64,000 bases of DNA from a virus: the IMG/VR virus record IMGVR_UViG_3300028416_000004, positions 124,001 through 188,000 of that record, one strand, 5' to 3'. The notes under the pieces were generated by a model. It searched no databases and was not told the DNA's origin. It saw only the letters and a list, made by a program, of their open reading frames with translations. A program made the position numbers and the translations under genes. The number at the start of each line of letters is the position of its first letter. The stretch's first letter is position 1. Positions 1 to 64,000 of the stretch are shown piece after piece.

Positions 1-1210
1 CCTTTATGTTGACATTTATATTACCACAAGTTAATTGTCTCATATTAAAAACTTGAGCTAACGACAACATATATTCGCCATTTATATCAATATTAGATGA
101 AGTGCAATTGTTTCTAATATAAAAAGAATAAGCGCAATCATAATAGTATCTACGTTTTACGTAAGATGAAAAATCCAAAAACTCGGAATCCATAATAGTA
201 TAGACACTACCATATCCAGCATTACCAGATAAGAAGTATTTGTGTTCCTCATCAGATATTAATGTGAATTTACAGTCATTAACGGTATTTCTGATTTCAA
301 TTAATTGACAACTATTAGACCTTAAACTTTTAGTTTCTGAAAAGAAGTTAAAATTATTACCACCATTACATGTGAAATACATCGATAAACCGTTACTTGT
401 ATCTGGTCCTAAACCAGTAGCTTCAAATTCTAAATAACCCAACACTGTACATGTTTCACCAGTTGTTCCGTTTGGTGAGAATAGACCAACACTTTGACCA
501 GTTGGTGCCTCATTAATCATATTAATTTTAACACCAGCACAAAAATAATACGTTATACCATCTTTCCATAAATTTAATTCAGTCTGCCAAACACCATCAT
601 ATTGATTACCAGTAGAATCACTATTATCAAAAACAATTGTTTGTGGTAACACATATATTAAATCACCATATGTTGAAGCTGTTTTAGCACCATAAAGTGT
701 TTTAAATGGTTTATCTAATCTACCTTTTTCACCAGTTGAGTCATCACCATTCTCATCAACAAAAAGTGTATTTGAAATAGTTACACCTGTAAAGAAACCA
801 TCAATGTTTATACTATTATTAGCATTATCTAATAATGTTAATACACCATTCTCTTTACTATAAGTGCTTCCTGTAATAAAAGTATCTGTTATACCTGTAA
901 CATCTATTGTAACAAAATCATTTCTAGAAATTGTTAATAAATCTAACTCTTGATTATAAGTAGCTCCAGTTACATATTTATCTTGAGATGTTGCTGCACT
1001 AATTATATGTTGAACATCAACATAATCTATATTCCCATTTGATGAATTTCTTGCTAATATTTGAAATAAAGAATTATCATTACTTGGAACATCTACAATA
1101 TTTAATGTATTAGCAGATAAGTTAGCTTGAATATAAGTATTTCCACTTACAGTACCACCACTTAATGGTAAAAATTTATCATCTATTTTAAAAAAATATT
1201 GTCCAGCCAC
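1..1210 (-). CDS. Partial tail-fibre-like protein with pectate-lyase-like beta-helix segment
   Basis: The reading frame starts with GTG at 1210, directly after the stop of the upstream gene at 1212, and stays open to the window edge, so about 403 N-terminal residues are seen and the C-terminus is missing. The first residues read VAGQYFFKIDDKFLPLSGGT, a style common at the start of phage fibre proteins. Near residue 150 there is GDDSTGEKGRLDKPFKTL followed by AKTASTYGDLIYVLP, the usual lead-in to right-handed beta-helix (pectate-lyase-like) domains of phage adhesins. It lies at the end of a minus-strand operon with a BppU-like gene, so a receptor-binding or baseplate-appendage role is inferred. 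The GTG start has no good ATG competitor. Confidence 0.6.
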   Translation of the reverse strand, partial: MAGQYFFKIDDKFLPLSGGTVSGNTYIQANLSANTLNIVDVPSNDNSLFQILARNSSNGNIDYVDVQHIISAATSQDKYVTGATYNQELDLLTISRNDFVTIDVTGITDTFITGSTYSKENGVLTLLDNANNSINIDGFFTGVTISNTLFVDENGDDSTGEKGRLDKPFKTLYGAKTASTYGDLIYVLPQTIVFDNSDSTGNQYDGVWQTELNLWKDGITYYFCAGVKINMINEAPTGQSVGLFSPNGTTGETCTVLGYLEFEATGLGPDTSNGLSMYFTCNGGNNFNFFSETKSLRSNSCQLIEIRNTVNDCKFTLISDEEHKYFLSGNAGYGSVYTIMDSEFLDFSSYVKRRYYYDCAYSFYIRNNCTSSNIDINGEYMLSLAQVFNMRQLTCGNINVNIK

Positions 1211-1211
1211 T

Positions 1212-1571
1212 TTATATATTATTTATATCTTCTTCAATTTTAATACTTATACCTCCTTCTCTAGGTAAAGACATCTTTGTTCCATTTGCAAAAAACAATT
1301 CAAATTCACCAATAAAATTTCCAGAAATAGCAGTATCTCCTTCTACCCATTGATATTGTATTATACCAGAGTCATTAGAAATTACTTGAGCTACTTTAGA
1401 AGATATAACTAAAGCTCCACAATCATCTACCATAGAAAATTCAACTTTAGTTACAGCACTTAAATTCAATCTATTCCAACCTCCTAAACAACCTTTATCA
1501 TAAACGGTAGCTATCAAAGCTGGTGCTGTATCATTTCTTTTTATAATAAATGGTTTTTCTCCTCTTGCCAT
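1212..1571 (-). CDS. BppU N-terminal-domain-like baseplate protein
   Basis: A 119-residue protein whose whole length resembles the N-terminal domain of BppU-type baseplate upper proteins: an early KRNDTAPALIATVYD strand, then TKVEFSMVDDCGALV, SGIIQYQWVEGDTAISGNF, EFELFFANGTKMSLP and a closing ISIKIEEDI strand. In siphophages of Gram-positive hosts this fold anchors receptor-binding proteins to the baseplate. Here it stands alone and is followed two bases later by the fibre-like gene ending at the window edge, so it may act as the adaptor for that fibre. The assignment is by motif pattern only; the family is known mainly from other phage groups. Confidence 0.6.
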   Translation of the reverse strand: MARGEKPFIIKRNDTAPALIATVYDKGCLGGWNRLNLSAVTKVEFSMVDDCGALVISSKVAQVISNDSGIIQYQWVEGDTAISGNFIGEFELFFANGTKMSLPREGGISIKIEEDINNI

Positions 1572-1575
1572 ACTT

Positions 1576-1938
1576 TTAATTATTAACTATTTCTAATCTT
1601 ACTTCTTGATTTTCAAGTCTTATGTCAATATTTTGACCAACTACAACAGGGCTTAATTTAAATCTTGTTATAAGTCTCTTTTCTGGACTATCTACTGTAT
1701 ATTTTAAAACCCAATTCATTTCATATATATCATCAATATTGTATAAACCTGGGGATAAATTTACATAATACCTTCCTAAAGAATCATTTATAACTTCAGG
1801 ACTCTCTATAACAATAGAATCTCCTTCTATTGTTACATAACCAGATATTTCTTCTACATTTATTAAATCATATGTTTCTCCACTTAAAGTGGTTATATTG
1901 ATACAATAAAAATCTCTATAAAGTCTTAAATAAGCCAT
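1576..1938 (-). CDS. Hypothetical virion-associated protein upstream of BppU-like gene
   Basis: About 120 residues if translation begins at the ATG at 1938 (MAYLRLYRDFYC). A GTG start at 1962 is possible in frame but sits only two bases from the TATTTAT promoter-like element, so I prefer the ATG. The protein is predicted beta-rich with no signal peptide and contains GRYYVNLSPGLYNIDDIYEM and a late KYTVDSPEKRLITRFKL stretch. I do not recognise the family. It is first in a minus-strand run with the BppU-like gene (4-base gap) and the fibre-like gene, so a part in the baseplate appendage is likely by context. Confidence 0.55.
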   Translation of the reverse strand: MAYLRLYRDFYCINITTLSGETYDLINVEEISGYVTIEGDSIVIESPEVINDSLGRYYVNLSPGLYNIDDIYEMNWVLKYTVDSPEKRLITRFKLSPVVVGQNIDIRLENQEVRLEIVNN

Positions 1939-1964
1939 AATCAAAAAAAGATATTTCCTCACAA

Positions 1965-1971
1965 ATAAATA
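1965..1971 (-). promoter_or_regulatory. TATTTAT late-promoter-like element
   Basis: Sense-strand TATTTAT lies 26 bases before the chosen ATG at 1938, heading the appendage operon. Confidence 0.5.
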
Positions 1972-1977
1972 GTAACA

Positions 1978-2011
1978 AAAAAGGAGACTGTATTAAAACA
2001 ATCTCCTTTTT
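1978..2011 (-). terminator. Rho-independent terminator after tail tube gene
   Basis: Ten-base perfect inverted repeat (AAAAAGGAGA at 1978-1987, TCTCCTTTTT at 2002-2011) with a 14-base loop, just downstream of the tail tube stop at 2034; its T-run reads on the minus strand. Confidence 0.8.
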
Positions 2012-2033
2012 AAAAAATTTATTTATATATGTT

Positions 2034-2522
2034 TTAAGCACTAAGAAGACATCTGTCTGGTTGAACATTGATTTTAACTTTTGAAATATCATCTGAACCA
2101 TAATCATAACTATCAAAAGAAGCATTTGTAATAAAACAACCTATTAAAGTCCACTTTTCAACTTCAACACCAACAGGGTCAAGAGCTTTTAAAACTAAAT
2201 TCTTTTTGTATCCTACTGCATAACCCATTCTACCAGTTGCAGATTCAGCATGTAATCTTACCCATTCCATCACTTTTTGAGTTGTTGATGGTCCGATAAC
2301 ATCAATAAATTCAATATCAATTGCTGACCATTTGTATCTACCAGCAACGTATGTACTAGTGTTCATATATTGAATTTCAGTACTATTAATTTCTATCGTA
2401 GGTTTTCCAGAAGTTTGAACATTAAATGATTCAATACCTAATTCAGAAGGAAATTCCAATACGAATCTATTTTTTCTTTTAGGTTCCTGGTCTACAGGAA
2501 CTGGTCTAAACATTGTAGCCAT
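2034..2522 (-). CDS. 19: Tail tube protein (T4 gp19-like)
   Basis: A 162-residue protein of the length and pattern of T4 gp19 tail tube proteins. It begins MATMFRPVPVDQEPKRKNRF, keeps the early RFVLEFPSELGIESF strand, the SWxxIDIEFIDVIGPST-like segment (here SAIDIEFIDVIGPST) and a C-terminal TLIGCFITNASFDSYDYGSD followed by ISKVKINVQPDRCLL. Tail tube subunits stack as hexameric rings inside the contractile sheath and carry DNA to the cell. The sheath gene lies directly upstream in the same direction, as in T4 (18 then 19). It has its own promoter-like element at 2554-2560 and its own terminator, consistent with a highly expressed late gene. Confidence 0.92.
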   Translation of the reverse strand: MATMFRPVPVDQEPKRKNRFVLEFPSELGIESFNVQTSGKPTIEINSTEIQYMNTSTYVAGRYKWSAIDIEFIDVIGPSTTQKVMEWVRLHAESATGRMGYAVGYKKNLVLKALDPVGVEVEKWTLIGCFITNASFDSYDYGSDDISKVKINVQPDRCLLSA

Positions 2523-2553
2523 CTTAAACTTGTTTTTATTATTTTAATTACTT

Positions 2554-2560
2554 ATAAATA
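2554..2560 (-). promoter_or_regulatory. TATTTAT late-promoter-like element
   Basis: Sense-strand TATTTAT 31 bases before the tail tube start codon. Confidence 0.55.
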
Positions 2561-2635
2561 TTAAACAAAAAAAATTATTTGATTATATTTAATTTTTTTT
2601 TTAATTTATTTCTATAAAATTTAAAATTCACCAAT

Positions 2636-2667
2636 AAAAAAAGGGAACTAAATAGCTCCCTTTATTT
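2636..2667 (-). terminator. Terminator after tail sheath gene
   Basis: Stem AAAGGGA (2640-2646) with TCCCTTT (2657-2663), extended by CTA/TAG inside one mismatch, flanked by A and T runs, 34 bases past the sheath stop. Confidence 0.75.
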
Positions 2668-2700
2668 TTATAAATTTGTAAATTCTTAATATTTAAAAAG

Positions 2701-5034
2701 TTAAAAATCTTCGAATCTAGCTCCAGTAGGTAAAACTTGAAAAGTTAAATCTATAAACTCAGCAGTTCTTGTAGGTTTCAATTGAATTTTACCAACTAAA
2801 GTATTTCTATCTACAACCTCTGGTGGATTATTTGTTTCATCCATTATAACTCTAAATCCAGTTAAACCTCTTTGATTTTGAATTTGTAATAATAAAGGTT
2901 CTACTTTAGATAAGAATTGGTCTCTTAAAGTTTGGTCATTTTGCTCAAACAATAAAGTTTGAGATGTTGCAGCTACTACTCTTCTAATTTGTAACAATAA
3001 TCTTCTTACACTAATTCTATCAAGAGCAGACTGTCTAATTTGAAGTGTTTTTTGTCCATAAATTACCACTCCATTTTGAACAAATGTGGCGATTGGATTA
3101 ATTCTTCCTTCATATAATGAATCTCTATCAGTTTGACTCAATTTAATATCTGCTTTTCTTACAGAATCTCCAACAGTACCTCTATTTATACCAGCAGGTG
3201 CAAACCAAGGGAATGATACATTATCTGTTAAAGCGATTGATTTAACAACTTCAGCTGTAGGAGGTAAATATAAAAATTGTCCAGTTGATTGGTCTTCAAT
3301 TTGTACCCAAGGCCAATAAGTTGCTGCATAATTTGAATCAATACCTGTGTCTTGCATTGCTAAAACGGCTTCTTCTGGAGTACCTTTTGCTGTATCTGTA
3401 GTTAACCTAGGAGCATCAATTATATATAAAGTATCAGCTCTATCTTCTATCTTTCCTAAAGCATACTTAACTAATTCTTGGTTATTTCCGTAATCAATAC
3501 CTGGAGTAGCAAATAAGTTAACATCAACTTCTTCTGGGTTAGTGAAGATATCTATCGCTTCTTTAAAAGCCGTTCTATTAGAAGTGTCTGAAATATTTGT
3601 TGTAAATGTAGGAGTTCTAAATTTATTCCAACCATCAAAACCTCCAGCAGGAGCAAGTGTGAACTTTCTTTCTGCTTTAGTGTAACCACTTAAAGTTAAA
3701 CTTCCAGAAACAAACGTTGAAGGTGCTCCAGATTCTAAGTGAAAACCAGGTACTACAACTTTTCCAGCACTTCCAGTTCCTACATACTTAAACATATCTG
3801 CTTCAACAGTATTAATAACATTAGAAAAAGTAACTTTATCTGCAGTAAATTCAGTGTAAGCTAATTCTGAAATACCTAAGAAAGTTTTATTTACAGAATC
3901 TCCTGATAAATAAGATGTTTTATAATATAAAGGTGTTGCAGTAGTTCCAGTTTCTACCTCTACTTGACTATATCCTTCAAAACCTGCTGGAACAACATTT
4001 GAAGGATGTCCTTCTTGCATATCTAACGTTACAAATACAGATTGTCTAGGATATTCTTCATCAGTAGTACCAATTACTCTAGCAATATAATTTCTTTGAG
4101 TAGGGTCCATAGTAACACCTCTAAATCTCTCTAAAGCTGTTTGAAAAGCTGCTGAATCATTATCGTTAAAATCTCTAATTATTACATCAAAAGTTTTTGT
4201 GATTGTATCTATATTTGATATAGATATCTTAATTTCTCTATTCGCAGAATCTCCATCAGAAATAGATTGAAATTTAAATAATTTTCTAACTTGACCACCA
4301 ACTAAATTAGAAACAATATAAGGTGTCTCTGGATTAGTGTAAGGTCCAGCAAAATCTGTATAAGTTGAATCAGTTGAAAAAGTTATAGAATCTGAAATTC
4401 CTGTTATTGAACCTTCAGCTACTGCTTGTCTTAAAAAATGAGGATAAATAGATTCTACATAAATGCCATAATCTCCTGATAATTTTTTAGGATTTTTACC
4501 TATAACATTAACAATATAATCTTCTCTACTTTCATCTAAAGAAACTGTTAAAGTATTTGCAGAAAAAGGCCCTGTTGAAGCACTTAATACAAAACTTCCT
4601 AAAGGAGATGAAGATACTCCCTTTTCTAAGTCAGTTGCAATATTGTGTAAAAAAGTATTTCCTTCATCATCTGATTTACTTTTTATTACAGCAATAATAG
4701 CTCCATCATCTATTGTTCCTCCAGTAGGAGATGTTGCTGTGATAATCCATGCATTAGAATCGGTAAAACCTTCTTTTCCTAAAACTCTAGTTACAGTTAA
4801 TTCATTAGATTGTGTTAAAAAAGCGTTTGCTACATAAGGTAATTGTAAACTTGAATTTGTTCCTCCAAATCTAAACAAAAACTCATCAGTACTTCTAATA
4901 CTAATTGGTTCAAATGCTGGTCCTTTTTGTGTTAATCCAACAAGGCCTAACTTAGTTAAACCAACTCTTGATGCGAATACCGAAAAATCTTGCTCTTTTG
5001 TGTAAACGCCGGGCGATACGAATATAGTTGCCAT
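2701..5034 (-). CDS. 18: Tail sheath protein (T4 gp18-like)
   Basis: A 777-residue contractile tail sheath protein. The N-terminus MATIFVSPGVYTKEQDFSVF is the standard sheath opening, followed by GLVGLTQKGPAFEPISI and the TDEFLFRFGG motif. The C-terminal third holds the conserved core, with GRINPIATFVQNGVVIYGQKT, RISVRRLLLQIRR and the final VGKIQLKPTRTAEFIDLTF strand. Sheath subunits surround the tube and contract on attachment. The middle part (about residues 100-480) is longer and threonine/serine-rich, probably surface-exposed insertion domains; T4 gp18 is 659 residues. It is transcribed from its own promoter-like element and ends at a terminator, between gp15-like and tube genes. Confidence 0.95.
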   Translation of the reverse strand: MATIFVSPGVYTKEQDFSVFASRVGLTKLGLVGLTQKGPAFEPISIRSTDEFLFRFGGTNSSLQLPYVANAFLTQSNELTVTRVLGKEGFTDSNAWIITATSPTGGTIDDGAIIAVIKSKSDDEGNTFLHNIATDLEKGVSSSPLGSFVLSASTGPFSANTLTVSLDESREDYIVNVIGKNPKKLSGDYGIYVESIYPHFLRQAVAEGSITGISDSITFSTDSTYTDFAGPYTNPETPYIVSNLVGGQVRKLFKFQSISDGDSANREIKISISNIDTITKTFDVIIRDFNDNDSAAFQTALERFRGVTMDPTQRNYIARVIGTTDEEYPRQSVFVTLDMQEGHPSNVVPAGFEGYSQVEVETGTTATPLYYKTSYLSGDSVNKTFLGISELAYTEFTADKVTFSNVINTVEADMFKYVGTGSAGKVVVPGFHLESGAPSTFVSGSLTLSGYTKAERKFTLAPAGGFDGWNKFRTPTFTTNISDTSNRTAFKEAIDIFTNPEEVDVNLFATPGIDYGNNQELVKYALGKIEDRADTLYIIDAPRLTTDTAKGTPEEAVLAMQDTGIDSNYAATYWPWVQIEDQSTGQFLYLPPTAEVVKSIALTDNVSFPWFAPAGINRGTVGDSVRKADIKLSQTDRDSLYEGRINPIATFVQNGVVIYGQKTLQIRQSALDRISVRRLLLQIRRVVAATSQTLLFEQNDQTLRDQFLSKVEPLLLQIQNQRGLTGFRVIMDETNNPPEVVDRNTLVGKIQLKPTRTAEFIDLTFQVLPTGARFEDF

Positions 5035-5075
5035 CTGATTATTATTTTTTAATTTTAAATTTATACAGTTTTACA

Positions 5076-5082
5076 ATAAATA
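5076..5082 (-). promoter_or_regulatory. TATTTAT late-promoter-like element
   Basis: Sense-strand TATTTAT 41 bases before the sheath start codon. Confidence 0.55.
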
Positions 5083-5100
5083 GGATAAAAAAATTCAAAA

Positions 5101-5817
5101 CTAACATTCGTCCTCACGAATTTGTATAGAAATTTTTGTAATTGTCTGAACTCTCTCGAATTTCTTTGGGTCTACGATTCTAGAATGTACCGTTAAAGGA
5201 TATACTAATTGAAAAAATCTATCTGAATCTATACTATCTACAGTGTTATCTTCACTAGGGTCTCCTAAAATAGCTGGTACATTATAACCATTAATTTTCA
5301 TATAACCTTGTCCGTCAGAAAAACCTTCTTCTAACATTTTTTCATATGAAATATTTACATCTTGCATATAATGAGTTAAAAATCTTAATTCATATTCTAC
5401 ATCCACCCAAGTAGGTTGTGGAATTTTAAAAATTTCATAACCCCCCAGCACTCCATCTGTACTAGGAACTTTAACATAATTAAATTTTAATTTTTTTGGT
5501 ACAGTTCTCCTTAATGGAGCTGTACCTTTTTTTACTGACTTTCTCCTCATAGTCATAAAAGGCATTCTTATCTCCTCTCCACTTTCATCTTTAAGATATT
5601 TCCAGTTCATTTTAAATTCAGCCCACCTTTCTTGTGTTAAAAATATAACTGGAACTCTTATGTCTTTACCTTCTGCATCTTCAACAGTAATATTTAAATC
5701 ATAAATGAAATCTCTCATACCCCTATCAACATCTTCTAATAAAAGTTTTTGAGGTAAATAATTATTATTTTTAAAACTATCATCAAGATTATCATTAATA
5801 TTTTTTTGTATAGACAT
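5101..5817 (-). CDS. 15: Probable tail terminator / sheath stabiliser (T4 gp15-like)
   Basis: A 238-residue protein placed between the neck genes and the sheath gene, the position and size range of T4 gp15 (272 residues), which caps the tail tube and sheath before head joining. Visible features are an N-terminal GMRDFIYDLNITVEDAEG region, a VPVIFLTQERWAEFK segment, a basic stretch MRRKSVKKGTAPLRRTVPKK, and a C-terminal VDVEYELRFLTHYMQDVN then FFQLVYPLTVHSRIVD. The early reference to a strand of the form VPVIFLT..RW and the late LTHYMQDVN segment are what I associate with this family. The call depends heavily on gene order. Confidence 0.6.
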   Translation of the reverse strand: MSIQKNINDNLDDSFKNNNYLPQKLLLEDVDRGMRDFIYDLNITVEDAEGKDIRVPVIFLTQERWAEFKMNWKYLKDESGEEIRMPFMTMRRKSVKKGTAPLRRTVPKKLKFNYVKVPSTDGVLGGYEIFKIPQPTWVDVEYELRFLTHYMQDVNISYEKMLEEGFSDGQGYMKINGYNVPAILGDPSEDNTVDSIDSDRFFQLVYPLTVHSRIVDPKKFERVQTITKISIQIREDEC

Positions 5818-5842
5818 TTATTTTTATTTTATCTTTTTTATA

Positions 5843-5849
5843 ATAAATA
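5843..5849 (-). promoter_or_regulatory. TATTTAT late-promoter-like element
   Basis: Sense-strand TATTTAT 25 bases before the gp15-like start codon. Confidence 0.55.
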
Positions 5850-5870
5850 TTATATAATTTTAATTAAACA

Positions 5871-5902
5871 TTTGATTTTAAAATAAATTATGTATATATT
5901 CG
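5871..5902 (+). promoter_or_regulatory. Host-type (Bacteroidota) promoter
   Basis: TTTG at 5871-5874, a 20-base spacer, then TATATTCG at 5895-5902 (7 of 8 positions including wildcards of TAnnTTTG). It points at the plus-strand winged-helix gene that starts at 5918. Confidence 0.5.
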
Positions 5903-5917
5903 CAAAAAGTTTTTAAA

Positions 5918-6697
5918 TTGAAGAGAGTAAGAATTACACATAACTTAATAAATAAATTGATAAAATCTGAAGAGATTTTAACTTTTTCTTATTTTGTTAA
6001 ATTAAAATACTTATACTCAAATTCTACTATTTATAATTTTTCATTAAGAAAAGCTGCTAGACTTATAGGCGTTTCTCCTAATTCTATAAAATTCCATTTA
6101 AAAAAAATGGAAGAAATGGAAATTATAAAAATTGTAAAAAATAAAAAAGGGGGTACAAATATCACCTTTTCTTCAATAGAAAAAATTTCAAAAAAATACG
6201 GAGTAAACCATAATAGTAAATGTGGTTCTATAATATTTCGTGATTCTGAAAATGTACAAGATATTAAAACTAGATTTTATTCTAAAGTTTTAATTAACAA
6301 TCTCAATAAACAGAGATATACTATCAAAGGAAAGTCCAACTCGCTTATGCGGAAAAGAGACCAATTAAACAAGTTAAATAAAAGTGGAGTTAATCCAGAT
6401 TTTTTACAAAGGTCAATTGCGAGTGAAAGGATAATGTTTGATACTTTTATATGCTGTGATACAATTGGTGATATGTTAGATAAAACTAAAATGACAGGTT
6501 ATAACCAACTAAAAAAAATGGTTAGGATGGGCTTGTTAAATATAAAAAAGAAACAAATGAAAGTTTTAGAAAATTGTAAAAAAGAAGACTTTGAACATTT
6601 ATGCAAAAATGGCAATTTAATAAAAGGTAAACATTTTTATAGTGTAAAAGAATCTTCTATTTTGAAAAATGTTGGTTTTTCAGTTGAAGTATTATAA
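5918..6697 (+). CDS. Winged-helix / helix-turn-helix DNA-binding protein
   Basis: A 259-residue basic protein that runs against the surrounding minus-strand late genes. Residues about 40-90 form a winged helix-turn-helix: FSLRKAARLIGVSPNSIKFH is the helix-turn-helix and KIVKNKKGGTNITF the wing. A second helix-turn-helix-like region is possible near residues 170-205 (IGDMLDKTKMTGYNQLKKMV). The start is a TTG at 5918; the next ATG would cut into the helix-turn-helix, so TTG is preferred. The promoter just upstream is host-type, suggesting early expression. It could be a repressor, a replication factor or an early regulator; the sequence does not decide. Confidence 0.6.
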   Translation: MKRVRITHNLINKLIKSEEILTFSYFVKLKYLYSNSTIYNFSLRKAARLIGVSPNSIKFHLKKMEEMEIIKIVKNKKGGTNITFSSIEKISKKYGVNHNSKCGSIIFRDSENVQDIKTRFYSKVLINNLNKQRYTIKGKSNSLMRKRDQLNKLNKSGVNPDFLQRSIASERIMFDTFICCDTIGDMLDKTKMTGYNQLKKMVRMGLLNIKKKQMKVLENCKKEDFEHLCKNGNLIKGKHFYSVKESSILKNVGFSVEVL

Positions 6698-6795
6698 TTT
6701 TTTTTGTGTGTGCATTTTATTTTACTAACATACGGCGAGTTAATATCTTATACAGTAAACTATATGTTTTATTTTTGTTAATATTTTTTTGAAAA

Positions 6796-7359
6796 TTATC
6801 TTGCATTAAAAACATCACTGTTTACCTCAACAGCTATGATTGTAATTGAGAATAATTTATCACCACCCCAAGAATGTTTATTATCTATATTTGAACTACC
6901 ATCATCTGTTACTTCATAATAGTTACCTTTATGATAAACAAAGTCACCTACTCTTATTTCAGCATCTAATTCATCTAAATGTGTAAGATATATGCTAGCA
7001 GTTAATTTACCATATCCCCTTCTTATTAATCCACCTGGTGCAATATAATTTGGAGACTGAGATTCTACGTTAATTCTTCCGAAAACTTCAACAGGAGTTA
7101 AATGAACTTTCTTTTTAGATTCGCCATACAAATCGTGAGTTCTTGTCTTTTGATAATCTATTCTATATAAAATGAAAGATTCTTGTAATATCTCTTCAGT
7201 TATTTCTCTTCCTGAACTTTCAAAAAATCTTCTTTCTTTTTCGCCAAAAAATTTTTTAATCCCCTTTTGGGAATTATCCATCTCTCTTGCTTCAGCAGGT
7301 TTTTTTTGATTTCTATTTAATAACCTGTCTCTATTATTATTTCCTTTATTTCTAGACAT
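6796..7359 (-). CDS. 14: Probable neck protein (T4 gp14-like)
   Basis: A 187-residue protein 14 bases downstream of the gp13-like gene. After a basic, disordered N-terminus (about 35 residues), it has FILYRIDYQKTRTHDLYGES, then HLTPVEVFGRINVE and the segment ELDAEIRVGDFVYHKGNYYEV. The last part parallels the region of T4 gp14 that reads GDLIYFPLTNSLFEI, and the order gp13 then gp14 is the same as in T4. Gp13 and gp14 form the collar that closes the filled head and receives the tail. It is shorter than T4 gp14 (256 residues). Assignment is by local motif and gene order. Confidence 0.6.
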   Translation of the reverse strand: MSRNKGNNNRDRLLNRNQKKPAEAREMDNSQKGIKKFFGEKERRFFESSGREITEEILQESFILYRIDYQKTRTHDLYGESKKKVHLTPVEVFGRINVESQSPNYIAPGGLIRRGYGKLTASIYLTHLDELDAEIRVGDFVYHKGNYYEVTDDGSSNIDNKHSWGGDKLFSITIIAVEVNSDVFNAR

Positions 7360-7373
7360 AAAATATCATTTAA

Positions 7374-8603
7374 TTAACCTAAATAAATAGGAAGTGGACC
7401 ATAACCTAAAGTTTTGTTTACATACTCTTGCATTAATGCATTGTTTTCTAATAAAGATTTATAATTTAATCTATCTAATAAATCTCTTAACTCCTCTTTT
7501 AAAGTTTTCATATCTTCTTTACCATTAGATATTAAATCTGCATGATTCATTGTTAGAGAAGCATCTGGTATTGGTAATTCACCTGAAAATTTACCTCTAA
7601 CACCAATTCCTAACAATTCTTTCGCATTAGCTTGTGCATATTTTTTAACCCATGTTTTTGCTGGGTCATTTAATTCATTAAATCTTAAATTATATAAAAC
7701 AGCATCAGAAGGGCCAGAAACTAAACCATTACCTTGATTTTGTAAACCGTCTACTGAATTTGTACTACCTGTAAATCCTGGATTTGCAGTATTTCCACTA
7801 AAAGCATCATTACCACCAATTCCTATTTTATCATAATAATAATAAAACATAGTTCCTGGAGTACCAGCACCTCCACCAATACCCATATTGGAAGCACCAA
7901 GACCTGTAGTAGTGTTTATTCTAGGTATAGGATATAAAGAAATTACTTTAGTCCCATTTGCACCTCCTCTAACCCTGTATGAATATTCAGAACCTCTAAC
8001 TTTATTTCTTAATTCAGCAGCTTGAGCTGTTAAAATAGTGTCATATACTGGCATCACATGGTATAATGTGTGACCAGCAAAAGAAGCTCCAAATTCAGAA
8101 AAAGCTATATTTGAATTTGCAAAAGGGTCTAAACCAAATAAATTTATAAAGTTAGGAGTAAACCAAAGAACTTCATTTATTTCTTGACCTGCAGGAATTA
8201 TGTAATCTTGTGTACCAGCTGTTAGGGGAATATTTCCTAACTTCAACTCCCTATTACTGTTCATACCCCCAAGACCACTTACTTGTTCAGCATAAGCAGT
8301 TGAGAATGTTTTTTCAAAACCAAAATTTTGTGAAACAAATTTTAAAGTAAAATCTATATCACTAGGCAAACCTAACATTTGTGAAAGTCTATTTTCTAAA
8401 GCCCATTGATGTATATAAGAAGAATATTCTTCAATAGCTTCACATAAACATTCTTCTAATTGTTCATCTTCTAATTCAACACCCATAACAGGCTCACCCA
8501 ACTTTCTTCTAATTCTTCTATAAATTCTAGAAATTTGTTGGTCAGTCATTCCTTCTAAACAACCTTCAGAAATAATTTCACAATACCCAAAACCTTGACT
8601 CAT
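7374..8603 (-). CDS. 13: Probable neck / head-completion protein (T4 gp13-like)
   Basis: A 409-residue protein at the head of the neck operon. The N-terminal 90 residues are helical (DQQISRIYRRIRRKLGEP, then EDEQLEECLCEAIEEYSSYI), as in connector adaptor proteins. Next comes KLGNIPLTAGTQDYIIPAG and INEVLWFTPNFINLFG, typical of gp13-like proteins of T4-related phages. A glycine/asparagine-rich stretch (about 230-300) is probably a surface loop or insertion, since T4 gp13 has 309 residues. The C-terminus (residues 310-409) is helical and includes KTWVKKYAQANAKELLGIGV. It acts with the gp14-like product encoded 14 bases downstream. Confidence 0.65.
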   Translation of the reverse strand: MSQGFGYCEIISEGCLEGMTDQQISRIYRRIRRKLGEPVMGVELEDEQLEECLCEAIEEYSSYIHQWALENRLSQMLGLPSDIDFTLKFVSQNFGFEKTFSTAYAEQVSGLGGMNSNRELKLGNIPLTAGTQDYIIPAGQEINEVLWFTPNFINLFGLDPFANSNIAFSEFGASFAGHTLYHVMPVYDTILTAQAAELRNKVRGSEYSYRVRGGANGTKVISLYPIPRINTTTGLGASNMGIGGGAGTPGTMFYYYYDKIGIGGNDAFSGNTANPGFTGSTNSVDGLQNQGNGLVSGPSDAVLYNLRFNELNDPAKTWVKKYAQANAKELLGIGVRGKFSGELPIPDASLTMNHADLISNGKEDMKTLKEELRDLLDRLNYKSLLENNALMQEYVNKTLGYGPLPIYLG

Positions 8604-8623
8604 ATTATCTTTTTTTTAATTCA

Positions 8624-8630
8624 ATAAATA
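8624..8630 (-). promoter_or_regulatory. TATTTAT late-promoter-like element
   Basis: Sense-strand TATTTAT 20 bases before the gp13-like start codon and overlapping the gene-free spacer after the small upstream gene. Confidence 0.5.
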
Positions 8631-8633
8631 AAA

Positions 8634-8891
8634 TTAATAAATGTTACTTTTTGATTTAAAACCTATAAAAGTTCCACTATTAACATTAATTGATTTAACT
8701 ACAACATCTATAGAACTATTTGTTGTACCACTCCAAGTAAAAGTTCCACCACCTAAAGCTGTTATATCAATTGAACCATCTGAAAGACAATAAACTTGAT
8801 GAACACTAGAACCTGTAATACCATCTCCTAAATCATTTAAATCCATAGTACCCACTAAAGGAATAACTTTATAGTTCGCTTTTATATTCAT
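8634..8891 (-). CDS. Small hypothetical beta-rich protein
   Basis: An 85-residue protein of unknown family. It is beta-rich and low in charge (SGSSVHQVYCLSDGSIDITA, then GGGTFTWSGTTNSSIDVVV), with no signal peptide or membrane segment. Phage virion proteins of this size and composition often decorate capsids or tails, but nothing specific is recognised. It has its own TATTTAT element and is immediately upstream of the neck operon, so late expression and a virion role are inferred. Confidence 0.5.
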   Translation of the reverse strand: MNIKANYKVIPLVGTMDLNDLGDGITGSSVHQVYCLSDGSIDITALGGGTFTWSGTTNSSIDVVVKSINVNSGTFIGFKSKSNIY

Positions 8892-8908
8892 AATTTTATT
8901 TTTTATAT

Positions 8909-8915
8909 ATAAATA
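8909..8915 (-). promoter_or_regulatory. TATTTAT late-promoter-like element
   Basis: Sense-strand TATTTAT 17 bases before the start at 8891, back to back with the plus-strand host-type promoter at 8916-8947. Confidence 0.55.
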
Positions 8916-8947
8916 GTTGGAAAAAACAATCTATTTGGTTATATTTG
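8916..8947 (+). promoter_or_regulatory. Host-type (Bacteroidota) promoter
   Basis: GTTG at 8916-8919, 20-base spacer, then TATATTTG at 8940-8947, an exact match to TAnnTTTG. It drives the PcfJ-like gene at 8980 and probably the tRNA cluster beyond. Confidence 0.6.
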
Positions 8948-8979
8948 TGTTTATTTTTAAGGAGTAATATTTTAGGGGA

Positions 8980-9651
8980 ATGAATAAAGATTATATAATT
9001 AATGTTGATAATAAAAAAGATAAAGAAGCTTTAAAATCTTTTTTTAATTATATTGAAGAAAATTATGGTGAAGAATTTCCAATTCCTGATAATCATTTAG
9101 AAAATATTATTTCTAAAAAAATGTATAATGAATTGTTGTTTGAATATTATTTAGATACATATACGACTCTTTCTATTATGGAAGATAGAAATGTTGATGA
9201 ATTATTAGAGATTGAAAAAGAAGATTTATTAGGTTTTCATCATAATTTAACAAAAAAATTTAAAGTTAACTCAGATTTATATTTAACTAAACAGTATGAG
9301 AAACAATTAGAAGATTTTATTAATCTTTCTATTGATACAGATGATTATATTGTTAGTCCTATAAAAAAATTGAAAGAACTTGACTGGGAGGGGAGATATA
9401 TGAATCATTGTATTTCTACATATAGATATAAAATAACAGATGGTGATTATGTAGCCTTTAAATTTTATAACAAAAAATCTTGGGAAAGACTGACTTTAGG
9501 TTTTAATATAAAAAATAATGAATTAATTTTTAATCAACTAAAAGCTCATTCTAATTTTTCAGCTTCAAAAGAAAGTAGAGAGATGGTAATTGATTATTGC
9601 AATAAATTAAATTTAAAATTTGATAAAAATAATTACGATTTAAGAATTTAA
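8980..9651 (+). CDS. PcfJ-like domain protein
   Basis: A 223-residue protein. The C-terminal half carries the PcfJ-like signature: LDWEGRYMNHCISTYRYKI (residues about 130-150), then a strand pair ending in NNELIFNQLKAHSNFSASKE, matching the family pattern of an early EG..M.HC...Y motif and a late Q.....N motif. PcfJ was named from a conjugative plasmid, and such domains are frequent in phages; their biochemical role is not established. The N-terminal 110 residues are helical and unrecognised. A host-type promoter and an AAGGAG sequence at 8959-8964 precede it. A second PcfJ-like gene lies at 36962. Confidence 0.65.
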   Translation: MNKDYIINVDNKKDKEALKSFFNYIEENYGEEFPIPDNHLENIISKKMYNELLFEYYLDTYTTLSIMEDRNVDELLEIEKEDLLGFHHNLTKKFKVNSDLYLTKQYEKQLEDFINLSIDTDDYIVSPIKKLKELDWEGRYMNHCISTYRYKITDGDYVAFKFYNKKSWERLTLGFNIKNNELIFNQLKAHSNFSASKESREMVIDYCNKLNLKFDKNNYDLRI

Positions 9652-9655
9652 TTTA

Positions 9656-9662
9656 TATTTAT
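9656..9662 (+). promoter_or_regulatory. TATTTAT element before tRNA cluster
   Basis: TATTTAT ends 10 bases before the first base of tRNA-Glu, a spacing that would place transcription start at or next to the mature 5' end. Confidence 0.45.
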
Positions 9663-9672
9663 ATAATCTAAA

Positions 9673-9747
9673 GGCCCATTCGTCTAGTGGTTAGGACGCC
9701 AGGTTTTCATCCTGGAAACAGGAGTTCGATTCTCCTATGGGCTACCA
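9673..9747 (+). tRNA. tRNA-Glu (anticodon TTC)
   Basis: Acceptor GGCCCAT (9673-9679) pairs with ATGGGCT (9737-9743, one G-U). The anticodon stem CCAGG/CCTGG holds the loop TTTTCAT with anticodon TTC. The T arm is CAGGAGTTCGATTCTCCT-like. CCA is encoded at 9745-9747 and abuts the next tRNA with no spacer. Confidence 0.95.
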
Positions 9748-9821
9748 GGTCTGGTAGTTCAGATGGTTAGAATATCTGCCTGTCACGCAGAGGGTCGTGA
9801 GTTCGAATCTCATCCAGACCG
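9748..9821 (+). tRNA. tRNA-Asp (anticodon GTC)
   Basis: Acceptor GGTCTGG (9748-9754) pairs with CCAGACC (9814-9820), discriminator G. Anticodon stem TCTGC/GCAGA encloses CTGTCAC with anticodon GTC. CCA is not encoded. Confidence 0.95.
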
Positions 9822-9826
9822 CAAAA

Positions 9827-9899
9827 TGACCTATGGTGTAACTGGTAACACATCTGATTTTGGTTCAGAAGAGTCTAGGTTCGAAACCTAGTAGGTCAA
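9827..9899 (+). tRNA. tRNA-Gln (anticodon TTG)
   Basis: Acceptor TGACCTA (9827-9833) pairs with TAGGTCA (9892-9898). Anticodon stem TCTGA/TCAGA encloses TTTTGGT with anticodon TTG. The first pair is U1-A72, the weak pair known as a GlnRS identity element, which fits the GlnRS gene 450 bases downstream. CCA is not encoded. Confidence 0.95.
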
Positions 9900-9902
9900 C
9901 AA

Positions 9903-9936
9903 AAAAACACAATCATTAATGGTTGTGTTTTTTTTT
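9903..9936 (+). terminator. Terminator after tRNA cluster
   Basis: Stem AACACAA (9906-9912) with TTGTGTT (9923-9929), followed by a long T-run. DHFR begins only 16 bases past it, so readthrough probably feeds the next genes. Confidence 0.75.
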
Positions 9937-9951
9937 ATAATTTAAAAATAT

Positions 9952-10338
9952 ATGAAAGCTATAATTGCAGTAAACAAATTGGGGTATATAGGTAAAGAAG
10001 AGAGTTTACCTTGGAAATGTAAAGATGATTTAAATCATTTTAAAAAAATGACTATGGGTTGCAAGTTACTTGTAGGTAGAAAAACTTATGAAACTTTACC
10101 CCCCCTAAAAGGAAGGGAATTAATTGTTGTAGGGAAAGGTTATAATACTTTAGAGGAAGCACTTGAACAAAAACCAGATTGGATTATAGGTGGAAAAAAA
10201 ATTTATGAATCAACAATTCATTTATGTGACGAACTTCATATATCTGAAATAAATGATGAAACTATAGGTGATACTAAAATGCCAGAGATAAAAAACTTTT
10301 TTGGTAAGAAAATTTTTTATAAATTTGACATAGATTAA
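9952..10338 (+). CDS. folA: Dihydrofolate reductase (short form)
   Basis: A 128-residue dihydrofolate reductase that reduces dihydrofolate with NADPH for thymidylate synthesis. Conserved parts in order are IIAVNKLGYIGKEESLPWKC (N-terminal strand and substrate loop), DDLNHFKKMTMGCKLLVGRKTYETLP (active-site helix with the acidic D at about 25-26 and cofactor loop), then WIIGGKKIYE and LCDELHISEI near the end. Normal bacterial enzymes are about 160 residues; here the second half is compressed and the terminal strands are short, but the core motifs are complete. The next gene, GlnRS, starts 12 bases later. Confidence 0.85.
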   Translation: MKAIIAVNKLGYIGKEESLPWKCKDDLNHFKKMTMGCKLLVGRKTYETLPPLKGRELIVVGKGYNTLEEALEQKPDWIIGGKKIYESTIHLCDELHISEINDETIGDTKMPEIKNFFGKKIFYKFDID

Positions 10339-10349
10339 AAAAAAAATAA

Positions 10350-11954
10350 ATGGAAAATAAAAATTTTATAGAAAGTATAATTGAAAATGATAATTTAAAA
10401 GAAATAGTAACTAGATTCCCCCCAGAAAATTCTGGTTACCTTCATTTGGGACATGCTAAATCTATATTTTTAAATTTTGGGTTAGCAGAAAAGTATAAGG
10501 GAAAATGTAATTTAAGAATTGATGATACAAATCCTTCTAATGAATCTGACATTTATACAAAATCTATAATTGAAAACATTAAATGGTTAGGTTTAAATCC
10601 AAACAAGATTACTTATGCTTCAGATTATTTTGAAGAAATTTATAATTTTGCTATAGAATTAATAAAAAAAGGTAAAGCTTATGTATGTTCTTTAGATTCA
10701 AAAGAGATAAAAGAATACATGGGTACAACTGACAAGCCAGGAAAACCTAGTCCAAATAGAAATTTAACTGTAGAAGAAAATTTGCTTTTATTTGATTCTA
10801 TGAAAAAAGGTCAAATTAATGATGGAGCAATGACTTTAAGAGCTAAAATAGATATGTCTTCTCCAAATGTACATATGAGAGACCCGATTATATACAGAAT
10901 TAAAATGGAAAACCATCAAAAAACTGGAGATAAATGGTGTATATATCCTATGTATGATTTTGCTCATTGTTTGTCCGATGCTATTGAATGTATTACTCAT
11001 TCTATTTGTACTTTAGAATTTGAACCGCATAGACCTCTTTATAATTGGATTTTAAATGAGTTAATTGAAAGAGAAATTAAACCAAAACAAATAGAATTTT
11101 CTAGACTTAATTTATCTCATACTGTTATGAGTAAAAGGAAAATTAAAAAACTAGTAGAAGAAAATGTTGTAGATGGTTGGGATGACCCTAGACTTCCTAC
11201 TTTATCAAGTTTAAGAAGAAAAGGTGTACCAGCAAAAGCAATTAAAATCTTTTGTGATAAGATAGGAATTTCTAGAAGAGAGAGTTTAGTCGATTATTCT
11301 TTATTTGATTCTTGTATCAAAGAAGTATTAAATAAAGAAGCTAATAGAAGAATGGTTGTTTTTGACCCAATAAAGGTAACAATAACAAATTGGGATAAAG
11401 AAGATGAAATGTTACCAGCTAAATTAAATCCTGAATCTGAAGAAGAAAAATATAGATATGTAAATTTTGGTAAAAACTTATATATTGAAAGAGAAGATTT
11501 TATGGAAAATGCTCCAAAAAAATTCTTTAGATTGACTCAAGGTAGAGAAGTTAGGTTTAAATATGGTTATTATGTTACTTGTAATGATATTATTAAAGAT
11601 AGTGAAGGTAAAATTGTAGAACTTCTTTGCACTTATGACCCAAACACTAAAGGAGGTTGGTCAGATGATGGAAGAAAAGTGAAAGGTACTATACATTGGG
11701 TTAATGCAGATAAAAATATACCAATTAAAGTTAATTTATATGATAGACTTTTTAATGTTGAAGAGCCTGGTGAAAACTTTTTAGATGAATTAAATGAAAA
11801 ATCTAAAGTTGAAACAGATGCTTTTATGGAAATAGATGGAAATGATGAAAATGAAGGGGTTGGTATTCAATTTGAAAGAAATGGATATTATGTTAGAGAA
11901 AATTTAGATATCTGGAATAGGATTACACCACTTAAAGATTCATTTAAAATTTAA
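10350..11954 (+). CDS. glnS: Glutaminyl-tRNA synthetase
   Basis: A 534-residue, full-length class I GlnRS (bacterial enzymes are about 550). The catalytic half has the HIGH motif as HLGH at residues 32-35 within RFPPENSGYLHLGHAKS, the segment LRIDDTNPSNE, the WCIYPMYDFAHCLSDAIE region that distinguishes GlnRS from GluRS, and a KMSKS-type loop VMSKRK near 258. The C-terminal half holds the beta-barrel anticodon-binding domains (EGREVRFKYGY-like QGREVRFKYGYYVTC, then GTIHWVNADKNIPIKVNLYD). It would charge the phage tRNA-Gln encoded just upstream. No motif is missing, so I expect an active enzyme. Confidence 0.95.
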   Translation: MENKNFIESIIENDNLKEIVTRFPPENSGYLHLGHAKSIFLNFGLAEKYKGKCNLRIDDTNPSNESDIYTKSIIENIKWLGLNPNKITYASDYFEEIYNFAIELIKKGKAYVCSLDSKEIKEYMGTTDKPGKPSPNRNLTVEENLLLFDSMKKGQINDGAMTLRAKIDMSSPNVHMRDPIIYRIKMENHQKTGDKWCIYPMYDFAHCLSDAIECITHSICTLEFEPHRPLYNWILNELIEREIKPKQIEFSRLNLSHTVMSKRKIKKLVEENVVDGWDDPRLPTLSSLRRKGVPAKAIKIFCDKIGISRRESLVDYSLFDSCIKEVLNKEANRRMVVFDPIKVTITNWDKEDEMLPAKLNPESEEEKYRYVNFGKNLYIEREDFMENAPKKFFRLTQGREVRFKYGYYVTCNDIIKDSEGKIVELLCTYDPNTKGGWSDDGRKVKGTIHWVNADKNIPIKVNLYDRLFNVEEPGENFLDELNEKSKVETDAFMEIDGNDENEGVGIQFERNGYYVRENLDIWNRITPLKDSFKI

Positions 11955-11959
11955 AAAAA

Positions 11960-12000
11960 TGTAATATTTTTGTAAAAAAAACGTTATTATAAATAAATAA
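11960..12000 (+). promoter_or_regulatory. Shared upstream block, copy 1
   Basis: GTAATATTTTTGT, a poly-A run and ACGTTATTATAAATAAATA precede the gene at 12012. It contains TATTTTTG (11965-11972), an exact TAnnTTTG match, but no clear TTTG box upstream. A near copy precedes the next gene at 12472-12510. Confidence 0.4.
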
Positions 12001-12011
12001 AAATTAATATT

Positions 12012-12476
12012 ATGAATTGTCAAGAAGAAAGATTTTATATTGCAACAATTTTTGGTTCTGAACCTACTGAAATTATTTTTGATTTAGAAAATTTAATTGA
12101 AAACTTTTTTGATTCTAATGAAATAAATTATGTTCGTGCTGGAAGTACTATTTATTTTGTTTTTTCTGAAGGAATTGAAAAAATAGATGAAATATTTCAT
12201 GACTTACCTCTTCATTCTGCTTATACAATTATTGATATAACTGATAATTTGAATGTTTTTGATTTTAGGGGTTACATAACAAACGAACATTCAGAATCAA
12301 AAAAATTTATGTCAATTATGAATAAATTTTTAGAATCAAATGAAATTGGTTTAAAAGAAGAGGAAGAAGTTGAGTTGACAAATGAAGAAAAATTAGAAAT
12401 GGCTATTTCGACAGAAAATTATGAATTAGCAGCTCAAATAAGAGATGAAATGAATAAAGTTGAATCTTCATTGTAA
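12012..12476 (+). CDS. Hypothetical protein with C-terminal UVR motif
   Basis: A 154-residue acidic protein. The last 35 residues, EEKLEMAISTENYELAAQIR followed by DEMNKVE, match the UVR motif that links UvrB and UvrC and also occurs in clamp-type adaptor proteins. The N-terminal 110 residues (FIYIATIFGSEPT-like start, FDSNEINYVRAGSTIYFVF) are an unrecognised mixed alpha/beta domain. A protein-protein interaction role is likely; the target is unknown. It has its own upstream block shared with the following lipoprotein gene. Confidence 0.55.
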   Translation: MNCQEERFYIATIFGSEPTEIIFDLENLIENFFDSNEINYVRAGSTIYFVFSEGIEKIDEIFHDLPLHSAYTIIDITDNLNVFDFRGYITNEHSESKKFMSIMNKFLESNEIGLKEEEEVELTNEEKLEMAISTENYELAAQIRDEMNKVESSL

Positions 12477-12510
12477 TATTTTAAAAAAAAATACGTTATA
12501 AAAATATAAA
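12472..12510 (+). promoter_or_regulatory. Shared upstream block, copy 2
   Basis: TGTAATATTTT, a poly-A run and TACGTTATAAAAATATAAA precede the lipoprotein gene, closely matching the block before the gene at 12012. The similarity suggests a common promoter type. Confidence 0.4.
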
Positions 12511-12528
12511 CCATTAAAAATAAAAAAA

Positions 12529-13047
12529 ATGAAAAAAATATTTAGTTTAATTATTTTAATTTTATTAACAGTATCTTGTACACATAAAGATGTTAATGAA
12601 TCTGTAGAGATAAAACAAGATAATTTAAAAAATGTGAAATTATTAAAAAAAGAAACAAAAAAAGAATTTAATCCTTCTTTAATTAATGGTTCAGATATAT
12701 TAACTATATTTTTAAGTTATAAAAAATATTCTCAATATGAACAAATGGTTAATATGTGCTTAATTGAAAATGGAAAAGAATTTTATGATATCAAAAATTA
12801 TTGTAAAAGTATTAAAAATTTTCCAAGAATAGGAGAAGGTAGAGATAAAACTTTTAAAATGGTTAAATGGAATAAATTGAATGACAGCACTTATGAATGT
12901 ATTTATAATTTCAAAGAATTTTATAGAGAATTTACAAATAAGAAGGTTTTAGTTAATTACAACCAAAAAACTGAAAAAGCAAAAATTATATTAGATAAAA
13001 ATAAAATATCTTTTAATGATATGAGTTCAATTTTGAGAAATGAATAA
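12529..13047 (+). CDS. Phage-encoded lipoprotein
   Basis: A 172-residue protein with a clear lipoprotein signal: MKKIFSLIILILLTVSC, i.e. two lysines, a hydrophobic core and a lipobox LTVSC with the modified cysteine at 17. The mature part is lysine-rich and has no recognised domain; two internal cysteines (near NMCLIENG and NYCKS) might pair. Lipid attachment to an envelope membrane is expected from the signal. Phage lipoproteins often block entry of related phages, but that is inference from other systems. It ends at a bidirectional terminator facing the minus-strand fibre genes. Confidence 0.65.
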   Translation: MKKIFSLIILILLTVSCTHKDVNESVEIKQDNLKNVKLLKKETKKEFNPSLINGSDILTIFLSYKKYSQYEQMVNMCLIENGKEFYDIKNYCKSIKNFPRIGEGRDKTFKMVKWNKLNDSTYECIYNFKEFYREFTNKKVLVNYNQKTEKAKIILDKNKISFNDMSSILRNE

Positions 13048-13072
13048 AAAAAGCCCTAATTAGGGCTTTTTT
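13045..13072. terminator. Bidirectional terminator between convergent genes
   Basis: Perfect palindrome AGCCCTAATTAGGGCT (13052-13067) flanked by A-run and T-run; the lipoprotein gene ends at 13047 and the opposing gene at 13074. Confidence 0.85.
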
Positions 13073-13073
13073 G

Positions 13074-13301
13074 TTAGTAGTTTACATATAAACACTTAAA
13101 AGTGCTATCTATTAATGTTATATCTTTTATTGTTGGATATTCTAAAATTAAATAGTTATCTATTAAACTTTTAAGAGTTGTAACATCTGTAATAACATTT
13201 TCCATTACAATAATATATGATTTTATGTTATTTTCTCTACAAACAATAACGTTTCCATAATTATTTAAATCATTTTCTAAAGCTTGATTATCTATTGCCA
13301 T
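13074..13301 (-). CDS. Small hypothetical protein downstream of fibre gene
   Basis: A 75-residue protein starting two bases after the stop of the fibre gene, so probably co-translated. It is predicted alpha/beta (MAIDNQALENDLNNYGNVIV, then an ENVITDVTTLKSLIDNYL helix) and shows no membrane segment. I do not recognise it. A role as fibre chaperone or accessory subunit is suggested only by position. Confidence 0.5.
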   Translation of the reverse strand: MAIDNQALENDLNNYGNVIVCRENNIKSYIIVMENVITDVTTLKSLIDNYLILEYPTIKDITLIDSTFKCLYVNY

Positions 13302-13303
13302 AA

Positions 13304-14587
13304 TTAGTATTTTATTTTAAAGTTAGGTCTATATGATTGGTCTCTTGTTCCATATCCAGATGGATATGAATTATCTTGATAACTATACCATGAATCATAA
13401 TAAGTGTTATCAAAATGACATTCAGCCCATCCAAAACCAGACCCCCAATTAGCATCTCTATTTTCCCAAATTATCAATAAACTATCATTTCCGTTATATT
13501 CAAAGTTATTATCGAAATCTATAGATTGATAACCAGAATTGTTTATAGTCCAGTTAAAATTTGATTTAACAGTTGTTAAGTTAGAAACGTCATTAATATT
13601 TGTTAAATCCACTTTAACATTACTTCCAAATTCTAAATCGCTAATATGAGCTAATTTTATAGTTTGATTATTAAAAGTGTAACCTGGTGTATATCCACCA
13701 ACTTCTATTTCTAAACCATGTAATATTTTACTTCCAGAGCCTATTTCTGAAGCTCTAATTATAAACATAGAGTGTGAATAATCATAATATCCATATGCAG
13801 GATATCTTTCTTCATTACTTGTCCCAACTGATGATGTCCAAATTAAATTTTGTATTACTGGTGAATTTGTACCTCCCGATGTACTTCCCGATGTACTTCC
13901 TGATGTACTTCCCGATGTACTTCCTGATGTACTTCCTGATGTATCTCCCGATGTACTTCCAGAAGTTTCTCCAGAATAAGTAATTCCACTATTAGAACTT
14001 AAAATTGAAATTGAAGAAGAACCTATCTCTACAACTTCATAATTGCCATCGACACCTTTTAAAGTAAAAAGTTTCCCATCTGCAATATTTAACATTAACT
14101 CACCAGGTAGTAAGTCGCTTACTGAAGGTGTTAAACCGCTTTGTTCTGAAGATTTAACTAAAAATTTAAAAAATCTATTACTTCCACTATAAGAAGTTTC
14201 ACCACTTATAGTACCACCATTAACAACATCTGTTTCTTTAATTACTCTAACTCCATCCAAAGAAGAGTTTGAACTATTACACAAAACAATATCATTCAAT
14301 TCTGTTGCAAAACCTAAATTTGTATATCCACTACTAGAATTATATTCACTTATGTTTAACTGATTGTTAGTTAATACATTTAATGAAGCTATTCTAAATG
14401 TAACATCATTACCTAAAGCATCACCATCTTGTATAGTTAAACCAGCACCTATACCTTTATTAGATGTATTTCCACTTAGTTGATAATTTAATACTACATT
14501 ATTATCTTCAATATTTAATTCACCTAACCTATTAAGGTAATAAGGCATTTTATCTATGTCTTGAATTTGTGAAAGAAATAATTTCAT
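13304..14587 (-). CDS. Tail-fibre-like protein with GSTS repeats
   Basis: A 427-residue protein in three parts. The N-terminus (1-190) is fibre-like and includes LLPGELMLNIADGKLFTLKG, a segment widespread in phage tail and head fibre proteins. Residues about 205-240 are a low-complexity GSTS linker encoded by a 12-base tandem repeat. The C-terminal domain (about 250-427) is aromatic and beta-rich (ERYPAYGYYDYSHSMFI, NFNWTINNSGYQSIDF, SYRPNFKIKY) and resembles the beta-sandwich modules of Bacteroidota surface adhesins. I infer a receptor-binding fibre whose tip was joined through a flexible linker. It has its own promoter-like element. Confidence 0.65.
   Translation of the reverse strand: MKLFLSQIQDIDKMPYYLNRLGELNIEDNNVVLNYQLSGNTSNKGIGAGLTIQDGDALGNDVTFRIASLNVLTNNQLNISEYNSSSGYTNLGFATELNDIVLCNSSNSSLDGVRVIKETDVVNGGTISGETSYSGSNRFFKFLVKSSEQSGLTPSVSDLLPGELMLNIADGKLFTLKGVDGNYEVVEIGSSSISILSSNSGITYSGETSGSTSGDTSGSTSGSTSGSTSGSTSGSTSGGTNSPVIQNLIWTSSVGTSNEERYPAYGYYDYSHSMFIIRASEIGSGSKILHGLEIEVGGYTPGYTFNNQTIKLAHISDLEFGSNVKVDLTNINDVSNLTTVKSNFNWTINNSGYQSIDFDNNFEYNGNDSLLIIWENRDANWGSGFGWAECHFDNTYYDSWYSYQDNSYPSGYGTRDQSYRPNFKIKY
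13871..13970 (-). repeat. 12-base tandem repeat in fibre gene
   Basis: About eight imperfect copies of a 12-base unit whose coding sense is GGAAGTACATCN (Gly-Ser-Thr-Ser). Units differ at the wobble base. Copy number could change by slippage without a frame shift. Confidence 0.9.
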
Positions 14588-14602
14588 AATATCTTTTGTT
14601 AT

Positions 14603-14609
14603 ATAAATA
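14603..14609 (-). promoter_or_regulatory. TATTTAT late-promoter-like element
   Basis: Sense-strand TATTTAT 15 bases before the fibre gene start. Confidence 0.55.
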
Positions 14610-14627
14610 TTATAAAAATAAAATAAG

Positions 14628-14984
14628 TTATTTAGTTTTCCATAACATTTGTATTGCTAAGATACAAACACAAAGAAATATACATACACCTGTTTTTAAA
14701 TTTATTGGTTCATTGTTGAAATGTGATGTTAAAAATGCAAAAGATATTATACCCAAACAGAAACCTATAATACGTGATGGCCACATAGTACCACCAGTAC
14801 CTAATACAATATACTCAACACCTTTAATAAACATAAAGGAGATTGGGATAGCTATAATATATGGAAACCATGAACTCTTATTCTTAAACCATTCTACTTT
14901 AACAGGCGCATAGATTTGAAACCAAACTAATAGTTGTGCAACAAATAAAAATGCTGACCCAATACCTATCTTAATGTAATCCAT
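14628..14984 (-). CDS. Small multi-pass membrane protein
   Basis: A 118-residue protein with about four hydrophobic segments: IGIGSAFLFVAQLLVWFQIY, PYIIAIPISFMFIKGVEYIV, IIGFCLGIISFAFLTS and CIFLCVCILAIQML. Only short loops separate them, so an inner-membrane location is expected. No catalytic motif is seen and I do not recognise the family; it is not an obvious holin because four segments and no charged tail are atypical. It stands alone with its own TATTTAT element between the fibre gene and the homing-endonuclease gene. Confidence 0.55.
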   Translation of the reverse strand: MDYIKIGIGSAFLFVAQLLVWFQIYAPVKVEWFKNKSSWFPYIIAIPISFMFIKGVEYIVLGTGGTMWPSRIIGFCLGIISFAFLTSHFNNEPINLKTGVCIFLCVCILAIQMLWKTK

Positions 14985-14996
14985 AACATCTTTTTT

Positions 14997-15003
14997 ATAA
15001 ATA
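14997..15003 (-). promoter_or_regulatory. TATTTAT late-promoter-like element
   Basis: Sense-strand TATTTAT 12 bases before the membrane protein start; a second copy lies about 12 bases further upstream. Confidence 0.5.
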
Positions 15004-15027
15004 TATTATAAATATTAAAGAATAAAA

Positions 15028-16503
15028 TTAATATTTTTTAAACTCAAATTTAGCTTTTCCACAATCCCATATTCTATCATAACCTAATTCTTGCATCATT
15101 TGCCATTCTGTTTTATTTTTATCATATATTTCTGGGAATTTTTTTGATATTTTATTTTTTCCAAATAAAAATTTATGAAATCTATTATATTTTGAAACTT
15201 TAGAATTATAATATGTGTAATCTGGATTTATTACTTTTTTCAATTTGAAATCATTTTTAGCATAAACATTATTTTCTTTATCAAAATTCCATCTTAAGTC
15301 TAAAAAAGTAAAAAGATTATTAAATTCATAATTATTTGAAATAAAATAAATAAATTTAGAAAATATTCCAACTACATTATAATTAATATCTGAAGCAAAT
15401 CTTTTTATTTCATAATTTTCATCTTTTATTTTTGAAACCATATTTCTTTTGTTAGATAAAGTAATAACAGAAACTAATTTACCTTCATATAAAGCTCCTA
15501 GTTTTATTTCACTTTTATCATTGCCTTGTATATGATTTTTTTCTAAAAAAATCCCTTTTTCTTTTGATGTTATCTCTTTTATAATACATTTTCTAGCAAA
15601 AATCGATGGCTTATTTTTAGTTTTTAAGATATTTTTTATTTTCTCTTTTACAATATTATTTTTCAAAAACCATTCATCTTCAAAAATATGAATTAATTTA
15701 TAGCCTTTTTTAAAACATATTTCAGATTTACTTAAATGAAAATTTCTATTTTTTTTGCCATAATTTTCTGAATGATAAAGATTTCCATTGAATTCTATAC
15801 AAATTTTTTTGTCTGGTATTATTATATCTATTTCCATACCATTAAAAATTTTTCTATTGTTTTTTAATATTTTTAAATTTAAGTCATTTTCTAAAAAATA
15901 TTTTAATTCTAATTCTGGTTTTGAAACAAAAGTTTTTTCTATTTTTTGAGAAGCTTTTTTTAAAATTTCACCTGCTTTATCTTTAAAAGAACTACTTGCA
16001 TATTGTTCTTTTGGAAATCTTAATTTATATGTTTCAAGGTTTAAATTGTGTTTTTTTAAATGTGTATTTGTTAAATATCTTACTTTTTTATTACATATTT
16101 TACAAGTAACAAAATTACCTTCTTTTATAGTTTCTAAATTTTTTTCTTTATTTTTTATAAAAGTTTTAAATTTTATAGATTCTTCTGGGAAATCTTTTAA
16201 ATATTCTTCGATGTTTTTGTTGTGCACTTTCTTTAAATGTAAAGTATATTGTCCACTTGAATTTTCTATATCTAATGTGTTCCAATTACAATATTTACAT
16301 TTGAATTTATTTTTTTCTTCCTTTTCTATTAAATCAAAATATTTAAAATGCCAATATTCTCCTTTTTCTTTTAAATATTTCCTTCTTTTATAAGAAGATT
16401 CAACTTTGATAGATAGAGTTTTTAAATGATTAGTAATACAACCACTTTTATTTTCTATATCATTAAATTCTTTTTGTGTTATTTTGCAAATTAAAACTTT
16501 CAT
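15028..16503 (-). CDS. Free-standing homing endonuclease, Vsr-like (EDxHD type)
   Basis: A 491-residue lysine-rich protein. The N-terminal 160 residues hold zinc-finger-like units: CKYC with HLKKVH (about 69-94) and CKIC with HLKKHNLNLETYKLRFP (about 133-160), the latter resembling MucR-like DNA-binding motifs of phage nucleases. Residues about 190-290 form a Vsr/EDxHD-type nuclease core: MEIDIIIPDKKICIEFNG, NLYHSENYGKK and LIHIFEDEW. The C-terminal part (ALYEGKLVSVITLSNKRN, YEIKRFASDIN, LDLRWNFD) is the domain often found behind such nucleases. It probably cuts DNA lacking the insert and spreads beside the capsid gene. Its upstream box is a variant, TATTTAC. Confidence 0.75.
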   Translation of the reverse strand: MKVLICKITQKEFNDIENKSGCITNHLKTLSIKVESSYKRRKYLKEKGEYWHFKYFDLIEKEEKNKFKCKYCNWNTLDIENSSGQYTLHLKKVHNKNIEEYLKDFPEESIKFKTFIKNKEKNLETIKEGNFVTCKICNKKVRYLTNTHLKKHNLNLETYKLRFPKEQYASSSFKDKAGEILKKASQKIEKTFVSKPELELKYFLENDLNLKILKNNRKIFNGMEIDIIIPDKKICIEFNGNLYHSENYGKKNRNFHLSKSEICFKKGYKLIHIFEDEWFLKNNIVKEKIKNILKTKNKPSIFARKCIIKEITSKEKGIFLEKNHIQGNDKSEIKLGALYEGKLVSVITLSNKRNMVSKIKDENYEIKRFASDINYNVVGIFSKFIYFISNNYEFNNLFTFLDLRWNFDKENNVYAKNDFKLKKVINPDYTYYNSKVSKYNRFHKFLFGKNKISKKFPEIYDKNKTEWQMMQELGYDRIWDCGKAKFEFKKY

Positions 16504-16561
16504 ATTTGTAAATATAACTTAAAAAAGTCATAAAACCTAAATTAGGCATAAAATTTATAAC

Positions 16562-16592
16562 AAAAAAAAGAGGCTAACATTGTTAGCCTCTT
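16562..16592 (-). terminator. Terminator after major capsid gene
   Basis: Stem GAGGCTAAC (16570-16578) with GTTAGCCTC (16582-16590), loop ATT, followed on the minus strand by eight T. Confidence 0.9.
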
Positions 16593-16632
16593 AATTATTT
16601 CAAACTTACTTATAAAGTTTTAACTAATTATC

Positions 16633-18192
16633 TTAGTTATAAACTTGTTGGTAAGTGTTGATGTTATCGATTGAAATAACTCCGTAGAAACGGTTGTTAA
16701 CCATCTTCTTAGCGTAACGAGTCATAATTCCTTTTCTAGGAGTGAAATCGTTAGGGTCATAGATAGTTTGTGTTAATTGCAACGGAATGTACGGTGCATA
16801 AACATAACCAGCTTCTAAGAAAGTATCTCCTTTATGTCCACAAAGAACGATGTTTGCAGGCATATAAGGGTCTTTATAAACAACATATCTGTTTCCTAAG
16901 TTACCGATTTTCTCGATACCTAAGTTATATTTTTCAGCTTCTGGCTGAGCAGAACCATCTACGTGGAAGTATTCTAAATCATCAAAGATAGCACCAGCTT
17001 CAGCAGAACAGATAATCCAGTTAGCACCACCTCTTAAAGTAGCTTTGTGGATTTGAGCTGAAATTTCGTTTACTTTAGTGATTAAAGTTTGGTTCCAGTC
17101 TTTTTGAGTACCAAAGAAGTTTGCATTGTTTCTTAAACCAGCATAATCCCATCTAGCTTCGAACATTGCCCCATTGATAAGGTCTCTAATAATCTCTCTA
17201 TCGATTTCAGCAGCTACCTCTTCTGATAATAAAGCTGTCAATTCAGCTTCAGCATCAATACTGTGGTAAGCTTCTAAATCTTGAGCTAATTCTGGAGTCC
17301 AGTGAGCTCTCATTTTTCTTGTAATAGTATTTACTGTTACAGAAGAGAATCTAATTGTTAACTCACTCATTTCTGATTTAGCTTCTAAGTCATTGAATAC
17401 TTCATAAGCAGGAATAACAGTAAAGTCAGCTAATAATGAAGCATCAAAATCTGCACCATAAACACCAGCAGGTCTTACATCTAAAATAACTTTAGCTTGT
17501 TGACCAGAAAATTGGTCTTGACCCCAAGTTTGTAATTGAGAGTAATATTTAACGCTATCACCAGCAGCGAAAACTTCAGCTCCATCATATTCAACAGCTG
17601 TTACAGCAGAGAATCTTAAAGTTGAGCTTGATTGTTGTTTGTTAACATCAAATTGAGAACCTAAAGCAAAAGTAACTTCAACTAAACCATCAACAGTATT
17701 ACCTGAACCTAAAGTTTGTTGAGTACCATTTGCAGTTGCACCAGTTCCAAAAGAAGCAGCTTGACCTCTGTTGTCATAAAATCTTTCGTAAGCAGAATTT
17801 CCATCAAAAGTTGAACCAGCTTGACCGTTTGCTGTATTAGCAGGAGCAACTTTATCAGTTGATACTCTAGCATCCATATAGAATAACAATCCTGAAGGAA
17901 GTGCTAATGGTTGTACAGATACGATTTCGTTTGCCAATAATCTAGAGAAAATTCTTCTAACCATTGGGAATGCTACAGTGTCAAAACGACCTGCAGATGA
18001 ATCAAGTGTCACCTCATTTAACATGTGAGACGCTTGGTTTTCTAATAATTGAGCAATGTTTGATTTTTTTGCACCGTTAAGACCTTCTAAAAGTCCTGAC
18101 TTGTCCCAGTTTCCAACGATTTCTCTTCTTTGTTCTGAAAGACTTCTTAAGTTTGTTAAACCAACATTACCGCTGTTTAATAATTCACTCAT
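16633..18192 (-). CDS. 23: Major capsid protein (T4 gp23-like)
   Basis: A 519-residue capsid protein matching T4 gp23 (521 residues) in length and landmarks. The N-terminal region up to about residue 60 would be the protease-removed propeptide. Then come FDTVAFPMVRRIFSRLLANE and VSVQPLALPSGLLFYMD, the best conserved part of gp23 proteins. The C-terminal half includes MRAHWTPELAQDLEAYHSID, ANWIICSAEAGAIFDDLEYF, and the final PRKGIMTRYAKKMVNNRFYG. It forms the capsid hexamers. Codon use is noticeably richer in G and C than in neighbours, as expected for the most highly expressed late gene. The scaffold gene is 29 bases upstream. Confidence 0.96.
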   Translation of the reverse strand: MSELLNSGNVGLTNLRSLSEQRREIVGNWDKSGLLEGLNGAKKSNIAQLLENQASHMLNEVTLDSSAGRFDTVAFPMVRRIFSRLLANEIVSVQPLALPSGLLFYMDARVSTDKVAPANTANGQAGSTFDGNSAYERFYDNRGQAASFGTGATANGTQQTLGSGNTVDGLVEVTFALGSQFDVNKQQSSSTLRFSAVTAVEYDGAEVFAAGDSVKYYSQLQTWGQDQFSGQQAKVILDVRPAGVYGADFDASLLADFTVIPAYEVFNDLEAKSEMSELTIRFSSVTVNTITRKMRAHWTPELAQDLEAYHSIDAEAELTALLSEEVAAEIDREIIRDLINGAMFEARWDYAGLRNNANFFGTQKDWNQTLITKVNEISAQIHKATLRGGANWIICSAEAGAIFDDLEYFHVDGSAQPEAEKYNLGIEKIGNLGNRYVVYKDPYMPANIVLCGHKGDTFLEAGYVYAPYIPLQLTQTIYDPNDFTPRKGIMTRYAKKMVNNRFYGVISIDNINTYQQVYN

Positions 18193-18221
18193 TTTTTTTC
18201 TTTTTTTTTTAATTAAGTTTG

Positions 18222-19658
18222 TTAAGAATTCAAGGTTTTATTAATACCAGCAAGAAGTTTCATTCTAGCAACTTCTTTATTCTCGTATAATGCTTCTGTT
18301 TTAGTAACAGGAGTAATAGACGGGCTAGTAGACTTTAATTTGCTTTTTAATTGTTCAGTTTTTTCATTTGATAAATTAGTACTTTCACTAATAATTTTGT
18401 TGTAAAGCGTTTTAGCTTCTTCGACAGTATTTGTCTCATCAAAATTTTCAGCAATTTTAACTTTTTCATCATTTGTCAAACCTCCCTTTGAGAACAATTT
18501 GTTAACATATGCTAACTTTGCATTAAAAGTTTGAACCTCGTTAATTTGTTTTCTAAGTACTTTGAAAGATTCTTTGTACTCTTTTAGGGATTCTTTTAAA
18601 CTTTCGTTTTCCTCTGTGAGCTCAGCTATTTTAGCTTCATTATGAGCGTTATTTTCGTGTAAAGGAGCTATTGGTGAATGGTGTCCTTGTGCTTTTGTTT
18701 TGTTCCCAAAAGCTCTTTGAACTCCATGTCCGACTCCCATAACTTCTTCTAATTCTTCTTCAGTTTCGATATCTAAAATATCTTCATCACCTTCTTCATT
18801 ATCTTTTGGTAAAATACCTGCTAAAATGTCTTCAATTTCTTTTTCAGAAACTTCTTCATCTTCATCTACCACTTCAATTTCTTCTAAGTATTCTTCAGAA
18901 ACTACTTCTTCTTCTGTTTCAGGAGCTTCTGTAGCTTCATCATCAGTTATCTCTATTTCAACTTCACCTTCAGCTGCTGGATTTTCTTCTGATTTTTCAC
19001 TTGCCACTTCTTCTTCTTCTTGAGCTGCTTCTATATTTTCTTGTGGTTGTTCTAATTTAGAAAGAATTGCATCTAATTTTGAACTTAATTGTTCGATAGC
19101 AGATTTAGTAGGAACTTCTACTGTTTGAGAATCTTCTTCAGTATCTAAATCTCCTTCTACTGGAGCTTCTTCTACTGGAGCTTCTTCTACTGGAGCTTCT
19201 TCTACTGGTGCTTCTTCTACTGGTGCTTCTTCTATTTCTTCTTCAAAAAGATTTACTTCAAACAATTCTTCATCCTCATCTTCATCATCTTCTTCAGATT
19301 CAAATTCTTCTTTTTCTGTTTCATCTTCTTCTTTAGATTCGATTTCTTCTTCAGAATCAATTCCTTCCTCTTCTTCGTCAGTAGGTATAATGTTTAAATC
19401 GTCTTCCTCTGCATCTACTTTAATAGAAGTTACTCCATCTTCAACGCTAACTGAAATATCAGCATCTCCAACTTCAATTTCAACACCTTCTTCGATAGTT
19501 TTATTTTCTAACTCCTCAAGAGCTTTTTTTACAGCCTCGTTCATTTTTGCAATAGTAGATTCTTCAACTACTTTTTTTGCACTGTTAATCGCTGCTTGTT
19601 CTATTTCTCTAGTTTCTAATAAAGCTTTTTCTAGAGATGTTTTGCTTTTTTCTGACAT
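18222..19658 (-). CDS. 22: Prohead scaffolding core protein (T4 gp22-like)
   Basis: A 478-residue, very acidic protein between the protease and the capsid gene, the position of T4 gene 22. Residues about 60-310 are dominated by glutamate, aspartate and serine, with a five-fold EEAPV repeat near 145-170. The C-terminal 150 residues form coiled coils (EENESLKESLKEYKESFKVL) and end in FNAKLAYVNKLFSKGGLTND, then NKEVARMKLLAGINKTL, the pattern typical of T4-related scaffold proteins. It would assemble inside the prohead and be degraded by the gp21-like protease. It is nearly twice as long as T4 gp22 (269), mostly from the acidic insert. Confidence 0.85.
   Translation of the reverse strand: MSEKSKTSLEKALLETREIEQAAINSAKKVVEESTIAKMNEAVKKALEELENKTIEEGVEIEVGDADISVSVEDGVTSIKVDAEEDDLNIIPTDEEEEGIDSEEEIESKEEDETEKEEFESEEDDEDEDEELFEVNLFEEEIEEAPVEEAPVEEAPVEEAPVEEAPVEGDLDTEEDSQTVEVPTKSAIEQLSSKLDAILSKLEQPQENIEAAQEEEEVASEKSEENPAAEGEVEIEITDDEATEAPETEEEVVSEEYLEEIEVVDEDEEVSEKEIEDILAGILPKDNEEGDEDILDIETEEELEEVMGVGHGVQRAFGNKTKAQGHHSPIAPLHENNAHNEAKIAELTEENESLKESLKEYKESFKVLRKQINEVQTFNAKLAYVNKLFSKGGLTNDEKVKIAENFDETNTVEEAKTLYNKIISESTNLSNEKTEQLKSKLKSTSPSITPVTKTEALYENKEVARMKLLAGINKTLNS
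19154..19233 (-). repeat. 15-base tandem repeat in scaffold gene
   Basis: Five near-identical 15-base units coding for Glu-Glu-Ala-Pro-Val, differing by a single wobble change (GGA/GGT in the plus-strand reading). Recent tandem duplication is likely. Confidence 0.9.
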
Positions 19659-19692
19659 TTTATTTTTTTTTACTTAAATGAAAGGTTTACGG

Positions 19693-19699
19693 ATAAATA
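19693..19699 (-). promoter_or_regulatory. TATTTAT late-promoter-like element
   Basis: Sense-strand TATTTAT 34 bases before the scaffold start; probably serves scaffold and capsid genes together, because none is seen directly before the capsid gene. Confidence 0.55.
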
Positions 19700-19730
19700 G
19701 TTTATAAAAAATTAAATTCCATTTAAAATG

Positions 19731-20375
19731 TTATTTTTTCCAAAAATCTTTTTTAGAAACTTTGAATAATTCTTTCATTGAATCATTAAAAGTATTCAAT
19801 TCATTTGGTTTTAATATTTTTGAACTATTACCATCTAATTTAGTCATCCCCCAGCTTTTTGACTCTTTAAATAAGTATGCACCAGGAGTAGAAGGAGAAG
19901 AAACAAAGTCGAAACCTATAAGTTCAAAATCTTCTTGAACAACATCGAGTCCATTTTTATTTTTTACAGAACCAACACCTCTTGAAGATATACCTAGCAT
20001 AACTCCACTTTTCAACAATCCTTTTAAAATGTTTCCAGAAGGAGTATCAAGTAATTTTACTTTACCCATTAAAGTTTCACCTTCCCACCACATTTCAGTA
20101 ACCATATGAGAAACATTAGACAAACTAACTACAGCACTATCTGGATGGTCTAATTCTCCAGTAGCTCTATTTTCTTTTACTGCTTCCTCATATTTTTTAG
20201 CTTCTCTTTTTAAAATATCTAATGGATAAACTCTTCCATTTCTATTTTCAGTATTAGCCTTTTGAAGAATACCAGTCATAAAGATTGGTTGATTTTTTTC
20301 TTCAGCTTCCTTTATTAAGGTAGAGTCTACTTCAAAAGTATAAAACTCTGATATTACATATTTATCTAAACTCAT
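19731..20375 (-). CDS. 21: Prohead core protease (T4 gp21-like)
   Basis: A 214-residue serine protease of the gp21 type that degrades the scaffold and trims capsid propeptides. The substrate-strand region FMTGILQKANTENRNGRVYP is at about 33-51. The catalytic histidine lies in GELDHPDS (H77), and the serine in GISSRGVG (S130 or S131). The later FELIGFDFVSSPSTPGAYLF segment completes the fold. The length equals T4 gp21 (212 residues). It is directly upstream of the scaffold gene, as in T4, with a promoter-like element of its own. Confidence 0.93.
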   Translation of the reverse strand: MSLDKYVISEFYTFEVDSTLIKEAEEKNQPIFMTGILQKANTENRNGRVYPLDILKREAKKYEEAVKENRATGELDHPDSAVVSLSNVSHMVTEMWWEGETLMGKVKLLDTPSGNILKGLLKSGVMLGISSRGVGSVKNKNGLDVVQEDFELIGFDFVSSPSTPGAYLFKESKSWGMTKLDGNSSKILKPNELNTFNDSMKELFKVSKKDFWKK

Positions 20376-20408
20376 TTTTTTTTATTTATTATATAATAAT
20401 TAACATAT

Positions 20409-20415
20409 ATAAATA
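20409..20415 (-). promoter_or_regulatory. TATTTAT late-promoter-like element
   Basis: Sense-strand TATTTAT 33 bases before the protease start codon. Confidence 0.55.
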
Positions 20416-20522
20416 TGATGAAAAAAAGTTTATTAATTTTTAATTAAAAAACTTGTTTTAATTAAAAAAAAAATTTAAAATTGTAAAGTGTAGCAGAAAT
20501 AAATTATTGTATAACTTAAAAA

Positions 20523-21098
20523 ATGAGAGAATGTAATGAATTAACTTTAGAAGACAAACAAACAAAAAGGACTGGGAAAGAGATTAAAATAGATGGAAGT
20601 CTTTTTGGGAATGATAAAATAAAATTTAAAATAGGAACTTGTTTTCAAAAACAAAGCCCAGAAACTATATATATAGAATTAGGTTTTTGGATAGATATAA
20701 AAGAAAAATATTATCAACATGAATCTGATAAATATTCTTTTTTAGATTATGATTATGAGATTTCTAAAAAATTGAAAAATTATATTAGAAGTATATATAG
20801 AGAAGATTTAAAAAGTTTTTTGTCAAATAATAAAATATTTCCCGCATATTTAGAAAATATATATGTTTATGATTTTCCTGAAAATGTAAATTATAATAAC
20901 AAAAGAAGTTTTGTTTCTATAGAATTAAATTTACATACATTAAATATGGAAAGTTTTAATGATAAAAATTACCCCTTATCTGAAAAAGGAGATAATACTT
21001 TATTAAATGAAGCTTTAAAGGTTTGTGAAATTATATCTAATTCTGATTTATTAAAAGATAAAACTGAATTTAGTGTACATAAATCTAAGAAGGATTAA
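20523..21098 (+). CDS. Hypothetical plus-strand protein between protease and thioredoxin
   Basis: A 191-residue protein that I do not recognise. It is rich in lysine, tyrosine and asparagine and predicted alpha/beta, with segments TIYIELGFWIDIKEKYY and RSFVSIELNLHTLNME. There is no signal peptide, membrane segment or metal-binding cluster. It is isolated on the plus strand inside a minus-strand late region and ends at a bidirectional terminator, so it is probably an accessory gene with separate control. No TATTTAT element is present upstream, and the host-type promoter match is weak. Confidence 0.5.
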   Translation: MRECNELTLEDKQTKRTGKEIKIDGSLFGNDKIKFKIGTCFQKQSPETIYIELGFWIDIKEKYYQHESDKYSFLDYDYEISKKLKNYIRSIYREDLKSFLSNNKIFPAYLENIYVYDFPENVNYNNKRSFVSIELNLHTLNMESFNDKNYPLSEKGDNTLLNEALKVCEIISNSDLLKDKTEFSVHKSKKD

Positions 21099-21102
21099 AC
21101 AA

Positions 21103-21130
21103 AGAAAAGAGAGCATTGCTCTCTTTTTTT
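21103..21130. terminator. Bidirectional terminator between convergent genes
   Basis: Stem AAAGAGAGC (21106-21114) with GCTCTCTTT (21118-21126), loop ATT, between the ends of the plus gene (21098) and thioredoxin (21134). Confidence 0.85.
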
Positions 21131-21133
21131 ATG

Positions 21134-21451
21134 TTATAGTTTAGGTTCAATTTTGGATTTTATTTCTTCTTTACTTTTAATTCCTACTAATTTATCATAG
21201 ACTTCTCCATCTTTAAAAAAAAGCATTGTAGGTATATTTCTAACTCCATAATCTCTAGCTATATCAGAATATAAATCTACATTTACTTTACTGATTATTG
21301 CTTTGTCTGATAATTCATTATGAATCTCATCTATTACTGGCCCTATCATTTTACAAGGATTACACCATTCCGCCCAAAAATCTACTAAAACAGGTTTATT
21401 AGATTTTAAAACTAACTCTTCAAAATTTTCTTTTGTTAATTCTAGTGCCAT
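21134..21451 (-). CDS. trxA: Thioredoxin
   Basis: A 105-residue, single-domain thioredoxin with the active site WCNPCK at residues 29-34 (proline in place of the usual glycine at the third position, WCGPCK). The rest is canonical: VLVDFWAEWCNPCKMIGPVI, KVNVDLYSDIARDYGVRNIP with the cis-proline in NIPTMLFF. It would reduce disulfides in the host cytoplasm, for example to support ribonucleotide reductase or a phage polymerase. It has its own TATTTAT element and follows a bidirectional terminator. Confidence 0.95.
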   Translation of the reverse strand: MALELTKENFEELVLKSNKPVLVDFWAEWCNPCKMIGPVIDEIHNELSDKAIISKVNVDLYSDIARDYGVRNIPTMLFFKDGEVYDKLVGIKSKEEIKSKIEPKL

Positions 21452-21482
21452 ATTTATAATACATTTAATTTATATAAAGATA

Positions 21483-21489
21483 ATAAATA
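21483..21489 (-). promoter_or_regulatory. TATTTAT late-promoter-like element
   Basis: Sense-strand TATTTAT 31 bases before the thioredoxin start codon. Confidence 0.5.
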
Positions 21490-21513
21490 ATAATTTATAA
21501 AACAAATTATTAA

Positions 21514-21918
21514 TTATAAACCAGTACTTCCTTCTCCTTTTTTCCAACCTTGTTTAGCTCTGATTGCGAAAAGTAATTGTCCCATTCTTTTTTTGTTTTT
21601 TTCTGGTACTTTTTTATCTTCTTCTTGAAATTTATCATTTTCTTTTTTAAGTTTTGCAACTTCTTTTTTAAGTTCTGAAATTGTCATATCTGAAAATTCA
21701 CCTGTACTTTTTATTTCAACATCACTTTCGAAAGATTCATTTTTATTTTGTTTATCCATCTCTATTGCAGATTCAATATTTTCTATCTCTTCTGGAGTTA
21801 ATTTAATTCCATTCATTTGTTCGATAGTTTTTAAAATATTTTCACTTTCTTTGAGATTTTTGAAAACATTAATTTCCTCTAATATAATTTCTCTTAGTCT
21901 GTTTTTGTTGATTTTCAT
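21514..21918 (-). CDS. Helical acidic protein with LxxIIxEE N-terminus
   Basis: A 134-residue, highly charged helical protein. It opens with MKINKNRLREIILEEINVF, a pattern shared with two other proteins of this window (26915 and 27504 genes). A coiled coil follows (MTISELKKEVAKLKKENDKF) and the C-terminus is basic (KKRMGQLLFAIRAKQGWKKG). Proteins with this opening are frequent near head genes of large myoviruses; I infer a prohead core or internal head protein. It lies five bases downstream of the next minus-strand gene, so the two are co-transcribed. Confidence 0.5.
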   Translation of the reverse strand: MKINKNRLREIILEEINVFKNLKESENILKTIEQMNGIKLTPEEIENIESAIEMDKQNKNESFESDVEIKSTGEFSDMTISELKKEVAKLKKENDKFQEEDKKVPEKNKKRMGQLLFAIRAKQGWKKGEGSTGL

Positions 21919-21923
21919 AACTA

Positions 21924-22736
21924 TTAAATTTGGTTTAATATATCATTTATTTCAGCACAATTTATAATAATTTCATCAACATTTTTAGAATTTATTTCTT
22001 CAATAGATTCTAATTTGTTTTTAAAATTCTCTAAAAAACTTTCACCCTCTTCCAGAATAATACCATCAATTAAAGAAAGACTTTCACTTTTTAAATCATT
22101 AGCATATTTTATTTTTATATCATCAGAAGAAATTAATACTTTAAATAATTTTTTGTCAGATTCATTTAAATGTCTATACCTTTTATTAAAATTACTTACA
22201 GCATGTTCATTTACATATCTCCAAGATAAAAATTTAGGCATATCATTCAAATCTTCTTCTAATTTATTTTCATTAGAAACATTTCTTTGTAAATGAGATA
22301 AAATATGCTCATAAGATTCATGAGATTTATTTATGTTTGAAAAAGATAAGTTACTTCTCGATTCAATTAAAGTATGAATTGATTCATATAATTCATCATA
22401 TCCATTAGAAGCAGATACGAAGTGTTCATCTAAGATTTCTTTTCTTAATTTTTTGTTTACTTCTAATAACTTATTCCAATCTAACTTTTCAGATAGAGAA
22501 AGATTTTCATTTATATATCTCTCAGCTAATCTCTCATTTTCAAAGTGTCCTTTTGTAAGATTTTCAAAAATCATATATTGAACTCTTAAAATAGGTTCTT
22601 CTTTTAATTTTTTAATAAATTTATTTAAAGAGTTTTTATTATTAGAATCTTTATTCGATTCATTTACCAACTCTCTACAAGATAATTTGTATACAGTATC
22701 TCTTAAAGCACCAAAATTTAAGCTAATTTTTTCCAT
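21924..22736 (-). CDS. Hypothetical helical head-associated protein
   Basis: A 270-residue, mostly helical and acidic protein, MEKISLNFGALRDTVYKLSC at the start. It has repeated short helices rich in leucine, glutamate and asparagine (LRVQYMIFENLTKGHFENER, MPKFLSWRYVNEHAVSNF) and no signal or membrane segment. The family is not recognised. Being co-transcribed with the LxxIIxEE-type gene and lying in the head-gene region, it is likely a head assembly or internal protein. Confidence 0.5.
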   Translation of the reverse strand: MEKISLNFGALRDTVYKLSCRELVNESNKDSNNKNSLNKFIKKLKEEPILRVQYMIFENLTKGHFENERLAERYINENLSLSEKLDWNKLLEVNKKLRKEILDEHFVSASNGYDELYESIHTLIESRSNLSFSNINKSHESYEHILSHLQRNVSNENKLEEDLNDMPKFLSWRYVNEHAVSNFNKRYRHLNESDKKLFKVLISSDDIKIKYANDLKSESLSLIDGIILEEGESFLENFKNKLESIEEINSKNVDEIIINCAEINDILNQI

Positions 22737-22752
22737 TTTATATATTTTTTAA

Positions 22753-22759
22753 ATAAATA
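22753..22759 (-). promoter_or_regulatory. TATTTAT late-promoter-like element
   Basis: Sense-strand TATTTAT 16 bases before the start at 22736. Confidence 0.5.
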
Positions 22760-22770
22760 TGAAAGAAATT

Positions 22771-24003
22771 TTAATTTACAGCTACTTCACTTTTTTCTTT
22801 GTGTAATTTCAAATAGCTTTCAACTCTACTTTTCGTTACATTTTTCAAGTCATATTTTTCTTTTACGAAATTATGTAGATTTTCTGAAATTCTTTTTACT
22901 TCTTCTGGGTTGTTAATAAGTTTTTTGATATTTTTATACCAATCTTTATGATTTCTATTATCTTTAACTAAGAAACCATTTTCACCATCTTCAATTAATT
23001 CTTTGTAAACCCCAAAATCTTGAGCAATTAAAACTTTTTTTGTCATTCCAGCCTCAATTATTTTAAGTTCAGATTTGACTTCATTAAATTTATTATGAAC
23101 TAAAGGAGCTAAACAAACATCACAAAAACTATAATGTTTACCATATTGAGTTAATGGCAAAGTCCATCTTCTAACATAATTCAATTTAGAATAATCTTCT
23201 GGATATTTTTCATTTTTAAATTCACTTAAAAACTTTCTATAATCTTCATCAACTATTTTGTAATCACTTGTAAAAATTTTTTCAAAACGATTCCAAACAC
23301 TTTCTTCTGGTTTTATTTTTCTTGTCTTTTTTTGACCAGTTTGTTGATTAATTTCTGTAATGTGACCTCTAGTATCAAAACCACATAAAATAATTTGATA
23401 TTTATCTTTTAAAGAATCGTCTGAATTTAATTTTGCCATAGAAGTTTCCATTAACTTCAAATCTTCTAAATGAGATGAACCACCAATCCAAGAAACTCTA
23501 AGTTTATCAAATTTTTCGGCTGTCTCATCTTGTTTCCACATTTTATGTTCTGAATCAATAGCATTAGGCATAACAATCACATTTTTGTTATATTTAGCTA
23601 TTTCTTTAGCAAAAATATCTGTTGTAGTTGTTACATAATCAGATTTTTTGATAGTTTTAATAATTTTTTCCTCTATATTTTCACTTTTTGCAGCATGATA
23701 CATAGGATGTGTAGTTGGAGGAGACCAATAATCATCAATATCCATAATCATAGTTACACCAGCAGATTTTAAGGTATCAAAAATTTCATCAATTCTTTCT
23801 ATTGGTCCAAAGTGTCTATGAAAGTGTATGATATCATATTTTTTTAAAGATTCTAAATCATTAAAATTAGGACTTAAATCAATTTTAACTTCAAAAGAGT
23901 CTTTATATTTTCTTTGAATTTCTTGTGCAGGCCAAATAGACCTAAAGTGCCCAACTCCAGCCAAATCTGAAGGTTGAAATAATATTTTTATTTTATCAGA
24001 CAT
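22771..24003 (-). CDS. Glycosyltransferase, GT-B fold (GT4-like)
   Basis: A 410-residue GT-B glycosyltransferase. The N-terminal domain begins KIKILFQPSDLAGVGHFRSI and contains YDIIHFHRHFGP and VTMIMDIDDYWSPPTTH. The C-terminal domain carries the donor-site region CDVCLAPLVHNKFNEVKSEL followed by KIIEAGMTKKVLIAQDFGVY and KELIEDGENGFLV, with the expected acidic residue of the EX7E-like motif. It probably transfers a sugar from a nucleotide donor to a phage structural protein or glycan. It sits between head-associated genes and starts 3 bases after the upstream gene, which favours a virion target. Confidence 0.85.
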   Translation of the reverse strand: MSDKIKILFQPSDLAGVGHFRSIWPAQEIQRKYKDSFEVKIDLSPNFNDLESLKKYDIIHFHRHFGPIERIDEIFDTLKSAGVTMIMDIDDYWSPPTTHPMYHAAKSENIEEKIIKTIKKSDYVTTTTDIFAKEIAKYNKNVIVMPNAIDSEHKMWKQDETAEKFDKLRVSWIGGSSHLEDLKLMETSMAKLNSDDSLKDKYQIILCGFDTRGHITEINQQTGQKKTRKIKPEESVWNRFEKIFTSDYKIVDEDYRKFLSEFKNEKYPEDYSKLNYVRRWTLPLTQYGKHYSFCDVCLAPLVHNKFNEVKSELKIIEAGMTKKVLIAQDFGVYKELIEDGENGFLVKDNRNHKDWYKNIKKLINNPEEVKRISENLHNFVKEKYDLKNVTKSRVESYLKLHKEKSEVAVN

Positions 24004-24006
24004 ATA

Positions 24007-24351
24007 TTATGAATTTTCGTTATTTATATATTTATCTGCTGCTTCAGCAGCTTTTTCAAAATCAGATTTTTCTTTATTTTCTTCTTCAGAGTTTATTTTT
24101 TTTAATAAAGTTTCTAGGTGTTTTTCTGAATAATTTTTAACAAATTCTAATTCTAATTTAGAATTATCGAATTCTCTATCTACAGAAATAAAACCTCTTC
24201 TTTCTTGTGCATCTAAAGAGGCAGTTAATTGTGCTTCAGAAATGCAAAATTCACCTGGATTTAAAATAATTCCTTTTGAGTGCATTGATGCAGTTTTACA
24301 TGCAACTTTTACATGTTCTTTTGAGTTGTTAGTAATTTTCCAAACTTTCAT
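24007..24351 (-). CDS. Hypothetical protein upstream of glycosyltransferase
   Basis: A 114-residue protein. It starts MKVWKITNNSKEHVKVACKT and continues KGIILNPGEFCISEAQLTAS then LDAQERRGFISVDREFDNS, a compact beta-rich domain. A glutamate/lysine-rich helical tail follows (EENKEKSDFEKAAEAADKYI). Proteins with a similar opening occur in other large myoviruses, but I know no function. It is translated just ahead of the glycosyltransferase (3-base gap), so it might be a glycosylated or partner protein. Confidence 0.5.
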   Translation of the reverse strand: MKVWKITNNSKEHVKVACKTASMHSKGIILNPGEFCISEAQLTASLDAQERRGFISVDREFDNSKLELEFVKNYSEKHLETLLKKINSEEENKEKSDFEKAAEAADKYINNENS

Positions 24352-24402
24352 AGTTAATTATATTTTTAGTTCAAAATAGTAATTAATTATTAAAAGTAAA
24401 TG

Positions 24403-24409
24403 ATAAATA
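24403..24409 (-). promoter_or_regulatory. TATTTAT late-promoter-like element
   Basis: Sense-strand TATTTAT 51 bases before the start at 24351. Confidence 0.45.
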
Positions 24410-24916
24410 TTATTGATTTTTATTTGAAATTTTTAAAGAATTAAAAATGTTATCTATGATTTCATTTTTAAATAACTCCAAATCTTTAGAAGAATGTTTA
24501 GAATTTAAATTAAACCTACTTATAATTCCTTTAAAGTTTATTGAAGCAACTGTATTTGAGTCATTTGAAAATTGTACAGTTAAAACTAAATCAAAGTTTT
24601 CATCTATTGGTTTTTCTTCAAAAATACCATTTATATTAATGTTTATAAATAAAGAATTTGAATTTATTTTTGTTGAGCTTTTTAAAAGTTTTAGATTTAG
24701 TGATTTATCTTTTTCAATTTCATCATCAATACTAGTTAATATGTCAGAACCTAAATTTAACAGGTAGTCTTCTGAGAACCAACCTAAAGTATCCTTATCG
24801 CTTCTACCTGTATCAGACTTAAGTTCAATATTATCTTCTTTTAATATTCCAGATAAAAATTTGATTCTATTTTTGTAAGATTCACTAATCATTTTATTGA
24901 ATATATTTTTTGACAA
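24410..24916 (-). CDS. Hypothetical head-region protein with RxKxLxG motif
   Basis: A 168-residue protein whose start overlaps the end of the upstream gene by 23 bases. Near the N-terminus it has ISESYKNRIKFLSGILKEDN, resembling the RMKxLAG-type motif at the C-termini of the scaffold and the 26915 gene product. The remainder is alpha/beta (SNSLFININING, FDLVLTVQFSND) and not recognised. Context suggests a head assembly function. Confidence 0.5.
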   Translation of the reverse strand: MSKNIFNKMISESYKNRIKFLSGILKEDNIELKSDTGRSDKDTLGWFSEDYLLNLGSDILTSIDDEIEKDKSLNLKLLKSSTKINSNSLFINININGIFEEKPIDENFDLVLTVQFSNDSNTVASINFKGIISRFNLNSKHSSKDLELFKNEIIDNIFNSLKISNKNQ

Positions 24917-25772
24917 TTTCCTCTATTCTTTTGCTTAAAATCATATCATAATGATTTTCTTCTTCTACATCATTATGTAAACTATTTTCTTCTGAATTTA
25001 AATTTTCATTTGAATTATCTATCATAGGTTGAGTTACATCTTTTACAGGTTCAATAGAATCTTTCATATTACTTTGACTATCTAACTCAATATCACTTAA
25101 CTCTAAATCGTCTTCTTTATTTTCTAATATATCTTCTATGAATTCAGTATTACCTTCGAATGGGTCAAATTCTAATTTTCCTATTTTTTCAAATTTAACA
25201 ATATATAATTCTGCTTCTTTAACTCCTTTGTTTAACCAAATATCTTTCATATTTGTTTTTTCTTCAGGATTTTCAAGTGTTTTAAGGTCTATACTAGAAA
25301 GTTTTTCAGAACCTACAGAAATTTCATTTTCATCAAAAATAAATAATTTTTCACTTTCTAATTTTTTTAATTGTTTTGGAATTTCTGGATGATGTTTTAA
25401 TTCTTCTTCTTTAGATAATAAAATAGTTTCTTTATCATTAAGTTCTAATTCTTTTTTTGATAATTCTTCTTCTTTTCTTTTTAGTTCTTCTTCTCTTTTT
25501 AAAATATCTTCCATCTCCTTAGAGGTTTCTAAGGTAGAAGTTATAGATTCTGGAACTTTTCCTTCTTCATCTTTAGGTTTAGAAATATCAATATTTAAAA
25601 CTTTTTCTTCATTGTTTTCATTATCTATTTTTTTACCTTCTTTAGATTTATTTTTAATTTTTTCTGTTATGTTTTTTATTACCTCTTCTTTTATTTCATC
25701 TGTAGAAGCTCCTTTTTCTAAAAATTTACTTCTAATCATCTCTTCTAATTCTGAAACAGTTATTTTTTCCAT
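24894..25772 (-). CDS. Acidic coiled-coil head-region protein
   Basis: About 292 residues when started at the ATG at 25772 (MEKITVSELEEMIRSKFLEK); an ATG 18 bases further upstream is possible, but the chosen start matches the KITxSEL opening of the 26915 gene product. Residues about 70-130 form a coiled coil (MEDILKREEELKRKEEELSK and so on). A folded part follows (GSEKLSSIDLKTLENPEEKT, KGVKEAELYIVKFEKIGKLE). The last 80 residues are acidic and probably disordered. It is likely a prohead core or internal head protein. Confidence 0.55.
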   Translation of the reverse strand: MEKITVSELEEMIRSKFLEKGASTDEIKEEVIKNITEKIKNKSKEGKKIDNENNEEKVLNIDISKPKDEEGKVPESITSTLETSKEMEDILKREEELKRKEEELSKKELELNDKETILLSKEEELKHHPEIPKQLKKLESEKLFIFDENEISVGSEKLSSIDLKTLENPEEKTNMKDIWLNKGVKEAELYIVKFEKIGKLEFDPFEGNTEFIEDILENKEDDLELSDIELDSQSNMKDSIEPVKDVTQPMIDNSNENLNSEENSLHNDVEEENHYDMILSKRIEEIVKKYIQ

Positions 25773-25796
25773 AATACTTTTATAAAACATTTAATA

Positions 25797-25803
25797 ATAA
25801 ATA
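25797..25803 (-). promoter_or_regulatory. TATTTAT late-promoter-like element
   Basis: Sense-strand TATTTAT 24 bases before the chosen ATG at 25772, which supports that start over the one at 25790. Confidence 0.5.
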
Positions 25804-25881
25804 TTAAATAAAATTAAGTTATTAGTTACAAAGAATAAAATAATACTTATATTTATAATATAATAAACTAATATAAATTAT

Positions 25882-26598
25882 ATGTCAACTAAAAAAAATT
25901 CAAAATCAACAAAAGGTAGAGGAAATGATACTAAACAATTTTTAAAAAATATAATAGGAGAAATACATTTTAAATCTAAAAATCAGAAACAGCAAGAATT
26001 TTATGATTTAATGCATAATAAAGAAATTGTAATATGTACAGGTCCTGCAGGAGTTGGAAAGTCTTATTTGACTGCTTTAAAGGCTTTAGAATTATTAGCT
26101 TCTTCAGAGAATGAATATTACAAAATAGTTATAACTACACCTGCAGTTGAAGCAGATGAAAAGTTAGGTTTTTTACCAGGTGATATATTAGAAAAAATGT
26201 CTCCATATACTTATTCAACAATTTATCTATTAGAAAAAATTATTGGCAAACAAAATGTTAAAGCCTTAATGGATTCTGAACATATTCAGATTATGCCTTT
26301 AGCATATATGAGAGGTATAAATATAGATAATTCAATATTAATAGCAGAAGAATTTCAAAACTCCACAAAAAGACAGACTAAAACTTTATTAACAAGGATA
26401 GGTTGGAAAAGTAAGTTTATAATCTCTGGAGATTTAGAACAATCAGATAGGTATAAAAACACATTAGATACTGGTTTATATGATGCTTTGAATAGATTTA
26501 AAAATATATCTGAAATAGGTACTATTTCATTTGAAGAAACTGATGTTGTAAGAAATCCAGTAATTCAAAAAATATTAGATACATATAAAAATGAATAA
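25882..26598 (+). CDS. phoH: PhoH-like ATPase
   Basis: A 238-residue PhoH-like P-loop ATPase. KSKNQKQQEFYDLM leads to the Walker A motif GPAGVGKS at residues 54-61. Walker B is ILIAEEFQNSTKRQTKTLLT, followed by the sensor segment KFIISGDLEQSD and an arginine near DVVRNPVIQKIL. PhoH relatives are related to superfamily 1 helicases and are very common in marine and environmental phages; the role in infection is unknown. It is on the plus strand against the neighbouring late genes and is followed by a zinc-ribbon gene. Confidence 0.9.
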   Translation: MSTKKNSKSTKGRGNDTKQFLKNIIGEIHFKSKNQKQQEFYDLMHNKEIVICTGPAGVGKSYLTALKALELLASSENEYYKIVITTPAVEADEKLGFLPGDILEKMSPYTYSTIYLLEKIIGKQNVKALMDSEHIQIMPLAYMRGINIDNSILIAEEFQNSTKRQTKTLLTRIGWKSKFIISGDLEQSDRYKNTLDTGLYDALNRFKNISEIGTISFEETDVVRNPVIQKILDTYKNE

Positions 26599-26605
26599 TT
26601 TTTTA

Positions 26606-26612
26606 TATTTAT
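26606..26612 (+). promoter_or_regulatory. TATTTAT late-promoter-like element
   Basis: TATTTATAAATA 17 bases before the zinc-ribbon gene start. Confidence 0.45.
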
Positions 26613-26629
26613 AAATAAAAACAGAAATT

Positions 26630-26845
26630 ATGATTGTACAAAAGATGAAATGCCCTCATGGTTGCGAAAACACAACTTTTTTAGAAAGTGTAAAATCTGT
26701 TAATTCGTCTAATAATAATCTTCTATTAGATTCACAAAAGGGAAATGTAAATAATGTTCAAAAAGTAAAAGTATATACTTGCAATTGTTGTCACAATTCT
26801 TTTGAGATAAAAGAAGGTATTAATTCTGGTAGGATGATTTTATAA
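26630..26845 (+). CDS. Small zinc-ribbon protein
   Basis: A 71-residue protein with two cysteine pairs, CPHGC near residue 8 and CNCC near residue 50, the second followed by HNSFEI. This is a zinc-ribbon arrangement with a 40-residue insert. It might bind nucleic acid or RNA polymerase. It lies behind PhoH, has its own TATTTAT element and ends at a strong bidirectional terminator. Confidence 0.6.
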   Translation: MIVQKMKCPHGCENTTFLESVKSVNSSNNNLLLDSQKGNVNNVQKVKVYTCNCCHNSFEIKEGINSGRMIL

Positions 26846-26862
26846 AAAAGTTCTAAAAAAAT

Positions 26863-26893
26863 AAAAAACCCTCAAGTTATCTTGAGGGTTTTT
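26863..26893. terminator. Bidirectional terminator
   Basis: Stem ACCCTCAAG (26868-26876) with CTTGAGGGT (26881-26889), loop TTAT, flanked by A and T runs, between convergent genes ending at 26845 and 26915. Confidence 0.9.
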
Positions 26894-26914
26894 TTGTATT
26901 ATTGATATTAAATA

Positions 26915-27484
26915 TTATTCCTTAATTAAACCAGCTAATTTTTTCATTCTAGACTGTTCTTCAGTAAGAATATTTTCTGTATTGTTTTTTGATTCAGAAA
27001 CTACTTCTTCATCTTCACACATTTCTTCTTCTTCAGAAACTTCTTCTTTTTCAGAAACTTCTTCTTCTTCTTCGCAAACTTCTTCCTTTTCAGAAACTAC
27101 TTCTTCTTCTTCCATAGTTCCACATTCTTCTAAATCTTCATCTTCTTCAGACATGATTTCAGCTAACATTTCTTCTAAAGTTTTCTCTTCTTCATCTTCC
27201 ATTTTTTCTGACATCATTTCCATCATATCTTCTTCTTCAGAAATTTCTTCTCCAAATTCTTCTTCTTCTTCTTTTAAAGCTGGGAAACCTCCATCTTTGC
27301 TTAATTCTTCAAATTCTGGCTTATACTTTTTTGTCCCATCAGGTAATTCATGCATATCACCAGCTTCAACTTCAGCAAGTTGAGCTTCAATTTCAGCAAG
27401 TTTAGATTCTAATTGTAGCTTTTTTTTGAATTTTAAAGCTTCCTCTTTAATAATTTGTGTTAATTCTGATTTTGTAATTTTCAT
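26915..27484 (-). CDS. Glutamate-rich LxxIIxEE protein with C-terminal RMKKLAG motif
   Basis: A 189-residue, extremely acidic protein. It opens MKITKSELTQIIKEEALKFK, then a coiled coil (LESKLAEIEAQLAEVEA). Residues about 70-170 are almost entirely glutamate, aspartate, serine and valine with repeated EEEVSEKEEV units. The C-terminus is LTEEQSRMKKLAGLIKE, similar to the scaffold's VARMKLLAGINK. Such proteins could be packed in the prohead core with the scaffold. Function is inferred from composition and shared end motifs. Confidence 0.55.
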   Translation of the reverse strand: MKITKSELTQIIKEEALKFKKKLQLESKLAEIEAQLAEVEAGDMHELPDGTKKYKPEFEELSKDGGFPALKEEEEEFGEEISEEEDMMEMMSEKMEDEEEKTLEEMLAEIMSEEDEDLEECGTMEEEEVVSEKEEVCEEEEEVSEKEEVSEEEEMCEDEEVVSESKNNTENILTEEQSRMKKLAGLIKE

Positions 27485-27503
27485 TTTTTTGTTATTTTAA
27501 TTA

Positions 27504-27899
27504 TTATTTGTCAGCTTTTTTCATTTCTGATATAAATGCTGTAATTTCTTCTATTTGCTTTTTTAAATTTTTATTTTCTTTTTTTAACTCATCTATTTCA
27601 TTTAACTCATCTTCATTGATTGTAGAAGCTTCTTCAATTTCATCTTGTTTAGCAAATTCTTTTTCTAATTGAGCTATATAAGAAATGTTTGGAGTATCAA
27701 CAAATCCAGACACACTTTTATCTTTATTGTCTCCTTGAAATCCAAAAGTTCCAACAAAATCTCTATTTTCATAAAGATTTTTAATTTCTTCATTGATTTG
27801 AGTTACTTTTTTATAGTACTCTTCTTTTTTAAGAATAAATTCTGCTTCCTCTTTTATAAGGTTAAGAATATTTGATTTGTTTAATTTTTTACTGTTCAT
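27504..27899 (-). CDS. Small coiled-coil LxxIIxEE-type protein
   Basis: A 131-residue helical protein, first gene of a two-gene minus-strand unit (19-base gap to the next). It starts MNSKKLNKSNILNLIKEEAE, a relative of the LxxIIxEE opening. The middle (GTFGFQGDNKDKSVSGFVDT) may be a surface loop, and the C-terminus is a coiled coil (INEIDELKKENKNLKKQIEE-like). Probable head or core assembly protein by similarity of design to its neighbours. Confidence 0.5.
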   Translation of the reverse strand: MNSKKLNKSNILNLIKEEAEFILKKEEYYKKVTQINEEIKNLYENRDFVGTFGFQGDNKDKSVSGFVDTPNISYIAQLEKEFAKQDEIEEASTINEDELNEIDELKKENKNLKKQIEEITAFISEMKKADK

Positions 27900-27935
27900 T
27901 TTAAATTATATTTAATAATTTTATAATTTTTAAAA

Positions 27936-27942
27936 ATAAATA
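27936..27942 (-). promoter_or_regulatory. TATTTAT late-promoter-like element
   Basis: Sense-strand TATTTAT 36 bases before the start at 27899. Confidence 0.5.
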
Positions 27943-28031
27943 GCTGAAAAAAAAGTTTTTTACACTTTTCATTTATTTTTAATAAAAAAAATGTATATTG
28001 CTTAATATAAGAAATAATACAATTCATAAAT

Positions 28032-28901
28032 ATGAAAAATAAAATTAAAGTCATAGTCCCATTTTATAATCCAGGAAAGTTTCTAGATAGGTGTATAAAT
28101 TCTTTGCTAACTCAAGATTATGATAACTATGAAATTCTTTTTATAGATGATTGTTCTACAGATGATTCTTTTTCTAAAATACCTGCTGTAAAATATAAAG
28201 GTGATAGTGAAGGAAATCTTTTGATGGATGATAATGGAGAACCTATAGTTGAAAGTAAACATCACTTATTAGACAAAACTAATTGTAGCAATATTTTAGC
28301 TTGGAGGTCTGGGGAAAGAATTACTGCTCTTCCTAATTTGCATAACGGAATAATGAGGTTTGCTACAGACTCAGAAGATATTGTTGTAATTGTAAATGGA
28401 GATGATTGGCTTGTTAATAAGAGAGTTTTATCTCAAATTAATGATTTTTATAACAAAAATGAAGAGTGTTGGTTAATGTATGGGAATTCAAAAAGTTCTA
28501 ACAATAGTCAAACATATAATCATAAAGAGTATACAAAAGAAGAATTTGAGGATTTAAGAAAAATACCTTTTATAATACCTCACATAAGAACTTTTAAAGC
28601 TGGTCTTTATAGTAAAATTGCAGAACAAGATGAAAATTTTGAATGTATGAAAGATAAATCAGGCAATTGGTATAAAGTTAAATATGATGTTTGTATGTTT
28701 TTACCCATGTTTGAAATGGCTGGTAAGGAGCATGTGTTCTTTAATAAAGAAGAAATGTATATACACAATGTAGATAATCCAATATCCGATAATAGACTAC
28801 AAAGAGAATTGCAGTTAACTACCTATATTGATGTTAATAGAAAGAAAAGTTTCGAAAAATTAGAAAGTTATAAAACAGAAAAATTAGAAGAAAATGATTA
28901 A
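28032..28901 (+). CDS. Glycosyltransferase family 2-like protein
   Basis: A 289-residue GT-A glycosyltransferase that opens the glycan island. IKVIVPFYNPGKFLDRCINS and LLTQDYDNYEILFIDDCSTD form the nucleotide-sugar-binding start; the metal-binding DxD is probably in IVVIVNGDDWLVNKR near residues 120-130. The later part (IIPHIRTFKAGLYSKI, KYDVCMFLPMFEMAGKEHV) fits the acceptor side. It would act in the cytoplasm on a phage or host glycan acceptor. The next gene overlaps it by 8 bases. Confidence 0.88.
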   Translation: MKNKIKVIVPFYNPGKFLDRCINSLLTQDYDNYEILFIDDCSTDDSFSKIPAVKYKGDSEGNLLMDDNGEPIVESKHHLLDKTNCSNILAWRSGERITALPNLHNGIMRFATDSEDIVVIVNGDDWLVNKRVLSQINDFYNKNEECWLMYGNSKSSNNSQTYNHKEYTKEEFEDLRKIPFIIPHIRTFKAGLYSKIAEQDENFECMKDKSGNWYKVKYDVCMFLPMFEMAGKEHVFFNKEEMYIHNVDNPISDNRLQRELQLTTYIDVNRKKSFEKLESYKTEKLEEND

Positions 28902-29676
28902 TGGTATAATAATTTCACAAAACAATCCAGTACAATTAAACCTTTTATTATCATCTATTGATGTAAATTCAAATGATATTTTTGATTTGAGTGTTGTATA
29001 TACTTCTACAAACTATAGTTATAATTTAGGTTATGAAAAGTTAATCAAGAAATATCCTAAAATTAATTGGGTAGAAGGGGTAGAAGATTTTAAAGAAAAA
29101 ATTTTAGACTTATTAGAAAAGTCAAAAAGTGATTATACTTGTTTCTTTACAGATGACAATATTCTTTTTAGTAAAGTTAAGGAAGAAGATTTGGTTACTC
29201 AATTGAGAGATGATAAAGATACATTTTGTTTCTCTATGAGGTTAGGTAAAAATACTATAAAGTGTCATACGATGGATGCTGATAATATTATAAGACCTAA
29301 CTATGAAGATGATAAGTACATTATGTGGGATTGGCAAGTTCATTATTTGGATTTTGGTTATCCTTTATCTTTAAATGGACATATCTTTAGAACAAAAGAA
29401 ATAAAGAAGTTGACAAAAAAAGTTTCTTTTAGTTCTTTGGAAGATTATGAGAGCGGATTACAAATATTTGATAATTTCCCCAGAAAAAATATGTCTTCTT
29501 TCAAAGAGAGTGTTTTAGTTAGTGGTTTAGCAAAAGAAACTGAAAGTATTGAAAAATTAAACACTTCTTTTATATTGGATGACTTAGAAGTTGACTATAA
29601 AAATATGGATTTTAATCAAATTGAAGGATGTTATCAAGAGTTAGATTTTCCTTTAAACAAATTTGAATTAATTTAA
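28894..29676 (+). CDS. Probable glycosyltransferase (GT-A fold)
   Basis: A 260-residue protein starting inside the previous gene. MINGIIISQNNPVQLNLLLS is a GT-A-like first strand and helix, and KSDYTCFFTDDNILFSKVKE carries a DxD-like acidic pair after a hydrophobic strand. DWQVHYLDFGYPLSLNGHIF with later aromatic residues would line the acceptor site. No closer family is recognised. It is part of the tightly packed island. Confidence 0.65.
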   Translation: MINGIIISQNNPVQLNLLLSSIDVNSNDIFDLSVVYTSTNYSYNLGYEKLIKKYPKINWVEGVEDFKEKILDLLEKSKSDYTCFFTDDNILFSKVKEEDLVTQLRDDKDTFCFSMRLGKNTIKCHTMDADNIIRPNYEDDKYIMWDWQVHYLDFGYPLSLNGHIFRTKEIKKLTKKVSFSSLEDYESGLQIFDNFPRKNMSSFKESVLVSGLAKETESIEKLNTSFILDDLEVDYKNMDFNQIEGCYQELDFPLNKFELI

Positions 29677-29680
29677 TGAT

Positions 29681-29974
29681 ATGAAACCAATAATAGTTCA
29701 CTATATAAATATAGGAAATTTAGATAATGTAGAAGTTTCAGAATATATTAATAATATAAAACAAACTTTTACATATAATGAAGAATATCATAGTATTTTT
29801 ATTCCTATTAGAAACAAAGAAACATATATTGACTGTTTAAATCCTATTGTATTACCAGAAGAAGAAAGAGAAAAATATATTAAAAAAATAGAAAATCTTA
29901 AAAAAAATGTAGAGGAAATGTTGAAAGAATTTCCTTTTTTAAACAAAAATGAACTTTTAATCGAAAAGAAATGA
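29681..29974 (+). CDS. Small hypothetical protein in glycan island
   Basis: A 97-residue protein, MKPIIVHYINIGNLDNVEVS then YHSIFIPIRNKETYIDCLNP, with a helical C-terminal tail. Similar small proteins occur in other phages near structural and glycan genes, but no function is known to me. It overlaps the next gene by four bases (ATGA), so translation is probably coupled. Confidence 0.55.
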   Translation: MKPIIVHYINIGNLDNVEVSEYINNIKQTFTYNEEYHSIFIPIRNKETYIDCLNPIVLPEEEREKYIKKIENLKKNVEEMLKEFPFLNKNELLIEKK

Positions 29975-30684
29975 AAAAATTTTCAGAAAGAAATATTCAA
30001 GAAGGTTGGAGTGTAATAGTACCAGCTTATCAGGCACAAAAATATATTGAAAGTTGTTTAGATTCAATTCAAAATCAAACATTATTTCAAAAAAAAGATA
30101 ATTATGAAATTTTATTAGGTATAGATGGTTGTTTAGATACATTAAATGAAGTAAAGAAAATAAAAAATAAATACAAAAACTTAAAAGTTATAAATTTCAA
30201 AGAGAATAAAGGTACTTTTGTAACTTTAAACTCTTTACTTAATAATGTAAATTTTGACAAAACTATAACTGTTGGTGCTGATGATATTCAAATAAATAAT
30301 TTGTTAGAAACTGTAGAGCCTCACTTAAAAGAAAATGACTTAGTTTTGTATCATTGTCAAAATTTTACTGAAGATGGTAAGAATAGTTTAAGTCCAAAAG
30401 AAATGGAAGGTATAGCTGCTGTCAAATGGAGCGTATGGAAAGAAATAGGTGGTTATAAAGCTTGGAAAGTGGGTGCTGATAGTGATTTTGAAATGAGAAC
30501 TAAAAAATTTAAGAGATATATAATCAGAAAACCTCTTTATTTAAGAAGAATTCATTCTGAATCCTTAACTCAAAAAAGAGAAACTGGTTATGGTAGTGAA
30601 TATAGAAAAAGTATCACTAAAAAATTAGCTAAAGATTTTGAATATATTGAACCAGAAATGAATGAAAATTTTGAAATAATATGA
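29971..30684 (+). CDS. Glycosyltransferase family 2-like protein
   Basis: A 237-residue GT2-type glycosyltransferase. GWSVIVPAYQAQKYIESCLD and IQNQTLFQKKDNYEILLGID form the donor-binding start; FDKTITVGADDIQINNLLET carries the DxD-like motif at about residue 95. GIAAVKWSVWKEIGGYKAWK and GADSDFEMRTKKF form the typical acceptor-side ED-like region. The start overlaps the preceding stop (ATGA), and the stop overlaps the next start. Confidence 0.9.
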   Translation: MKKFSERNIQEGWSVIVPAYQAQKYIESCLDSIQNQTLFQKKDNYEILLGIDGCLDTLNEVKKIKNKYKNLKVINFKENKGTFVTLNSLLNNVNFDKTITVGADDIQINNLLETVEPHLKENDLVLYHCQNFTEDGKNSLSPKEMEGIAAVKWSVWKEIGGYKAWKVGADSDFEMRTKKFKRYIIRKPLYLRRIHSESLTQKRETGYGSEYRKSITKKLAKDFEYIEPEMNENFEII

Positions 30685-31349
30685 AATTAAAAGTAGTAGG
30701 AATTGCAAGTTTGCCTGAAAGAGAAGAATGCCTTAGAGATACTGTAAATTCTCTATATAATCAAGTAGATAAAATTATAGTAGGATTAAACAATTATAAA
30801 GAAGTGCCTAGTTTCTTAAAAAAAGAAAAAATAGAAAGTTATTTATTGGATAACTCCTTAGGAGATGCTGCTAAATTTTACAAAGTAGATGAATATAAAG
30901 GTCATTTTTATTTTGCGTGTGATGATGATTTGATATATAAAAAAAATTATATTGAGCATTTATTAAAAAACAACAACCCAGTAATTGGTATTCATGCTTC
31001 AATAATAAAATATCCTTGTAAAAATTATTATAAAGACAGAATAGTTTTGCATTCAAATTCTGCATTAGACAAAGATACTGAAGTAGATGTTATAGGTACT
31101 GGTTGTTGTAGAATAGATTTAGAAGTTTTAGATTTAAAATTAAAAGATTTTAAAACACCAAATAAAGCAGATATATATTTATCGGATATTTGCAAAAAAC
31201 AAAATGTAAAAATGATAAGTATTGCAAGAAAAGCTAAAGAGTTTTTTATATACAATCCAAAAATGAAAAATAAATATACAATATATGATGATTTACACTC
31301 TAAAGAAACACCTATACATTGTGAAATAATTAAAAAATGGGAAAAATAA
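30681..31349 (+). CDS. Probable glycosyltransferase (GT-A fold)
   Basis: A 222-residue protein. KLKVVGIASLPEREECLRDT and YNQVDKIIVGLNNYKEVPSF give the GT-A N-terminus, and GHFYFACDDDLIYKKNYIEH the DxD motif near residue 75. VDVIGTGCCRIDLEVLDL follows and resembles the acceptor region of small phage glycosyltransferases. Overlaps the previous gene by four bases; the GT25 gene follows after one base. Confidence 0.75.
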   Translation: MKLKVVGIASLPEREECLRDTVNSLYNQVDKIIVGLNNYKEVPSFLKKEKIESYLLDNSLGDAAKFYKVDEYKGHFYFACDDDLIYKKNYIEHLLKNNNPVIGIHASIIKYPCKNYYKDRIVLHSNSALDKDTEVDVIGTGCCRIDLEVLDLKLKDFKTPNKADIYLSDICKKQNVKMISIARKAKEFFIYNPKMKNKYTIYDDLHSKETPIHCEIIKKWEK

Positions 31350-31350
31350 A

Positions 31351-31941
31351 ATGATAAATTTAGAAAAAACAAAAACTTTTGTTATAAACTTAGATAGAAG
31401 AGTAGATAGAATATCTGAAATAAAATTACCTTTAAAATGGGAAAGGTTTTCAGCAACTGATGGCAAAGAAAGTTTCTCAAATAAACCAATGTTTGAAAGA
31501 GGTTGGAGAGGATGTAGAGATTCGCATATAAGATTGTTGGAAAAAGTAAAAGAGTTAGATGAAGATTTTTTTATAATTTTTGAAGATGATGTTGAAGTTG
31601 GTGAAAATTTTATTAATGATTTAGAAAAAATAACTAAAACTTTACCAGAAAATTGGGATTTATTATTTTTAGGTGGTTGGAATGTTGGAGATAAAATTAA
31701 ATATAATGATTTTTTATATTTAGCTAAAAAAGTATATTGTACACACGCTTTTATTATTAGAAAAGAGATTGTTGAAAAAATGTTAAACAAATTTAAAGAA
31801 AGAGAATTTAAAGTTGATGTGTTATTATCTGAATTATTACCTAACATTAATTCTTTTATATGCAATCCAACAATAGCATGGCAAAAGCCAGGATTTTCAG
31901 ATATAGAAAATATTATAACTAATAATAAACATTTAAGATAA
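31351..31941 (+). CDS. Glycosyltransferase family 25 (LPS-type)
   Basis: A 196-residue GT25 protein. The family signature is clear: KTFVINLDRRVDRISEIK, then WERFSATDGKE, RGWRGCRDSHIRLLEKVKEL and DFFIIFEDDVEVGENFIND with the EDD metal site near residue 75, followed by NWDLLFLGGWNVGDKI and VYCTHAFIIRKEIV. Known members add galactose or glucose to lipooligosaccharide or to collagen hydroxylysine. Here the acceptor may be a phage protein glycan or a host surface glycan. Confidence 0.9.
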   Translation: MINLEKTKTFVINLDRRVDRISEIKLPLKWERFSATDGKESFSNKPMFERGWRGCRDSHIRLLEKVKELDEDFFIIFEDDVEVGENFINDLEKITKTLPENWDLLFLGGWNVGDKIKYNDFLYLAKKVYCTHAFIIRKEIVEKMLNKFKEREFKVDVLLSELLPNINSFICNPTIAWQKPGFSDIENIITNNKHLR

Positions 31942-31943
31942 TT

Positions 31944-32543
31944 ATGCCAATATCACATAAAAATAAATTAATTTTTATACATATCCCAAAGAATGCTGGG
32001 ACATCAATAACTGACTCAGAAGGGATGAATTTTTCTTTTAAAGGTCATCATTTGCCTTCTTTTTATAAAAGTAACTTTCCAAATCAATGGGAAAATTATA
32101 TAAAGTTTTGTGTTATTAGAAATCCTTGGGATAGAGTAGTGTCTAATTATGAATACGCTAGAATGCCTGAAAGTCATTGGCATTCAGTTAGTGGTAATTC
32201 TATATATGGAGCTCACCCAGATTATAAAAATTTAATAAAACTTAACTTTAAAGAAACTTTACAAGCTTTTAAAGAAGATAATAACTTTTTAAAACATCAA
32301 GGTTGGGAATCTCAAAATAAGTATATTTATAATAATGAAGGTTTGATGTTATTGGATTACGTTTTTAAATTAGAAGATATTGAGTTAGATTTAAAATTTA
32401 AAAAAATAATTCCTAACTTAAGTGTTAAAAATGTAAGTAAAAAAAGTTATAAAAAATATAAAGATTATTATGATAATGAAACTAAAGATATTGTTTCTGA
32501 GATATATGCTAAAGATATAGAATTATTTAAATTTAAATTTTAA
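31944..32543 (+). CDS. Sulfotransferase family protein
   Basis: A 199-residue sulfotransferase. The 5'-phosphosulfate loop is KLIFIHIPKNAGTSITDS (residues 8-25), and the 3'-phosphate site is KFCVIRNPWDRVVSNYEYAR near residue 55-75. The C-terminal half (HQGWESQNKYIYNNEG, DYVFKLEDIELDLKFKKI) matches carbohydrate sulfotransferases of the Sulfotransfer_2 type. It would transfer sulfate from PAPS to a sugar hydroxyl. An APS kinase gene to make PAPS lies 1.5 kb downstream in the same operon. Confidence 0.9.
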   Translation: MPISHKNKLIFIHIPKNAGTSITDSEGMNFSFKGHHLPSFYKSNFPNQWENYIKFCVIRNPWDRVVSNYEYARMPESHWHSVSGNSIYGAHPDYKNLIKLNFKETLQAFKEDNNFLKHQGWESQNKYIYNNEGLMLLDYVFKLEDIELDLKFKKIIPNLSVKNVSKKSYKKYKDYYDNETKDIVSEIYAKDIELFKFKF

Positions 32544-33391
32544 TGAAAAAAATATTTTTTATAAACAATTGGAATGAAGACAATCGAAAACTTTTAGAAA
32601 GATATTCCAAACAAACTCCAAATAGTGATGGTGTTTGGAAAGATTTGGTTGGAACAATAAATATGAATGAAGCTGATTATTTTATTGTCTTAGAAGTTTT
32701 TGCAACAAATACTCCAATTGAAAAAACAATTTTTATAAAAAGAGAACCAAATTATATAAGACCTTATAGAAATTTAAAATATAAACATATAGTAGATTAT
32801 AATTTAAAAAATACTGGTGTCACTTATTGGTTGAATAAATCTTATAAACAATTAACAGAATTAAAATATCCAAATAAAAGTAAAAAGATTAGTTGTGTTG
32901 CCTCTTCAAAACATACTCACAGAAATGAATATATTAAAAATTTATTTAAAACAAAAAATAATATTGAATTATATGGAAAGGGTCACAATGAAAAATATTA
33001 TGGCGATAATTATAAGGGCATTTTAAATTATGATGGAAATTGTAAATTTGAAGGTTTAATTGATTATGAATATACTATTGTTATGGAAAATTCACAACAA
33101 AAAAATTATTGGACTGAAAAGTTAGCTGATGCTTATTTGTCTTGGTGTATGCCAATTTATTGGGGGTGTCCAAATATAGAAAATTACTTTCCAAAAGATA
33201 GTTATAGATTAATTGATATTAATAGTAGTAATCCTTTAGATGATATAAATGAAATTATTAAAAAACCTTTAACAAAAACTGAAAAAAATTCACTAAAAGA
33301 AGCAAGGATGTTAATACTCAATGAATATAATATATGGGAAGTAATATATAAAAAAATAAAAGAAATTGAAAATAAAAAAATAATAATTTAA
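32543..33391 (+). CDS. Glycosyltransferase family 10 (fucosyltransferase-like)
   Basis: A 282-residue GT10 protein. The C-terminal GT-B domain shows the family pattern: KISCVASSKHTHRNEYIKNL, then YEYTIVMENSQQKNYWTEKL, ADAYLSWCMPIYWGCPNIEN and YFPKDSYRLIDINSS. The MEN...YWTEK segment binds the GDP-sugar in alpha-1,3-fucosyltransferases. The start codon overlaps the stop of the sulfotransferase (TAATG). GDP-fucose would have to come from the host. It could use another GDP sugar. Confidence 0.88.
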   Translation: MKKIFFINNWNEDNRKLLERYSKQTPNSDGVWKDLVGTINMNEADYFIVLEVFATNTPIEKTIFIKREPNYIRPYRNLKYKHIVDYNLKNTGVTYWLNKSYKQLTELKYPNKSKKISCVASSKHTHRNEYIKNLFKTKNNIELYGKGHNEKYYGDNYKGILNYDGNCKFEGLIDYEYTIVMENSQQKNYWTEKLADAYLSWCMPIYWGCPNIENYFPKDSYRLIDINSSNPLDDINEIIKKPLTKTEKNSLKEARMLILNEYNIWEVIYKKIKEIENKKIII

Positions 33392-33405
33392 ATAATAATA
33401 ATAAT

Positions 33406-34029
33406 ATGAAGTTTTATAGTCAATATGGTCAAGATAAATGGTTATATGAAAAATATTTTAAAAATAAAAAAAATGGTGTATTCTTAGAGATAGGTGCAGA
33501 TGATGGAATAGATAAAAGTAATACAAAATTTTTTGAAGATATTGGATGGTATGGGATGTGTATAGAACCCAGCCCTAAACGCTTTAAATTACTTGAGAAT
33601 AATAGAACATGTATATGTGAAAATTACGCACTATCTAATAAGGTTGATGAAGTTGATTTTATGGATATATCAGGGTGGGGCAAAGGTTTAAGTGGAATAG
33701 TTGACTCTTATGATGAAAAACATAAAAAAAGAATTGAGCAAGAAATAAAAAATCCTAAAAATAAAGGAATTGAAATTATAAAAGTTAAAACAGAATTGTT
33801 AAATAATTTATTAAATAAGCATAATATTAATGAGATTGATTTTTGCACTATAGATACTGAAGGTGGTGAAATTGATATAATAAAAAGTATAGATTTCGAC
33901 AAAGTGAAAATAAAATTAATTATTGTTGAAAATAATTATAACAATACTTTAATTCAAAAAATATTATCAAATAATGGATATCAGTTGATAAAAAAAATAA
34001 ATGTTGATGATATATATGAAAAAAAATAA
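33406..34029 (+). CDS. FkbM family methyltransferase
   Basis: A 207-residue SAM-dependent methyltransferase of the FkbM type. YSQYGQDKWLYEKYFKNKKN and GVFLEIGADDGIDKSNTKFF form the SAM-binding motif I (residues about 24-45), GWYGMCIEPSPKRFKLLENN is motif II, and DFCTIDTEGGEIDIIKSIDF then IIVENNYN form the catalytic-side strands. FkbM enzymes O-methylate sugars and other small molecules; beside glycosyltransferases a sugar methylation is the natural inference. Confidence 0.92.
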   Translation: MKFYSQYGQDKWLYEKYFKNKKNGVFLEIGADDGIDKSNTKFFEDIGWYGMCIEPSPKRFKLLENNRTCICENYALSNKVDEVDFMDISGWGKGLSGIVDSYDEKHKKRIEQEIKNPKNKGIEIIKVKTELLNNLLNKHNINEIDFCTIDTEGGEIDIIKSIDFDKVKIKLIIVENNYNNTLIQKILSNNGYQLIKKINVDDIYEKK

Positions 34030-34038
34030 TATAAAACA

Positions 34039-34614
34039 ATGAATAAAAATATAATTTCTCAAAATTTTTTAATAACTCAAAAAGAAAGAATAGAAATATT
34101 AAAACAAAAACCTCAAGTTATTTGGTTAACTGGATTATCTGGTTCTGGTAAATCAACTATAGCAAATGAGTTAGCATCTAAATTGCATAATGAAGGTAAA
34201 TTAGCTTATATTTTAGATGGTGACAATGTTAGAATGGGTCTTAATAAAGATTTGAGTTTTTCTGATGATGATAGAAAGGAAAATATTAGAAGAATAGCTG
34301 AAGTTGCAAATTTAATGATTGATTTAGGTGCTATAGTTATCACAGCTTTCATTTCGCCATTTGAAAATGAAAGACAAATGGCTAAAGAGATAATAGGCAA
34401 AGATAATTTTGTTGAAATTTATATTAAAACACCATTAGAAACTTGTGAAGAGCGTGACCCAAAAGGGTTGTATAAAAAGGCTAGAGCTGGAGAAATACCT
34501 ATGTTTACAGGTATAGATTCACCTTATGAAGAACCTAAAAACCCTAATATGTTTATTAGAACAGACAAGATGAGTATAGAAGATAGTGTAGAATTTATTT
34601 ATAAAAATTTATGA
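34039..34614 (+). CDS. cysC: Adenylylsulfate (APS) kinase
   Basis: A 191-residue APS kinase with every family motif: the P-loop GLSGSGKS (about residues 35-42), LDGDNVRMGLNKDLSF, DRKENIRRIAEVANL, AFISPFENERQMAKEI and ETCEERDPKGLYKKARAGEI then FTGIDSPYEEP. It phosphorylates APS to PAPS, the donor for the sulfotransferase encoded in the same operon. The reaction needs APS made by an ATP sulfurylase, from the host or possibly from the nucleotidyltransferase encoded next (four-base ATGA overlap). Confidence 0.95.
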   Translation: MNKNIISQNFLITQKERIEILKQKPQVIWLTGLSGSGKSTIANELASKLHNEGKLAYILDGDNVRMGLNKDLSFSDDDRKENIRRIAEVANLMIDLGAIVITAFISPFENERQMAKEIIGKDNFVEIYIKTPLETCEERDPKGLYKKARAGEIPMFTGIDSPYEEPKNPNMFIRTDKMSIEDSVEFIYKNL

Positions 34615-35078
34615 GTTGGGAAAAGAAAAATCATGGAGGTGAACCCACCAAAAACAAAGATAAGAAATATGCGATATTCGTTGGTAGATATCAACCATAC
34701 CATTATGGGCATATCAATTTAATTCAACAAAAGTTGGATGAGGGTGTTCCAGTACTTATTATGGTTAGAGATATTGAACCAGATGAAAAGAATCCTTTTA
34801 CAACAGAACAAACTGTAAGTATGATTGAAAAGTATCATAATTCTAAAGGTGATGATGTAAAGGTAATGATTATACCTGATATTGAATCGGTTAATTATGG
34901 TAGAGGTGTAGGATACGAGATTAATGAATACAGACCAACAGAAGAGATTGGGTTTATTTCAGCCACTAAGATTAGGGAATCAATTAAAGAAGGTAATAAC
35001 TCTTGGAGAGAGATGGTTGATGAATCAATCCAGGGAGATGTTGAAAATTATTTATATGAAACTAGAAATAAGTCATAA
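34611..35078 (+). CDS. Nucleotidyltransferase (HxGH family)
   Basis: A 155-residue nucleotidyltransferase of the cytidylyltransferase/adenylyltransferase superfamily. YAIFVGRYQPYHYGHINLIQ has the HxGH signature (HYGH near residue 36-39), DIEPDEKNPFTTEQTVSMIE follows, and IGFISATKIRESIKEG holds the C-terminal ISxTxxR-like motif. The natural substrate cannot be read from sequence; NMN and cytidylyl donors are known for relatives. Coupling to APS kinase (ATGA overlap) raises the possibility of an ATP-sulfurylase-like step, which is speculation. Confidence 0.8.
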   Translation: MSWEKKNHGGEPTKNKDKKYAIFVGRYQPYHYGHINLIQQKLDEGVPVLIMVRDIEPDEKNPFTTEQTVSMIEKYHNSKGDDVKVMIIPDIESVNYGRGVGYEINEYRPTEEIGFISATKIRESIKEGNNSWREMVDESIQGDVENYLYETRNKS

Positions 35079-35274
35079 AAGACATATTGCCAAAACTATA
35101 ACTTGGAGATTATTAGGAACAATAGATACTATAATAATTAGTTGGTTTTTGACAAATAATTGGATGATTGGTTTTTCAATTGGAGGTGTTGAAGTTATAA
35201 GTAAAATGATTCTTTATTATATTCATGAGAGATTATGGTATAAATCTAACTTTGGAATTAAAAGAAATAAATAA
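35056..35274 (+). CDS. DUF2061 membrane protein
   Basis: A 72-residue protein when started at the ATG at 35056 (MKLEISHKRHIAKTITWRLL), which overlaps the previous gene by 23 bases. It has the DUF2061 pattern: HIAKTITWRLLGTIDTIIIS, FLTNNWMIGFSIGGVEVISK and ILYYIHERLWYKSNFG, giving two membrane helices. In bacteria I recall DUF2061 genes beside sulfate-activation genes, but the function is unknown. Earlier in-frame starts would only add residues that overlap the nucleotidyltransferase coding region. Confidence 0.8.
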   Translation: MKLEISHKRHIAKTITWRLLGTIDTIIISWFLTNNWMIGFSIGGVEVISKMILYYIHERLWYKSNFGIKRNK

Positions 35275-35277
35275 AAA

Positions 35278-35309
35278 TTTGTTTTTTATAAAAAAAAGTC
35301 TTTAATTTG
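35278..35309 (+). promoter_or_regulatory. Host-type (Bacteroidota) promoter
   Basis: TTTG at 35278-35281, 20-base spacer, TTAATTTG at 35302-35309 (one mismatch to TAnnTTTG). Start would fall about 25 bases before the ATG at 35339. Confidence 0.55.
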
Positions 35310-35338
35310 CTACTCAAATAATTAATAACAGTAGTTCA

Positions 35339-36952
35339 ATGAATTTTAAAGATATGACAAAAAGCGACATAAAACGCTTCACTAAAATTTATAAAGACAA
35401 AGAGTTAAGTTGGGACAAAAGAATGGAAAAGCTTATGAAACTAACTGGTAAAAGTGAAAGAACAGTTAGAAAGTGGGCTTCAGAAAAGTTGAACTTAAGC
35501 GAAAAAAAAGAAAGTATCCCAGAAGAGTATGTTAAAGCTCAAAAAAGAATTTTCAATAAAAAGAAAAAGAAATTTATTGTAACTTGGGCACAAAATAATA
35601 CTCCAGTAAATGAAAGGTTTTTCAAAAATTTAATTAAATATTCTAAACACATAGACGCAGATATACACGTTATTGCTGGACGTTATAAAAATCCAACATC
35701 TGTATGGTCTGATGAACAAGAAGAAGATGAAAGATGGGATGAAATGGTTCAACCATATCTTGATGCCAATAGACACGATATACATAAGTATGTTTCAATT
35801 ATGTCTGACATTAAGATTCATCCTACTGCAGTTAATCCAATGACTGGTATGCAATCTATTTCTGGTGTTAACTCTTGTATATTTGGCTCTCCTAAATTAC
35901 AAATGGAAATGATACCAGTAATAGAAGGTGAAAAGTCAAAAATGATGGTTACCACTGGAGCTTGTACTGAAAAAAATTATACTGATTCTAAAGCTGGAAA
36001 GAAAGGTGAGTTTCATCACGTAATAGGTTTTGTAGTAGTTGAAATTGAAGATGATGAAACATTTTATATAAGACAAGTTTCCGCTGAAGATAATGGTGAT
36101 TTTTTAGATTTGTACAAAGAGGTTACTTATGATGTTAAGAATTCAAAAACAATCATTAAAGATATTAAAGATATAGAAGCTTGTATTTTAGGTGATTTAC
36201 ACTGGGGACATCATGAACAAGAAGTGTTAGATGTTACTCATAAGATGTTAAATAAAATCAAACCTAAACATGTAGTTTTGCATGATGTTTTTGATGGATA
36301 TTCAATTTCACATCATGATATGAAAGACCCATTTATTCAATACTCAAAAGAGATAAATGATAAGAATAATCTTAAAAAAGAAGTTGATGAACTTTTAGAA
36401 GGTTTAGAAACTTTTGAAAAGTATGAAAATGTAGTTATTGTAAGAAGTAATCACGATGACTTTTTAGATAGATGGGTTAAAAATGAAGATTGGAAACGTC
36501 AACCAACCCCCAAAAATTCCCCTTTATATATGGAATACTCTTCTATTTTGTTGAAACAATATGCAGAACACCCTGAAAATGTAAAAGGTATTATACCTTC
36601 CATTATAAATAATAAATTTCCAAATTTCAAAACTTTAGGAAGAAGAGATTCATATAAAGTTTTAGATTGGGAATTAGGTCAACATGGAGATGTTGGTTCG
36701 AATGGTTCAAGAGGTAGTTTATTACAATATAGAAAATTAAATACAAAAATTGTTGTGGGTCATTACCATAGTCCACAAAGAAAGGATGGTGCTCTTGCAG
36801 TTGGTACTTCAACAAAATTAAGAGTAGGTTATAATAATGGTCCAAGTTCTTGGTTACAATCTCATGTTATAATTCATAAAAACGGAAAAGCACAACATAT
36901 TAATTTTTTTAAGAATAAAAAAGGAGATATAAATTATACAACATTTAAATAA
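35339..36952 (+). CDS. T5 A1-like metallophosphoesterase
   Basis: A 537-residue protein. The N-terminal 50 residues contain a helix-turn-helix (KRMEKLMKLTGKSERTVRKW). Residues 75-270 resemble the conserved non-catalytic half of T5 A1-type proteins: KKKFIVTWAQNNTPVNERFF, VIAGRYKNPTSVWSDEQ, GVNSCIFGSPKLQMEMIP and NYTDSKAGKKGEFHHVIGF. From 280 the calcineurin-like motifs are GDLHWGHH (about 283), HDVFDG (313), RSNHDD (369) and GHYHS (472). T5 A1 is needed for host DNA breakdown early in infection. A host-type promoter upstream supports early expression here. Confidence 0.82.
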   Translation: MNFKDMTKSDIKRFTKIYKDKELSWDKRMEKLMKLTGKSERTVRKWASEKLNLSEKKESIPEEYVKAQKRIFNKKKKKFIVTWAQNNTPVNERFFKNLIKYSKHIDADIHVIAGRYKNPTSVWSDEQEEDERWDEMVQPYLDANRHDIHKYVSIMSDIKIHPTAVNPMTGMQSISGVNSCIFGSPKLQMEMIPVIEGEKSKMMVTTGACTEKNYTDSKAGKKGEFHHVIGFVVVEIEDDETFYIRQVSAEDNGDFLDLYKEVTYDVKNSKTIIKDIKDIEACILGDLHWGHHEQEVLDVTHKMLNKIKPKHVVLHDVFDGYSISHHDMKDPFIQYSKEINDKNNLKKEVDELLEGLETFEKYENVVIVRSNHDDFLDRWVKNEDWKRQPTPKNSPLYMEYSSILLKQYAEHPENVKGIIPSIINNKFPNFKTLGRRDSYKVLDWELGQHGDVGSNGSRGSLLQYRKLNTKIVVGHYHSPQRKDGALAVGTSTKLRVGYNNGPSSWLQSHVIIHKNGKAQHINFFKNKKGDINYTTFK

Positions 36953-36961
36953 TATATAAAA

Positions 36962-38110
36962 ATGAAATTAACAAGTAGAGAAAAGTTTTTATTATCAAAT
37001 GGTAGAAATATAGAAACTATAAAATTTTGTAAGAGTTTAAAAGTTCCTCAAAACCACATAGTTTGGTTTGTAGATAAAATAGAAAAAGAAAATTTTTCTA
37101 TTAATTCTGAAGAAGTTAAGAAAAATATACGTTTAGTTGTTAAGCTTTTTAATAAAAATATAAAACTTAAAGAGGATTTAAAAAGTTTAAAACAAGCTTT
37201 TTTTCACGCTTCTCAATTTATAGAGAGTGATGAAAGTGAAAAGAAGAGAATTTTATACACCTTCCCAGATAAAAGTTACATTATTAACTTAACTCCTAAA
37301 GAATTATATTTTGAGGCAAAGTTTATGAGAAACTGCTTAAATGATTTAAGTTCTGAAGTTAGAAGAAAAGATATAGCAATATTATCTTTAAAAGATAAAA
37401 ACTCAAAAACAATATGTCATTTACAAATAGGTAAAAATGGAAATTTAGAACAACATTATGAGTTTGCAAATTCAAATATTACTTTAAAAACTTTAGAGTA
37501 TATAAATGAGTTTTTTGAAAAAAGTGAAGTTTTTGAAGAAAAGTTAAAACAAAATAAAATAAATAAATTATATGATATAAATCAATATGATTTTGATTTT
37601 TCAATTACAAGTAAAATACCTTTTGAAAAAAAAGTTTCACTTTTTGGAGAAGAATTGGATGATAAAGAATTTAATACTATACCTTTAAAGACTTACAATC
37701 AAAATAACTTTTTCGAAAATGACTATAAAAACTTAAATTATGATGAGGTAATTTCTACTCTTAAAGAGATGAAAGAAAATATGATAAAAAGTTTTGAAAA
37801 TATAATTATGCAATTAGAAGTATCTAAAGAAAACTTTTTTATTTTAAATGATGAAATGTATTATAGAATATTTGACAAAAAACAAACAATATTAGAAAGG
37901 TTTAAATGTATAGTAGATTTTCATAAAGAACCTAGAAAAATGCAAGCAGCTTTGAGACCAATCAGACCTTTTGGTGAAGATATTAATGAAGAGTGGGGTG
38001 ATGTAGAATTTGGTGAAGAGGAAGATGTTTTTCTAGTAAATTTTGAAGGAAAAGAAGAAATTATTGAAGAAGAATTTGTAAATTTAAGTAACAATAGAGA
38101 ATTGTTTTAA
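36962..38110 (+). CDS. PcfJ-like domain protein (second paralogue)
   Basis: A 382-residue protein co-transcribed with the A1-like gene. Residues about 110-185 have the PcfJ-like signature: ELYFEAKFMRNCLNDLSSEV, IAILSLKDKNSKTICHLQIG and GNLEQHYEFANSN, parallel to the copy at 8980. The N-terminal 100 residues are helical and lysine-rich, and the C-terminal third is a helix (MKENMIKSFENIIMQLEVSK) plus an acidic tail. No enzymatic motif is seen. The two paralogues share only the central domain. Confidence 0.6.
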   Translation: MKLTSREKFLLSNGRNIETIKFCKSLKVPQNHIVWFVDKIEKENFSINSEEVKKNIRLVVKLFNKNIKLKEDLKSLKQAFFHASQFIESDESEKKRILYTFPDKSYIINLTPKELYFEAKFMRNCLNDLSSEVRRKDIAILSLKDKNSKTICHLQIGKNGNLEQHYEFANSNITLKTLEYINEFFEKSEVFEEKLKQNKINKLYDINQYDFDFSITSKIPFEKKVSLFGEELDDKEFNTIPLKTYNQNNFFENDYKNLNYDEVISTLKEMKENMIKSFENIIMQLEVSKENFFILNDEMYYRIFDKKQTILERFKCIVDFHKEPRKMQAALRPIRPFGEDINEEWGDVEFGEEEDVFLVNFEGKEEIIEEEFVNLSNNRELF

Positions 38111-38167
38111 TTTATTAGCATTTATATAAAAAAAAATATATATTTGTTTAAATAAAAAAAATATAAT

Positions 38168-38668
38168 ATGTCAAAAGTAATAGAAAAAGAATATAAGATA
38201 TTAAAAGTAGATAATAAAAATAAAAACTTTAGAGCTTACACAAAAGAGGTTGTTGAAGATTGGATTCAAAATCAAAAACAAAGTGAAGAGAATGGAGTTA
38301 TAGATGGTTATGAATTGGAATATGCTATAGACAATGAAGAAGAGGGAGTTTTTAGAGATATTTACAATGATTTTATTTTAGATTCTTTAAGTTGTGGTAT
38401 TGTTAGGAATTTAAGAATAGATGATAAAGGATATTTGGTTGGACTTGTTTCTTTTAAGCAACCTGGATTTTGTAATGGTTTGACTGGAGAGATTTATAGT
38501 GAAGAAATTGATTTAGAAAAGTATGCTATAGTTCCAAAAGGAAAAGGTTCAGTTAAAAATCAAGAGGTTCAAAGTGATTATGAACTATATGGTTTTAATT
38601 TAATAATGAAAGAAGAATCTTCTTTTTATTATGAAGATGAAGTAGAAAATATTAATATAACAAAATAA
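38168..38668 (+). CDS. Hypothetical protein
   Basis: A 166-residue acidic protein of unknown family. It contains LRIDDKGYLVGLVSFKQPGF and EIDLEKYAIVPKGKGSVKNQ, then YELYGFNLIMKEESSFYYED. The last pattern (a strand followed by FNLI..ESSF) recalls phage protease-like folds, but no catalytic histidine or serine arrangement is visible. Upstream are a variant CATTTAT (38119-38125) and a TATATTTG box (38139-38146) without a good partner, so its promoter type is unclear. Confidence 0.5.
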   Translation: MSKVIEKEYKILKVDNKNKNFRAYTKEVVEDWIQNQKQSEENGVIDGYELEYAIDNEEEGVFRDIYNDFILDSLSCGIVRNLRIDDKGYLVGLVSFKQPGFCNGLTGEIYSEEIDLEKYAIVPKGKGSVKNQEVQSDYELYGFNLIMKEESSFYYEDEVENINITK

Positions 38669-38673
38669 AAAAT

Positions 38674-39348
38674 ATGAAAAATAAAAAAGTATTAGCAATA
38701 GGAATAGATGGGACAATAAGAGATGTTTTCACTCAATTTGACAATTGGTACAGAAGAACTTTTATAAAAAATGATTCTCTTGTACAGATGGATGACAATT
38801 TTAATTATGTAGAATCTCCAGAAGAAACTGAAGAAGATATTTTAGAGATACAAAGACAGATTGATGAAAAAATAAATTTACCATTAGATACTTTTGATTT
38901 ATTAAATCATTATTTTTTTGAAAATAGAGAGGATTTAGAGAAATTTATGTATAATGATTTTTCATTTCAAATTTTTGGCTCTTCTCAGTGCTTTCCAAAA
39001 TCTATGGATTCAGTAAATTTTTTACAAATTTTTGGAGAAGTATCAAAAATGTTTGATGTAGTATTGTTTGCAAAGTGTAAAGATGCTTCTATTATTTCGA
39101 CTTATCATTTCTTAGCTAAAAATGCTTGTAAGGTAAAAAATGTAAAATTTATTGAAGATTATAAAGATGTTTGGGAATTTGCTGATGTTGCTATTAGTGA
39201 TTCTCCTGAAGTTTTTGAGTCTAAACCTAATGATAAGATTTCAATAAAAATCAATCATATGTATAATTCTTATTCTCAATCAGATTATTCATTTGATTCT
39301 ATAAATGATATAAAAAATGAAAAATTTATAAAAAATTTATTTGAATAA
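38674..39348 (+). CDS. HAD-like protein lacking the usual nucleophile
   Basis: A 224-residue protein with a HAD-type first strand, KVLAIGIDGTIRDVFTQFDN (residues about 5-24). In HAD hydrolases the motif is DxDGT with the first aspartate as nucleophile; here that position is glycine (GIDGT). Later parts resemble the HAD core: VVLFAKCKDASIISTYHF as a motif II-like region and KFIEDYKDVWEFADVAISDS as the motif IV-like acidic segment. It may bind a ligand or partner without hydrolysis. It starts five bases after the previous stop and ends at a terminator. Confidence 0.6.
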   Translation: MKNKKVLAIGIDGTIRDVFTQFDNWYRRTFIKNDSLVQMDDNFNYVESPEETEEDILEIQRQIDEKINLPLDTFDLLNHYFFENREDLEKFMYNDFSFQIFGSSQCFPKSMDSVNFLQIFGEVSKMFDVVLFAKCKDASIISTYHFLAKNACKVKNVKFIEDYKDVWEFADVAISDSPEVFESKPNDKISIKINHMYNSYSQSDYSFDSINDIKNEKFIKNLFE

Positions 39349-39369
39349 GTATTTAAATTGAATTTAAGA

Positions 39370-39401
39370 AAAGTCTCAATTATTTGAGGCTTTTTTTTTG
39401 T
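39370..39401 (+). terminator. Terminator after HAD-like gene
   Basis: Stem AGTCTCAA with TTGAGGCT (one G-U) and loop TTAT, followed by nine T. Confidence 0.8.
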
Positions 39402-39436
39402 TTAAAGTTTACTTTTATGATTTAAGTACTATATTA

Positions 39437-39443
39437 CATTTAT
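39437..39443 (+). promoter_or_regulatory. CATTTAT variant of late-promoter-like element
   Basis: CATTTATAAATA 22 bases before the glycosyltransferase start at 39466, after a terminator. Confidence 0.4.
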
Positions 39444-39465
39444 AAATAAAAAATTAATTAATAAT

Positions 39466-40674
39466 ATGGAAACAGTTTCTCAACAAATTTCAGAAGAAGA
39501 AATGTTAAAACAAAGAGAAAAAGCAATTTCAAGTCTTATTTCTAAAATAGAAAAAGAAGAAAATACAGTATATATATACTGTCCTGCTATGAACACTCCT
39601 AGTGGAGGTATCTCTGTTTTATTCGAACACGCAAAAATATTAAAAGATGCTGGAAAAAGTGTGGCAATCATTTATGAACCACAACAAAATAATAAAGCAT
39701 CATTAGAAGCTACTCAAAAAGCTAGATTAAAAGGTGCTAAAGACCCAGTAATTATTTTTGATAAATTTAACCCAACTTGGTTAGGTGATTTAAAAGAAGA
39801 AATTGATGTTAGATGTTTAGCTGAAGGAGTTCTTACTTATACTGATGGAACGACTGAAACAGTAGAATCATTAAAAATGAATCCAGAAGACATCTTAATT
39901 ATACCTGAAGGATTTCCTAATATTATGGAAAACACTTCTCAATTACCTTGTAGAAGAGTTGTTATGGCTCAAAGTTGGTATTATGTTTTATCTGGTATGA
40001 AGGTTGGTCAAAAATGGCAACACTTTGGAATTAAAGATGTAATTTCTGTTTCAGATGGTATTACAGAATATTTAAATACTATTATGCCAGGTTTAAATAT
40101 TAAAAATTATAAACAAGGTATTGATAGAAAATTGTTTAATGTCCCAGAAAAAATTTCTGATAAAGCTCCAATGATTTCCTATATGCCTGGTAGAGGGCCA
40201 GAGTCTCAAATGAAAACTAATACTGTTATTAGAACATTTTATGAATTTTATCCACATTATAGATGGATTCGTTTCGCTCCTCTTCAAGGTTTAACTAAAG
40301 AACAATTTGCACAACAGTTAAAAAATTCTGCTATCGCATTATATACTGATGAAGTTGCTGGATTTGGTACATTACCTTTAGAAGCTATGGCTAGCGGTAC
40401 TCACGTTGTTGGTTGGACTCCTTTTGGAAGTAAAGAATATGTGAATGAAAAAAATGGATTTTGGGCTGTTAACGGAGATGTTTTCCAATTGGCTGAATTG
40501 ATTGGTATGGCTTTGGATAGATATTTTTCTGGAGTTTTAGATTCAGAAGAAATTCAAAAAGAATACGAAAGAACAATTTCAGAGTATACAAGAGAAAAAG
40601 AAGTAGAATCTGTATTAAATATTTATAACACTATTAAAAATGAAAGAATTGAAGAATTTAGAAACCTTAAATAA
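39466..40674 (+). CDS. Glycosyltransferase, GT-B fold (GT4-like)
   Basis: A 402-residue GT-B glycosyltransferase. The N-terminal domain begins at about residue 35 with VYIYCPAMNTPSGGISVLFE. The C-terminal donor domain carries APLQGLTKEQFAQQLKNSAI, then ALYTDEVAGFGTLPLEAMAS and GTHVVGWTPFGSKEYVNEKN, with the GFGTLPLEA acidic motif typical of GT4. Codon use here is richer in highly used codons than in the island genes, suggesting strong expression. The next glycosyltransferase starts 35 bases inside its end. Confidence 0.88.
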   Translation: METVSQQISEEEMLKQREKAISSLISKIEKEENTVYIYCPAMNTPSGGISVLFEHAKILKDAGKSVAIIYEPQQNNKASLEATQKARLKGAKDPVIIFDKFNPTWLGDLKEEIDVRCLAEGVLTYTDGTTETVESLKMNPEDILIIPEGFPNIMENTSQLPCRRVVMAQSWYYVLSGMKVGQKWQHFGIKDVISVSDGITEYLNTIMPGLNIKNYKQGIDRKLFNVPEKISDKAPMISYMPGRGPESQMKTNTVIRTFYEFYPHYRWIRFAPLQGLTKEQFAQQLKNSAIALYTDEVAGFGTLPLEAMASGTHVVGWTPFGSKEYVNEKNGFWAVNGDVFQLAELIGMALDRYFSGVLDSEEIQKEYERTISEYTREKEVESVLNIYNTIKNERIEEFRNLK

Positions 40675-41590
40675 TAAAAATTTATTAGTTGTATTACCAA
40701 TTAATAAAATTGAAGAAGAAACTTTAAGTGAATCTTTATATAATTTAGCAGAACAAACAAATCCTACGGATGTTTTGATTTTAGTTTCTGAAAATTTAGA
40801 AAAAGATACTTTAGAAAAAATTTCTGAAATAGCTAACAAACCTTATAAAAGAGCTTTTGAAACAGATGATAAAGGAAATCCTTTAACAAAAACTTTAACT
40901 TCAGAAAAAACATTGAACTTTGCTATTCAGACAACTACATCAACTAGTTTTAACTCTGTTTTTAACGATGCTTTTAATATTGCTAACGAAAATGGATATA
41001 AGTGGTTTTCTGTAATTGATAAAGATGATGTTGTTGAAGAAAGTTGGGTCTATAATTTTGATAGATTCTCTACTGAAAAAGAAGACGTATCTGTATTTTT
41101 CCCAATTGTAAGACAAGTTTCAGCTGGAAATATGACTGGACATTTAAATGAAGCTACTTGGCTTGAAGGTAAAGTTGAAGTTTCTGGGCAAGCTGACTTA
41201 CAATTATTAATGTCTTGGAATTGCTTATCACCAACAGGTTGTATGTTGAAAGTTGAAGATATTAAAGAATACAGTGAAGAAAGAGAAGGTAAATATTATC
41301 CTTTTAAGGAAAATATGAGTATCGCTTCTTCATATGAATTTTTCTTAAGAATGATTTATGAAGATTTAAAAACTTATACTATTCCAAGATATGGTTATCA
41401 AATGAGAATGGATGTTAATAGCTCAACTTTTGATAGATTCTCTTCAAAAATCCCTTCAAATATAACTACAATATCTAAGGAAAATGGAGGTTTGACTGCT
41501 AAAGAGATTGGCTTTTGGATGGAACAAGCTAAAAGTGAATACTTTATGTCTGAAGATAGAGAAATAGAATACGAAGAAACAACCGCCTAA
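40640..41590 (+). CDS. Glycosyltransferase family 2-like protein
   Basis: A 316-residue GT-A glycosyltransferase that overlaps the previous gene by 35 bases. KNLLVVLPINKIEEETLSES and NLAEQTNPTDVLILVSENLE give the donor-binding start, GYKWFSVIDKDDVVEESWVY the DxD motif near residue 130, and LLMSWNCLSPTGCMLKVEDI with SIASSYEFFLRMIYEDLK the acceptor side. The pair may act in sequence on a common acceptor. A terminator follows. Confidence 0.85.
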   Translation: MKELKNLETLNNKNLLVVLPINKIEEETLSESLYNLAEQTNPTDVLILVSENLEKDTLEKISEIANKPYKRAFETDDKGNPLTKTLTSEKTLNFAIQTTTSTSFNSVFNDAFNIANENGYKWFSVIDKDDVVEESWVYNFDRFSTEKEDVSVFFPIVRQVSAGNMTGHLNEATWLEGKVEVSGQADLQLLMSWNCLSPTGCMLKVEDIKEYSEEREGKYYPFKENMSIASSYEFFLRMIYEDLKTYTIPRYGYQMRMDVNSSTFDRFSSKIPSNITTISKENGGLTAKEIGFWMEQAKSEYFMSEDREIEYEETTA

Positions 41591-41596
41591 TAAAAA

Positions 41597-41631
41597 TAAA
41601 AGGCAACCTCTTAAAAAGGTTGCCTTTAAAT
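41597..41631 (+). terminator. Terminator after glycosyltransferase pair
   Basis: Eleven-base perfect stem AAAGGCAACCT (41599-41609) with AGGTTGCCTTT (41617-41627) and loop CTTAAAA. Confidence 0.9.
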
Positions 41632-41717
41632 TTTCAAACAAAACATGAGACGTAAAAATTGTACAAATCATTTACGTATAAAAAAGTAAATGTCCTAAAA
41701 AATAAAAAAAATGAAAA

Positions 41718-42602
41718 ATGCCAGGGCAAAATTTAAAATCTTTAAGTGAATTAAAGTTTGAATCAATAGGAGAAGAATTTTTGTATTTACATAAAAATAT
41801 TACAAAATACAATCCAGAATTTGAACAAGAAAATGACGATAAAAAAGAATTAACAATTGAATTCCTTAGAGAAGAATATTCTAGAATTGTCAATGAAGAA
41901 GAAGTCGAAGAAAAGTATGAAAAAAACTCTGTATATTGGAGTGTAGAACAAGAAAGAGCTATAGCTAATTTTATAAAAGAGAAAGATAATATCAAAAAAG
42001 AAAAAATTTTTAGAGAAGATATTTATAAATCTTTAAAAAAATTAGTTGAAAACATTATATTTACCTATAAACTTTTTCGTTCTGATATAGAAATAAGAGA
42101 GTTACAAGAGGATTGTATGTCTTTTTTAATAACAAAAATGGATAGGTATGACCCCTCAAAAGGTGCGAGAGCCTTTGCTTTTTTCGGTACTATTGCTAAG
42201 CATTATTTAATGGGTGAAAAGAAAATCTCTTATAAAAATACACAAAGTAACATAAGTATAGAAAATTCATCAGCTGAAGTAAATTTAGGAGAAGATAGTG
42301 AAGAAAAGAAAATGGATTTAGAGTCTGAAAAGATTAATAATGTAGTTTTTAGAGAGACAATAAAAAAATTAGAAGAAGAATTAATAAATCCTAAAATTTT
42401 ACCAAATGACAAAAAGGTAATGGAGGCTATAATTTTTATATTTAATAGACATGAAGTAATTAATATTTACAATAAAAATTTATTGTATCATTTAATTAAG
42501 GAAAGAACAGATTTACAAACAAAAGAAATAACTTATTCTTTAACTAGAATAAGAAATATGTATAAAAACTTTAAAGAAGATTTTTTAAGAGGATTAAATT
42601 AG
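41718..42602 (+). CDS. 55: Late-transcription sigma factor (T4 gp55-like)
   Basis: A 294-residue sigma-like protein. The best evidence is residues about 126-171: IRELQEDCMSFLITKMDRYD followed by PSKGARAFAFFGTIAKHYLM, the pattern of sigma region 2 in T4 gp55-type factors (ELQ.D....L...DRYDP.K...AF.FF). The N-terminal 110 residues are acidic and unrecognised, and the C-terminal third is helical (ETIKKLEEELINPKILPNDK, EVINIYNKNLLYHLIKERTD), which may hold a flap-binding end. T4 gp55 is 185 residues. An ACGTATAAAA sequence about 40 bases upstream resembles the block before the 12012 and 12529 genes. It would direct transcription from TATTTAT sites. Confidence 0.8.
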   Translation: MPGQNLKSLSELKFESIGEEFLYLHKNITKYNPEFEQENDDKKELTIEFLREEYSRIVNEEEVEEKYEKNSVYWSVEQERAIANFIKEKDNIKKEKIFREDIYKSLKKLVENIIFTYKLFRSDIEIRELQEDCMSFLITKMDRYDPSKGARAFAFFGTIAKHYLMGEKKISYKNTQSNISIENSSAEVNLGEDSEEKKMDLESEKINNVVFRETIKKLEEELINPKILPNDKKVMEAIIFIFNRHEVINIYNKNLLYHLIKERTDLQTKEITYSLTRIRNMYKNFKEDFLRGLN

Positions 42603-42621
42603 TTATTTTTTTTGTTAAATA

Positions 42622-42628
42622 TATTTAT
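42622..42628 (+). promoter_or_regulatory. TATTTAT late-promoter-like element
   Basis: TATTTAT 15 bases before the start at 42644, right after the sigma factor gene. Confidence 0.5.
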
Positions 42629-42643
42629 TAATAAATTAAAAGT

Positions 42644-43003
42644 ATGGAAAATCAAGGTGATACAAATAATTTAGAAGATATGTTTCGAAAATTATTAGAT
42701 AAATCTCTTAAAAATATGGAAGAAGAAAGAGATTTATCTTTAGAGAGATATAGAAGACAAGATGAAACTATAGTTAGTCCAGAAGATTTTGTTTTGCAAG
42801 GTAAATTTGCAGTTGATTATTTAAAAGTTGCTGCTGAACGTTCTAATTCGATGCTTTCTGTAGCAAAAATGATAAAGGATATAATTTATAAAGATGGTTC
42901 AAATCCAGATTCTTCATTATCTTCTAACGGAATGCCTAATGATGATATGAAAAAAGAAATTTTTAAATATATAAACGGTAATAAAAATAAAAGTGCTGAA
43001 TAA
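42644..43003 (+). CDS. Small helical protein heading the baseplate operon
   Basis: A 119-residue, fully helical protein: NLEDMFRKLLDKSLKNMEEE, then SPEDFVLQGKFAVDYLKVAA and ERSNSMLSVAKMIKDIIYKD. The design resembles small terminase subunits such as T4 gp16, but no specific motif supports that and the neighbours are baseplate genes. Function unknown. It is followed nine bases later by the 863-residue structural gene. Confidence 0.5.
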   Translation: MENQGDTNNLEDMFRKLLDKSLKNMEEERDLSLERYRRQDETIVSPEDFVLQGKFAVDYLKVAAERSNSMLSVAKMIKDIIYKDGSNPDSSLSSNGMPNDDMKKEIFKYINGNKNKSAE

Positions 43004-43011
43004 ATTAAATT

Positions 43012-45603
43012 ATGCCATTTAAAAAACCTTTAAATTCACTATTAACAGAAAGTCAAAATAAAGCACTTTCTAAATTAAATTCGCTTAACACTTATGTTAC
43101 AGCACCTAAAATTCAATTTCCAAATTTAAAGAAAAGTCAACAAATAAGCACTTTTGATTTATCAACTAAATTTTTAGATGCAATATCTGGGCCAGGTACT
43201 ACTGATGCTGTTATGAATCAGTTTTTAAGGAAAGTTTTTGCTACTTATGGTGAAAATGAATTTTTATTAGAAGACATAATTATAAAAGGTTTAGCTAAAT
43301 CTTTAGATGTAAGACAAATTAATTTAGCTCCACAAGTAAAAGATACTACAGTTTCAGATTCATCTGATTCAAATTCTTCTACACAAGAATTGACTAATGT
43401 TGTAGAGTATGAATTTTCTGAATTTCAAGTAAATGGAGCTAGGTATGCAAATGTTTATAGTAATATACCAGATAGACTTCCTACTGTAAAAGTAACAAAA
43501 TTTTCAGCAGATACTCAGATTACAGTTGATGAATTTATAAAAAAAGTAAAAACAGAATTTAATAATGTTGGTTACTATTCAGAAGAGTTTGACATTAACT
43601 ATCCACCTACTGGAACTTTAAAAGCAGAAGTTCCTTATCTGTATGGAGATGTGTCTGGGAATATTAAATCTTTAAGTGAAGACAAATCCTTAAATGGTGC
43701 AAAAATAGAAATTGTTGGAGCTAATCCGCCTTTGGAATTACTTTCTGATGAAAGTGGTAATTATTTAATAAAGAAATTGAAATCAGGAACCTATGTTCTT
43801 AAAGCGTCTTTAGATGGATATAAAGAAGCTTTAAATAACATAGAAATTGATAAAAATAAAAATATAGAAAATATATTAAATTTTGAATTAGAAATTGATA
43901 GTAGTTTTTCTGGAAATAGTCAATCTTATAGTACTGGTGTTACTAATTCTAATTCAAGTGGAAATACTGAAAATTTAGTATATAGTTACAGTTTAGTTGC
44001 AGAACCTTTAACTTATGAATTTAAAAAACAAAAAATACCTGCAAATGCAACAAGAGTTGAAGATATTACTAGTTTAATTTTAACTGTTACTAATAATAAA
44101 GGTCTCCCAACTGCATCTATAACAATTGGACCAATAGATGGTGATGAATTTGTTGATTATCAATCTTTAGATGATAAATATTATGATTGGGTAAGTGACT
44201 TTTCTGACTCTAATGAATTAGTTGTAGATGGAGTTACATATCCTGGAAATACTGATTCGAATTATGTATTTTTAGTTACAAATAATGCTAGTTTACCAAG
44301 TTATAAATATGTTGATAATGCAGATTTATCAGAAAGCTACATTGAAGTCTTCCTAAGATTTGATGATAGCTTAAATGAAGAAAGAGTTATAAGTGGAACA
44401 ACTTATCCACCTCAAGGTGCTGAATTTGTCCCTACCCAATCAAATGTTGGTTCTTCTACGTTTATACCAAATCAAGACTCAACTGATTCAAATAACACAT
44501 CAAATCAAACTGTTGGAGTTATAGAATCAGATATTCAAATTGATGAAAATTTATTATTAACAAGCTTAAGTTCTGTAACTGAGGATTTTAGGAATCAAAT
44601 AATAAACACATTTTCATTTAGAGTAAATCCAGATGATATAGGATTAACAAATGAACAATATCTAACAAAATACTTAAGACCTTCATTATCAATGGGTAAA
44701 AGAGCTTTAGTTGCTCAAATTATAAAAATGATTTTTGGACCTAAAGAAAAAATAAACCCAGACTCAGAAGTTCAAGAAAAACTATTAAATGCTGCTGCTT
44801 GTGGAGAAAAGATGTATTCTATTTCTAATAATCCAGGAGTAACTGAACAAGAATTAGAATATAATAGAGTTGAACTAAAAAGACAGTTAGAGGCTGGAAA
44901 AATTGAATTAATAGTTTCTTGTCAAAAAGTTGAAATAAGCTTACCAGAAAATTTTGAAGATGAATTTGATTTAGTTTCTTCTGAAGACTTAGGAATATCT
45001 GAAAGCCAAAGACCTAATCCAGCAGAATCTTTTACATTATTAAATAATTATGTAAAATCAGAAATGCAAAGACAAAGAAATGAAGAAGATTCTACACAAG
45101 TAAAACAAAGTTTTTTTCAAATAGTTATTGAAAAAATAATGCAATATATAAGTGTTTCTTTATCTGTTAGTCCTGAAATGAATCAAGTATTTGGTGTTAT
45201 AAATGCTGAGTTAATAAAAACTGGACAAGAACCTTTGAGCTCTAAAGAAATTTTATCAAGTCCTTGTGAAATTTGTGAATCTTGTAAAAGTGGAAATGAA
45301 AAAGATTTTGAGCAAAAATCAGCATTTTCTAAGAGTATAATAAATTCTTTATATTCTATCGTTTTATCTATGCTTATAAGAAGGTTAGTTTCTGAAGCTA
45401 AATCAAAAATAGCAAAATTAATACAAGAAAAAGCAAAAGAGAAAATCTTAAAATTAATAAAGAGACAAAAAGAACAATTTGACTTTTTAAAGAAAATTCA
45501 AAACGCTTCTGAAAAAGTTAGTAAAGCAACAGAATATAAAGAAAGGTTAAATTCTAGTGGATTAAAAGATGTTTTTAATTTTAGAAAAGAAGATAATCAA
45601 TAA
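43012..45603 (+). CDS. Large baseplate-region structural protein with Ig-like carboxypeptidase-regulatory domain
   Basis: An 863-residue protein. Residues about 205-300 are a carboxypeptidase-regulatory-like (Ig-fold) domain: YLYGDVSGNIKSLSEDKSLN, GAKIEIVGANPPLELLSDES, GNYLIKKLKSGTYVLKASLD. Low-complexity serine/asparagine linkers surround it (about 295-320 and 480-510). The C-terminal third is helical with a CEICESCKSGNEKD cysteine cluster near 760 and a basic coiled-coil end (AKEKILKLIKRQKEQFDFLK). No enzyme motif. It is placed with baseplate genes, so a structural baseplate or tail role is inferred. Confidence 0.65.
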   Translation: MPFKKPLNSLLTESQNKALSKLNSLNTYVTAPKIQFPNLKKSQQISTFDLSTKFLDAISGPGTTDAVMNQFLRKVFATYGENEFLLEDIIIKGLAKSLDVRQINLAPQVKDTTVSDSSDSNSSTQELTNVVEYEFSEFQVNGARYANVYSNIPDRLPTVKVTKFSADTQITVDEFIKKVKTEFNNVGYYSEEFDINYPPTGTLKAEVPYLYGDVSGNIKSLSEDKSLNGAKIEIVGANPPLELLSDESGNYLIKKLKSGTYVLKASLDGYKEALNNIEIDKNKNIENILNFELEIDSSFSGNSQSYSTGVTNSNSSGNTENLVYSYSLVAEPLTYEFKKQKIPANATRVEDITSLILTVTNNKGLPTASITIGPIDGDEFVDYQSLDDKYYDWVSDFSDSNELVVDGVTYPGNTDSNYVFLVTNNASLPSYKYVDNADLSESYIEVFLRFDDSLNEERVISGTTYPPQGAEFVPTQSNVGSSTFIPNQDSTDSNNTSNQTVGVIESDIQIDENLLLTSLSSVTEDFRNQIINTFSFRVNPDDIGLTNEQYLTKYLRPSLSMGKRALVAQIIKMIFGPKEKINPDSEVQEKLLNAAACGEKMYSISNNPGVTEQELEYNRVELKRQLEAGKIELIVSCQKVEISLPENFEDEFDLVSSEDLGISESQRPNPAESFTLLNNYVKSEMQRQRNEEDSTQVKQSFFQIVIEKIMQYISVSLSVSPEMNQVFGVINAELIKTGQEPLSSKEILSSPCEICESCKSGNEKDFEQKSAFSKSIINSLYSIVLSMLIRRLVSEAKSKIAKLIQEKAKEKILKLIKRQKEQFDFLKKIQNASEKVSKATEYKERLNSSGLKDVFNFRKEDNQ

Positions 45604-45618
45604 TTTATTTAAATTTAA

Positions 45619-45625
45619 TATTTAT
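45619..45625 (+). promoter_or_regulatory. TATTTAT element four bases before a start codon
   Basis: TATTTAT is followed by four bases and then the ATG at 45630, a spacing that predicts a leaderless or near-leaderless transcript. Confidence 0.5.
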
Positions 45626-45629
45626 AAAT

Positions 45630-46046
45630 ATGGGTTGTATAAAAGTTGATGATAAATTACAAAAATCTGAAGAGCTTTCTAAGTTTTTACTTTTTTTGTT
45701 TAAAGAGAATAGAGTAAAAATACCTAAGTTTAGTTTGTTTCAAATATTACTATCTAAATTTAGACCAGGCTTAGATAGTGATTCTATAAGTTCTGAAATT
45801 ATATCAAAATTTGAAAAAATAGGAATTCCAACTGGACCTTTAGAGAATGGAACTCCAAATGTAATGGAAGAATATACTAAGCTTGTAACTAATGAAATAG
45901 TTGATGCTATTCAAAATGATATGAGAGTTGATATTGCGGTAGATTCAGGTATGAATGTTATATCTAGTGGAGCGAATGGAGGGGGTCCTCTTGTTGCAAC
46001 TGGTGCTAATGTTGCACCTCATAGTGGAAGTGGATTAGCTACATAA
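45630..46046 (+). CDS. Small baseplate-region protein
   Basis: A 138-residue protein with helical N-terminal half (MGCIKVDDKLQKSEELSKFL, then KIPKFSLFQILLSKFRPGLD) and a glycine/alanine-rich C-terminal tail (MNVISSGANGGGPLVATGAN). The tail is unusual and may be flexible or buried in a baseplate contact. Family unknown. The region before its ATG contains no ribosome-binding sequence. Confidence 0.5.
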   Translation: MGCIKVDDKLQKSEELSKFLLFLFKENRVKIPKFSLFQILLSKFRPGLDSDSISSEIISKFEKIGIPTGPLENGTPNVMEEYTKLVTNEIVDAIQNDMRVDIAVDSGMNVISSGANGGGPLVATGANVAPHSGSGLAT

Positions 46047-46051
46047 ATATT

Positions 46052-46213
46052 ATGGAAGAGGTAACAAAAAGAAGTAAAACTCAAATTTTAAGAGAAATTC
46101 AAGAAACTGTAGATGAATTTTTACAAAAAAAACAATTAGTTGAAAGTTTACTTGAAGAAATTGATAATTTAGAGTTAAAATATTATGAACTTCAAAAAGA
46201 AATAAAAAAATAA
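46052..46213 (+). CDS. 53-residue coiled-coil protein
   Basis: A short gene between two baseplate-region genes, five bases after the previous stop and four bases before the next start. It reads MEEVTKRSKTQILREIQETV, then DEFLQKKQLVESLLEEIDNL and ELKYYELQKEIKK, with heptad spacing throughout. It is probably a small structural or chaperone protein; no family recognised. The tight spacing on both sides supports a real gene. Confidence 0.6.
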   Translation: MEEVTKRSKTQILREIQETVDEFLQKKQLVESLLEEIDNLELKYYELQKEIKK

Positions 46214-46217
46214 TAAA

Positions 46218-47243
46218 ATGAGTTTAGATGGATTATCTGAAAATTTGAATATTATGGGAGGTCAATCTTCTGTGTTTGGAGATGCAACTCAAGGCAATAG
46301 GATAATATATTTGGGTAAAGTAATAAGTAATGAAGATGCTTCTAATATGGGAAGGCTTTTAGTTACTATAATAGATTTTGCTTCTGAAACTGGTATAGAA
46401 CAACCAGGTAAAGATAAAAATGATAATACTCCAAAAATGGCTTATCCATTAATACCTCAATTTGTAAATGTAATACCTAGAGTTGATGAATTAGTTTATG
46501 TATTTTTGGAAAACCCTAAAGACCAAAGTTCTAGAAGGTTTTATGCAGGACCAATTAGAAGTGTAAAAAAAGCTCAAACAGAATTTGAAAGTACTTCTTC
46601 TTCTAATGAATTATTTACTGTAAATACATTTTCTAGAGAAAATAAAAGTGTAGATGTACAAAATTTTATAATAAAAGATAATATTAGATTAGATGGTAAA
46701 AATAATGCTAATATTGCTCTAAAGCCTAGAGAAGTTTTAATTACTGCTGGAGGTTTAAAAGATAATAGTTTTGAAAAAAATGAAAAAACAGAATGTTATA
46801 TTCAAATAAAAGATAATTTAGAACAAACTCGTGAAAAAATAGCTCGTTCTTCTTTGGATATAAATCAAAATATAATTACTAGAGACTCTTTTTCTCAAGC
46901 TAACATTGTAGCATCCAATATAAATTTAATATCCTCAAATAAGTCTTCTAGAAAAAATAGAGCACTAGATGAAAATGGAAATCTAAAAGATTTATCTAAT
47001 GTTGAGATAAATACGAATCCAGATTTAGAAACTTATGGAGATTTAGCAAAAGAATTACATCCTTTAGTTTTAGGTGATGAATTGGTGAAACTTTTAAAGA
47101 TTATAATTAGATTTTGTTTAAATCATAAACATACACCACAAGAAAAACCTTATGCTACAGTAGAAGAAATAAATCTTTTAAATGAATATTTATCTGATGA
47201 AAAAATACAAGAAATTCTTTCAAAATCTGTAAGAACAAATTAA
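46218..47243 (+). CDS. 5: Baseplate hub/spike-like protein with OB-fold (T4 gp5-like)
   Basis: A 341-residue protein. Residues about 25-115 match the OB-fold of gp5/VgrG-type spikes: IIYLGKVISNEDASNMGRLL, then MAYPLIPQFVNVIPRVDELV and VFLENPKDQSSRRFYAGPIR. The middle contains repeated beta segments (NIALKPREVLITAGG) that could begin a spike helix, and the C-terminus is helical (LGDELVKLLKIIIRFCLNHK). There is no lysozyme domain such as T4 gp5 carries. It ends convergently with the gp6-like gene, sharing a TTAA stop overlap inside a hairpin. Confidence 0.75.
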   Translation: MSLDGLSENLNIMGGQSSVFGDATQGNRIIYLGKVISNEDASNMGRLLVTIIDFASETGIEQPGKDKNDNTPKMAYPLIPQFVNVIPRVDELVYVFLENPKDQSSRRFYAGPIRSVKKAQTEFESTSSSNELFTVNTFSRENKSVDVQNFIIKDNIRLDGKNNANIALKPREVLITAGGLKDNSFEKNEKTECYIQIKDNLEQTREKIARSSLDINQNIITRDSFSQANIVASNINLISSNKSSRKNRALDENGNLKDLSNVEINTNPDLETYGDLAKELHPLVLGDELVKLLKIIIRFCLNHKHTPQEKPYATVEEINLLNEYLSDEKIQEILSKSVRTN

Positions 47244-47253
47244 GTTGTTCTTA
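47230..47253. terminator. Bidirectional terminator spanning overlapping stop codons
   Basis: Stem TAAGAACAA (47230-47238) with TTGTTCTTA (47245-47253). Both stop codons (plus TAA at 47241-47243, minus TAA at 47242-47240) lie in the loop, and a T-run follows on the plus strand. Confidence 0.7.
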
Positions 47254-49099
47254 TTTTTAAATCTGCATCAGGATATCTAACTTCAAACATTGATAAAGGC
47301 GTTGAATATATAGTGTTATCAATTAAATTTATTAAAGTCTTTCTTATGTTATTAGAAGCACTAGAAGGTAATAGAGTTGTAGGTCCACTAGCTTGAGAAA
47401 TTAAATTAGAAGAATATAATCCTCCATCTAAATTGTAAACTCTTATTCCAGAAACATTTATTACACCTGGAACTTCTCTTAGGATATCTGTTAATTGAGA
47501 AATATAAACATGTTGTCCCATATCCCAATTGTCAATATTAAAATAATCTTTTAATTGTTGCAAACAAGTTACTTTAACTTCATTACTATTAAAACTTTTA
47601 TCTGTAAGTAAATCTATTTCAAAAGATAAATTAACAACTTTTGCATCATTTATTTCTATAAAGTCATTGATAGCTCTATATTTAGAAAGATAGTTTACAA
47701 GATTATTTTTTAGTAAACTTAAAGAAGTTTCTGAAAGTTTTCCATTAGAATCTTTAGATAAAACATAAAGTTGAATTTTATTATCATTAACTCTTCCATT
47801 AATTCTAAAAGGAGCACCAAATTTGCCAGGTATCTGTTTTGCTCTTGCAATATAATCTTCAAGCGTTATACATCTTTCTTGAGCTGCAAAATTACTAGAT
47901 GCAGCATATCTAATTTCTTGAACATTAGGCAAACCTCGACCTCCTAATGCTGGAATAATATTAGTCCCTTTTGTTGAAGATAAGACAGAATCGTTAACTG
48001 TAGCATTAACTCCTTGTATTACAGCATTTATGTTTCCTATTTTATTTAAAACGTTTGTACCAACATTAGATTCTTCCCCGCCTCCTATTCTATATTTTAT
48101 AAATAGAGTAGAGTCAGCAGGTAATTTTTCACCTAAAGAAGTATTATTTAATATTCTTTCATAACTAACTTGATTAGCACTATTTAATGCTAGACTATTT
48201 AAGTATTCAGCATATGCATTAACATTTGGTGTACCACCTCCAAAAGTTAATTTACAAGAACCATCTGATAAAAATTCTTTTGTAAATCTTCTATTTACTT
48301 CAACCCATCTCCCATAAGAAAAAGAACCAGTAGAAACCCCAGTATCTTCTAAGAAGATTTCATCTTCAGCTAAGTGGTCTACTTCGTAATATTTGTAATC
48401 AAAATTTTTATAATCAGTATATGTTGGAGGAATGTTTATGTTAGTTCCTGGAAGAACTATAACATCTAAAATTTCTAAAATATTAGTTTGTGATAAAAAC
48501 ACCTCTAAAAATTCTGTTTCAGAATCTTCATCTGTGATAATTTTTTGTAAAGTTGTAGTTATACCAGCAACTGCAAATTCTCTTTTTGTGATATTATATC
48601 CTAATATATTTTGTGAAGCATCAAAAATTGGATTTATAATTCTATTAGTAACACCAGTTTCAGAAAAATCACTTGAAAAATCAACTTGATTAACAGTTTC
48701 AAAAGATTGGCCATTCCCATCAAATCTAACTCCAGGTCTATAAATAGGCAAATATTGTTCGTCTGGTCCTGTAGAAATAGCTGGAACTCTAATAGTTATA
48801 TCGACAAGAGTGGAGCTACCTCTAACTCCAGGTACTTTGTATCCTAAAGTTTTAGCTAATCTATAAGCTGAAGAAATTTCACTAACTCCATCTAAAAATA
48901 ATTCATTAAATCTTTTATCTGTATAATAAGATAATAAATCAGAAACATAAGCAAGTAAGTCTACTAAAGCCATACCAGCACTTGTCACATTGAAATCTTG
49001 CCATTGTTTTGGAAAATAAACTTTTAAAACTTTTTCTATATCTTCTCTTATAGTGTTAAAATCTCTTTTAAGATAATCCTGCTTTTTTAATACTGGCAT
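47240..49099 (-). CDS. 6: Baseplate wedge protein (T4 gp6 / J-like)
   Basis: A 619-residue baseplate wedge protein of the gp6/baseplate-J type. The N-terminus has the family opening: YLKRDFNTIREDIEKVLKVY, FNVTSAGMALVDLLAYVSDL and SYYTDKRFNELFLDGVSEIS. The C-terminal half holds the J-like domains: RCITLEDYIARAKQIPGKFG, KIQLYVLSKDSNGKLSETSL, LTDILREVPGVINVSGIRVY and GLPNVQEIRYAASSNF in between. T4 gp6 is 660 residues. It forms the iris-like ring that opens during contraction. The gp25-like gene is 18 bases upstream, as in other contractile systems. Confidence 0.92.
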   Translation of the reverse strand: MPVLKKQDYLKRDFNTIREDIEKVLKVYFPKQWQDFNVTSAGMALVDLLAYVSDLLSYYTDKRFNELFLDGVSEISSAYRLAKTLGYKVPGVRGSSTLVDITIRVPAISTGPDEQYLPIYRPGVRFDGNGQSFETVNQVDFSSDFSETGVTNRIINPIFDASQNILGYNITKREFAVAGITTTLQKIITDEDSETEFLEVFLSQTNILEILDVIVLPGTNINIPPTYTDYKNFDYKYYEVDHLAEDEIFLEDTGVSTGSFSYGRWVEVNRRFTKEFLSDGSCKLTFGGGTPNVNAYAEYLNSLALNSANQVSYERILNNTSLGEKLPADSTLFIKYRIGGGEESNVGTNVLNKIGNINAVIQGVNATVNDSVLSSTKGTNIIPALGGRGLPNVQEIRYAASSNFAAQERCITLEDYIARAKQIPGKFGAPFRINGRVNDNKIQLYVLSKDSNGKLSETSLSLLKNNLVNYLSKYRAINDFIEINDAKVVNLSFEIDLLTDKSFNSNEVKVTCLQQLKDYFNIDNWDMGQHVYISQLTDILREVPGVINVSGIRVYNLDGGLYSSNLISQASGPTTLLPSSASNNIRKTLINLIDNTIYSTPLSMFEVRYPDADLKIRTT

Positions 49100-49117
49100 A
49101 TTGTGTTTGTTTAATTA

Positions 49118-49504
49118 TTAAAATTCTCTTGGTATATTTAGTGTTACAGAATCTGTAACTCCAAAGAAAGTGTTTATTTTAAATACTATTTCTATTGTTA
49201 ATAAATTAGTTTCTTCTTGTTCTGTGAAAAAAATTTTTACTATTGTTATTTGAGGAATAAATTCAGCAACCTTTTCTTCAATATCTTTTTGTAGTTCAGA
49301 TTTTGTAAAATCATCCAATGGCTCCATAATATAGTCGTATATTGGTGAAAAAAGAGTACTTCTCATAGGTCTTTGCCCTCTTCTTGTTGTCAATAAAGAA
49401 ATTAAATCAGCCTTTAAAGCTTGTTCAGTTGTTTGGTTAGTATCAAATATACCACCTGTTGTTGTTTCTTTAAAAGGAAATTTAATATTTATACTATTAG
49501 CCAT
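49118..49504 (-). CDS. 25: Baseplate wedge protein gp25-like
   Basis: A 128-residue gp25 homologue (T4 gp25 is 132). NIKFPFKETTTGGIFDTNQT, then ALKADLISLLTTRRGQRPMR with the invariant RGxRxM motif, STLFSPIYDYIMEPLDDFTK and a C-terminal beta-strand pair (NLLTIEIVFKINTFFGV). Gp25 joins gp6 and gp53 in the wedge core and starts sheath assembly. It has a TATTTAT element 14 bases upstream. Confidence 0.94.
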   Translation of the reverse strand: MANSINIKFPFKETTTGGIFDTNQTTEQALKADLISLLTTRRGQRPMRSTLFSPIYDYIMEPLDDFTKSELQKDIEEKVAEFIPQITIVKIFFTEQEETNLLTIEIVFKINTFFGVTDSVTLNIPREF

Positions 49505-49518
49505 TATGTTTTTTTATT

Positions 49519-49525
49519 ATAAATA
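49519..49525 (-). promoter_or_regulatory. TATTTAT late-promoter-like element
   Basis: Sense-strand TATTTAT 14 bases before the gp25-like start; likely drives gp25-gp6. Confidence 0.55.
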
Positions 49526-49561
49526 GTAAAGTCAAAAAAATTAAAGACTTTTTTAATGCAC

Positions 49562-49568
49562 TATTTAT
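49562..49568 (+). promoter_or_regulatory. TATTTAT late-promoter-like element
   Basis: TATTTAT 60 bases before the start at 49629, the longest spacing seen, divergent from the gp25 promoter-like element. Confidence 0.4.
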
Positions 49569-49628
49569 GTTATATATAATAAATACTAATTAATATATAT
49601 AATTTAAAATAAAAATAAACTATAAAAT

Positions 49629-51035
49629 ATGGGAAGACTTAGAATTTATCCTGACAAAAATAACACAATAGCTTCTGGTTATTTCGAAAACTTTAACTCT
49701 GCCTATAATCCAGGTACTATATTGTGGTATGGGGGGTCTGGATTAAGAAATAGTATATCTAAATTTTTGATTCACTTTGATTTAGAAGAATTAAAAAATA
49801 AATTAAATTCTAAGGAGATAAATTCTGATTACATCTCTTCTTATAGACTTAAGATGACAAATGTAGTTCCAGACGGAAAATTGTTAGAAAGTGATTTTGA
49901 ATTTGCTAGATTGGACAAAAAAATAGCTTCTTCTTTTGATTTAATCGCTTTTCCTGTCAATAAAGAATGGGATGCTGGTAGAGGTTATGATTTAATGGGT
50001 CAAGAATATATAAAAACTACAAAAGGCGATACAAATTTAACTGGCTATTCAAATTGGAATCAAGCAACATCTATTACTTCTTGGGATGAGCCAGGAATTT
50101 TTATAAATCCTACAGCTTCAACAACTAATTATTCTATTCAACATTTTGATGTTGGAGACGAAGATTTAGATTTAGATATAACTAATATCGTAAAAGATTG
50201 GCTTAGTGGAGGTTCTGAAAATTATGGTTTAGCAATTTCTTATACAAGAGATTATGAATTAATTTCAGGATACACTAGGTATATGTCTAGATTTTATACT
50301 AAGCACACTAATACAGCTTTTAAACCTTATATGGAAATTGTGTATGACAATCAAATAATAAGAGATGATAGATTAAGAGTAGCAAATAATAGAACTTCTA
50401 GGTTATTCTTAAATTTATTTAGTGGAAATACATCGGCTAATTATTTTTCTGCTGGAACTGTTTCTATAAAAAACTCTGCTAATCAAGATGTTATAACTGG
50501 ATTAACGCCAAACCAATTAACAAAAGGTGTGTATTATGTAGATGTTTTAATGACAGGTGCAACAAAAAATCAAATTTATAAAGATGTGTGGAATGATATA
50601 ACATTTTCCCCAGGCATTGACAAACAATCTTTTGAACAAAAATTTCATATTTTAGGTAATTATTATACTAATTTTCCAAAAGAAATTAATCAATATGTAG
50701 TTGAGTTATATGGAATATCTAATAATCAAATTCTTAAAAAAGGAGAATTGATAAGAATATATGCAGAAACTAGAGTTGAATATAGTACAAAAACTCCTAA
50801 TGAATATTATGGTTTAGAATATAGATTAATCCATAATGAAATTACAGAAGTTATACCTTGGTCTTCTTTCAATTCAATAGTAATAGATGGTTGCACTAAA
50901 GAATTTATTGATTTAGACACTTCTTGGCTTTTATCTAATCAAAATTATAAGATTGAATTAAGAGTAAATGAACTAGGAACTAAAAGAGTATTGGATGAAA
51001 CGGTTTATTTTAAGATTTTCAATGAAAGAAATTAA
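49629..51035 (+). CDS. Virion protein with DNRLRE-like N-terminal domain
   Basis: A 468-residue protein. Residues 1-235 resemble a DNRLRE/CBM96-type beta-sandwich: IYPDKNNTIASGYFENFNSA, KFLIHFDLEELKNKLNSKEI, NSDYISSYRLKMTNVVPDGK, VNKEWDAGRGYDLM, TNIVKDWLSGGSENYGLAIS and PYMEIVYDNQIIRDDRLRV. The rest is beta-rich (LFLNLFSGNTSANYFSAGTV, VYYVDVLMTGATKNQIYKDV). Such domains are seen in secreted and cell-surface proteins of Bacteroidota and bind or present carbohydrate. A virion role is inferred from the neighbouring baseplate genes. Confidence 0.65.
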   Translation: MGRLRIYPDKNNTIASGYFENFNSAYNPGTILWYGGSGLRNSISKFLIHFDLEELKNKLNSKEINSDYISSYRLKMTNVVPDGKLLESDFEFARLDKKIASSFDLIAFPVNKEWDAGRGYDLMGQEYIKTTKGDTNLTGYSNWNQATSITSWDEPGIFINPTASTTNYSIQHFDVGDEDLDLDITNIVKDWLSGGSENYGLAISYTRDYELISGYTRYMSRFYTKHTNTAFKPYMEIVYDNQIIRDDRLRVANNRTSRLFLNLFSGNTSANYFSAGTVSIKNSANQDVITGLTPNQLTKGVYYVDVLMTGATKNQIYKDVWNDITFSPGIDKQSFEQKFHILGNYYTNFPKEINQYVVELYGISNNQILKKGELIRIYAETRVEYSTKTPNEYYGLEYRLIHNEITEVIPWSSFNSIVIDGCTKEFIDLDTSWLLSNQNYKIELRVNELGTKRVLDETVYFKIFNERN

Positions 51036-51089
51036 AATTCATTGACTTTTTTATTAAATTCCTTAAAATAACAATTATAAATATTCCAA

Positions 51090-54053
51090 ATGGCAGATAT
51101 TATAAAAAAAATAAAAACCAATAAAGATGTAAATGTAATAACTTACTTTACGACAGTTGATGCGAGTTCAAAAGAAATTTTTGAAAAACTCAAAAATATT
51201 TCCAGTTTACCAACTATAAATAGACAACTTAGAATTTGGGATACTATACAACAACAAGGAAAAGAAGCTTATGCAATAAAAGGAGCAAATAATAAAGTTG
51301 TTGAATTGTTAGAAATGGTAGATGGTTCTTATTGTAAAAGAATACCTTTAACTAATGAATTTAAATTTTTATCTGAAGATGAAGAAAAGAATGTAGTTAA
51401 AGGTAAAGTTTTTTATGCAAAACAAGATTATGTAAGACCATTAAAGAATGAAACTGTTGAAGAATTTATAGAACAAGCAATAGCTTACTCTGGAAATTCA
51501 GCATATTCAAATGTTTTTAATACAATTCAAAAAAAAACAGATTACTATGCTGACATAACTTTAAAAAGGAGTATAGATACACTCGATACTTTAAATGTCA
51601 AAAATAATCTTTTATCTGAAGTACCAACTCAAGAGTCAGACACTGGTGTTGTATGTGGAACTTTAGTAGCTAGACAAAAAGTTTTAGATGAAAATGGAGA
51701 AAGAGCTTTAATTCCTTTGGCAAATGTTCCAATAGTTATTTTTAATCCTTCAGAAGAATTTCCTACATATACTTCTCAGGATGAAAATGGCAATAGAATA
51801 ACTTTGAATGTCATACAAAATTCAGAACCAGAAGATTATTCAGATTTAAACTCTTATGTTTTAGATGTAGGTGTAGATAAGGCAAGAGAAGCTTTAGGGA
51901 GTAATGATGTTGGAGAGGAGTTTGATGGATTGAAACCTTTGTTAAAATCTGTTGAAAGTTTAAATTTACCTGAACATTATAAATATTCAACTATTACAAA
52001 TGAAAAAGGAGAATTTGTAATTCATGATGTACCTACTGGAAATCAAGTTTTATTATTTGAAGTAGATTTATTAAAACAAGGGATGAATAAAAGTGAAGTC
52101 GCCTTAAATTTCTTCCCATACACTAATGAAGAATTACCTAACATAGATAATGTACCTCATTTTTATTATAGGCAAATTCCAATCTCTGTAGTTTCTTCTT
52201 GGGGCGAATTTCAAACTGGATTTACTGAAGTGAATATAACTTCTAATTTAGATATGAGAAAATGGTCTACTTTTTATGTATCTCCCATTTCTGTTGAAGA
52301 TAATAATTTAGAAGAACTTTTTGCTTTAGGTAATTTTAGTAGATTAAATATTTTAGCTAAAGATATGACTAAAGAAGGATATCCTTTAACTACAGAAATA
52401 GTAGAAGTGGATGATATTTTTTCTAGAGTTGAAAATCAAAGATTAGAGTGGTTTAATGAAAATAAATTTACTAAGTCACAGATTAATTTTAGTAAAAATA
52501 ATTTTCAAACTTTTAAACTACCTGCTAATCTTTATGACCCAAATGGAATATCATCTAAAGATGGTGGAAGAACTAAATTAAATTCTAAAAAAGGTGTTTG
52601 GTTATGTTCTTATCAAATGAAAATGTATTACGAAGGAAATCCAGATGTTTATCGAACAACTGGATTTTTAAGAGATAAATTAGAAGAAAATGCTGTTCAT
52701 TCAAGTCATTTTGATGCTAATAGAGGTGTAGACTCTAATCCTTCTTCTGCTACTGGCAACGGATACAATACTTCTATCAACACTTTTCCATATGAAAGAA
52801 CTTGGACAATAAATTACCCAGAACCTTATAAAATACCTTCACTACCTATAGAATATAATGAAAAAGACTTCAATAATCAAGTTGAGCCTAGATATTTAGA
52901 TGGTGATTTAGCTGGGTTTTATTATGGTCAAGAAGAATCAACAGGGTATGGACTTATGACTCCCTTAGAAGGAGGTGATGCTATATATAATAAATTTTCA
53001 CAGACGATTACTAAAAGTAGAATATATAAATATGAAACAGATGTTTCTTGGCATGAAGAATATTCAAATGGATTTAGAAAATCACAACACTCTAATCTTT
53101 TTCAAGGTAAACATTTTACTGTAAAAAGTGGAGAAAAGTATCAAAGAATAGAATGTGGATTTGCTTATTGGTTAAAACCAGAAGGTTGGGGTAGAATTAA
53201 TAATCAAGGTTGGGGTGATATTATGTTAAATTCAGATATTAATTCAAATTATTCATCTTCAGACAATAAACTTATACCTCAATCTTATATAGGTGCAAAT
53301 TATAGACAGAGTGAAAATTTATTATTAAAAATGGATAGCTCAATTTCTCCTTCATGGTTAAGACAAGGTGCTATTGATTTTTATAGAATTGTAGATGATT
53401 CTCCTCAATTTTTAGAAGAAAAAATACCATCACCAATTAAAAAGTATGGCAAAGTTGTAATTGAAAATATCTACACCAATAGAGAAAAGGCTATCTCTAG
53501 GCTTGAATTACGAATAAGTAATAAAAAAAACTATAGAATGAGAATTTCACAAAATTCTGTTATTGAAATAACAAATAATGGTGCCATAAAATCTGAAATA
53601 ACAGTTAATGGTGATAAGAGACAAGTTGAACCAAAAAAATCTATCTCTTTTAATGTTGCATCTTATACTGAAATTACATTTACTTCAAATTTAGATTATG
53701 ATATTCAAAAAAATTCTTATGATACTTGTAATTATACATTTAAGTTTAAAAATAGTGAAATTAAGAAAGTAGACACTATAATTTATGATTATTATAACTT
53801 TACCTTAACAGCTGGTGAACAAACTCAAATACCAACTAGATATTTAGTTACGACAGTATATAGTGCTGAAGGTAATGTAAAAATCAAGAAAAAAGGAGTT
53901 AAGAAGTGTAAAAAAACATTCAATCAAGCAGGCACATATCAGATTAATGGTTTGATTTTTGAAAAAACTAAATCTTCATCAGCATTAAGCTTCACTTCAT
54001 CACGAGTAGGTCATGATTGTGCTGATGGTGGTATTAAAATTTTGAGAGTTTAA
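51090..54053 (+). CDS. Very large baseplate-region virion protein
   Basis: A 987-residue protein, the longest in the window. The N-terminal half has an Ig-like segment (about 185-345): DTGVVCGTLVARQKVLDENG, ITNEKGEFVIHDVPTGNQVL and LFEVDLLKQGMNKSEVALNF. The middle contains YERTWTINYPEPYKIPSLPI and a segment with many aromatic residues. The C-terminal 180 residues are beta-sandwich-like (AISRLELRISNKKNYRMRIS, YNFTLTAGEQTQIPTRYLV). The family is not recognised; it may replace T4 peripheral baseplate proteins. A T4-style TATAAATA (51076-51083) precedes the ATG. Confidence 0.65.
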   Translation: MADIIKKIKTNKDVNVITYFTTVDASSKEIFEKLKNISSLPTINRQLRIWDTIQQQGKEAYAIKGANNKVVELLEMVDGSYCKRIPLTNEFKFLSEDEEKNVVKGKVFYAKQDYVRPLKNETVEEFIEQAIAYSGNSAYSNVFNTIQKKTDYYADITLKRSIDTLDTLNVKNNLLSEVPTQESDTGVVCGTLVARQKVLDENGERALIPLANVPIVIFNPSEEFPTYTSQDENGNRITLNVIQNSEPEDYSDLNSYVLDVGVDKAREALGSNDVGEEFDGLKPLLKSVESLNLPEHYKYSTITNEKGEFVIHDVPTGNQVLLFEVDLLKQGMNKSEVALNFFPYTNEELPNIDNVPHFYYRQIPISVVSSWGEFQTGFTEVNITSNLDMRKWSTFYVSPISVEDNNLEELFALGNFSRLNILAKDMTKEGYPLTTEIVEVDDIFSRVENQRLEWFNENKFTKSQINFSKNNFQTFKLPANLYDPNGISSKDGGRTKLNSKKGVWLCSYQMKMYYEGNPDVYRTTGFLRDKLEENAVHSSHFDANRGVDSNPSSATGNGYNTSINTFPYERTWTINYPEPYKIPSLPIEYNEKDFNNQVEPRYLDGDLAGFYYGQEESTGYGLMTPLEGGDAIYNKFSQTITKSRIYKYETDVSWHEEYSNGFRKSQHSNLFQGKHFTVKSGEKYQRIECGFAYWLKPEGWGRINNQGWGDIMLNSDINSNYSSSDNKLIPQSYIGANYRQSENLLLKMDSSISPSWLRQGAIDFYRIVDDSPQFLEEKIPSPIKKYGKVVIENIYTNREKAISRLELRISNKKNYRMRISQNSVIEITNNGAIKSEITVNGDKRQVEPKKSISFNVASYTEITFTSNLDYDIQKNSYDTCNYTFKFKNSEIKKVDTIIYDYYNFTLTAGEQTQIPTRYLVTTVYSAEGNVKIKKKGVKKCKKTFNQAGTYQINGLIFEKTKSSSALSFTSSRVGHDCADGGIKILRV

Positions 54054-54068
54054 TTTTAAAAAAAACTA

Positions 54069-56396
54069 ATGAAAGATAAAATAAAAATATTATTAGGTGA
54101 AAAAGATGTTTTTCCTCAAGTAAATAAAGATGTTTATATAAATTTAGAAATTTATAATTCACCTAATGAAATTAAAAAAGAGTTAGTTAATAATGACTTT
54201 AATGTAAGAGAACAATTTAACAAAGAAAGAAGAGAATCTTTGAGATTTTGTATATATGGAACCTTAAATTCAATCTTTTCTGATACCAACAATTTATCGA
54301 TAGAAATAAAAACTAATCATGAAGATTTGTTGTTTAGCCCAAGAATAGAACCTAATGCTAAATCTTCTGTTACACATAAAGTGTTATCAGCACCTTTATC
54401 AAAAAATAATAATTTATCTAAAAATATATTTAAAAAAAATAAAAGTTGTTTTAATTTTTTGTTTGAAATTAGCCCTGATATAAATAATTATGGAGAAACT
54501 AAAGTTTTAGAAGTTAAAATTATTGATGAGGAAAAAAATATTTTTGCCAATTTTGAGATACCATTTTTATTTTTCGATTCTGAAGGTAATTTTATTGATT
54601 TTGGTACAGAAACAGTTGATATAGATATAGACGGTAATGAACAAGTTGTAGAAAATGATTTTCCTTTTTTTTATGGAACTCATTGGATAAAACAAGAATT
54701 TAGTCTATCTAAACCCCTCAAAATATCCCTAGTTAAATCTGAATTTGATAATTTAAATAATTTAACTGTAAACGAAAGAACGGGTGAAGTAAAGTTTTAT
54801 GCTAAATTAGAAACGCCTAGTTTATATGGGGTTGAAGAGGCTGAAATTTATATAGAAAGAGATGAGACTTTAAAAGACCCAAATGAAGATTTTGTTTTTG
54901 AAAATCAAATTTTAAAATGGGAAAAAGGAGAACAATTTAAAGAAGTTAATCTACAAGTTTTAGATGATTTATTTACGGAGGAAGATGAAAGAATTATTTT
55001 TGGTATTAAAAATCTAAAATATTCAGAAAAAGATATTAATTCTAATTTTGAATTAATCATAAAAAATGATGATTTACCATCTCCTATAGGGTTTGAAAGT
55101 AAGCAATTTGAAATTACTTCTGGAGATAAATTGAATATATCATTAGAAGCAGACACTCCAATAAAAGGTATTAATCAAACTATAGATTTAATTTTAGATG
55201 ATGTTAATAGTACAATAATAATAGGAGAGGACATAGAGAATACTGGTACTATTGAAGACCCAGAATTTAGAAAGACCATACTTTTAAAAGAAGGTTTAGA
55301 TTTATTTGAAATAGAAATAGATATAAAAGAATATTTTAATTATGGATTAGATAAAAAAGCTATTTTTAAATTAGAAAATCCTACTCAAAATATTAAAGTA
55401 AAAGATAATTTAAAACAACTTAATTTAACTGTAAAAGATAAATCAGTAAAAAGATATACTACATACAAAATAGATAATGACCCTTTAAGAGGTCAAGGTA
55501 TATTTAGATTGTCATACCCTAGTCCTAAATTAGTGGGGGCTCCAATATCTTTTGCTAATACGAATCTGTATTCTCAATATAATGTAACTAACAACTTTAC
55601 TTATAAAATTAATATTATAAACGAAGGAGAAATTGTTTTATATGATAATAAATTAATTAATCCTGGGGAGGTTGTTACAAGTATAAGTTCAAGTGATGGA
55701 TTTCAAAACTTTGAGTTTACATTACCTTCTAATTATTCTTTTGATAAACAAAATGTTTTTTATGAAAAATCAAAATATAAGTTTGTAATAACAGATATAG
55801 AAGATTCTTCTAAAATACAAGTTATAAAAAATGATTACATAACTTTCGCAGATGTTAATATAGATTCTCAAGCATTAGATTCTTCACTTGATTTTTCTGG
55901 TAAAACTTATTATTTAACTTCAGAAATTTTAAAAATAAAAACTAGATTAGATTTAAATGGTGATTTAAAAAGTGAAAAGGCAATTTATGATATAATCAAT
56001 AACGCTAAGATTAACACAAGTGATAATTTAACTGTAATTAAGCAAAAATTAAGAGATGCAGGTTATTATAAAAAAAATACGTTTACATTTTTGAATAATA
56101 AATTTGATGAAAATAAAATAACTTCCACAGCAAATAGTATATTGAATTTTATTAGTAAATATCCAACCTTTGAAATACCTAACTTTTTTACTCCTTCAGA
56201 TGAAATTAGTAGTTTCTCTATAGATTGCAAAATAAATGGTTTATTAATATTAAGTAAATTATTTAGCAAAACATCAGCAGTTACTAAAGTTAATAATATT
56301 AAATTTGAAGAAAATCCTATAAAATATACTTATTTTAAAGAAGTAGATGGTAGTAATTATACATTAATGCCAGTAGAACCATTAAATAATTATTAG
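54069..56396 (+). CDS. Large virion protein with Calx-beta-like repeats
   Basis: A 775-residue protein directly behind the 987-residue gene. Residues about 230-345 look like a Calx-beta-type module: GEVKFYAKLETPSLYGVEEA, EIYIERDETLKDPNEDFVFE and LQVLDDLFTEEDERIIFGIK; a second partly similar unit follows at about 350-460. The C-terminal part is mixed (YDIINNAKINTSDNLTVIKQ, TFEIPNFFTPSDEISSFSID). It probably forms an extended tail or baseplate attachment. Its stop is TAG, less common here. Confidence 0.6.
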   Translation: MKDKIKILLGEKDVFPQVNKDVYINLEIYNSPNEIKKELVNNDFNVREQFNKERRESLRFCIYGTLNSIFSDTNNLSIEIKTNHEDLLFSPRIEPNAKSSVTHKVLSAPLSKNNNLSKNIFKKNKSCFNFLFEISPDINNYGETKVLEVKIIDEEKNIFANFEIPFLFFDSEGNFIDFGTETVDIDIDGNEQVVENDFPFFYGTHWIKQEFSLSKPLKISLVKSEFDNLNNLTVNERTGEVKFYAKLETPSLYGVEEAEIYIERDETLKDPNEDFVFENQILKWEKGEQFKEVNLQVLDDLFTEEDERIIFGIKNLKYSEKDINSNFELIIKNDDLPSPIGFESKQFEITSGDKLNISLEADTPIKGINQTIDLILDDVNSTIIIGEDIENTGTIEDPEFRKTILLKEGLDLFEIEIDIKEYFNYGLDKKAIFKLENPTQNIKVKDNLKQLNLTVKDKSVKRYTTYKIDNDPLRGQGIFRLSYPSPKLVGAPISFANTNLYSQYNVTNNFTYKINIINEGEIVLYDNKLINPGEVVTSISSSDGFQNFEFTLPSNYSFDKQNVFYEKSKYKFVITDIEDSSKIQVIKNDYITFADVNIDSQALDSSLDFSGKTYYLTSEILKIKTRLDLNGDLKSEKAIYDIINNAKINTSDNLTVIKQKLRDAGYYKKNTFTFLNNKFDENKITSTANSILNFISKYPTFEIPNFFTPSDEISSFSIDCKINGLLILSKLFSKTSAVTKVNNIKFEENPIKYTYFKEVDGSNYTLMPVEPLNNY

Positions 56397-56403
56397 TGAG
56401 ATA

Positions 56404-56410
56404 TATTTAT
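56404..56410 (+). promoter_or_regulatory. TATTTAT element four bases before a start codon
   Basis: TATTTAT, four bases, then ATG at 56415, the same spacing as at 45619 and 58541. Confidence 0.5.
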
Positions 56411-56414
56411 ATAT

Positions 56415-56735
56415 ATGAAAGAGACTTATCAATATAAAATAAGATTAAATGTCACTCCTTTTGGGGGAATAAAAACTAGTACTGGTTTAATTTCAGATGC
56501 TTATGATAAAGACTTTTATATAAATATCCCAGTATACAAGACACATAATTTAGAGGGATATGTAAATGTTGACATTGACCCGTCAAGAGCTACTATGGAA
56601 AGACAATTTATAAATCCTTTTTTTATAGAATTAGGTTTTTTTGAAAATGTAGAATCAGTATTGAGTTCAAATACAAGTTCCGACAATTCCATACAAATTA
56701 AAGCTCAAAATTACGGAATAGATATTAATAAATAA
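56415..56735 (+). CDS. Small hypothetical virion-region protein
   Basis: A 106-residue beta-rich protein, MKETYQYKIRLNVTPFGGIK at the start and NLEGYVNVDIDPSRATMERQ in the middle, with no signal peptide. Family not recognised. It is 2 bases upstream of the next gene, so the pair is co-transcribed within the baseplate region. Confidence 0.5.
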   Translation: MKETYQYKIRLNVTPFGGIKTSTGLISDAYDKDFYINIPVYKTHNLEGYVNVDIDPSRATMERQFINPFFIELGFFENVESVLSSNTSSDNSIQIKAQNYGIDINK

Positions 56736-56737
56736 AA

Positions 56738-57568
56738 ATGTTAAAGTATAAAATAGTAATAAAACCAGTAAATCTATCAGATGCTACAATAGAAAATAAC
56801 TTTAGCGTTACAAATGGTTATTTAGTTTATGATAATTCTAAAGTTGAACAAGGAGTTTTGGTTGATGAGTTTAATGTTCAACAATTTTTAGAAGACCCCA
56901 ACAATTCTGTTGTTGTCGAAAAATTCAAAAAATACCTTAGAGAATATACTAATGAATTAGAATTTAATGAAATATTTTATAAACCAAAAAAAGTAGCTCC
57001 AATACTTAATGATTTTTATAATGAAGAAATTAGATTTAACTCTGAAGCAAATCCAGCATTAATAACTGATGCAATAAAAGATACAGAGGTTATATATTAT
57101 CAAAATAATAATTACGACTTTTTAAGTAATCAAAGAATGTCTTTTGAAAATAAATCTTTATTATTTGAGTCTTTAAGTGCTAATACAGAATATAAAGATT
57201 ACTATATTGATTTTAAAGTTGATTTAAATAAAAGCCTTATAGGCAATAATGATTATTCAAATTATATCAAAGATTATAAGGAAGATGATATTGTCTATAA
57301 AAATTCTTTTGTAAATTTAAATGATAAAGTTAATCCATTTGAGTTTTGGACAAATGAAAAAAATACAAAAAAATGGATTACAAGTCCAGAAAATACTGAA
57401 GAAATAAGAGTTCAAGATTTTGAAAATATAGCTTTAAAATTCGAACAACAAGCAGAAGCTGTAAAAGACAAGAATAGCATCGAATTTGCAACTCTAAATA
57501 ACAAAGCAATACAAGCTAGAAAAGTTGCTGATTTAGAAAGAGCTAAATTGAATAGAAAAACAAATTAA
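56738..57568 (+). CDS. Hypothetical virion-region protein
   Basis: A 276-residue protein. LKYKIVIKPVNLSDATIENN opens a beta-rich N-terminus, a helical middle includes FNVQQFLEDPNNSVVVEKFK, and the C-terminal 60 residues form a coiled coil (FENIALKFEQQAEAVKDKNS, RKVADLERAKLNRK). No family recognised. It is probably a tail or baseplate assembly protein by position. Confidence 0.5.
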   Translation: MLKYKIVIKPVNLSDATIENNFSVTNGYLVYDNSKVEQGVLVDEFNVQQFLEDPNNSVVVEKFKKYLREYTNELEFNEIFYKPKKVAPILNDFYNEEIRFNSEANPALITDAIKDTEVIYYQNNNYDFLSNQRMSFENKSLLFESLSANTEYKDYYIDFKVDLNKSLIGNNDYSNYIKDYKEDDIVYKNSFVNLNDKVNPFEFWTNEKNTKKWITSPENTEEIRVQDFENIALKFEQQAEAVKDKNSIEFATLNNKAIQARKVADLERAKLNRKTN

Positions 57569-57606
57569 CAATTTAATAAAACTTTAAAAATATTTTTAAT
57601 TTATTA

Positions 57607-57613
57607 TATTTAT
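57607..57613 (+). promoter_or_regulatory. TATTTAT late-promoter-like element
   Basis: TATTTAT 15 bases before the start at 57629. Confidence 0.5.
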
Positions 57614-57628
57614 ATTAAACGATAATTT

Positions 57629-58507
57629 ATGAGTGTAGGTATATACGGTACGAAAAAGTTGGCAGACATAACATCAGATGATGTAGATGTTTTATATGCA
57701 TATAGTCCTAGTAGAGAAGATTTAGGAGAAGTTACTTTTAAACCTTTATATAATGCTATTAATGAAAGTGATTTACTTAAAATGATTGGAGTTGATGGTA
57801 TGTATAAGTTAAGATTGCCTGCCGATATTTTTAATAAAATAGGTTTTTACTCCTTAATGATAAAACCTAAAACTTTTCAAGTTACAATAAGAGATTGTTC
57901 ATATGTAGTTACAGAAGATGAGACTGGTGTGCAATTATCCAAAAAAGGTGTAGTTATACCTGCGGCACAATTTAGAAAAACTAATGGACTAGTTGGTTGG
58001 TCTGTTGAATATATAGGTGCTGATGGGAGAAAGATAAAAAATTTAAATAGAATAATAACAAGTAGCGATTTAGTAAGTCCTTCTGTAAATACAACAACTG
58101 TTAATAGGGGTGCTACAACTTATAATTTAGATAGCACTGGAAGTAATTTATTTTTAACCTTAACGCCTGATGAAGGAAGTATAGTTTCTGGGGGTGGTGC
58201 AGCTAATTTAGGAGATGCTGGACAGGTTATTTTATTGTCTAACACTTATTTTGACCCTATTTCAATAGAAGTTGAAATGGTAGAACATGATGTTCAAACT
58301 TTATCTTATGCTCTTTATGGTAATACCACTAGAGATAATGAAACTGGTACATTAACATATTATGATGAAAATAATAATATTTATAGACAATATAATTTAT
58401 TTACACAGAAAAAACAGTTCTCTCAAGGTAGTATAGATATTCGTCAAATAAGAGACAATATAAATTTCAATCAAGATTTTCAAACAATAACTCAAGGTTT
58501 AAAATAA
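57629..58507 (+). CDS. Probable structural protein of the baseplate region
   Basis: A 292-residue beta-rich protein. It opens MSVGIYGTKKLADITSDDVD and has FNKIGFYSLMIKPKTFQVTI, GLVGWSVEYIGADGRKIKNL, and a C-terminal YDENNNIYRQYNLFTQKKQF. Virion proteins of this general pattern occur in other T4-related environmental phages, but I cannot name a T4 equivalent. It has its own TATTTAT element. Confidence 0.55.
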   Translation: MSVGIYGTKKLADITSDDVDVLYAYSPSREDLGEVTFKPLYNAINESDLLKMIGVDGMYKLRLPADIFNKIGFYSLMIKPKTFQVTIRDCSYVVTEDETGVQLSKKGVVIPAAQFRKTNGLVGWSVEYIGADGRKIKNLNRIITSSDLVSPSVNTTTVNRGATTYNLDSTGSNLFLTLTPDEGSIVSGGGAANLGDAGQVILLSNTYFDPISIEVEMVEHDVQTLSYALYGNTTRDNETGTLTYYDENNNIYRQYNLFTQKKQFSQGSIDIRQIRDNINFNQDFQTITQGLK

Positions 58508-58540
58508 AATATTTTTTTTCTTTTTAAGAATATATTTTAA

Positions 58541-58547
58541 TATTTAT
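58541..58547 (+). promoter_or_regulatory. TATTTAT element four bases before a start codon
   Basis: TATTTAT, four bases, then ATG at 58552; third case of this exact spacing. Confidence 0.5.
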
Positions 58548-58551
58548 ATAT

Positions 58552-59187
58552 ATGAAAAAGAAAGTTAAAAAGTTAGAATTAAAAAAATTGATTCAAGAGT
58601 ATAATTATTTGTTGACAGATGAAACTTATAAACAAGAAGTTGTTTCTGAAACTAAATCTGATTTCCTTAAAGAAGTTCATAATAAAAGAGTTGATTTAGG
58701 TTTAATAAAAGATGAACCGTACACTCCAGAAAATGATAACAATAACAATAAAAAGGAAGAAGGAAGTAAAGGTGAAGAAGGGAATGAAGCAGAAGATAAT
58801 AAACAAAACTCTAATAGTGAAGACGAAATAACAAATGATTCAAACAAAAAAGAAAAATCACCTAAAGTTAAAAAAATATACAGAGAAATTGTAAAAAAAA
58901 CCCACCCAGACAAAGACAAAACAGAAAAGTATATAGATTTATATAAAGAAGCAACTTCTGCATATGAAAAAAACGATATAGTAGCCCTAATATTTATTTG
59001 TTCTAAATTAGATATTGAAATTGATTTAGAAGAAGATGATATAGGAAGTATAACTTTAGCAATTAAAGAAAAGAAAAAAGAACTACAAAATATAGAAATG
59101 TCTTATTTGTGGTTATGGTATAATTCTAAAACACAAGAACAAAGAGATAAAGTGGTAGAATTGTTTATAAGTAAAAATGTCAAATAA
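58552..59187 (+). CDS. J-domain (DnaJ-like) protein
   Basis: A 211-residue protein. An N-terminal helix (KKVKKLELKKLIQEYNYLLT) is followed by an acidic asparagine/lysine-rich linker (about 60-105). Residues about 103-155 are a J-domain: KVKKIYREIVKKTHPDKDKT with the HPD motif at about 118-120, then KYIDLYKEATSAYEKNDIVA. The C-terminal 60 residues are helical. J-domains stimulate Hsp70 ATPase activity, so it may recruit host DnaK. It is unusual among structural genes and could help fold the giant baseplate proteins. Confidence 0.75.
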   Translation: MKKKVKKLELKKLIQEYNYLLTDETYKQEVVSETKSDFLKEVHNKRVDLGLIKDEPYTPENDNNNNKKEEGSKGEEGNEAEDNKQNSNSEDEITNDSNKKEKSPKVKKIYREIVKKTHPDKDKTEKYIDLYKEATSAYEKNDIVALIFICSKLDIEIDLEEDDIGSITLAIKEKKKELQNIEMSYLWLWYNSKTQEQRDKVVELFISKNVK

Positions 59188-59223
59188 AAAATTGCATCAT
59201 ACTTTATTATAAATAAATCATAA

Positions 59224-59230
59224 TATTTAT
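59224..59230 (+). promoter_or_regulatory. TATTTAT late-promoter-like element
   Basis: TATTTAT 14 bases before the PrsW-like gene start. Confidence 0.5.
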
Positions 59231-59244
59231 AATAAAAAATTATT

Positions 59245-59982
59245 ATGGCTTTATTAAATTTTATTATGGTGGTATTACCACCTGTTGTTTATAGTGGAAT
59301 AATCTATTTAACATCACCATACAAATCTATCAGCTTGACTAAATCATTACAATATCTAATTGGAGGTATTTTATCTATACCTTTAGTGATGTTATTTAAT
59401 TTACTATTACCTTATAAATCAGACTTATTAACCAGTCCATTTGTTTTCTGCTTTTTCGAAGTTGCACCACATGAAGAAATATCTAAATTATTAGTTTATT
59501 TTATTATATATAAAATAATGGATAAACAAAAATCAAAACACCCAATAGGTACAATGTTTTATATGGGAATGGTTGGTCTAGGCTTTGCTATGATTGAAAA
59601 TGTACAATACTTATGTAGGTTTGGCGAAAAAATATTATTTATAAGAAACTTTACATCAACATTTGCTCATATGATATTCGGTATGTTTACAGGTTATTGG
59701 ATATCTTTAAGTAAAATTAAAATAAATAAATATAGCACTAGGTCTGTATTTGATATTGTTATGTCTAGTAAACAAAAAATTAGGTTTTTTGTGTATGTGA
59801 TGATTGGTTTAATGTGTGGTATTGGTTATCATGGGTTATGGAATTATAATTTAACTGTTTCAGGCAAATCAGCACCATCAATAATGATTTTAATGTTGTT
59901 TATAGGTTTAATTAGTTCAAAGTTTGCTTCAAACAATCTTAGAAACAAAAAAAATATAAATCAAGAAAATGAATATAATTAA
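59245..59982 (+). CDS. PrsW-like intramembrane protease
   Basis: A 245-residue protein with about seven to eight membrane helices. It has the motifs of PrsW-type glutamic intramembrane proteases: EVAPHEEISKLLVYFIIYKI (EE..K near residues 76-82), GLGFAMIENVQYL (E near 117), RNFTSTFAHMIFGMFTGYWI (H near 143) and GIGYHGLWNYNL (H near 195). In Bacillus, PrsW cleaves an anti-sigma factor. The phage target is unknown. A methyltransferase and AlaRS-like gene follow in the same direction. Confidence 0.82.
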   Translation: MALLNFIMVVLPPVVYSGIIYLTSPYKSISLTKSLQYLIGGILSIPLVMLFNLLLPYKSDLLTSPFVFCFFEVAPHEEISKLLVYFIIYKIMDKQKSKHPIGTMFYMGMVGLGFAMIENVQYLCRFGEKILFIRNFTSTFAHMIFGMFTGYWISLSKIKINKYSTRSVFDIVMSSKQKIRFFVYVMIGLMCGIGYHGLWNYNLTVSGKSAPSIMILMLFIGLISSKFASNNLRNKKNINQENEYN

Positions 59983-60008
59983 ATAACTATAAAGCCAAAA
60001 AATAAATT

Positions 60009-60569
60009 ATGGAAAATTTAGAACAAATTTTAAATGAAATATATAACCAAACACCATATTTAGAGTATCAAAATAAAACAGAATTTAAAAAAGAATACCC
60101 AGCAACATATGGTGAAGTAACAAAACAATCCACAAATGCTATTGTAAACCAATTCAAAAAACACTTCAATCAAGATACAATATTTTATGACTTAGGTTGT
60201 GGGTTAGGAAAAATGGTAATACATGTTGCTTTACAATATAACCCTAAAAAATCTTGTGGTATTGAGTTATCAAAAGAAAGAATAAAGGGAGCAAATGATT
60301 TAAAAGAAAAACATTGTAAAGACAATAAAATTATTTCTTTTATTGAGGGTGATTTCTTTGATAATAATTTTAGTGATGCTACCGTTATTTATGTAGATAA
60401 CACCGCTATGTCACATGATATTACAAAAAAGATTATTGATAACTTATCGAAAGGTTGTTTATTTATTTGTAGAAAAAAACCACATTTTATTGAAACTGAG
60501 GAACTTAGTGCAGATAGATTTAAAACTGGGTATAAAAAACCAGATATACATTTTTTAATAAAAGAATAA
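60009..60569 (+). CDS. SAM-dependent methyltransferase, DOT1-like
   Basis: A 186-residue class I methyltransferase. TIFYDLGCGLGKMVIHVALQ is motif I, KKSCGIELSKERIKGANDLK the acidic loop, and IISFIEGDFFDNNFSDATVI then YVDNTAMSHDI the post-I and motif IV region. The combination DLGCGLGK, GIELS..R and an N-terminal segment (PYLEYQNKTEFKKEYPATYG) is close to DOT1/histone-methylation-like enzymes, whose bacterial relatives are poorly known. The target may be a protein. It lies between PrsW-like and AlaRS-like genes. Confidence 0.78.
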   Translation: MENLEQILNEIYNQTPYLEYQNKTEFKKEYPATYGEVTKQSTNAIVNQFKKHFNQDTIFYDLGCGLGKMVIHVALQYNPKKSCGIELSKERIKGANDLKEKHCKDNKIISFIEGDFFDNNFSDATVIYVDNTAMSHDITKKIIDNLSKGCLFICRKKPHFIETEELSADRFKTGYKKPDIHFLIKE

Positions 60570-60575
60570 AAAAAT

Positions 60576-61421
60576 ATGAAAGATTTAATAAAACTTTATG
60601 AAAACTTTTGTTTTTTAAAGGAAATCCCTTTTAAATTAGATGATAGTGTTAATAGTTATGATGACACAACTCTTTTTTGTCCAGCTGGTATGCAACAATT
60701 TAAAGACAAATTTAAAAATCCTGATAACACCACAATAGCAAATATACAATCTTGTATTAGGTTAAATGATTTAGAAGAAATCGGTGATGGTACCCATATG
60801 TTACACTTTAGAATGATTGGTTTGTTTTCTTTCGGTAAAATGACACTTAATGAGGCTGTTGATTTTTGGGTGGATTTTATTAAAGACTTCTTAGGTATAA
60901 AGATTGATTATGTTACTATTCACCCAGATAAATTTGATACTTGGAAATGGTTATATGAACGTCATAAAATACCAATTAAATTAGATAGTGAATGTATTTG
61001 GTCAGATGGTGAAATGGGTGGTTATTGCACCGAGTTTTATCATGATGATGTTGAAATTGGTAATATCGTAAATACAATGGATAAGTTTATTGATGTTGGT
61101 TTTGGATTCTCTAGAATTAATGATATTATTAATGGTAAGAACGAATTAACAAAAAATGATATATTGAGTGATGCTATCAATAAGATTATTGAAGCTGGTT
61201 TTAAACCTGGTCCACAAAAACAAGGATACGTGCTTAGGAGACTTTTAAGGCAACTTTATAAGGGTGGTGGTAGTATTGAACATCCATTCTTCACAAAAGA
61301 GGTTGAGAGACAAGAAAAGGCTAAAGTAAGATATGAAAGGCTTAAAATTAAACATCGTGACAAACCAAAAGAATGGTGGTTTGATACACATGGAATTGAT
61401 TTAGATGAAATGGAGGATTAA
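60576..61421 (+). CDS. Stand-alone AlaRS-like catalytic domain
   Basis: A 281-residue protein resembling the class II catalytic core of alanyl-tRNA synthetase. TTLFCPAGMQQFKDKFKN (about 32-49) mirrors the AlaRS N-terminal motif, QSCIRLNDLEEIGDGTHMLH and FRMIGLFSFGKMTLNEAVDF mirror motif 2, and VGFGFSRINDII the motif 3 G.G..R. The C-terminal 60 residues are basic. It lacks the tRNA-recognition, editing and C-terminal domains of full AlaRS (about 870 residues). It may activate an amino acid for transfer to a non-tRNA acceptor, or be a remnant that binds ATP. Confidence 0.78.
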   Translation: MKDLIKLYENFCFLKEIPFKLDDSVNSYDDTTLFCPAGMQQFKDKFKNPDNTTIANIQSCIRLNDLEEIGDGTHMLHFRMIGLFSFGKMTLNEAVDFWVDFIKDFLGIKIDYVTIHPDKFDTWKWLYERHKIPIKLDSECIWSDGEMGGYCTEFYHDDVEIGNIVNTMDKFIDVGFGFSRINDIINGKNELTKNDILSDAINKIIEAGFKPGPQKQGYVLRRLLRQLYKGGGSIEHPFFTKEVERQEKAKVRYERLKIKHRDKPKEWWFDTHGIDLDEMED

Positions 61422-61438
61422 AAACCCTCCATTTTTTT
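61408..61438. terminator. Bidirectional terminator overlapping a stop codon
   Basis: Stem AAATGGAGG (61408-61416) with CCTCCATTT (61426-61434), T-run following. The AlaRS-like stop (61419-61421) is in the loop; the opposing gene ends at 61441. Confidence 0.8.
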
Positions 61439-61440
61439 TA

Positions 61441-62661
61441 TTATAACAAATTAAAATAGTTGTTTGTAGTAGGGTCGTATTTTAATTCAGAACTATTTCC
61501 ACCATTAAATAAATTATGGATTAATTTATCGTATGTTTTTGATATTAATGGGTTTGATACATGATATCTCCATAAAGATTGTTTATTACGTTCCTTATAG
61601 TATTCCAGATTTTTATCGTGGTTTTCCAATATCCAGTTTAACATTTCACCACCTTTTCTTGAATCTGAGTTTTCATAATAATAACCTATATCTTTACACA
61701 TTGGTGCGTTATGTAATACAGGATAACCCATATACGCAACATCCAAATAAAGATAGTTTAATGGGTTCATAATTTGATGAGAAACAACAATATCCAAAAA
61801 CTGAGATACAACATAAGAAGTTTGATATCTATGTTCCATTGTTACTTTTTTGTCCTTATATAAGTCCAAACTTTTAATAATTGATATGAATGGTGGATTT
61901 TTATCCAAACCACCTTTTTCGTGTTTTCCGTTTGTTATCATCAACTTATCAATCTTATTTTTACCAATTTCTGTACGATAAGATTCTTCTGCAATTAAAG
62001 TTGGTATAACAGCGGTTTTAACCATATTTAAGTTTGGTTCCATAATACCAATAACCTTCTTTTCTTTTGTTGGGTCGTATCTATGGTCTTTTTTATATTT
62101 TCCTTCTTTGCTTAATTTATTGATTGAGTTTAGGGATGAATCCAAGAAACTATTATCCCATAAGAAAGGTACACTTATTGCGTTTGTTCTATAAAGTGTT
62201 TTAAAGTAACCACTATTATTATAATCTTGTTGTGGCACATACCAAACTTCATCAACACCTTCATCAACAATATGTGGCTTTCCTTCTTTAAATAACATCT
62301 CTTCAATGAATAAAACATAATTGTTACCACACTTATAATTAATAACTTTATTGGTTGGTTTTTGTTTCTTAAAATCTTTAATTGTTTCGTTTGATATTTG
62401 TGCTCCCATGGATATAATTAAATCCATTTCTCTGTATTTATCTTTTAATAACGAAACATTAATTCCATCGAAGTGTTTTGGTGGGTTATTTAAATCAATA
62501 TCCAACGTATTCAATAAATAAATTTGATAATTCTTTTTTGATTTTTTTAATAGGTTAATCATCATAAGGATGTTTAGTTTCATCCCATTTGTCCACATTG
62601 ATTCTTTTATATCGTTTAATGCTATGGTAATACCTATTTTTATATTTTCTGTATCCATCAT
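61441..62661 (-). CDS. DUF2827 glycosyltransferase-like protein
   Basis: A 406-residue protein of the DUF2827 pattern: NIKIGITIALNDIKESMWTN, GMKLNILMMINLLKKSKKNY, then VNYKCGNNYVLFIEEMLF-like IINYKCGNN (read VINYKCGNNYVLFIEEMLFK) and VDEVWYVPQQDYNNSGYFKT. The C-terminal half is GT-B-like (VSQFLDIVVSHQIMNPLNYL, YLDVAYMGYPVLHNAPMCKD). The family is often found in phages and in bacterial glycan clusters, and is thought to transfer sugars. It overlaps the upstream gene by four bases. Confidence 0.78.
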   Translation of the reverse strand: MMDTENIKIGITIALNDIKESMWTNGMKLNILMMINLLKKSKKNYQIYLLNTLDIDLNNPPKHFDGINVSLLKDKYREMDLIISMGAQISNETIKDFKKQKPTNKVINYKCGNNYVLFIEEMLFKEGKPHIVDEGVDEVWYVPQQDYNNSGYFKTLYRTNAISVPFLWDNSFLDSSLNSINKLSKEGKYKKDHRYDPTKEKKVIGIMEPNLNMVKTAVIPTLIAEESYRTEIGKNKIDKLMITNGKHEKGGLDKNPPFISIIKSLDLYKDKKVTMEHRYQTSYVVSQFLDIVVSHQIMNPLNYLYLDVAYMGYPVLHNAPMCKDIGYYYENSDSRKGGEMLNWILENHDKNLEYYKERNKQSLWRYHVSNPLISKTYDKLIHNLFNGGNSSELKYDPTTNNYFNLL

Positions 62662-62894
62662 ACTATTCTTGGTTTTTTTGTGTTTTTATAGATATCAGAG
62701 TTAAATTTCTTCAAGTCATCTAATGAAATATTTAGTTTTTTTCTCCACTTTGTTATAACGTGTTCGTAACCATTATTATATAACTCACATTCTTCTAAAA
62801 CTGGGTTATCAACACCTACTTCATCTATATCATAAGATGGGTCCGAAATTAAATATAAATCTCTTGTTATCTTATAATAAATATCTTTTTCCAT
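62658..62894 (-). CDS. Small hypothetical protein upstream of DUF2827 gene
   Basis: A 78-residue protein of mixed charge (MEKDIYYKITRDLYLISDPS, then CELYNNGYEHVITKWRKKLN). Its stop overlaps the DUF2827 start (ATGA), so translation is coupled. No family recognised; it could be a partner or acceptor of the glycosyltransferase. It has its own TATTTAT element. Confidence 0.5.
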   Translation of the reverse strand: MEKDIYYKITRDLYLISDPSYDIDEVGVDNPVLEECELYNNGYEHVITKWRKKLNISLDDLKKFNSDIYKNTKKPRIV

Positions 62895-62913
62895 AACTTT
62901 TAAACCTTTAAAA

Positions 62914-62920
62914 ATAAATA
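62914..62920 (-). promoter_or_regulatory. TATTTAT late-promoter-like element
   Basis: Sense-strand TATTTAT 19 bases before the start at 62894. Confidence 0.5.
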
Positions 62921-62932
62921 TAAGGGAATAAA

Positions 62933-62962
62933 AAAAGGTCTAAATAATTTTAGACCTTTTAT
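62933..62962 (-). terminator. Terminator after LamG gene
   Basis: Twelve-base perfect stem AAAAGGTCTAAA (62933-62944) with TTTAGACCTTTT (62949-62960), loop TAAT, downstream of the LamG stop at 62980. Confidence 0.85.
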
Positions 62963-62979
62963 ATTGTTTTTTTTATTTA

Positions 62980-63666
62980 TTATAATCCAAATCTTCCTTT
63001 GGTTGTGTTATAATTTTGTAATACTTCACTATCTGTTAACGCTCTATTGTAAATTAAAGTATTACCAATTTTTTTATCACTAGCAACATAACTACCACCT
63101 GGATAACTATTAATAGATATACCTTGTGTTGTTTGTGCTTGACTACTAGAATTAGAAGACCCAAACAAAACTCCATTATGATATAGTGATACTGTAGATG
63201 TACCATTATAAGTACCAACTATATTGTGCCAATTACCATCTTCTAAATCTGTTTTTAATATTTTAGGGGTTGCAGTACCATAAAAAAACTGTATACCACT
63301 ATTCTCATAAAACCAGTATGTTCTAGAGTTAATACCTAAACCCTTACTTAATAAAACTTTATTATTAGATAATAAATTGAATTTAACCCACATAGAAACT
63401 GAAACAGAGATGGTATTTAAAGAATCTGAATTTGATATTGAAACATAATCATTCACACCATCAAATGACACAATTCCTCCATTATCAGTTAAGTATGTTA
63501 CACCATTGGTTAATGTACCATCATTATTATTTGATGTTAAATCATTCCAAATAGTACCTGTACCTGGATATGATAATGTATTTCCTGCATCTAAATGTAA
63601 CACTAACCCATCTGTTATTATATTTGATGTTTGTCTTGGTCTCACCCCTACTCTTGTTTGTGCCAT
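62980..63666 (-). CDS. LamG (concanavalin-like) adhesin
   Basis: A 228-residue LamG/concanavalin-fold protein. The N-terminus GLVLHLDAGNTLSYPGTGTI then WNDLTSNNNDGTLTNGVTYL is the standard opening of phage LamG virion proteins. NWHNIVGTYNGTSTVSLYHN carries the W..I..T..G.....L..NG motif, and IGNTLIYNRALTDSEVLQNY closes the domain. It likely binds a host-surface glycan or protein. No TATTTAT element is seen upstream, so it is probably co-transcribed with the LamG gene to its right (23-base gap). Confidence 0.82.
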   Translation of the reverse strand: MAQTRVGVRPRQTSNIITDGLVLHLDAGNTLSYPGTGTIWNDLTSNNNDGTLTNGVTYLTDNGGIVSFDGVNDYVSISNSDSLNTISVSVSMWVKFNLLSNNKVLLSKGLGINSRTYWFYENSGIQFFYGTATPKILKTDLEDGNWHNIVGTYNGTSTVSLYHNGVLFGSSNSSSQAQTTQGISINSYPGGSYVASDKKIGNTLIYNRALTDSEVLQNYNTTKGRFGL

Positions 63667-63689
63667 AATATTTTGTTTTTTAATTTATA

Positions 63690-64000
63690 TTATTTTTGTT
63701 TTCCGTTTCCTGAATTGTATAGTTGTGATACTTCTGTTGGTGTTAGTTCTCTGTTCCAAATACCTATTTCATCCATATTACCATTTAAGAATTGACTAGA
63801 TGTTCTCCTACTTAATATAAAACCATTTACAAAACCCAAAGATGTACAATCAGTGAATGTTGTTGTACCAGCAGAAATTAAATTACCATCCATATACATA
63901 TTTAATAATTTAGTTGACTCATTCCAAGCGAAAGCAACATGTCTCCAAACATTATTACCTATAGTTAAACTTTGTGATAAATAACCCCCATTTGTTTTGA
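63690..64000 (-). CDS. Partial LamG adhesin, C-terminal part
   Basis: The reading frame is open from the window edge at 64000 to a stop at 63690, showing the last 103 residues or so. NNVWRHVAFAWNESTKLLNM and YMDGNLISAGTTTFTDCTS are the second half of a LamG domain, and MDEIGIWNRELTPTEVSQLY the typical last strand. The N-terminus lies beyond the window. With the next gene it forms a tandem pair of related adhesins, probably by duplication. Confidence 0.82.
   Translation of the reverse strand, partial: KTNGGYLSQSLTIGNNVWRHVAFAWNESTKLLNMYMDGNLISAGTTTFTDCTSLGFVNGFILSRRTSSQFLNGNMDEIGIWNRELTPTEVSQLYNSGNGKQK

Follow-up and report, generated by a model that had tools for sequence, protein, structure and literature searches.

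The DNA analysed here rather probably carries a phage sulfoglycan operon with a sulfate-activation cassette of its own, as judged from its gene content and sequence motifs. The operon comprises twelve tightly packed plus-strand ORFs (positions 28032-35274; ORF calls in the window, i.e., the whole 64-kb stretch analysed), in which glycosyltransferase, sulfotransferase and APS kinase genes stand together with the gene of an NMNAT-like HxGH nucleotidyltransferase (NTase). The latter is likely to be an unrecognised ATP sulfurylase, unrelated by sequence to Sat or CysD. We also incline towards a broader reading, in which the NTase would form a third ATP sulfurylase family, spread by phages and often fused to CysC as a compact PAPS synthetase, and T4-like phages would use it to give virions or infected cells a coat of sulfated glycans.

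Layout and gene content of the operon

The operon belongs to a large, marine-type T4-like myophage of 232 kb. Its phage origin is clear, since a T4-type major head protein, a tail sheath and baseplate genes are encoded in the same window. A nucleotide search against named phages gave no match, and a second contig (L012) carries the operon with 100% protein identity. The spacings between consecutive genes are, in order, -8, 4, -4, -4, 1, 2, -1, 14, 9, -4 and -23 bases, so that the preliminary description of twelve packed plus-strand genes with ATGA overlaps holds, three of the spacings being 4-base overlaps of this type. The operon may or may not be read from a late promoter: there is a twofold enrichment of TATAAATA, yet no more than CATAAATA is seen at the operon start, where it overlaps the start codon.

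The families named in the preliminary description were for the most part recovered above the Pfam cut-offs: GT2 in gene 1 (28032-28901; PF00535, E = 1.2e-15, 58.3 bits against a cut-off of 23.3) and gene 4 (29971-30684; PF00535, E = 8e-14), GT25 in gene 6 (31351-31941; PF01755, E = 5e-14; phrog_2835, glucosyltransferase, E = 2e-15), fucosyltransferase-type GT10 in gene 8 (32543-33391; PF00852, E = 8e-13, 48.9 bits against 23.9), FkbM methyltransferase in gene 9 (33406-34029; PF05050, E = 3e-20, 73.3 bits against 22.7; TIGR01444 also over its cut-off), as well as Sulfotransfer_2, APS kinase, CTP_transf_like and DUF2061. Genes 2 (28894-29676) and 5 (30681-31349) gave no Pfam, PHROG or NCBIfam match and are glycosyltransferase-like by motif only, as seen by eye (TDDN of GT-A-like appearance and DDD, respectively). 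Gene 3 (29681-29974) encodes a small protein of 97 aa with sub-threshold Pfam and PHROG matches only. The GT10 gene product possesses the ENS..YWTEKL motif and matches solved alpha-1,3-fucosyltransferases (E = 2e-9); GDP-fucose is a candidate donor, and the glycan may be fucosylated.

The assignments of the sulfotransferase and the APS kinase are highly probable. The carbohydrate-type sulfotransferase (gene 7, 31944-32543) reaches 38.4 bits with PF03567 (Sulfotransfer_2; cut-off 22) and matches phrog_3347, galactose-3-O-sulfotransferase, at E = 2e-14. Both its PAPS-binding motifs are intact (5'-PSB, HIPKNAGTS; 3'-PB, FCVIRNPWDRVVSNY), and R, N, P, D, R and S of the 3'-PB motif RNPWDRVVS are invariant in alignment A4. 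A homologue, 49% identical, sits in a glycan cluster of the huge phage LR756500. The AlphaFold model of the protein is of low confidence (pLDDT 62) and gave no fold match at E<0.05, several of the top matches, at E>0.05, being sulfotransferases. A seed search of viral contigs with this sulfotransferase returned nothing beyond the second copy of the same phage, because the family is too divergent for such a search. The APS kinase (CysC; gene 10, 34039-34614; PF01583, E = 5e-69) matches solved APS kinases at E = 1e-54 and, with 261.5 bits, clears the 138.7-bit equivalog cut-off of NCBIfam TIGR00455. Its P-loop, DGDNVR and the lid KGLYKKARAG..FTGIDSPYEEP are all kept, and the enzyme, previously described as complete, is indeed so and is predicted to be active.

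A nucleotidyltransferase paired with the APS kinase

The NTase, here proposed as a non-canonical ATP sulfurylase, is encoded by gene 11 (34611-35078; PF01467, CTP_transf_like, E = 4e-8) and belongs to a family of small proteins (113-160 aa) that occurs in phages, marine Bacteroidetes, Marinimicrobia, Omnitrophota, group II archaea and others. Neither Sat nor CysD is a suitable identity for it, as no sequence match to either was found: the window NTase did not match the Sat family PF01747 or, in the NCBIfam search, CysD (TIGR02039), and no PF01747 match was seen at the NTase gene of the NTase-bearing genomes. Its AlphaFold model (pLDDT 84) resembles archaeal NMNAT and PPAT, and its closest folds and profiles are those of NMNAT and PPAT, not ATP sulfurylases. 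This speaks for a rather unlikely alternative, namely that the NTase is an NMN-type or another adenylyltransferase, PAPS being made from host APS, and that the NTase-kinase pair stands for a different two-step pathway of adenylylation and subsequent 3'-phosphorylation of a non-sulfate product; PPAT with dephospho-CoA kinase performs the same chemistry on another substrate. This alternative is countered by scores far under the NMNAT cut-offs (PRK01153, 51 against 127 bits; TIGR01527, 45 against 181 bits) and by the architecture of the protein. The NTase keeps HxGH and ISATxIR, but its acceptor region is shorter than that of NMNAT by about 24 residues: in the profile alignment, the segment before ISxTxIR that holds NMN counts about 23 residues as against 47 in 1ej2, and this shortened stretch carries an invariant GRG.GY motif instead. 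Among 32 diverse members, H31, G33, H34 and R122 of the active site are invariant and ISAT is nearly so.

The genomic distribution of the family favours sulfate as the substrate. Among 298 Flavobacteriales genomes, the NTase was found in eight, with an adjacent APS kinase in 8/8, and neither CysD nor Sat was found in these eight genomes. By comparison, CysD is present in 110 of the 111 other Flavobacteriales with an APS kinase; the absence of CysD (8/8 versus 1/111) is thus associated with the NTase at Fisher p=1.1e-11, though the eight genomes represent one clade and therefore perhaps one replacement event. Across several phyla, both Sat and CysD are missing in 24/26 NTase genomes. Many of the genomes in these comparisons are incomplete MAGs or SAGs. 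Because it is paired with an APS kinase where CysD and Sat are absent, the likeliest function of the NTase would be that of an ATP sulfurylase. Such a replacement of CysD argues against the alternative named above, as do the fusions of true APS kinases to the NTase and the sulfotransferase genes in its neighbourhood.

Recurrence of the cassette in viruses and cells

Of the 80 viral loci with an NTase gene, 78 have an APS kinase gene or a short APS-kinase-like gene that adjoins it or is fused to it; the remaining two are cut by contig ends. CysC-NTase fusions occur in L024-L026 and a short kinase-NTase fusion in L050; cellular genomes display the pairing too, with fusions in both domain orders. 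The HxGH enzyme is the constant companion of the APS kinase, to which it probably provides APS. In 56/78 of the viral loci the kinase of the pair is short and has no APS-kinase lid, and the single short kinase tested scores under the equivalog cut-off. The lidless kinases are in line with a pathway acting on a substrate other than sulfate, and so are the pairs of SAR11 located outside sulfation loci; SAR11 and SAR86 carry highly divergent pairs, in one case close to dmdA, that have no sulfotransferase nearby.

The third member of the cassette is the small membrane protein DUF2061 (gene 12, 35056-35274, 72 aa; PF09834, E = 2e-21, 76.5 bits against a cut-off of 23.1), found near the NTase in 61/80 viral loci. 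Its true start is most likely 35056, the start in the ORF list (34924) being probably too early, because the homologues start there and 72 aa is their size. The CysC-NTase-DUF2061 core recurs, fusions included, in phages with very different flanks. Together with the tight overlaps and the single direction of the operon, this makes it extremely unlikely that the genes are a miscellaneous island of cell-derived morons brought together by chance with no joint pathway, even though T4-like phages do collect glycosyltransferases and the genes surrounding the cassette differ from phage to phage.

Sulfotransferases were detected in 16/24 sampled NTase-bearing virus records; the other eight contain no Pfam sulfotransferase, many records being fragments. 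Within 3.5 kb of the NTase lie 15/19 of the sulfotransferase matches (nominal p 4e-16), and in L048 and L057/L058 the sulfotransferase gene is placed between CysC and NTase. The co-occurrence of cysC and sulfotransferase genes, proposed for survey in the preliminary description, is apparent in related phages, where the two adjoin. That CysC owes its conservation to this particular sulfotransferase was considered and rejected: the constant partner of CysC is the NTase, and the sulfotransferase families vary. The L111 locus contains CysC, NTase, CysQ, a flippase-like gene and a sulfotransferase-like gene, and CysQ-like genes adjoin the NTase-kinase pair in further members of its clade.

Viral cysH (PAPS reductase) is an established phage auxiliary gene acting around PAPS (PMC7785012, PMC9301287), and the cassette might by analogy serve sulfur assimilation, as an auxiliary module that boosts PAPS while infection proceeds so that the host can make cysteine, its sulfotransferase neighbourhood being incidental. 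We consider this very unlikely: the APS kinase gene is embedded, together with a sulfotransferase gene, in a glycosyltransferase operon, other phages also have sulfotransferases clustered with the NTase-kinase pair, and 16 related phage records contained no PAPS reductase or CysD-type domain. Whereas CysH consumes PAPS for reduction, the phage operon would make it for transfer. The earlier proposal of PAPS supply for a carbohydrate sulfotransferase in a glycan operon is sustained by these records, by the neighbouring genes in related phages and by the intact motifs; what it missed is the probable role of the NTase and the place of DUF2061, which belongs to the NTase-APS kinase cassette.

Proposed route and relation to known systems

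In the proposed route, the NTase, as an ATP sulfurylase, would join inorganic sulfate and ATP into APS, the APS kinase would phosphorylate APS to PAPS, and the Sulfotransfer_2 enzyme would use PAPS to sulfate a glycan assembled by the GT2, GT25 and GT10 enzymes, to which the FkbM enzyme may add a methyl group; the DUF2061 membrane protein would aid the cassette. A sulfated glycan is quite likely to be the product of the operon, and we infer a glycan acceptor and a product located on the virion or on the infected cell. If so, every step from sulfate via APS and PAPS to a sulfated glycan is encoded by phages, and a sulfated phage surface might serve superinfection evasion, receptor masking or particle stability.

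The cassette resembles animal PAPSS and the Sat-APS kinase fusions, where an HxGH-type sulfate-activating domain is paired or fused with APS kinase in either order and provides PAPS for sulfotransferases, but the adenylyltransferase partner is here an NMNAT-like protein of 130-155 aa without a PF01747 match. The same pathway is served by CysDN-CysC of Bacteroidetes and other bacteria, and the Flavobacteriales NTase stands in the place of CysD beside the APS kinase, with CysQ near; unlike in CysDN-CysC, however, CysD with its PAPS_reductase-like fold is absent and one small HxGH enzyme is present instead. In rhizobial NodPQ-NodH, PAPS supply and a carbohydrate sulfotransferase are encoded together and sulfate one glycan, the Nod factor. 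The phage operon likewise has a dedicated PAPS supply beside a carbohydrate sulfotransferase, whereas NodPQ is cellular, uses a CysDN-type ATP sulfurylase and serves the Nod factor. The GT2 and GT25 genes, with PHROG matches of that type, also recall phage O-antigen conversion and glycosyltransferase modules; to our knowledge, classical GtrABC systems include neither sulfate activation nor a sulfotransferase. A search of openly accessible journal papers retrieved no paper on a phage sulfotransferase or PAPS operon.

Sat and CysDN are, as far as we know, the only generally recognised families of ATP sulfurylases, and NTase-bearing organisms at present look unable to make PAPS. A third, very small family, if true, would alter the way in which genomes are interpreted with regard to sulfate activation, and a compact PAPS synthetase, if the fusions prove to be such, would be useful for in vitro sulfation.

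The phage and its putative glycan operon

The full virus record comprises 232,514 bases, of which the window covers bases 124001-188000, and it can be assigned to the T4-like myophages, since a T4-type major head protein, the tail sheath and the baseplate wedge are all encoded in the window. The major head protein is closest (34-35% identity) to those of an uncultured huge phage and Flavobacterium phage immuto; a homing-endonuclease-like gene (15028-16503) directly adjoins its gene. The T4-type late promoter core, TATAAATA, occurs 48 times in the window (1-64000) vs 24 expected, a count reached in 0 of 100 shuffles of the window, and just 8 of the 48 are followed by an ORF start within 40 bases. 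The host can reasonably be guessed to be among the marine Bacteroidetes, because homologues of the operon nucleotidyltransferase (NTase) with 71-76% identity were found there.

The preliminary description of the operon as twelve tightly packed plus-strand genes was borne out, as 28032-35274 contains twelve plus-strand ORFs with spacings of -23 to +14 bases. The families it had named were likewise recovered by Pfam: GT2 (twice), GT25, Sulfotransfer_2, GT10, FkbM, APS kinase (CysC), CTP_transf_like (the NTase) and DUF2061, while genes 2, 3 and 5 gave no family match above cut-off. A second viral contig, L012, carries the operon at 100% protein identity, so an assembly error peculiar to a single record cannot account for it. 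Three more glycosyltransferase-like genes (22771-24003, 39466-40674 and 40640-41590; PHROG glycosyltransferase, GT1 and GT2-like classes) lie outside it, so the glycan machinery of the phage is larger than the operon. An 863-aa protein with carboxypeptidase-regulatory-like (Ig-like) domains (43012-45603) is possibly a surface protein, and hence a possible glycan acceptor.

The APS kinase, taken as complete from the start, is indeed so: it scores 261.5 bits with the TIGR00455 equivalog model (cut-off 138.7), and the solved structures nearest to it are those of true APS kinases. The sulfotransferase exceeds the Pfam cut-off, possesses both PAPS-binding motifs (HIPKNAGTS and RNPWDRVVSNY) and has galactose-3-O-sulfotransferase as its best PHROG; its AlphaFold model was too weak for use as evidence. 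A homologue (49% identity) in huge phage LR756500 (LR756500.1, 6374-13709) is set among genes read by eye as methyltransferase, GT2, pyruvyltransferase and KDO-type sugar synthesis genes, which supports a glycan as the acceptor.

In the proposed pathway, the NTase would convert sulfate and ATP to APS, the APS kinase, judged by its family, would use APS and ATP to form PAPS, and the sulfotransferase, on the same grounds, would transfer sulfate from PAPS to a glycan. This glycan, of unspecified sugars, would be assembled by the glycosyltransferases and methylated by the FkbM enzyme, again judged by family, with DUF2061 as a small membrane protein travelling with the cassette.

The cassette and its sulfotransferases in other viruses

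Among the viral loci located (15 with APS kinase, 80 with NTase), the conserved core of the operon is CysC-NTase-DUF2061. In 78 of the 80 NTase loci a kinase gene is fused to the NTase or lies on the same strand within 800 bases; in the remaining two the NTase is at a contig end. The partner kinase has the APS-kinase lid in 22 loci; in the other 56 it is shorter (142-179 aa) and APS-kinase-like, and both of two examples tested still matched PF01583. DUF2061 is near the NTase in 61/80 loci. Fusions join CysC to NTase (L024-L026), short kinase to NTase (L050) and DUF2061 to CysC (L048). The APS kinases of L018 (9995-10960), L033, L045 and L048 carry a C-terminal extension reading as a HAD-type phosphatase domain, with a weak Pfam HAD match for that of L018.

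Several kinds of sulfotransferase accompany the cassette: PF13469 proteins are encoded directly upstream of it in many loci, and PF03567 proteins between CysC and NTase in L048 and L057/L058. The survey of related phages suggested earlier for co-occurrence of cysC and sulfotransferase genes gave a positive answer, with a Pfam sulfotransferase in 16 of 24 sampled NTase-bearing records and 15 of 19 matches no more than 3.5 kb away from the NTase (5% expected by chance per match; nominal p 4e-16, related records being counted separately). PF01507 proteins (PAPS reductase or CysD) were absent from the 16 viral records tested. Near the L018 cassette, a 259-aa protein (14457-15236, minus strand) with a GKTGSRTL motif looks sulfotransferase-like by eye; it matched no Pfam sulfotransferase model, gave a weak NKWYS match, and possibly represents an unrecognised sulfotransferase family.

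The NTase as a candidate ATP sulfurylase

Thirty-two diverse NTases have G25, R26, Q28, P29, H31, G33, H34, R53, D54, I55, N61, P62, IPDI, GRG.GY and R122 in common. Profile and structure searches group the NTase with archaeal NMN and phosphopantetheine adenylyltransferases, so that it should move adenylate from ATP. It scores far under the NMNAT cut-offs, and in the profile alignment its counterpart of the acceptor-holding stretch of NMNAT is ~24 residues shorter, which fits a smaller acceptor. No match to Sat or CysD, the two known ATP sulfurylase types, was obtained. An APS kinase would serve little purpose if nothing supplied it with APS, which makes the NTase the natural candidate for that role.

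In cellular genomes, a kinase adjoins or is fused to the NTase in ~62 of 80 loci (hand count). APS kinase-NTase fusions occur in group II archaea, Acidobacteria and Nomurabacteria, and the reverse order in Omnitrophota and Roizmanbacteria; known Sat/APS kinase fusions likewise exist in both domain orders. Neither Sat nor CysD was detected in 24 of 26 NTase-bearing cellular genomes, many of which are incomplete. A sharper test was provided by a single set of 298 Flavobacteriales genomes scored for NTase, APS kinase, CysD and Sat. The NTase is present in eight of them, immediately adjoined by an APS kinase in all eight, with CysD in 0/8 and Sat in 0/8; in contrast, CysD is present in 110 of the 111 other genomes with APS kinase (Fisher p 1.1e-11), the exception (G262) having nothing more than a partial kinase match at a contig edge. 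The eight loci are syntenic and 75-96% identical, so the absence of CysD may reflect a single replacement. CysQ, whose product removes PAP, has similar genes adjoining the NTase-kinase pair in several of the eight genomes, and in the cellular locus L111 a CysQ above the curated cut-off is followed by flippase-like and sulfotransferase-like genes.

Viral PAPS reductase has already been described (PMC7785012, PMC9301287). No phage sulfotransferase system or NMNAT-like ATP sulfurylase was found in the open-access literature searched. The PAPS/sulfation pathway itself is known and, as far as could be checked, its phage setting is new; the enzyme proposed to activate sulfate is apparently a novel variant.

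Evolution of the NTase

In a tree of 46 NTases, viral and cellular members are intermingled, and its well-supported branches require a minimum of five changes. The window NTase falls in a mixed group that also includes marine Bacteroidetes sequences. The SAR11 and SAR86 NTases sit on a very long branch and their partner kinases are divergent; these pairs may act on another substrate and were left out of the support for the ATP-sulfurylase reading. The Pelagibacter HTCC9565 genome has Sat in addition to such a pair, whose surroundings (4123-8351 of locus L132) include genes for a DMSP-demethylase-like protein and a Rieske-type oxygenase.
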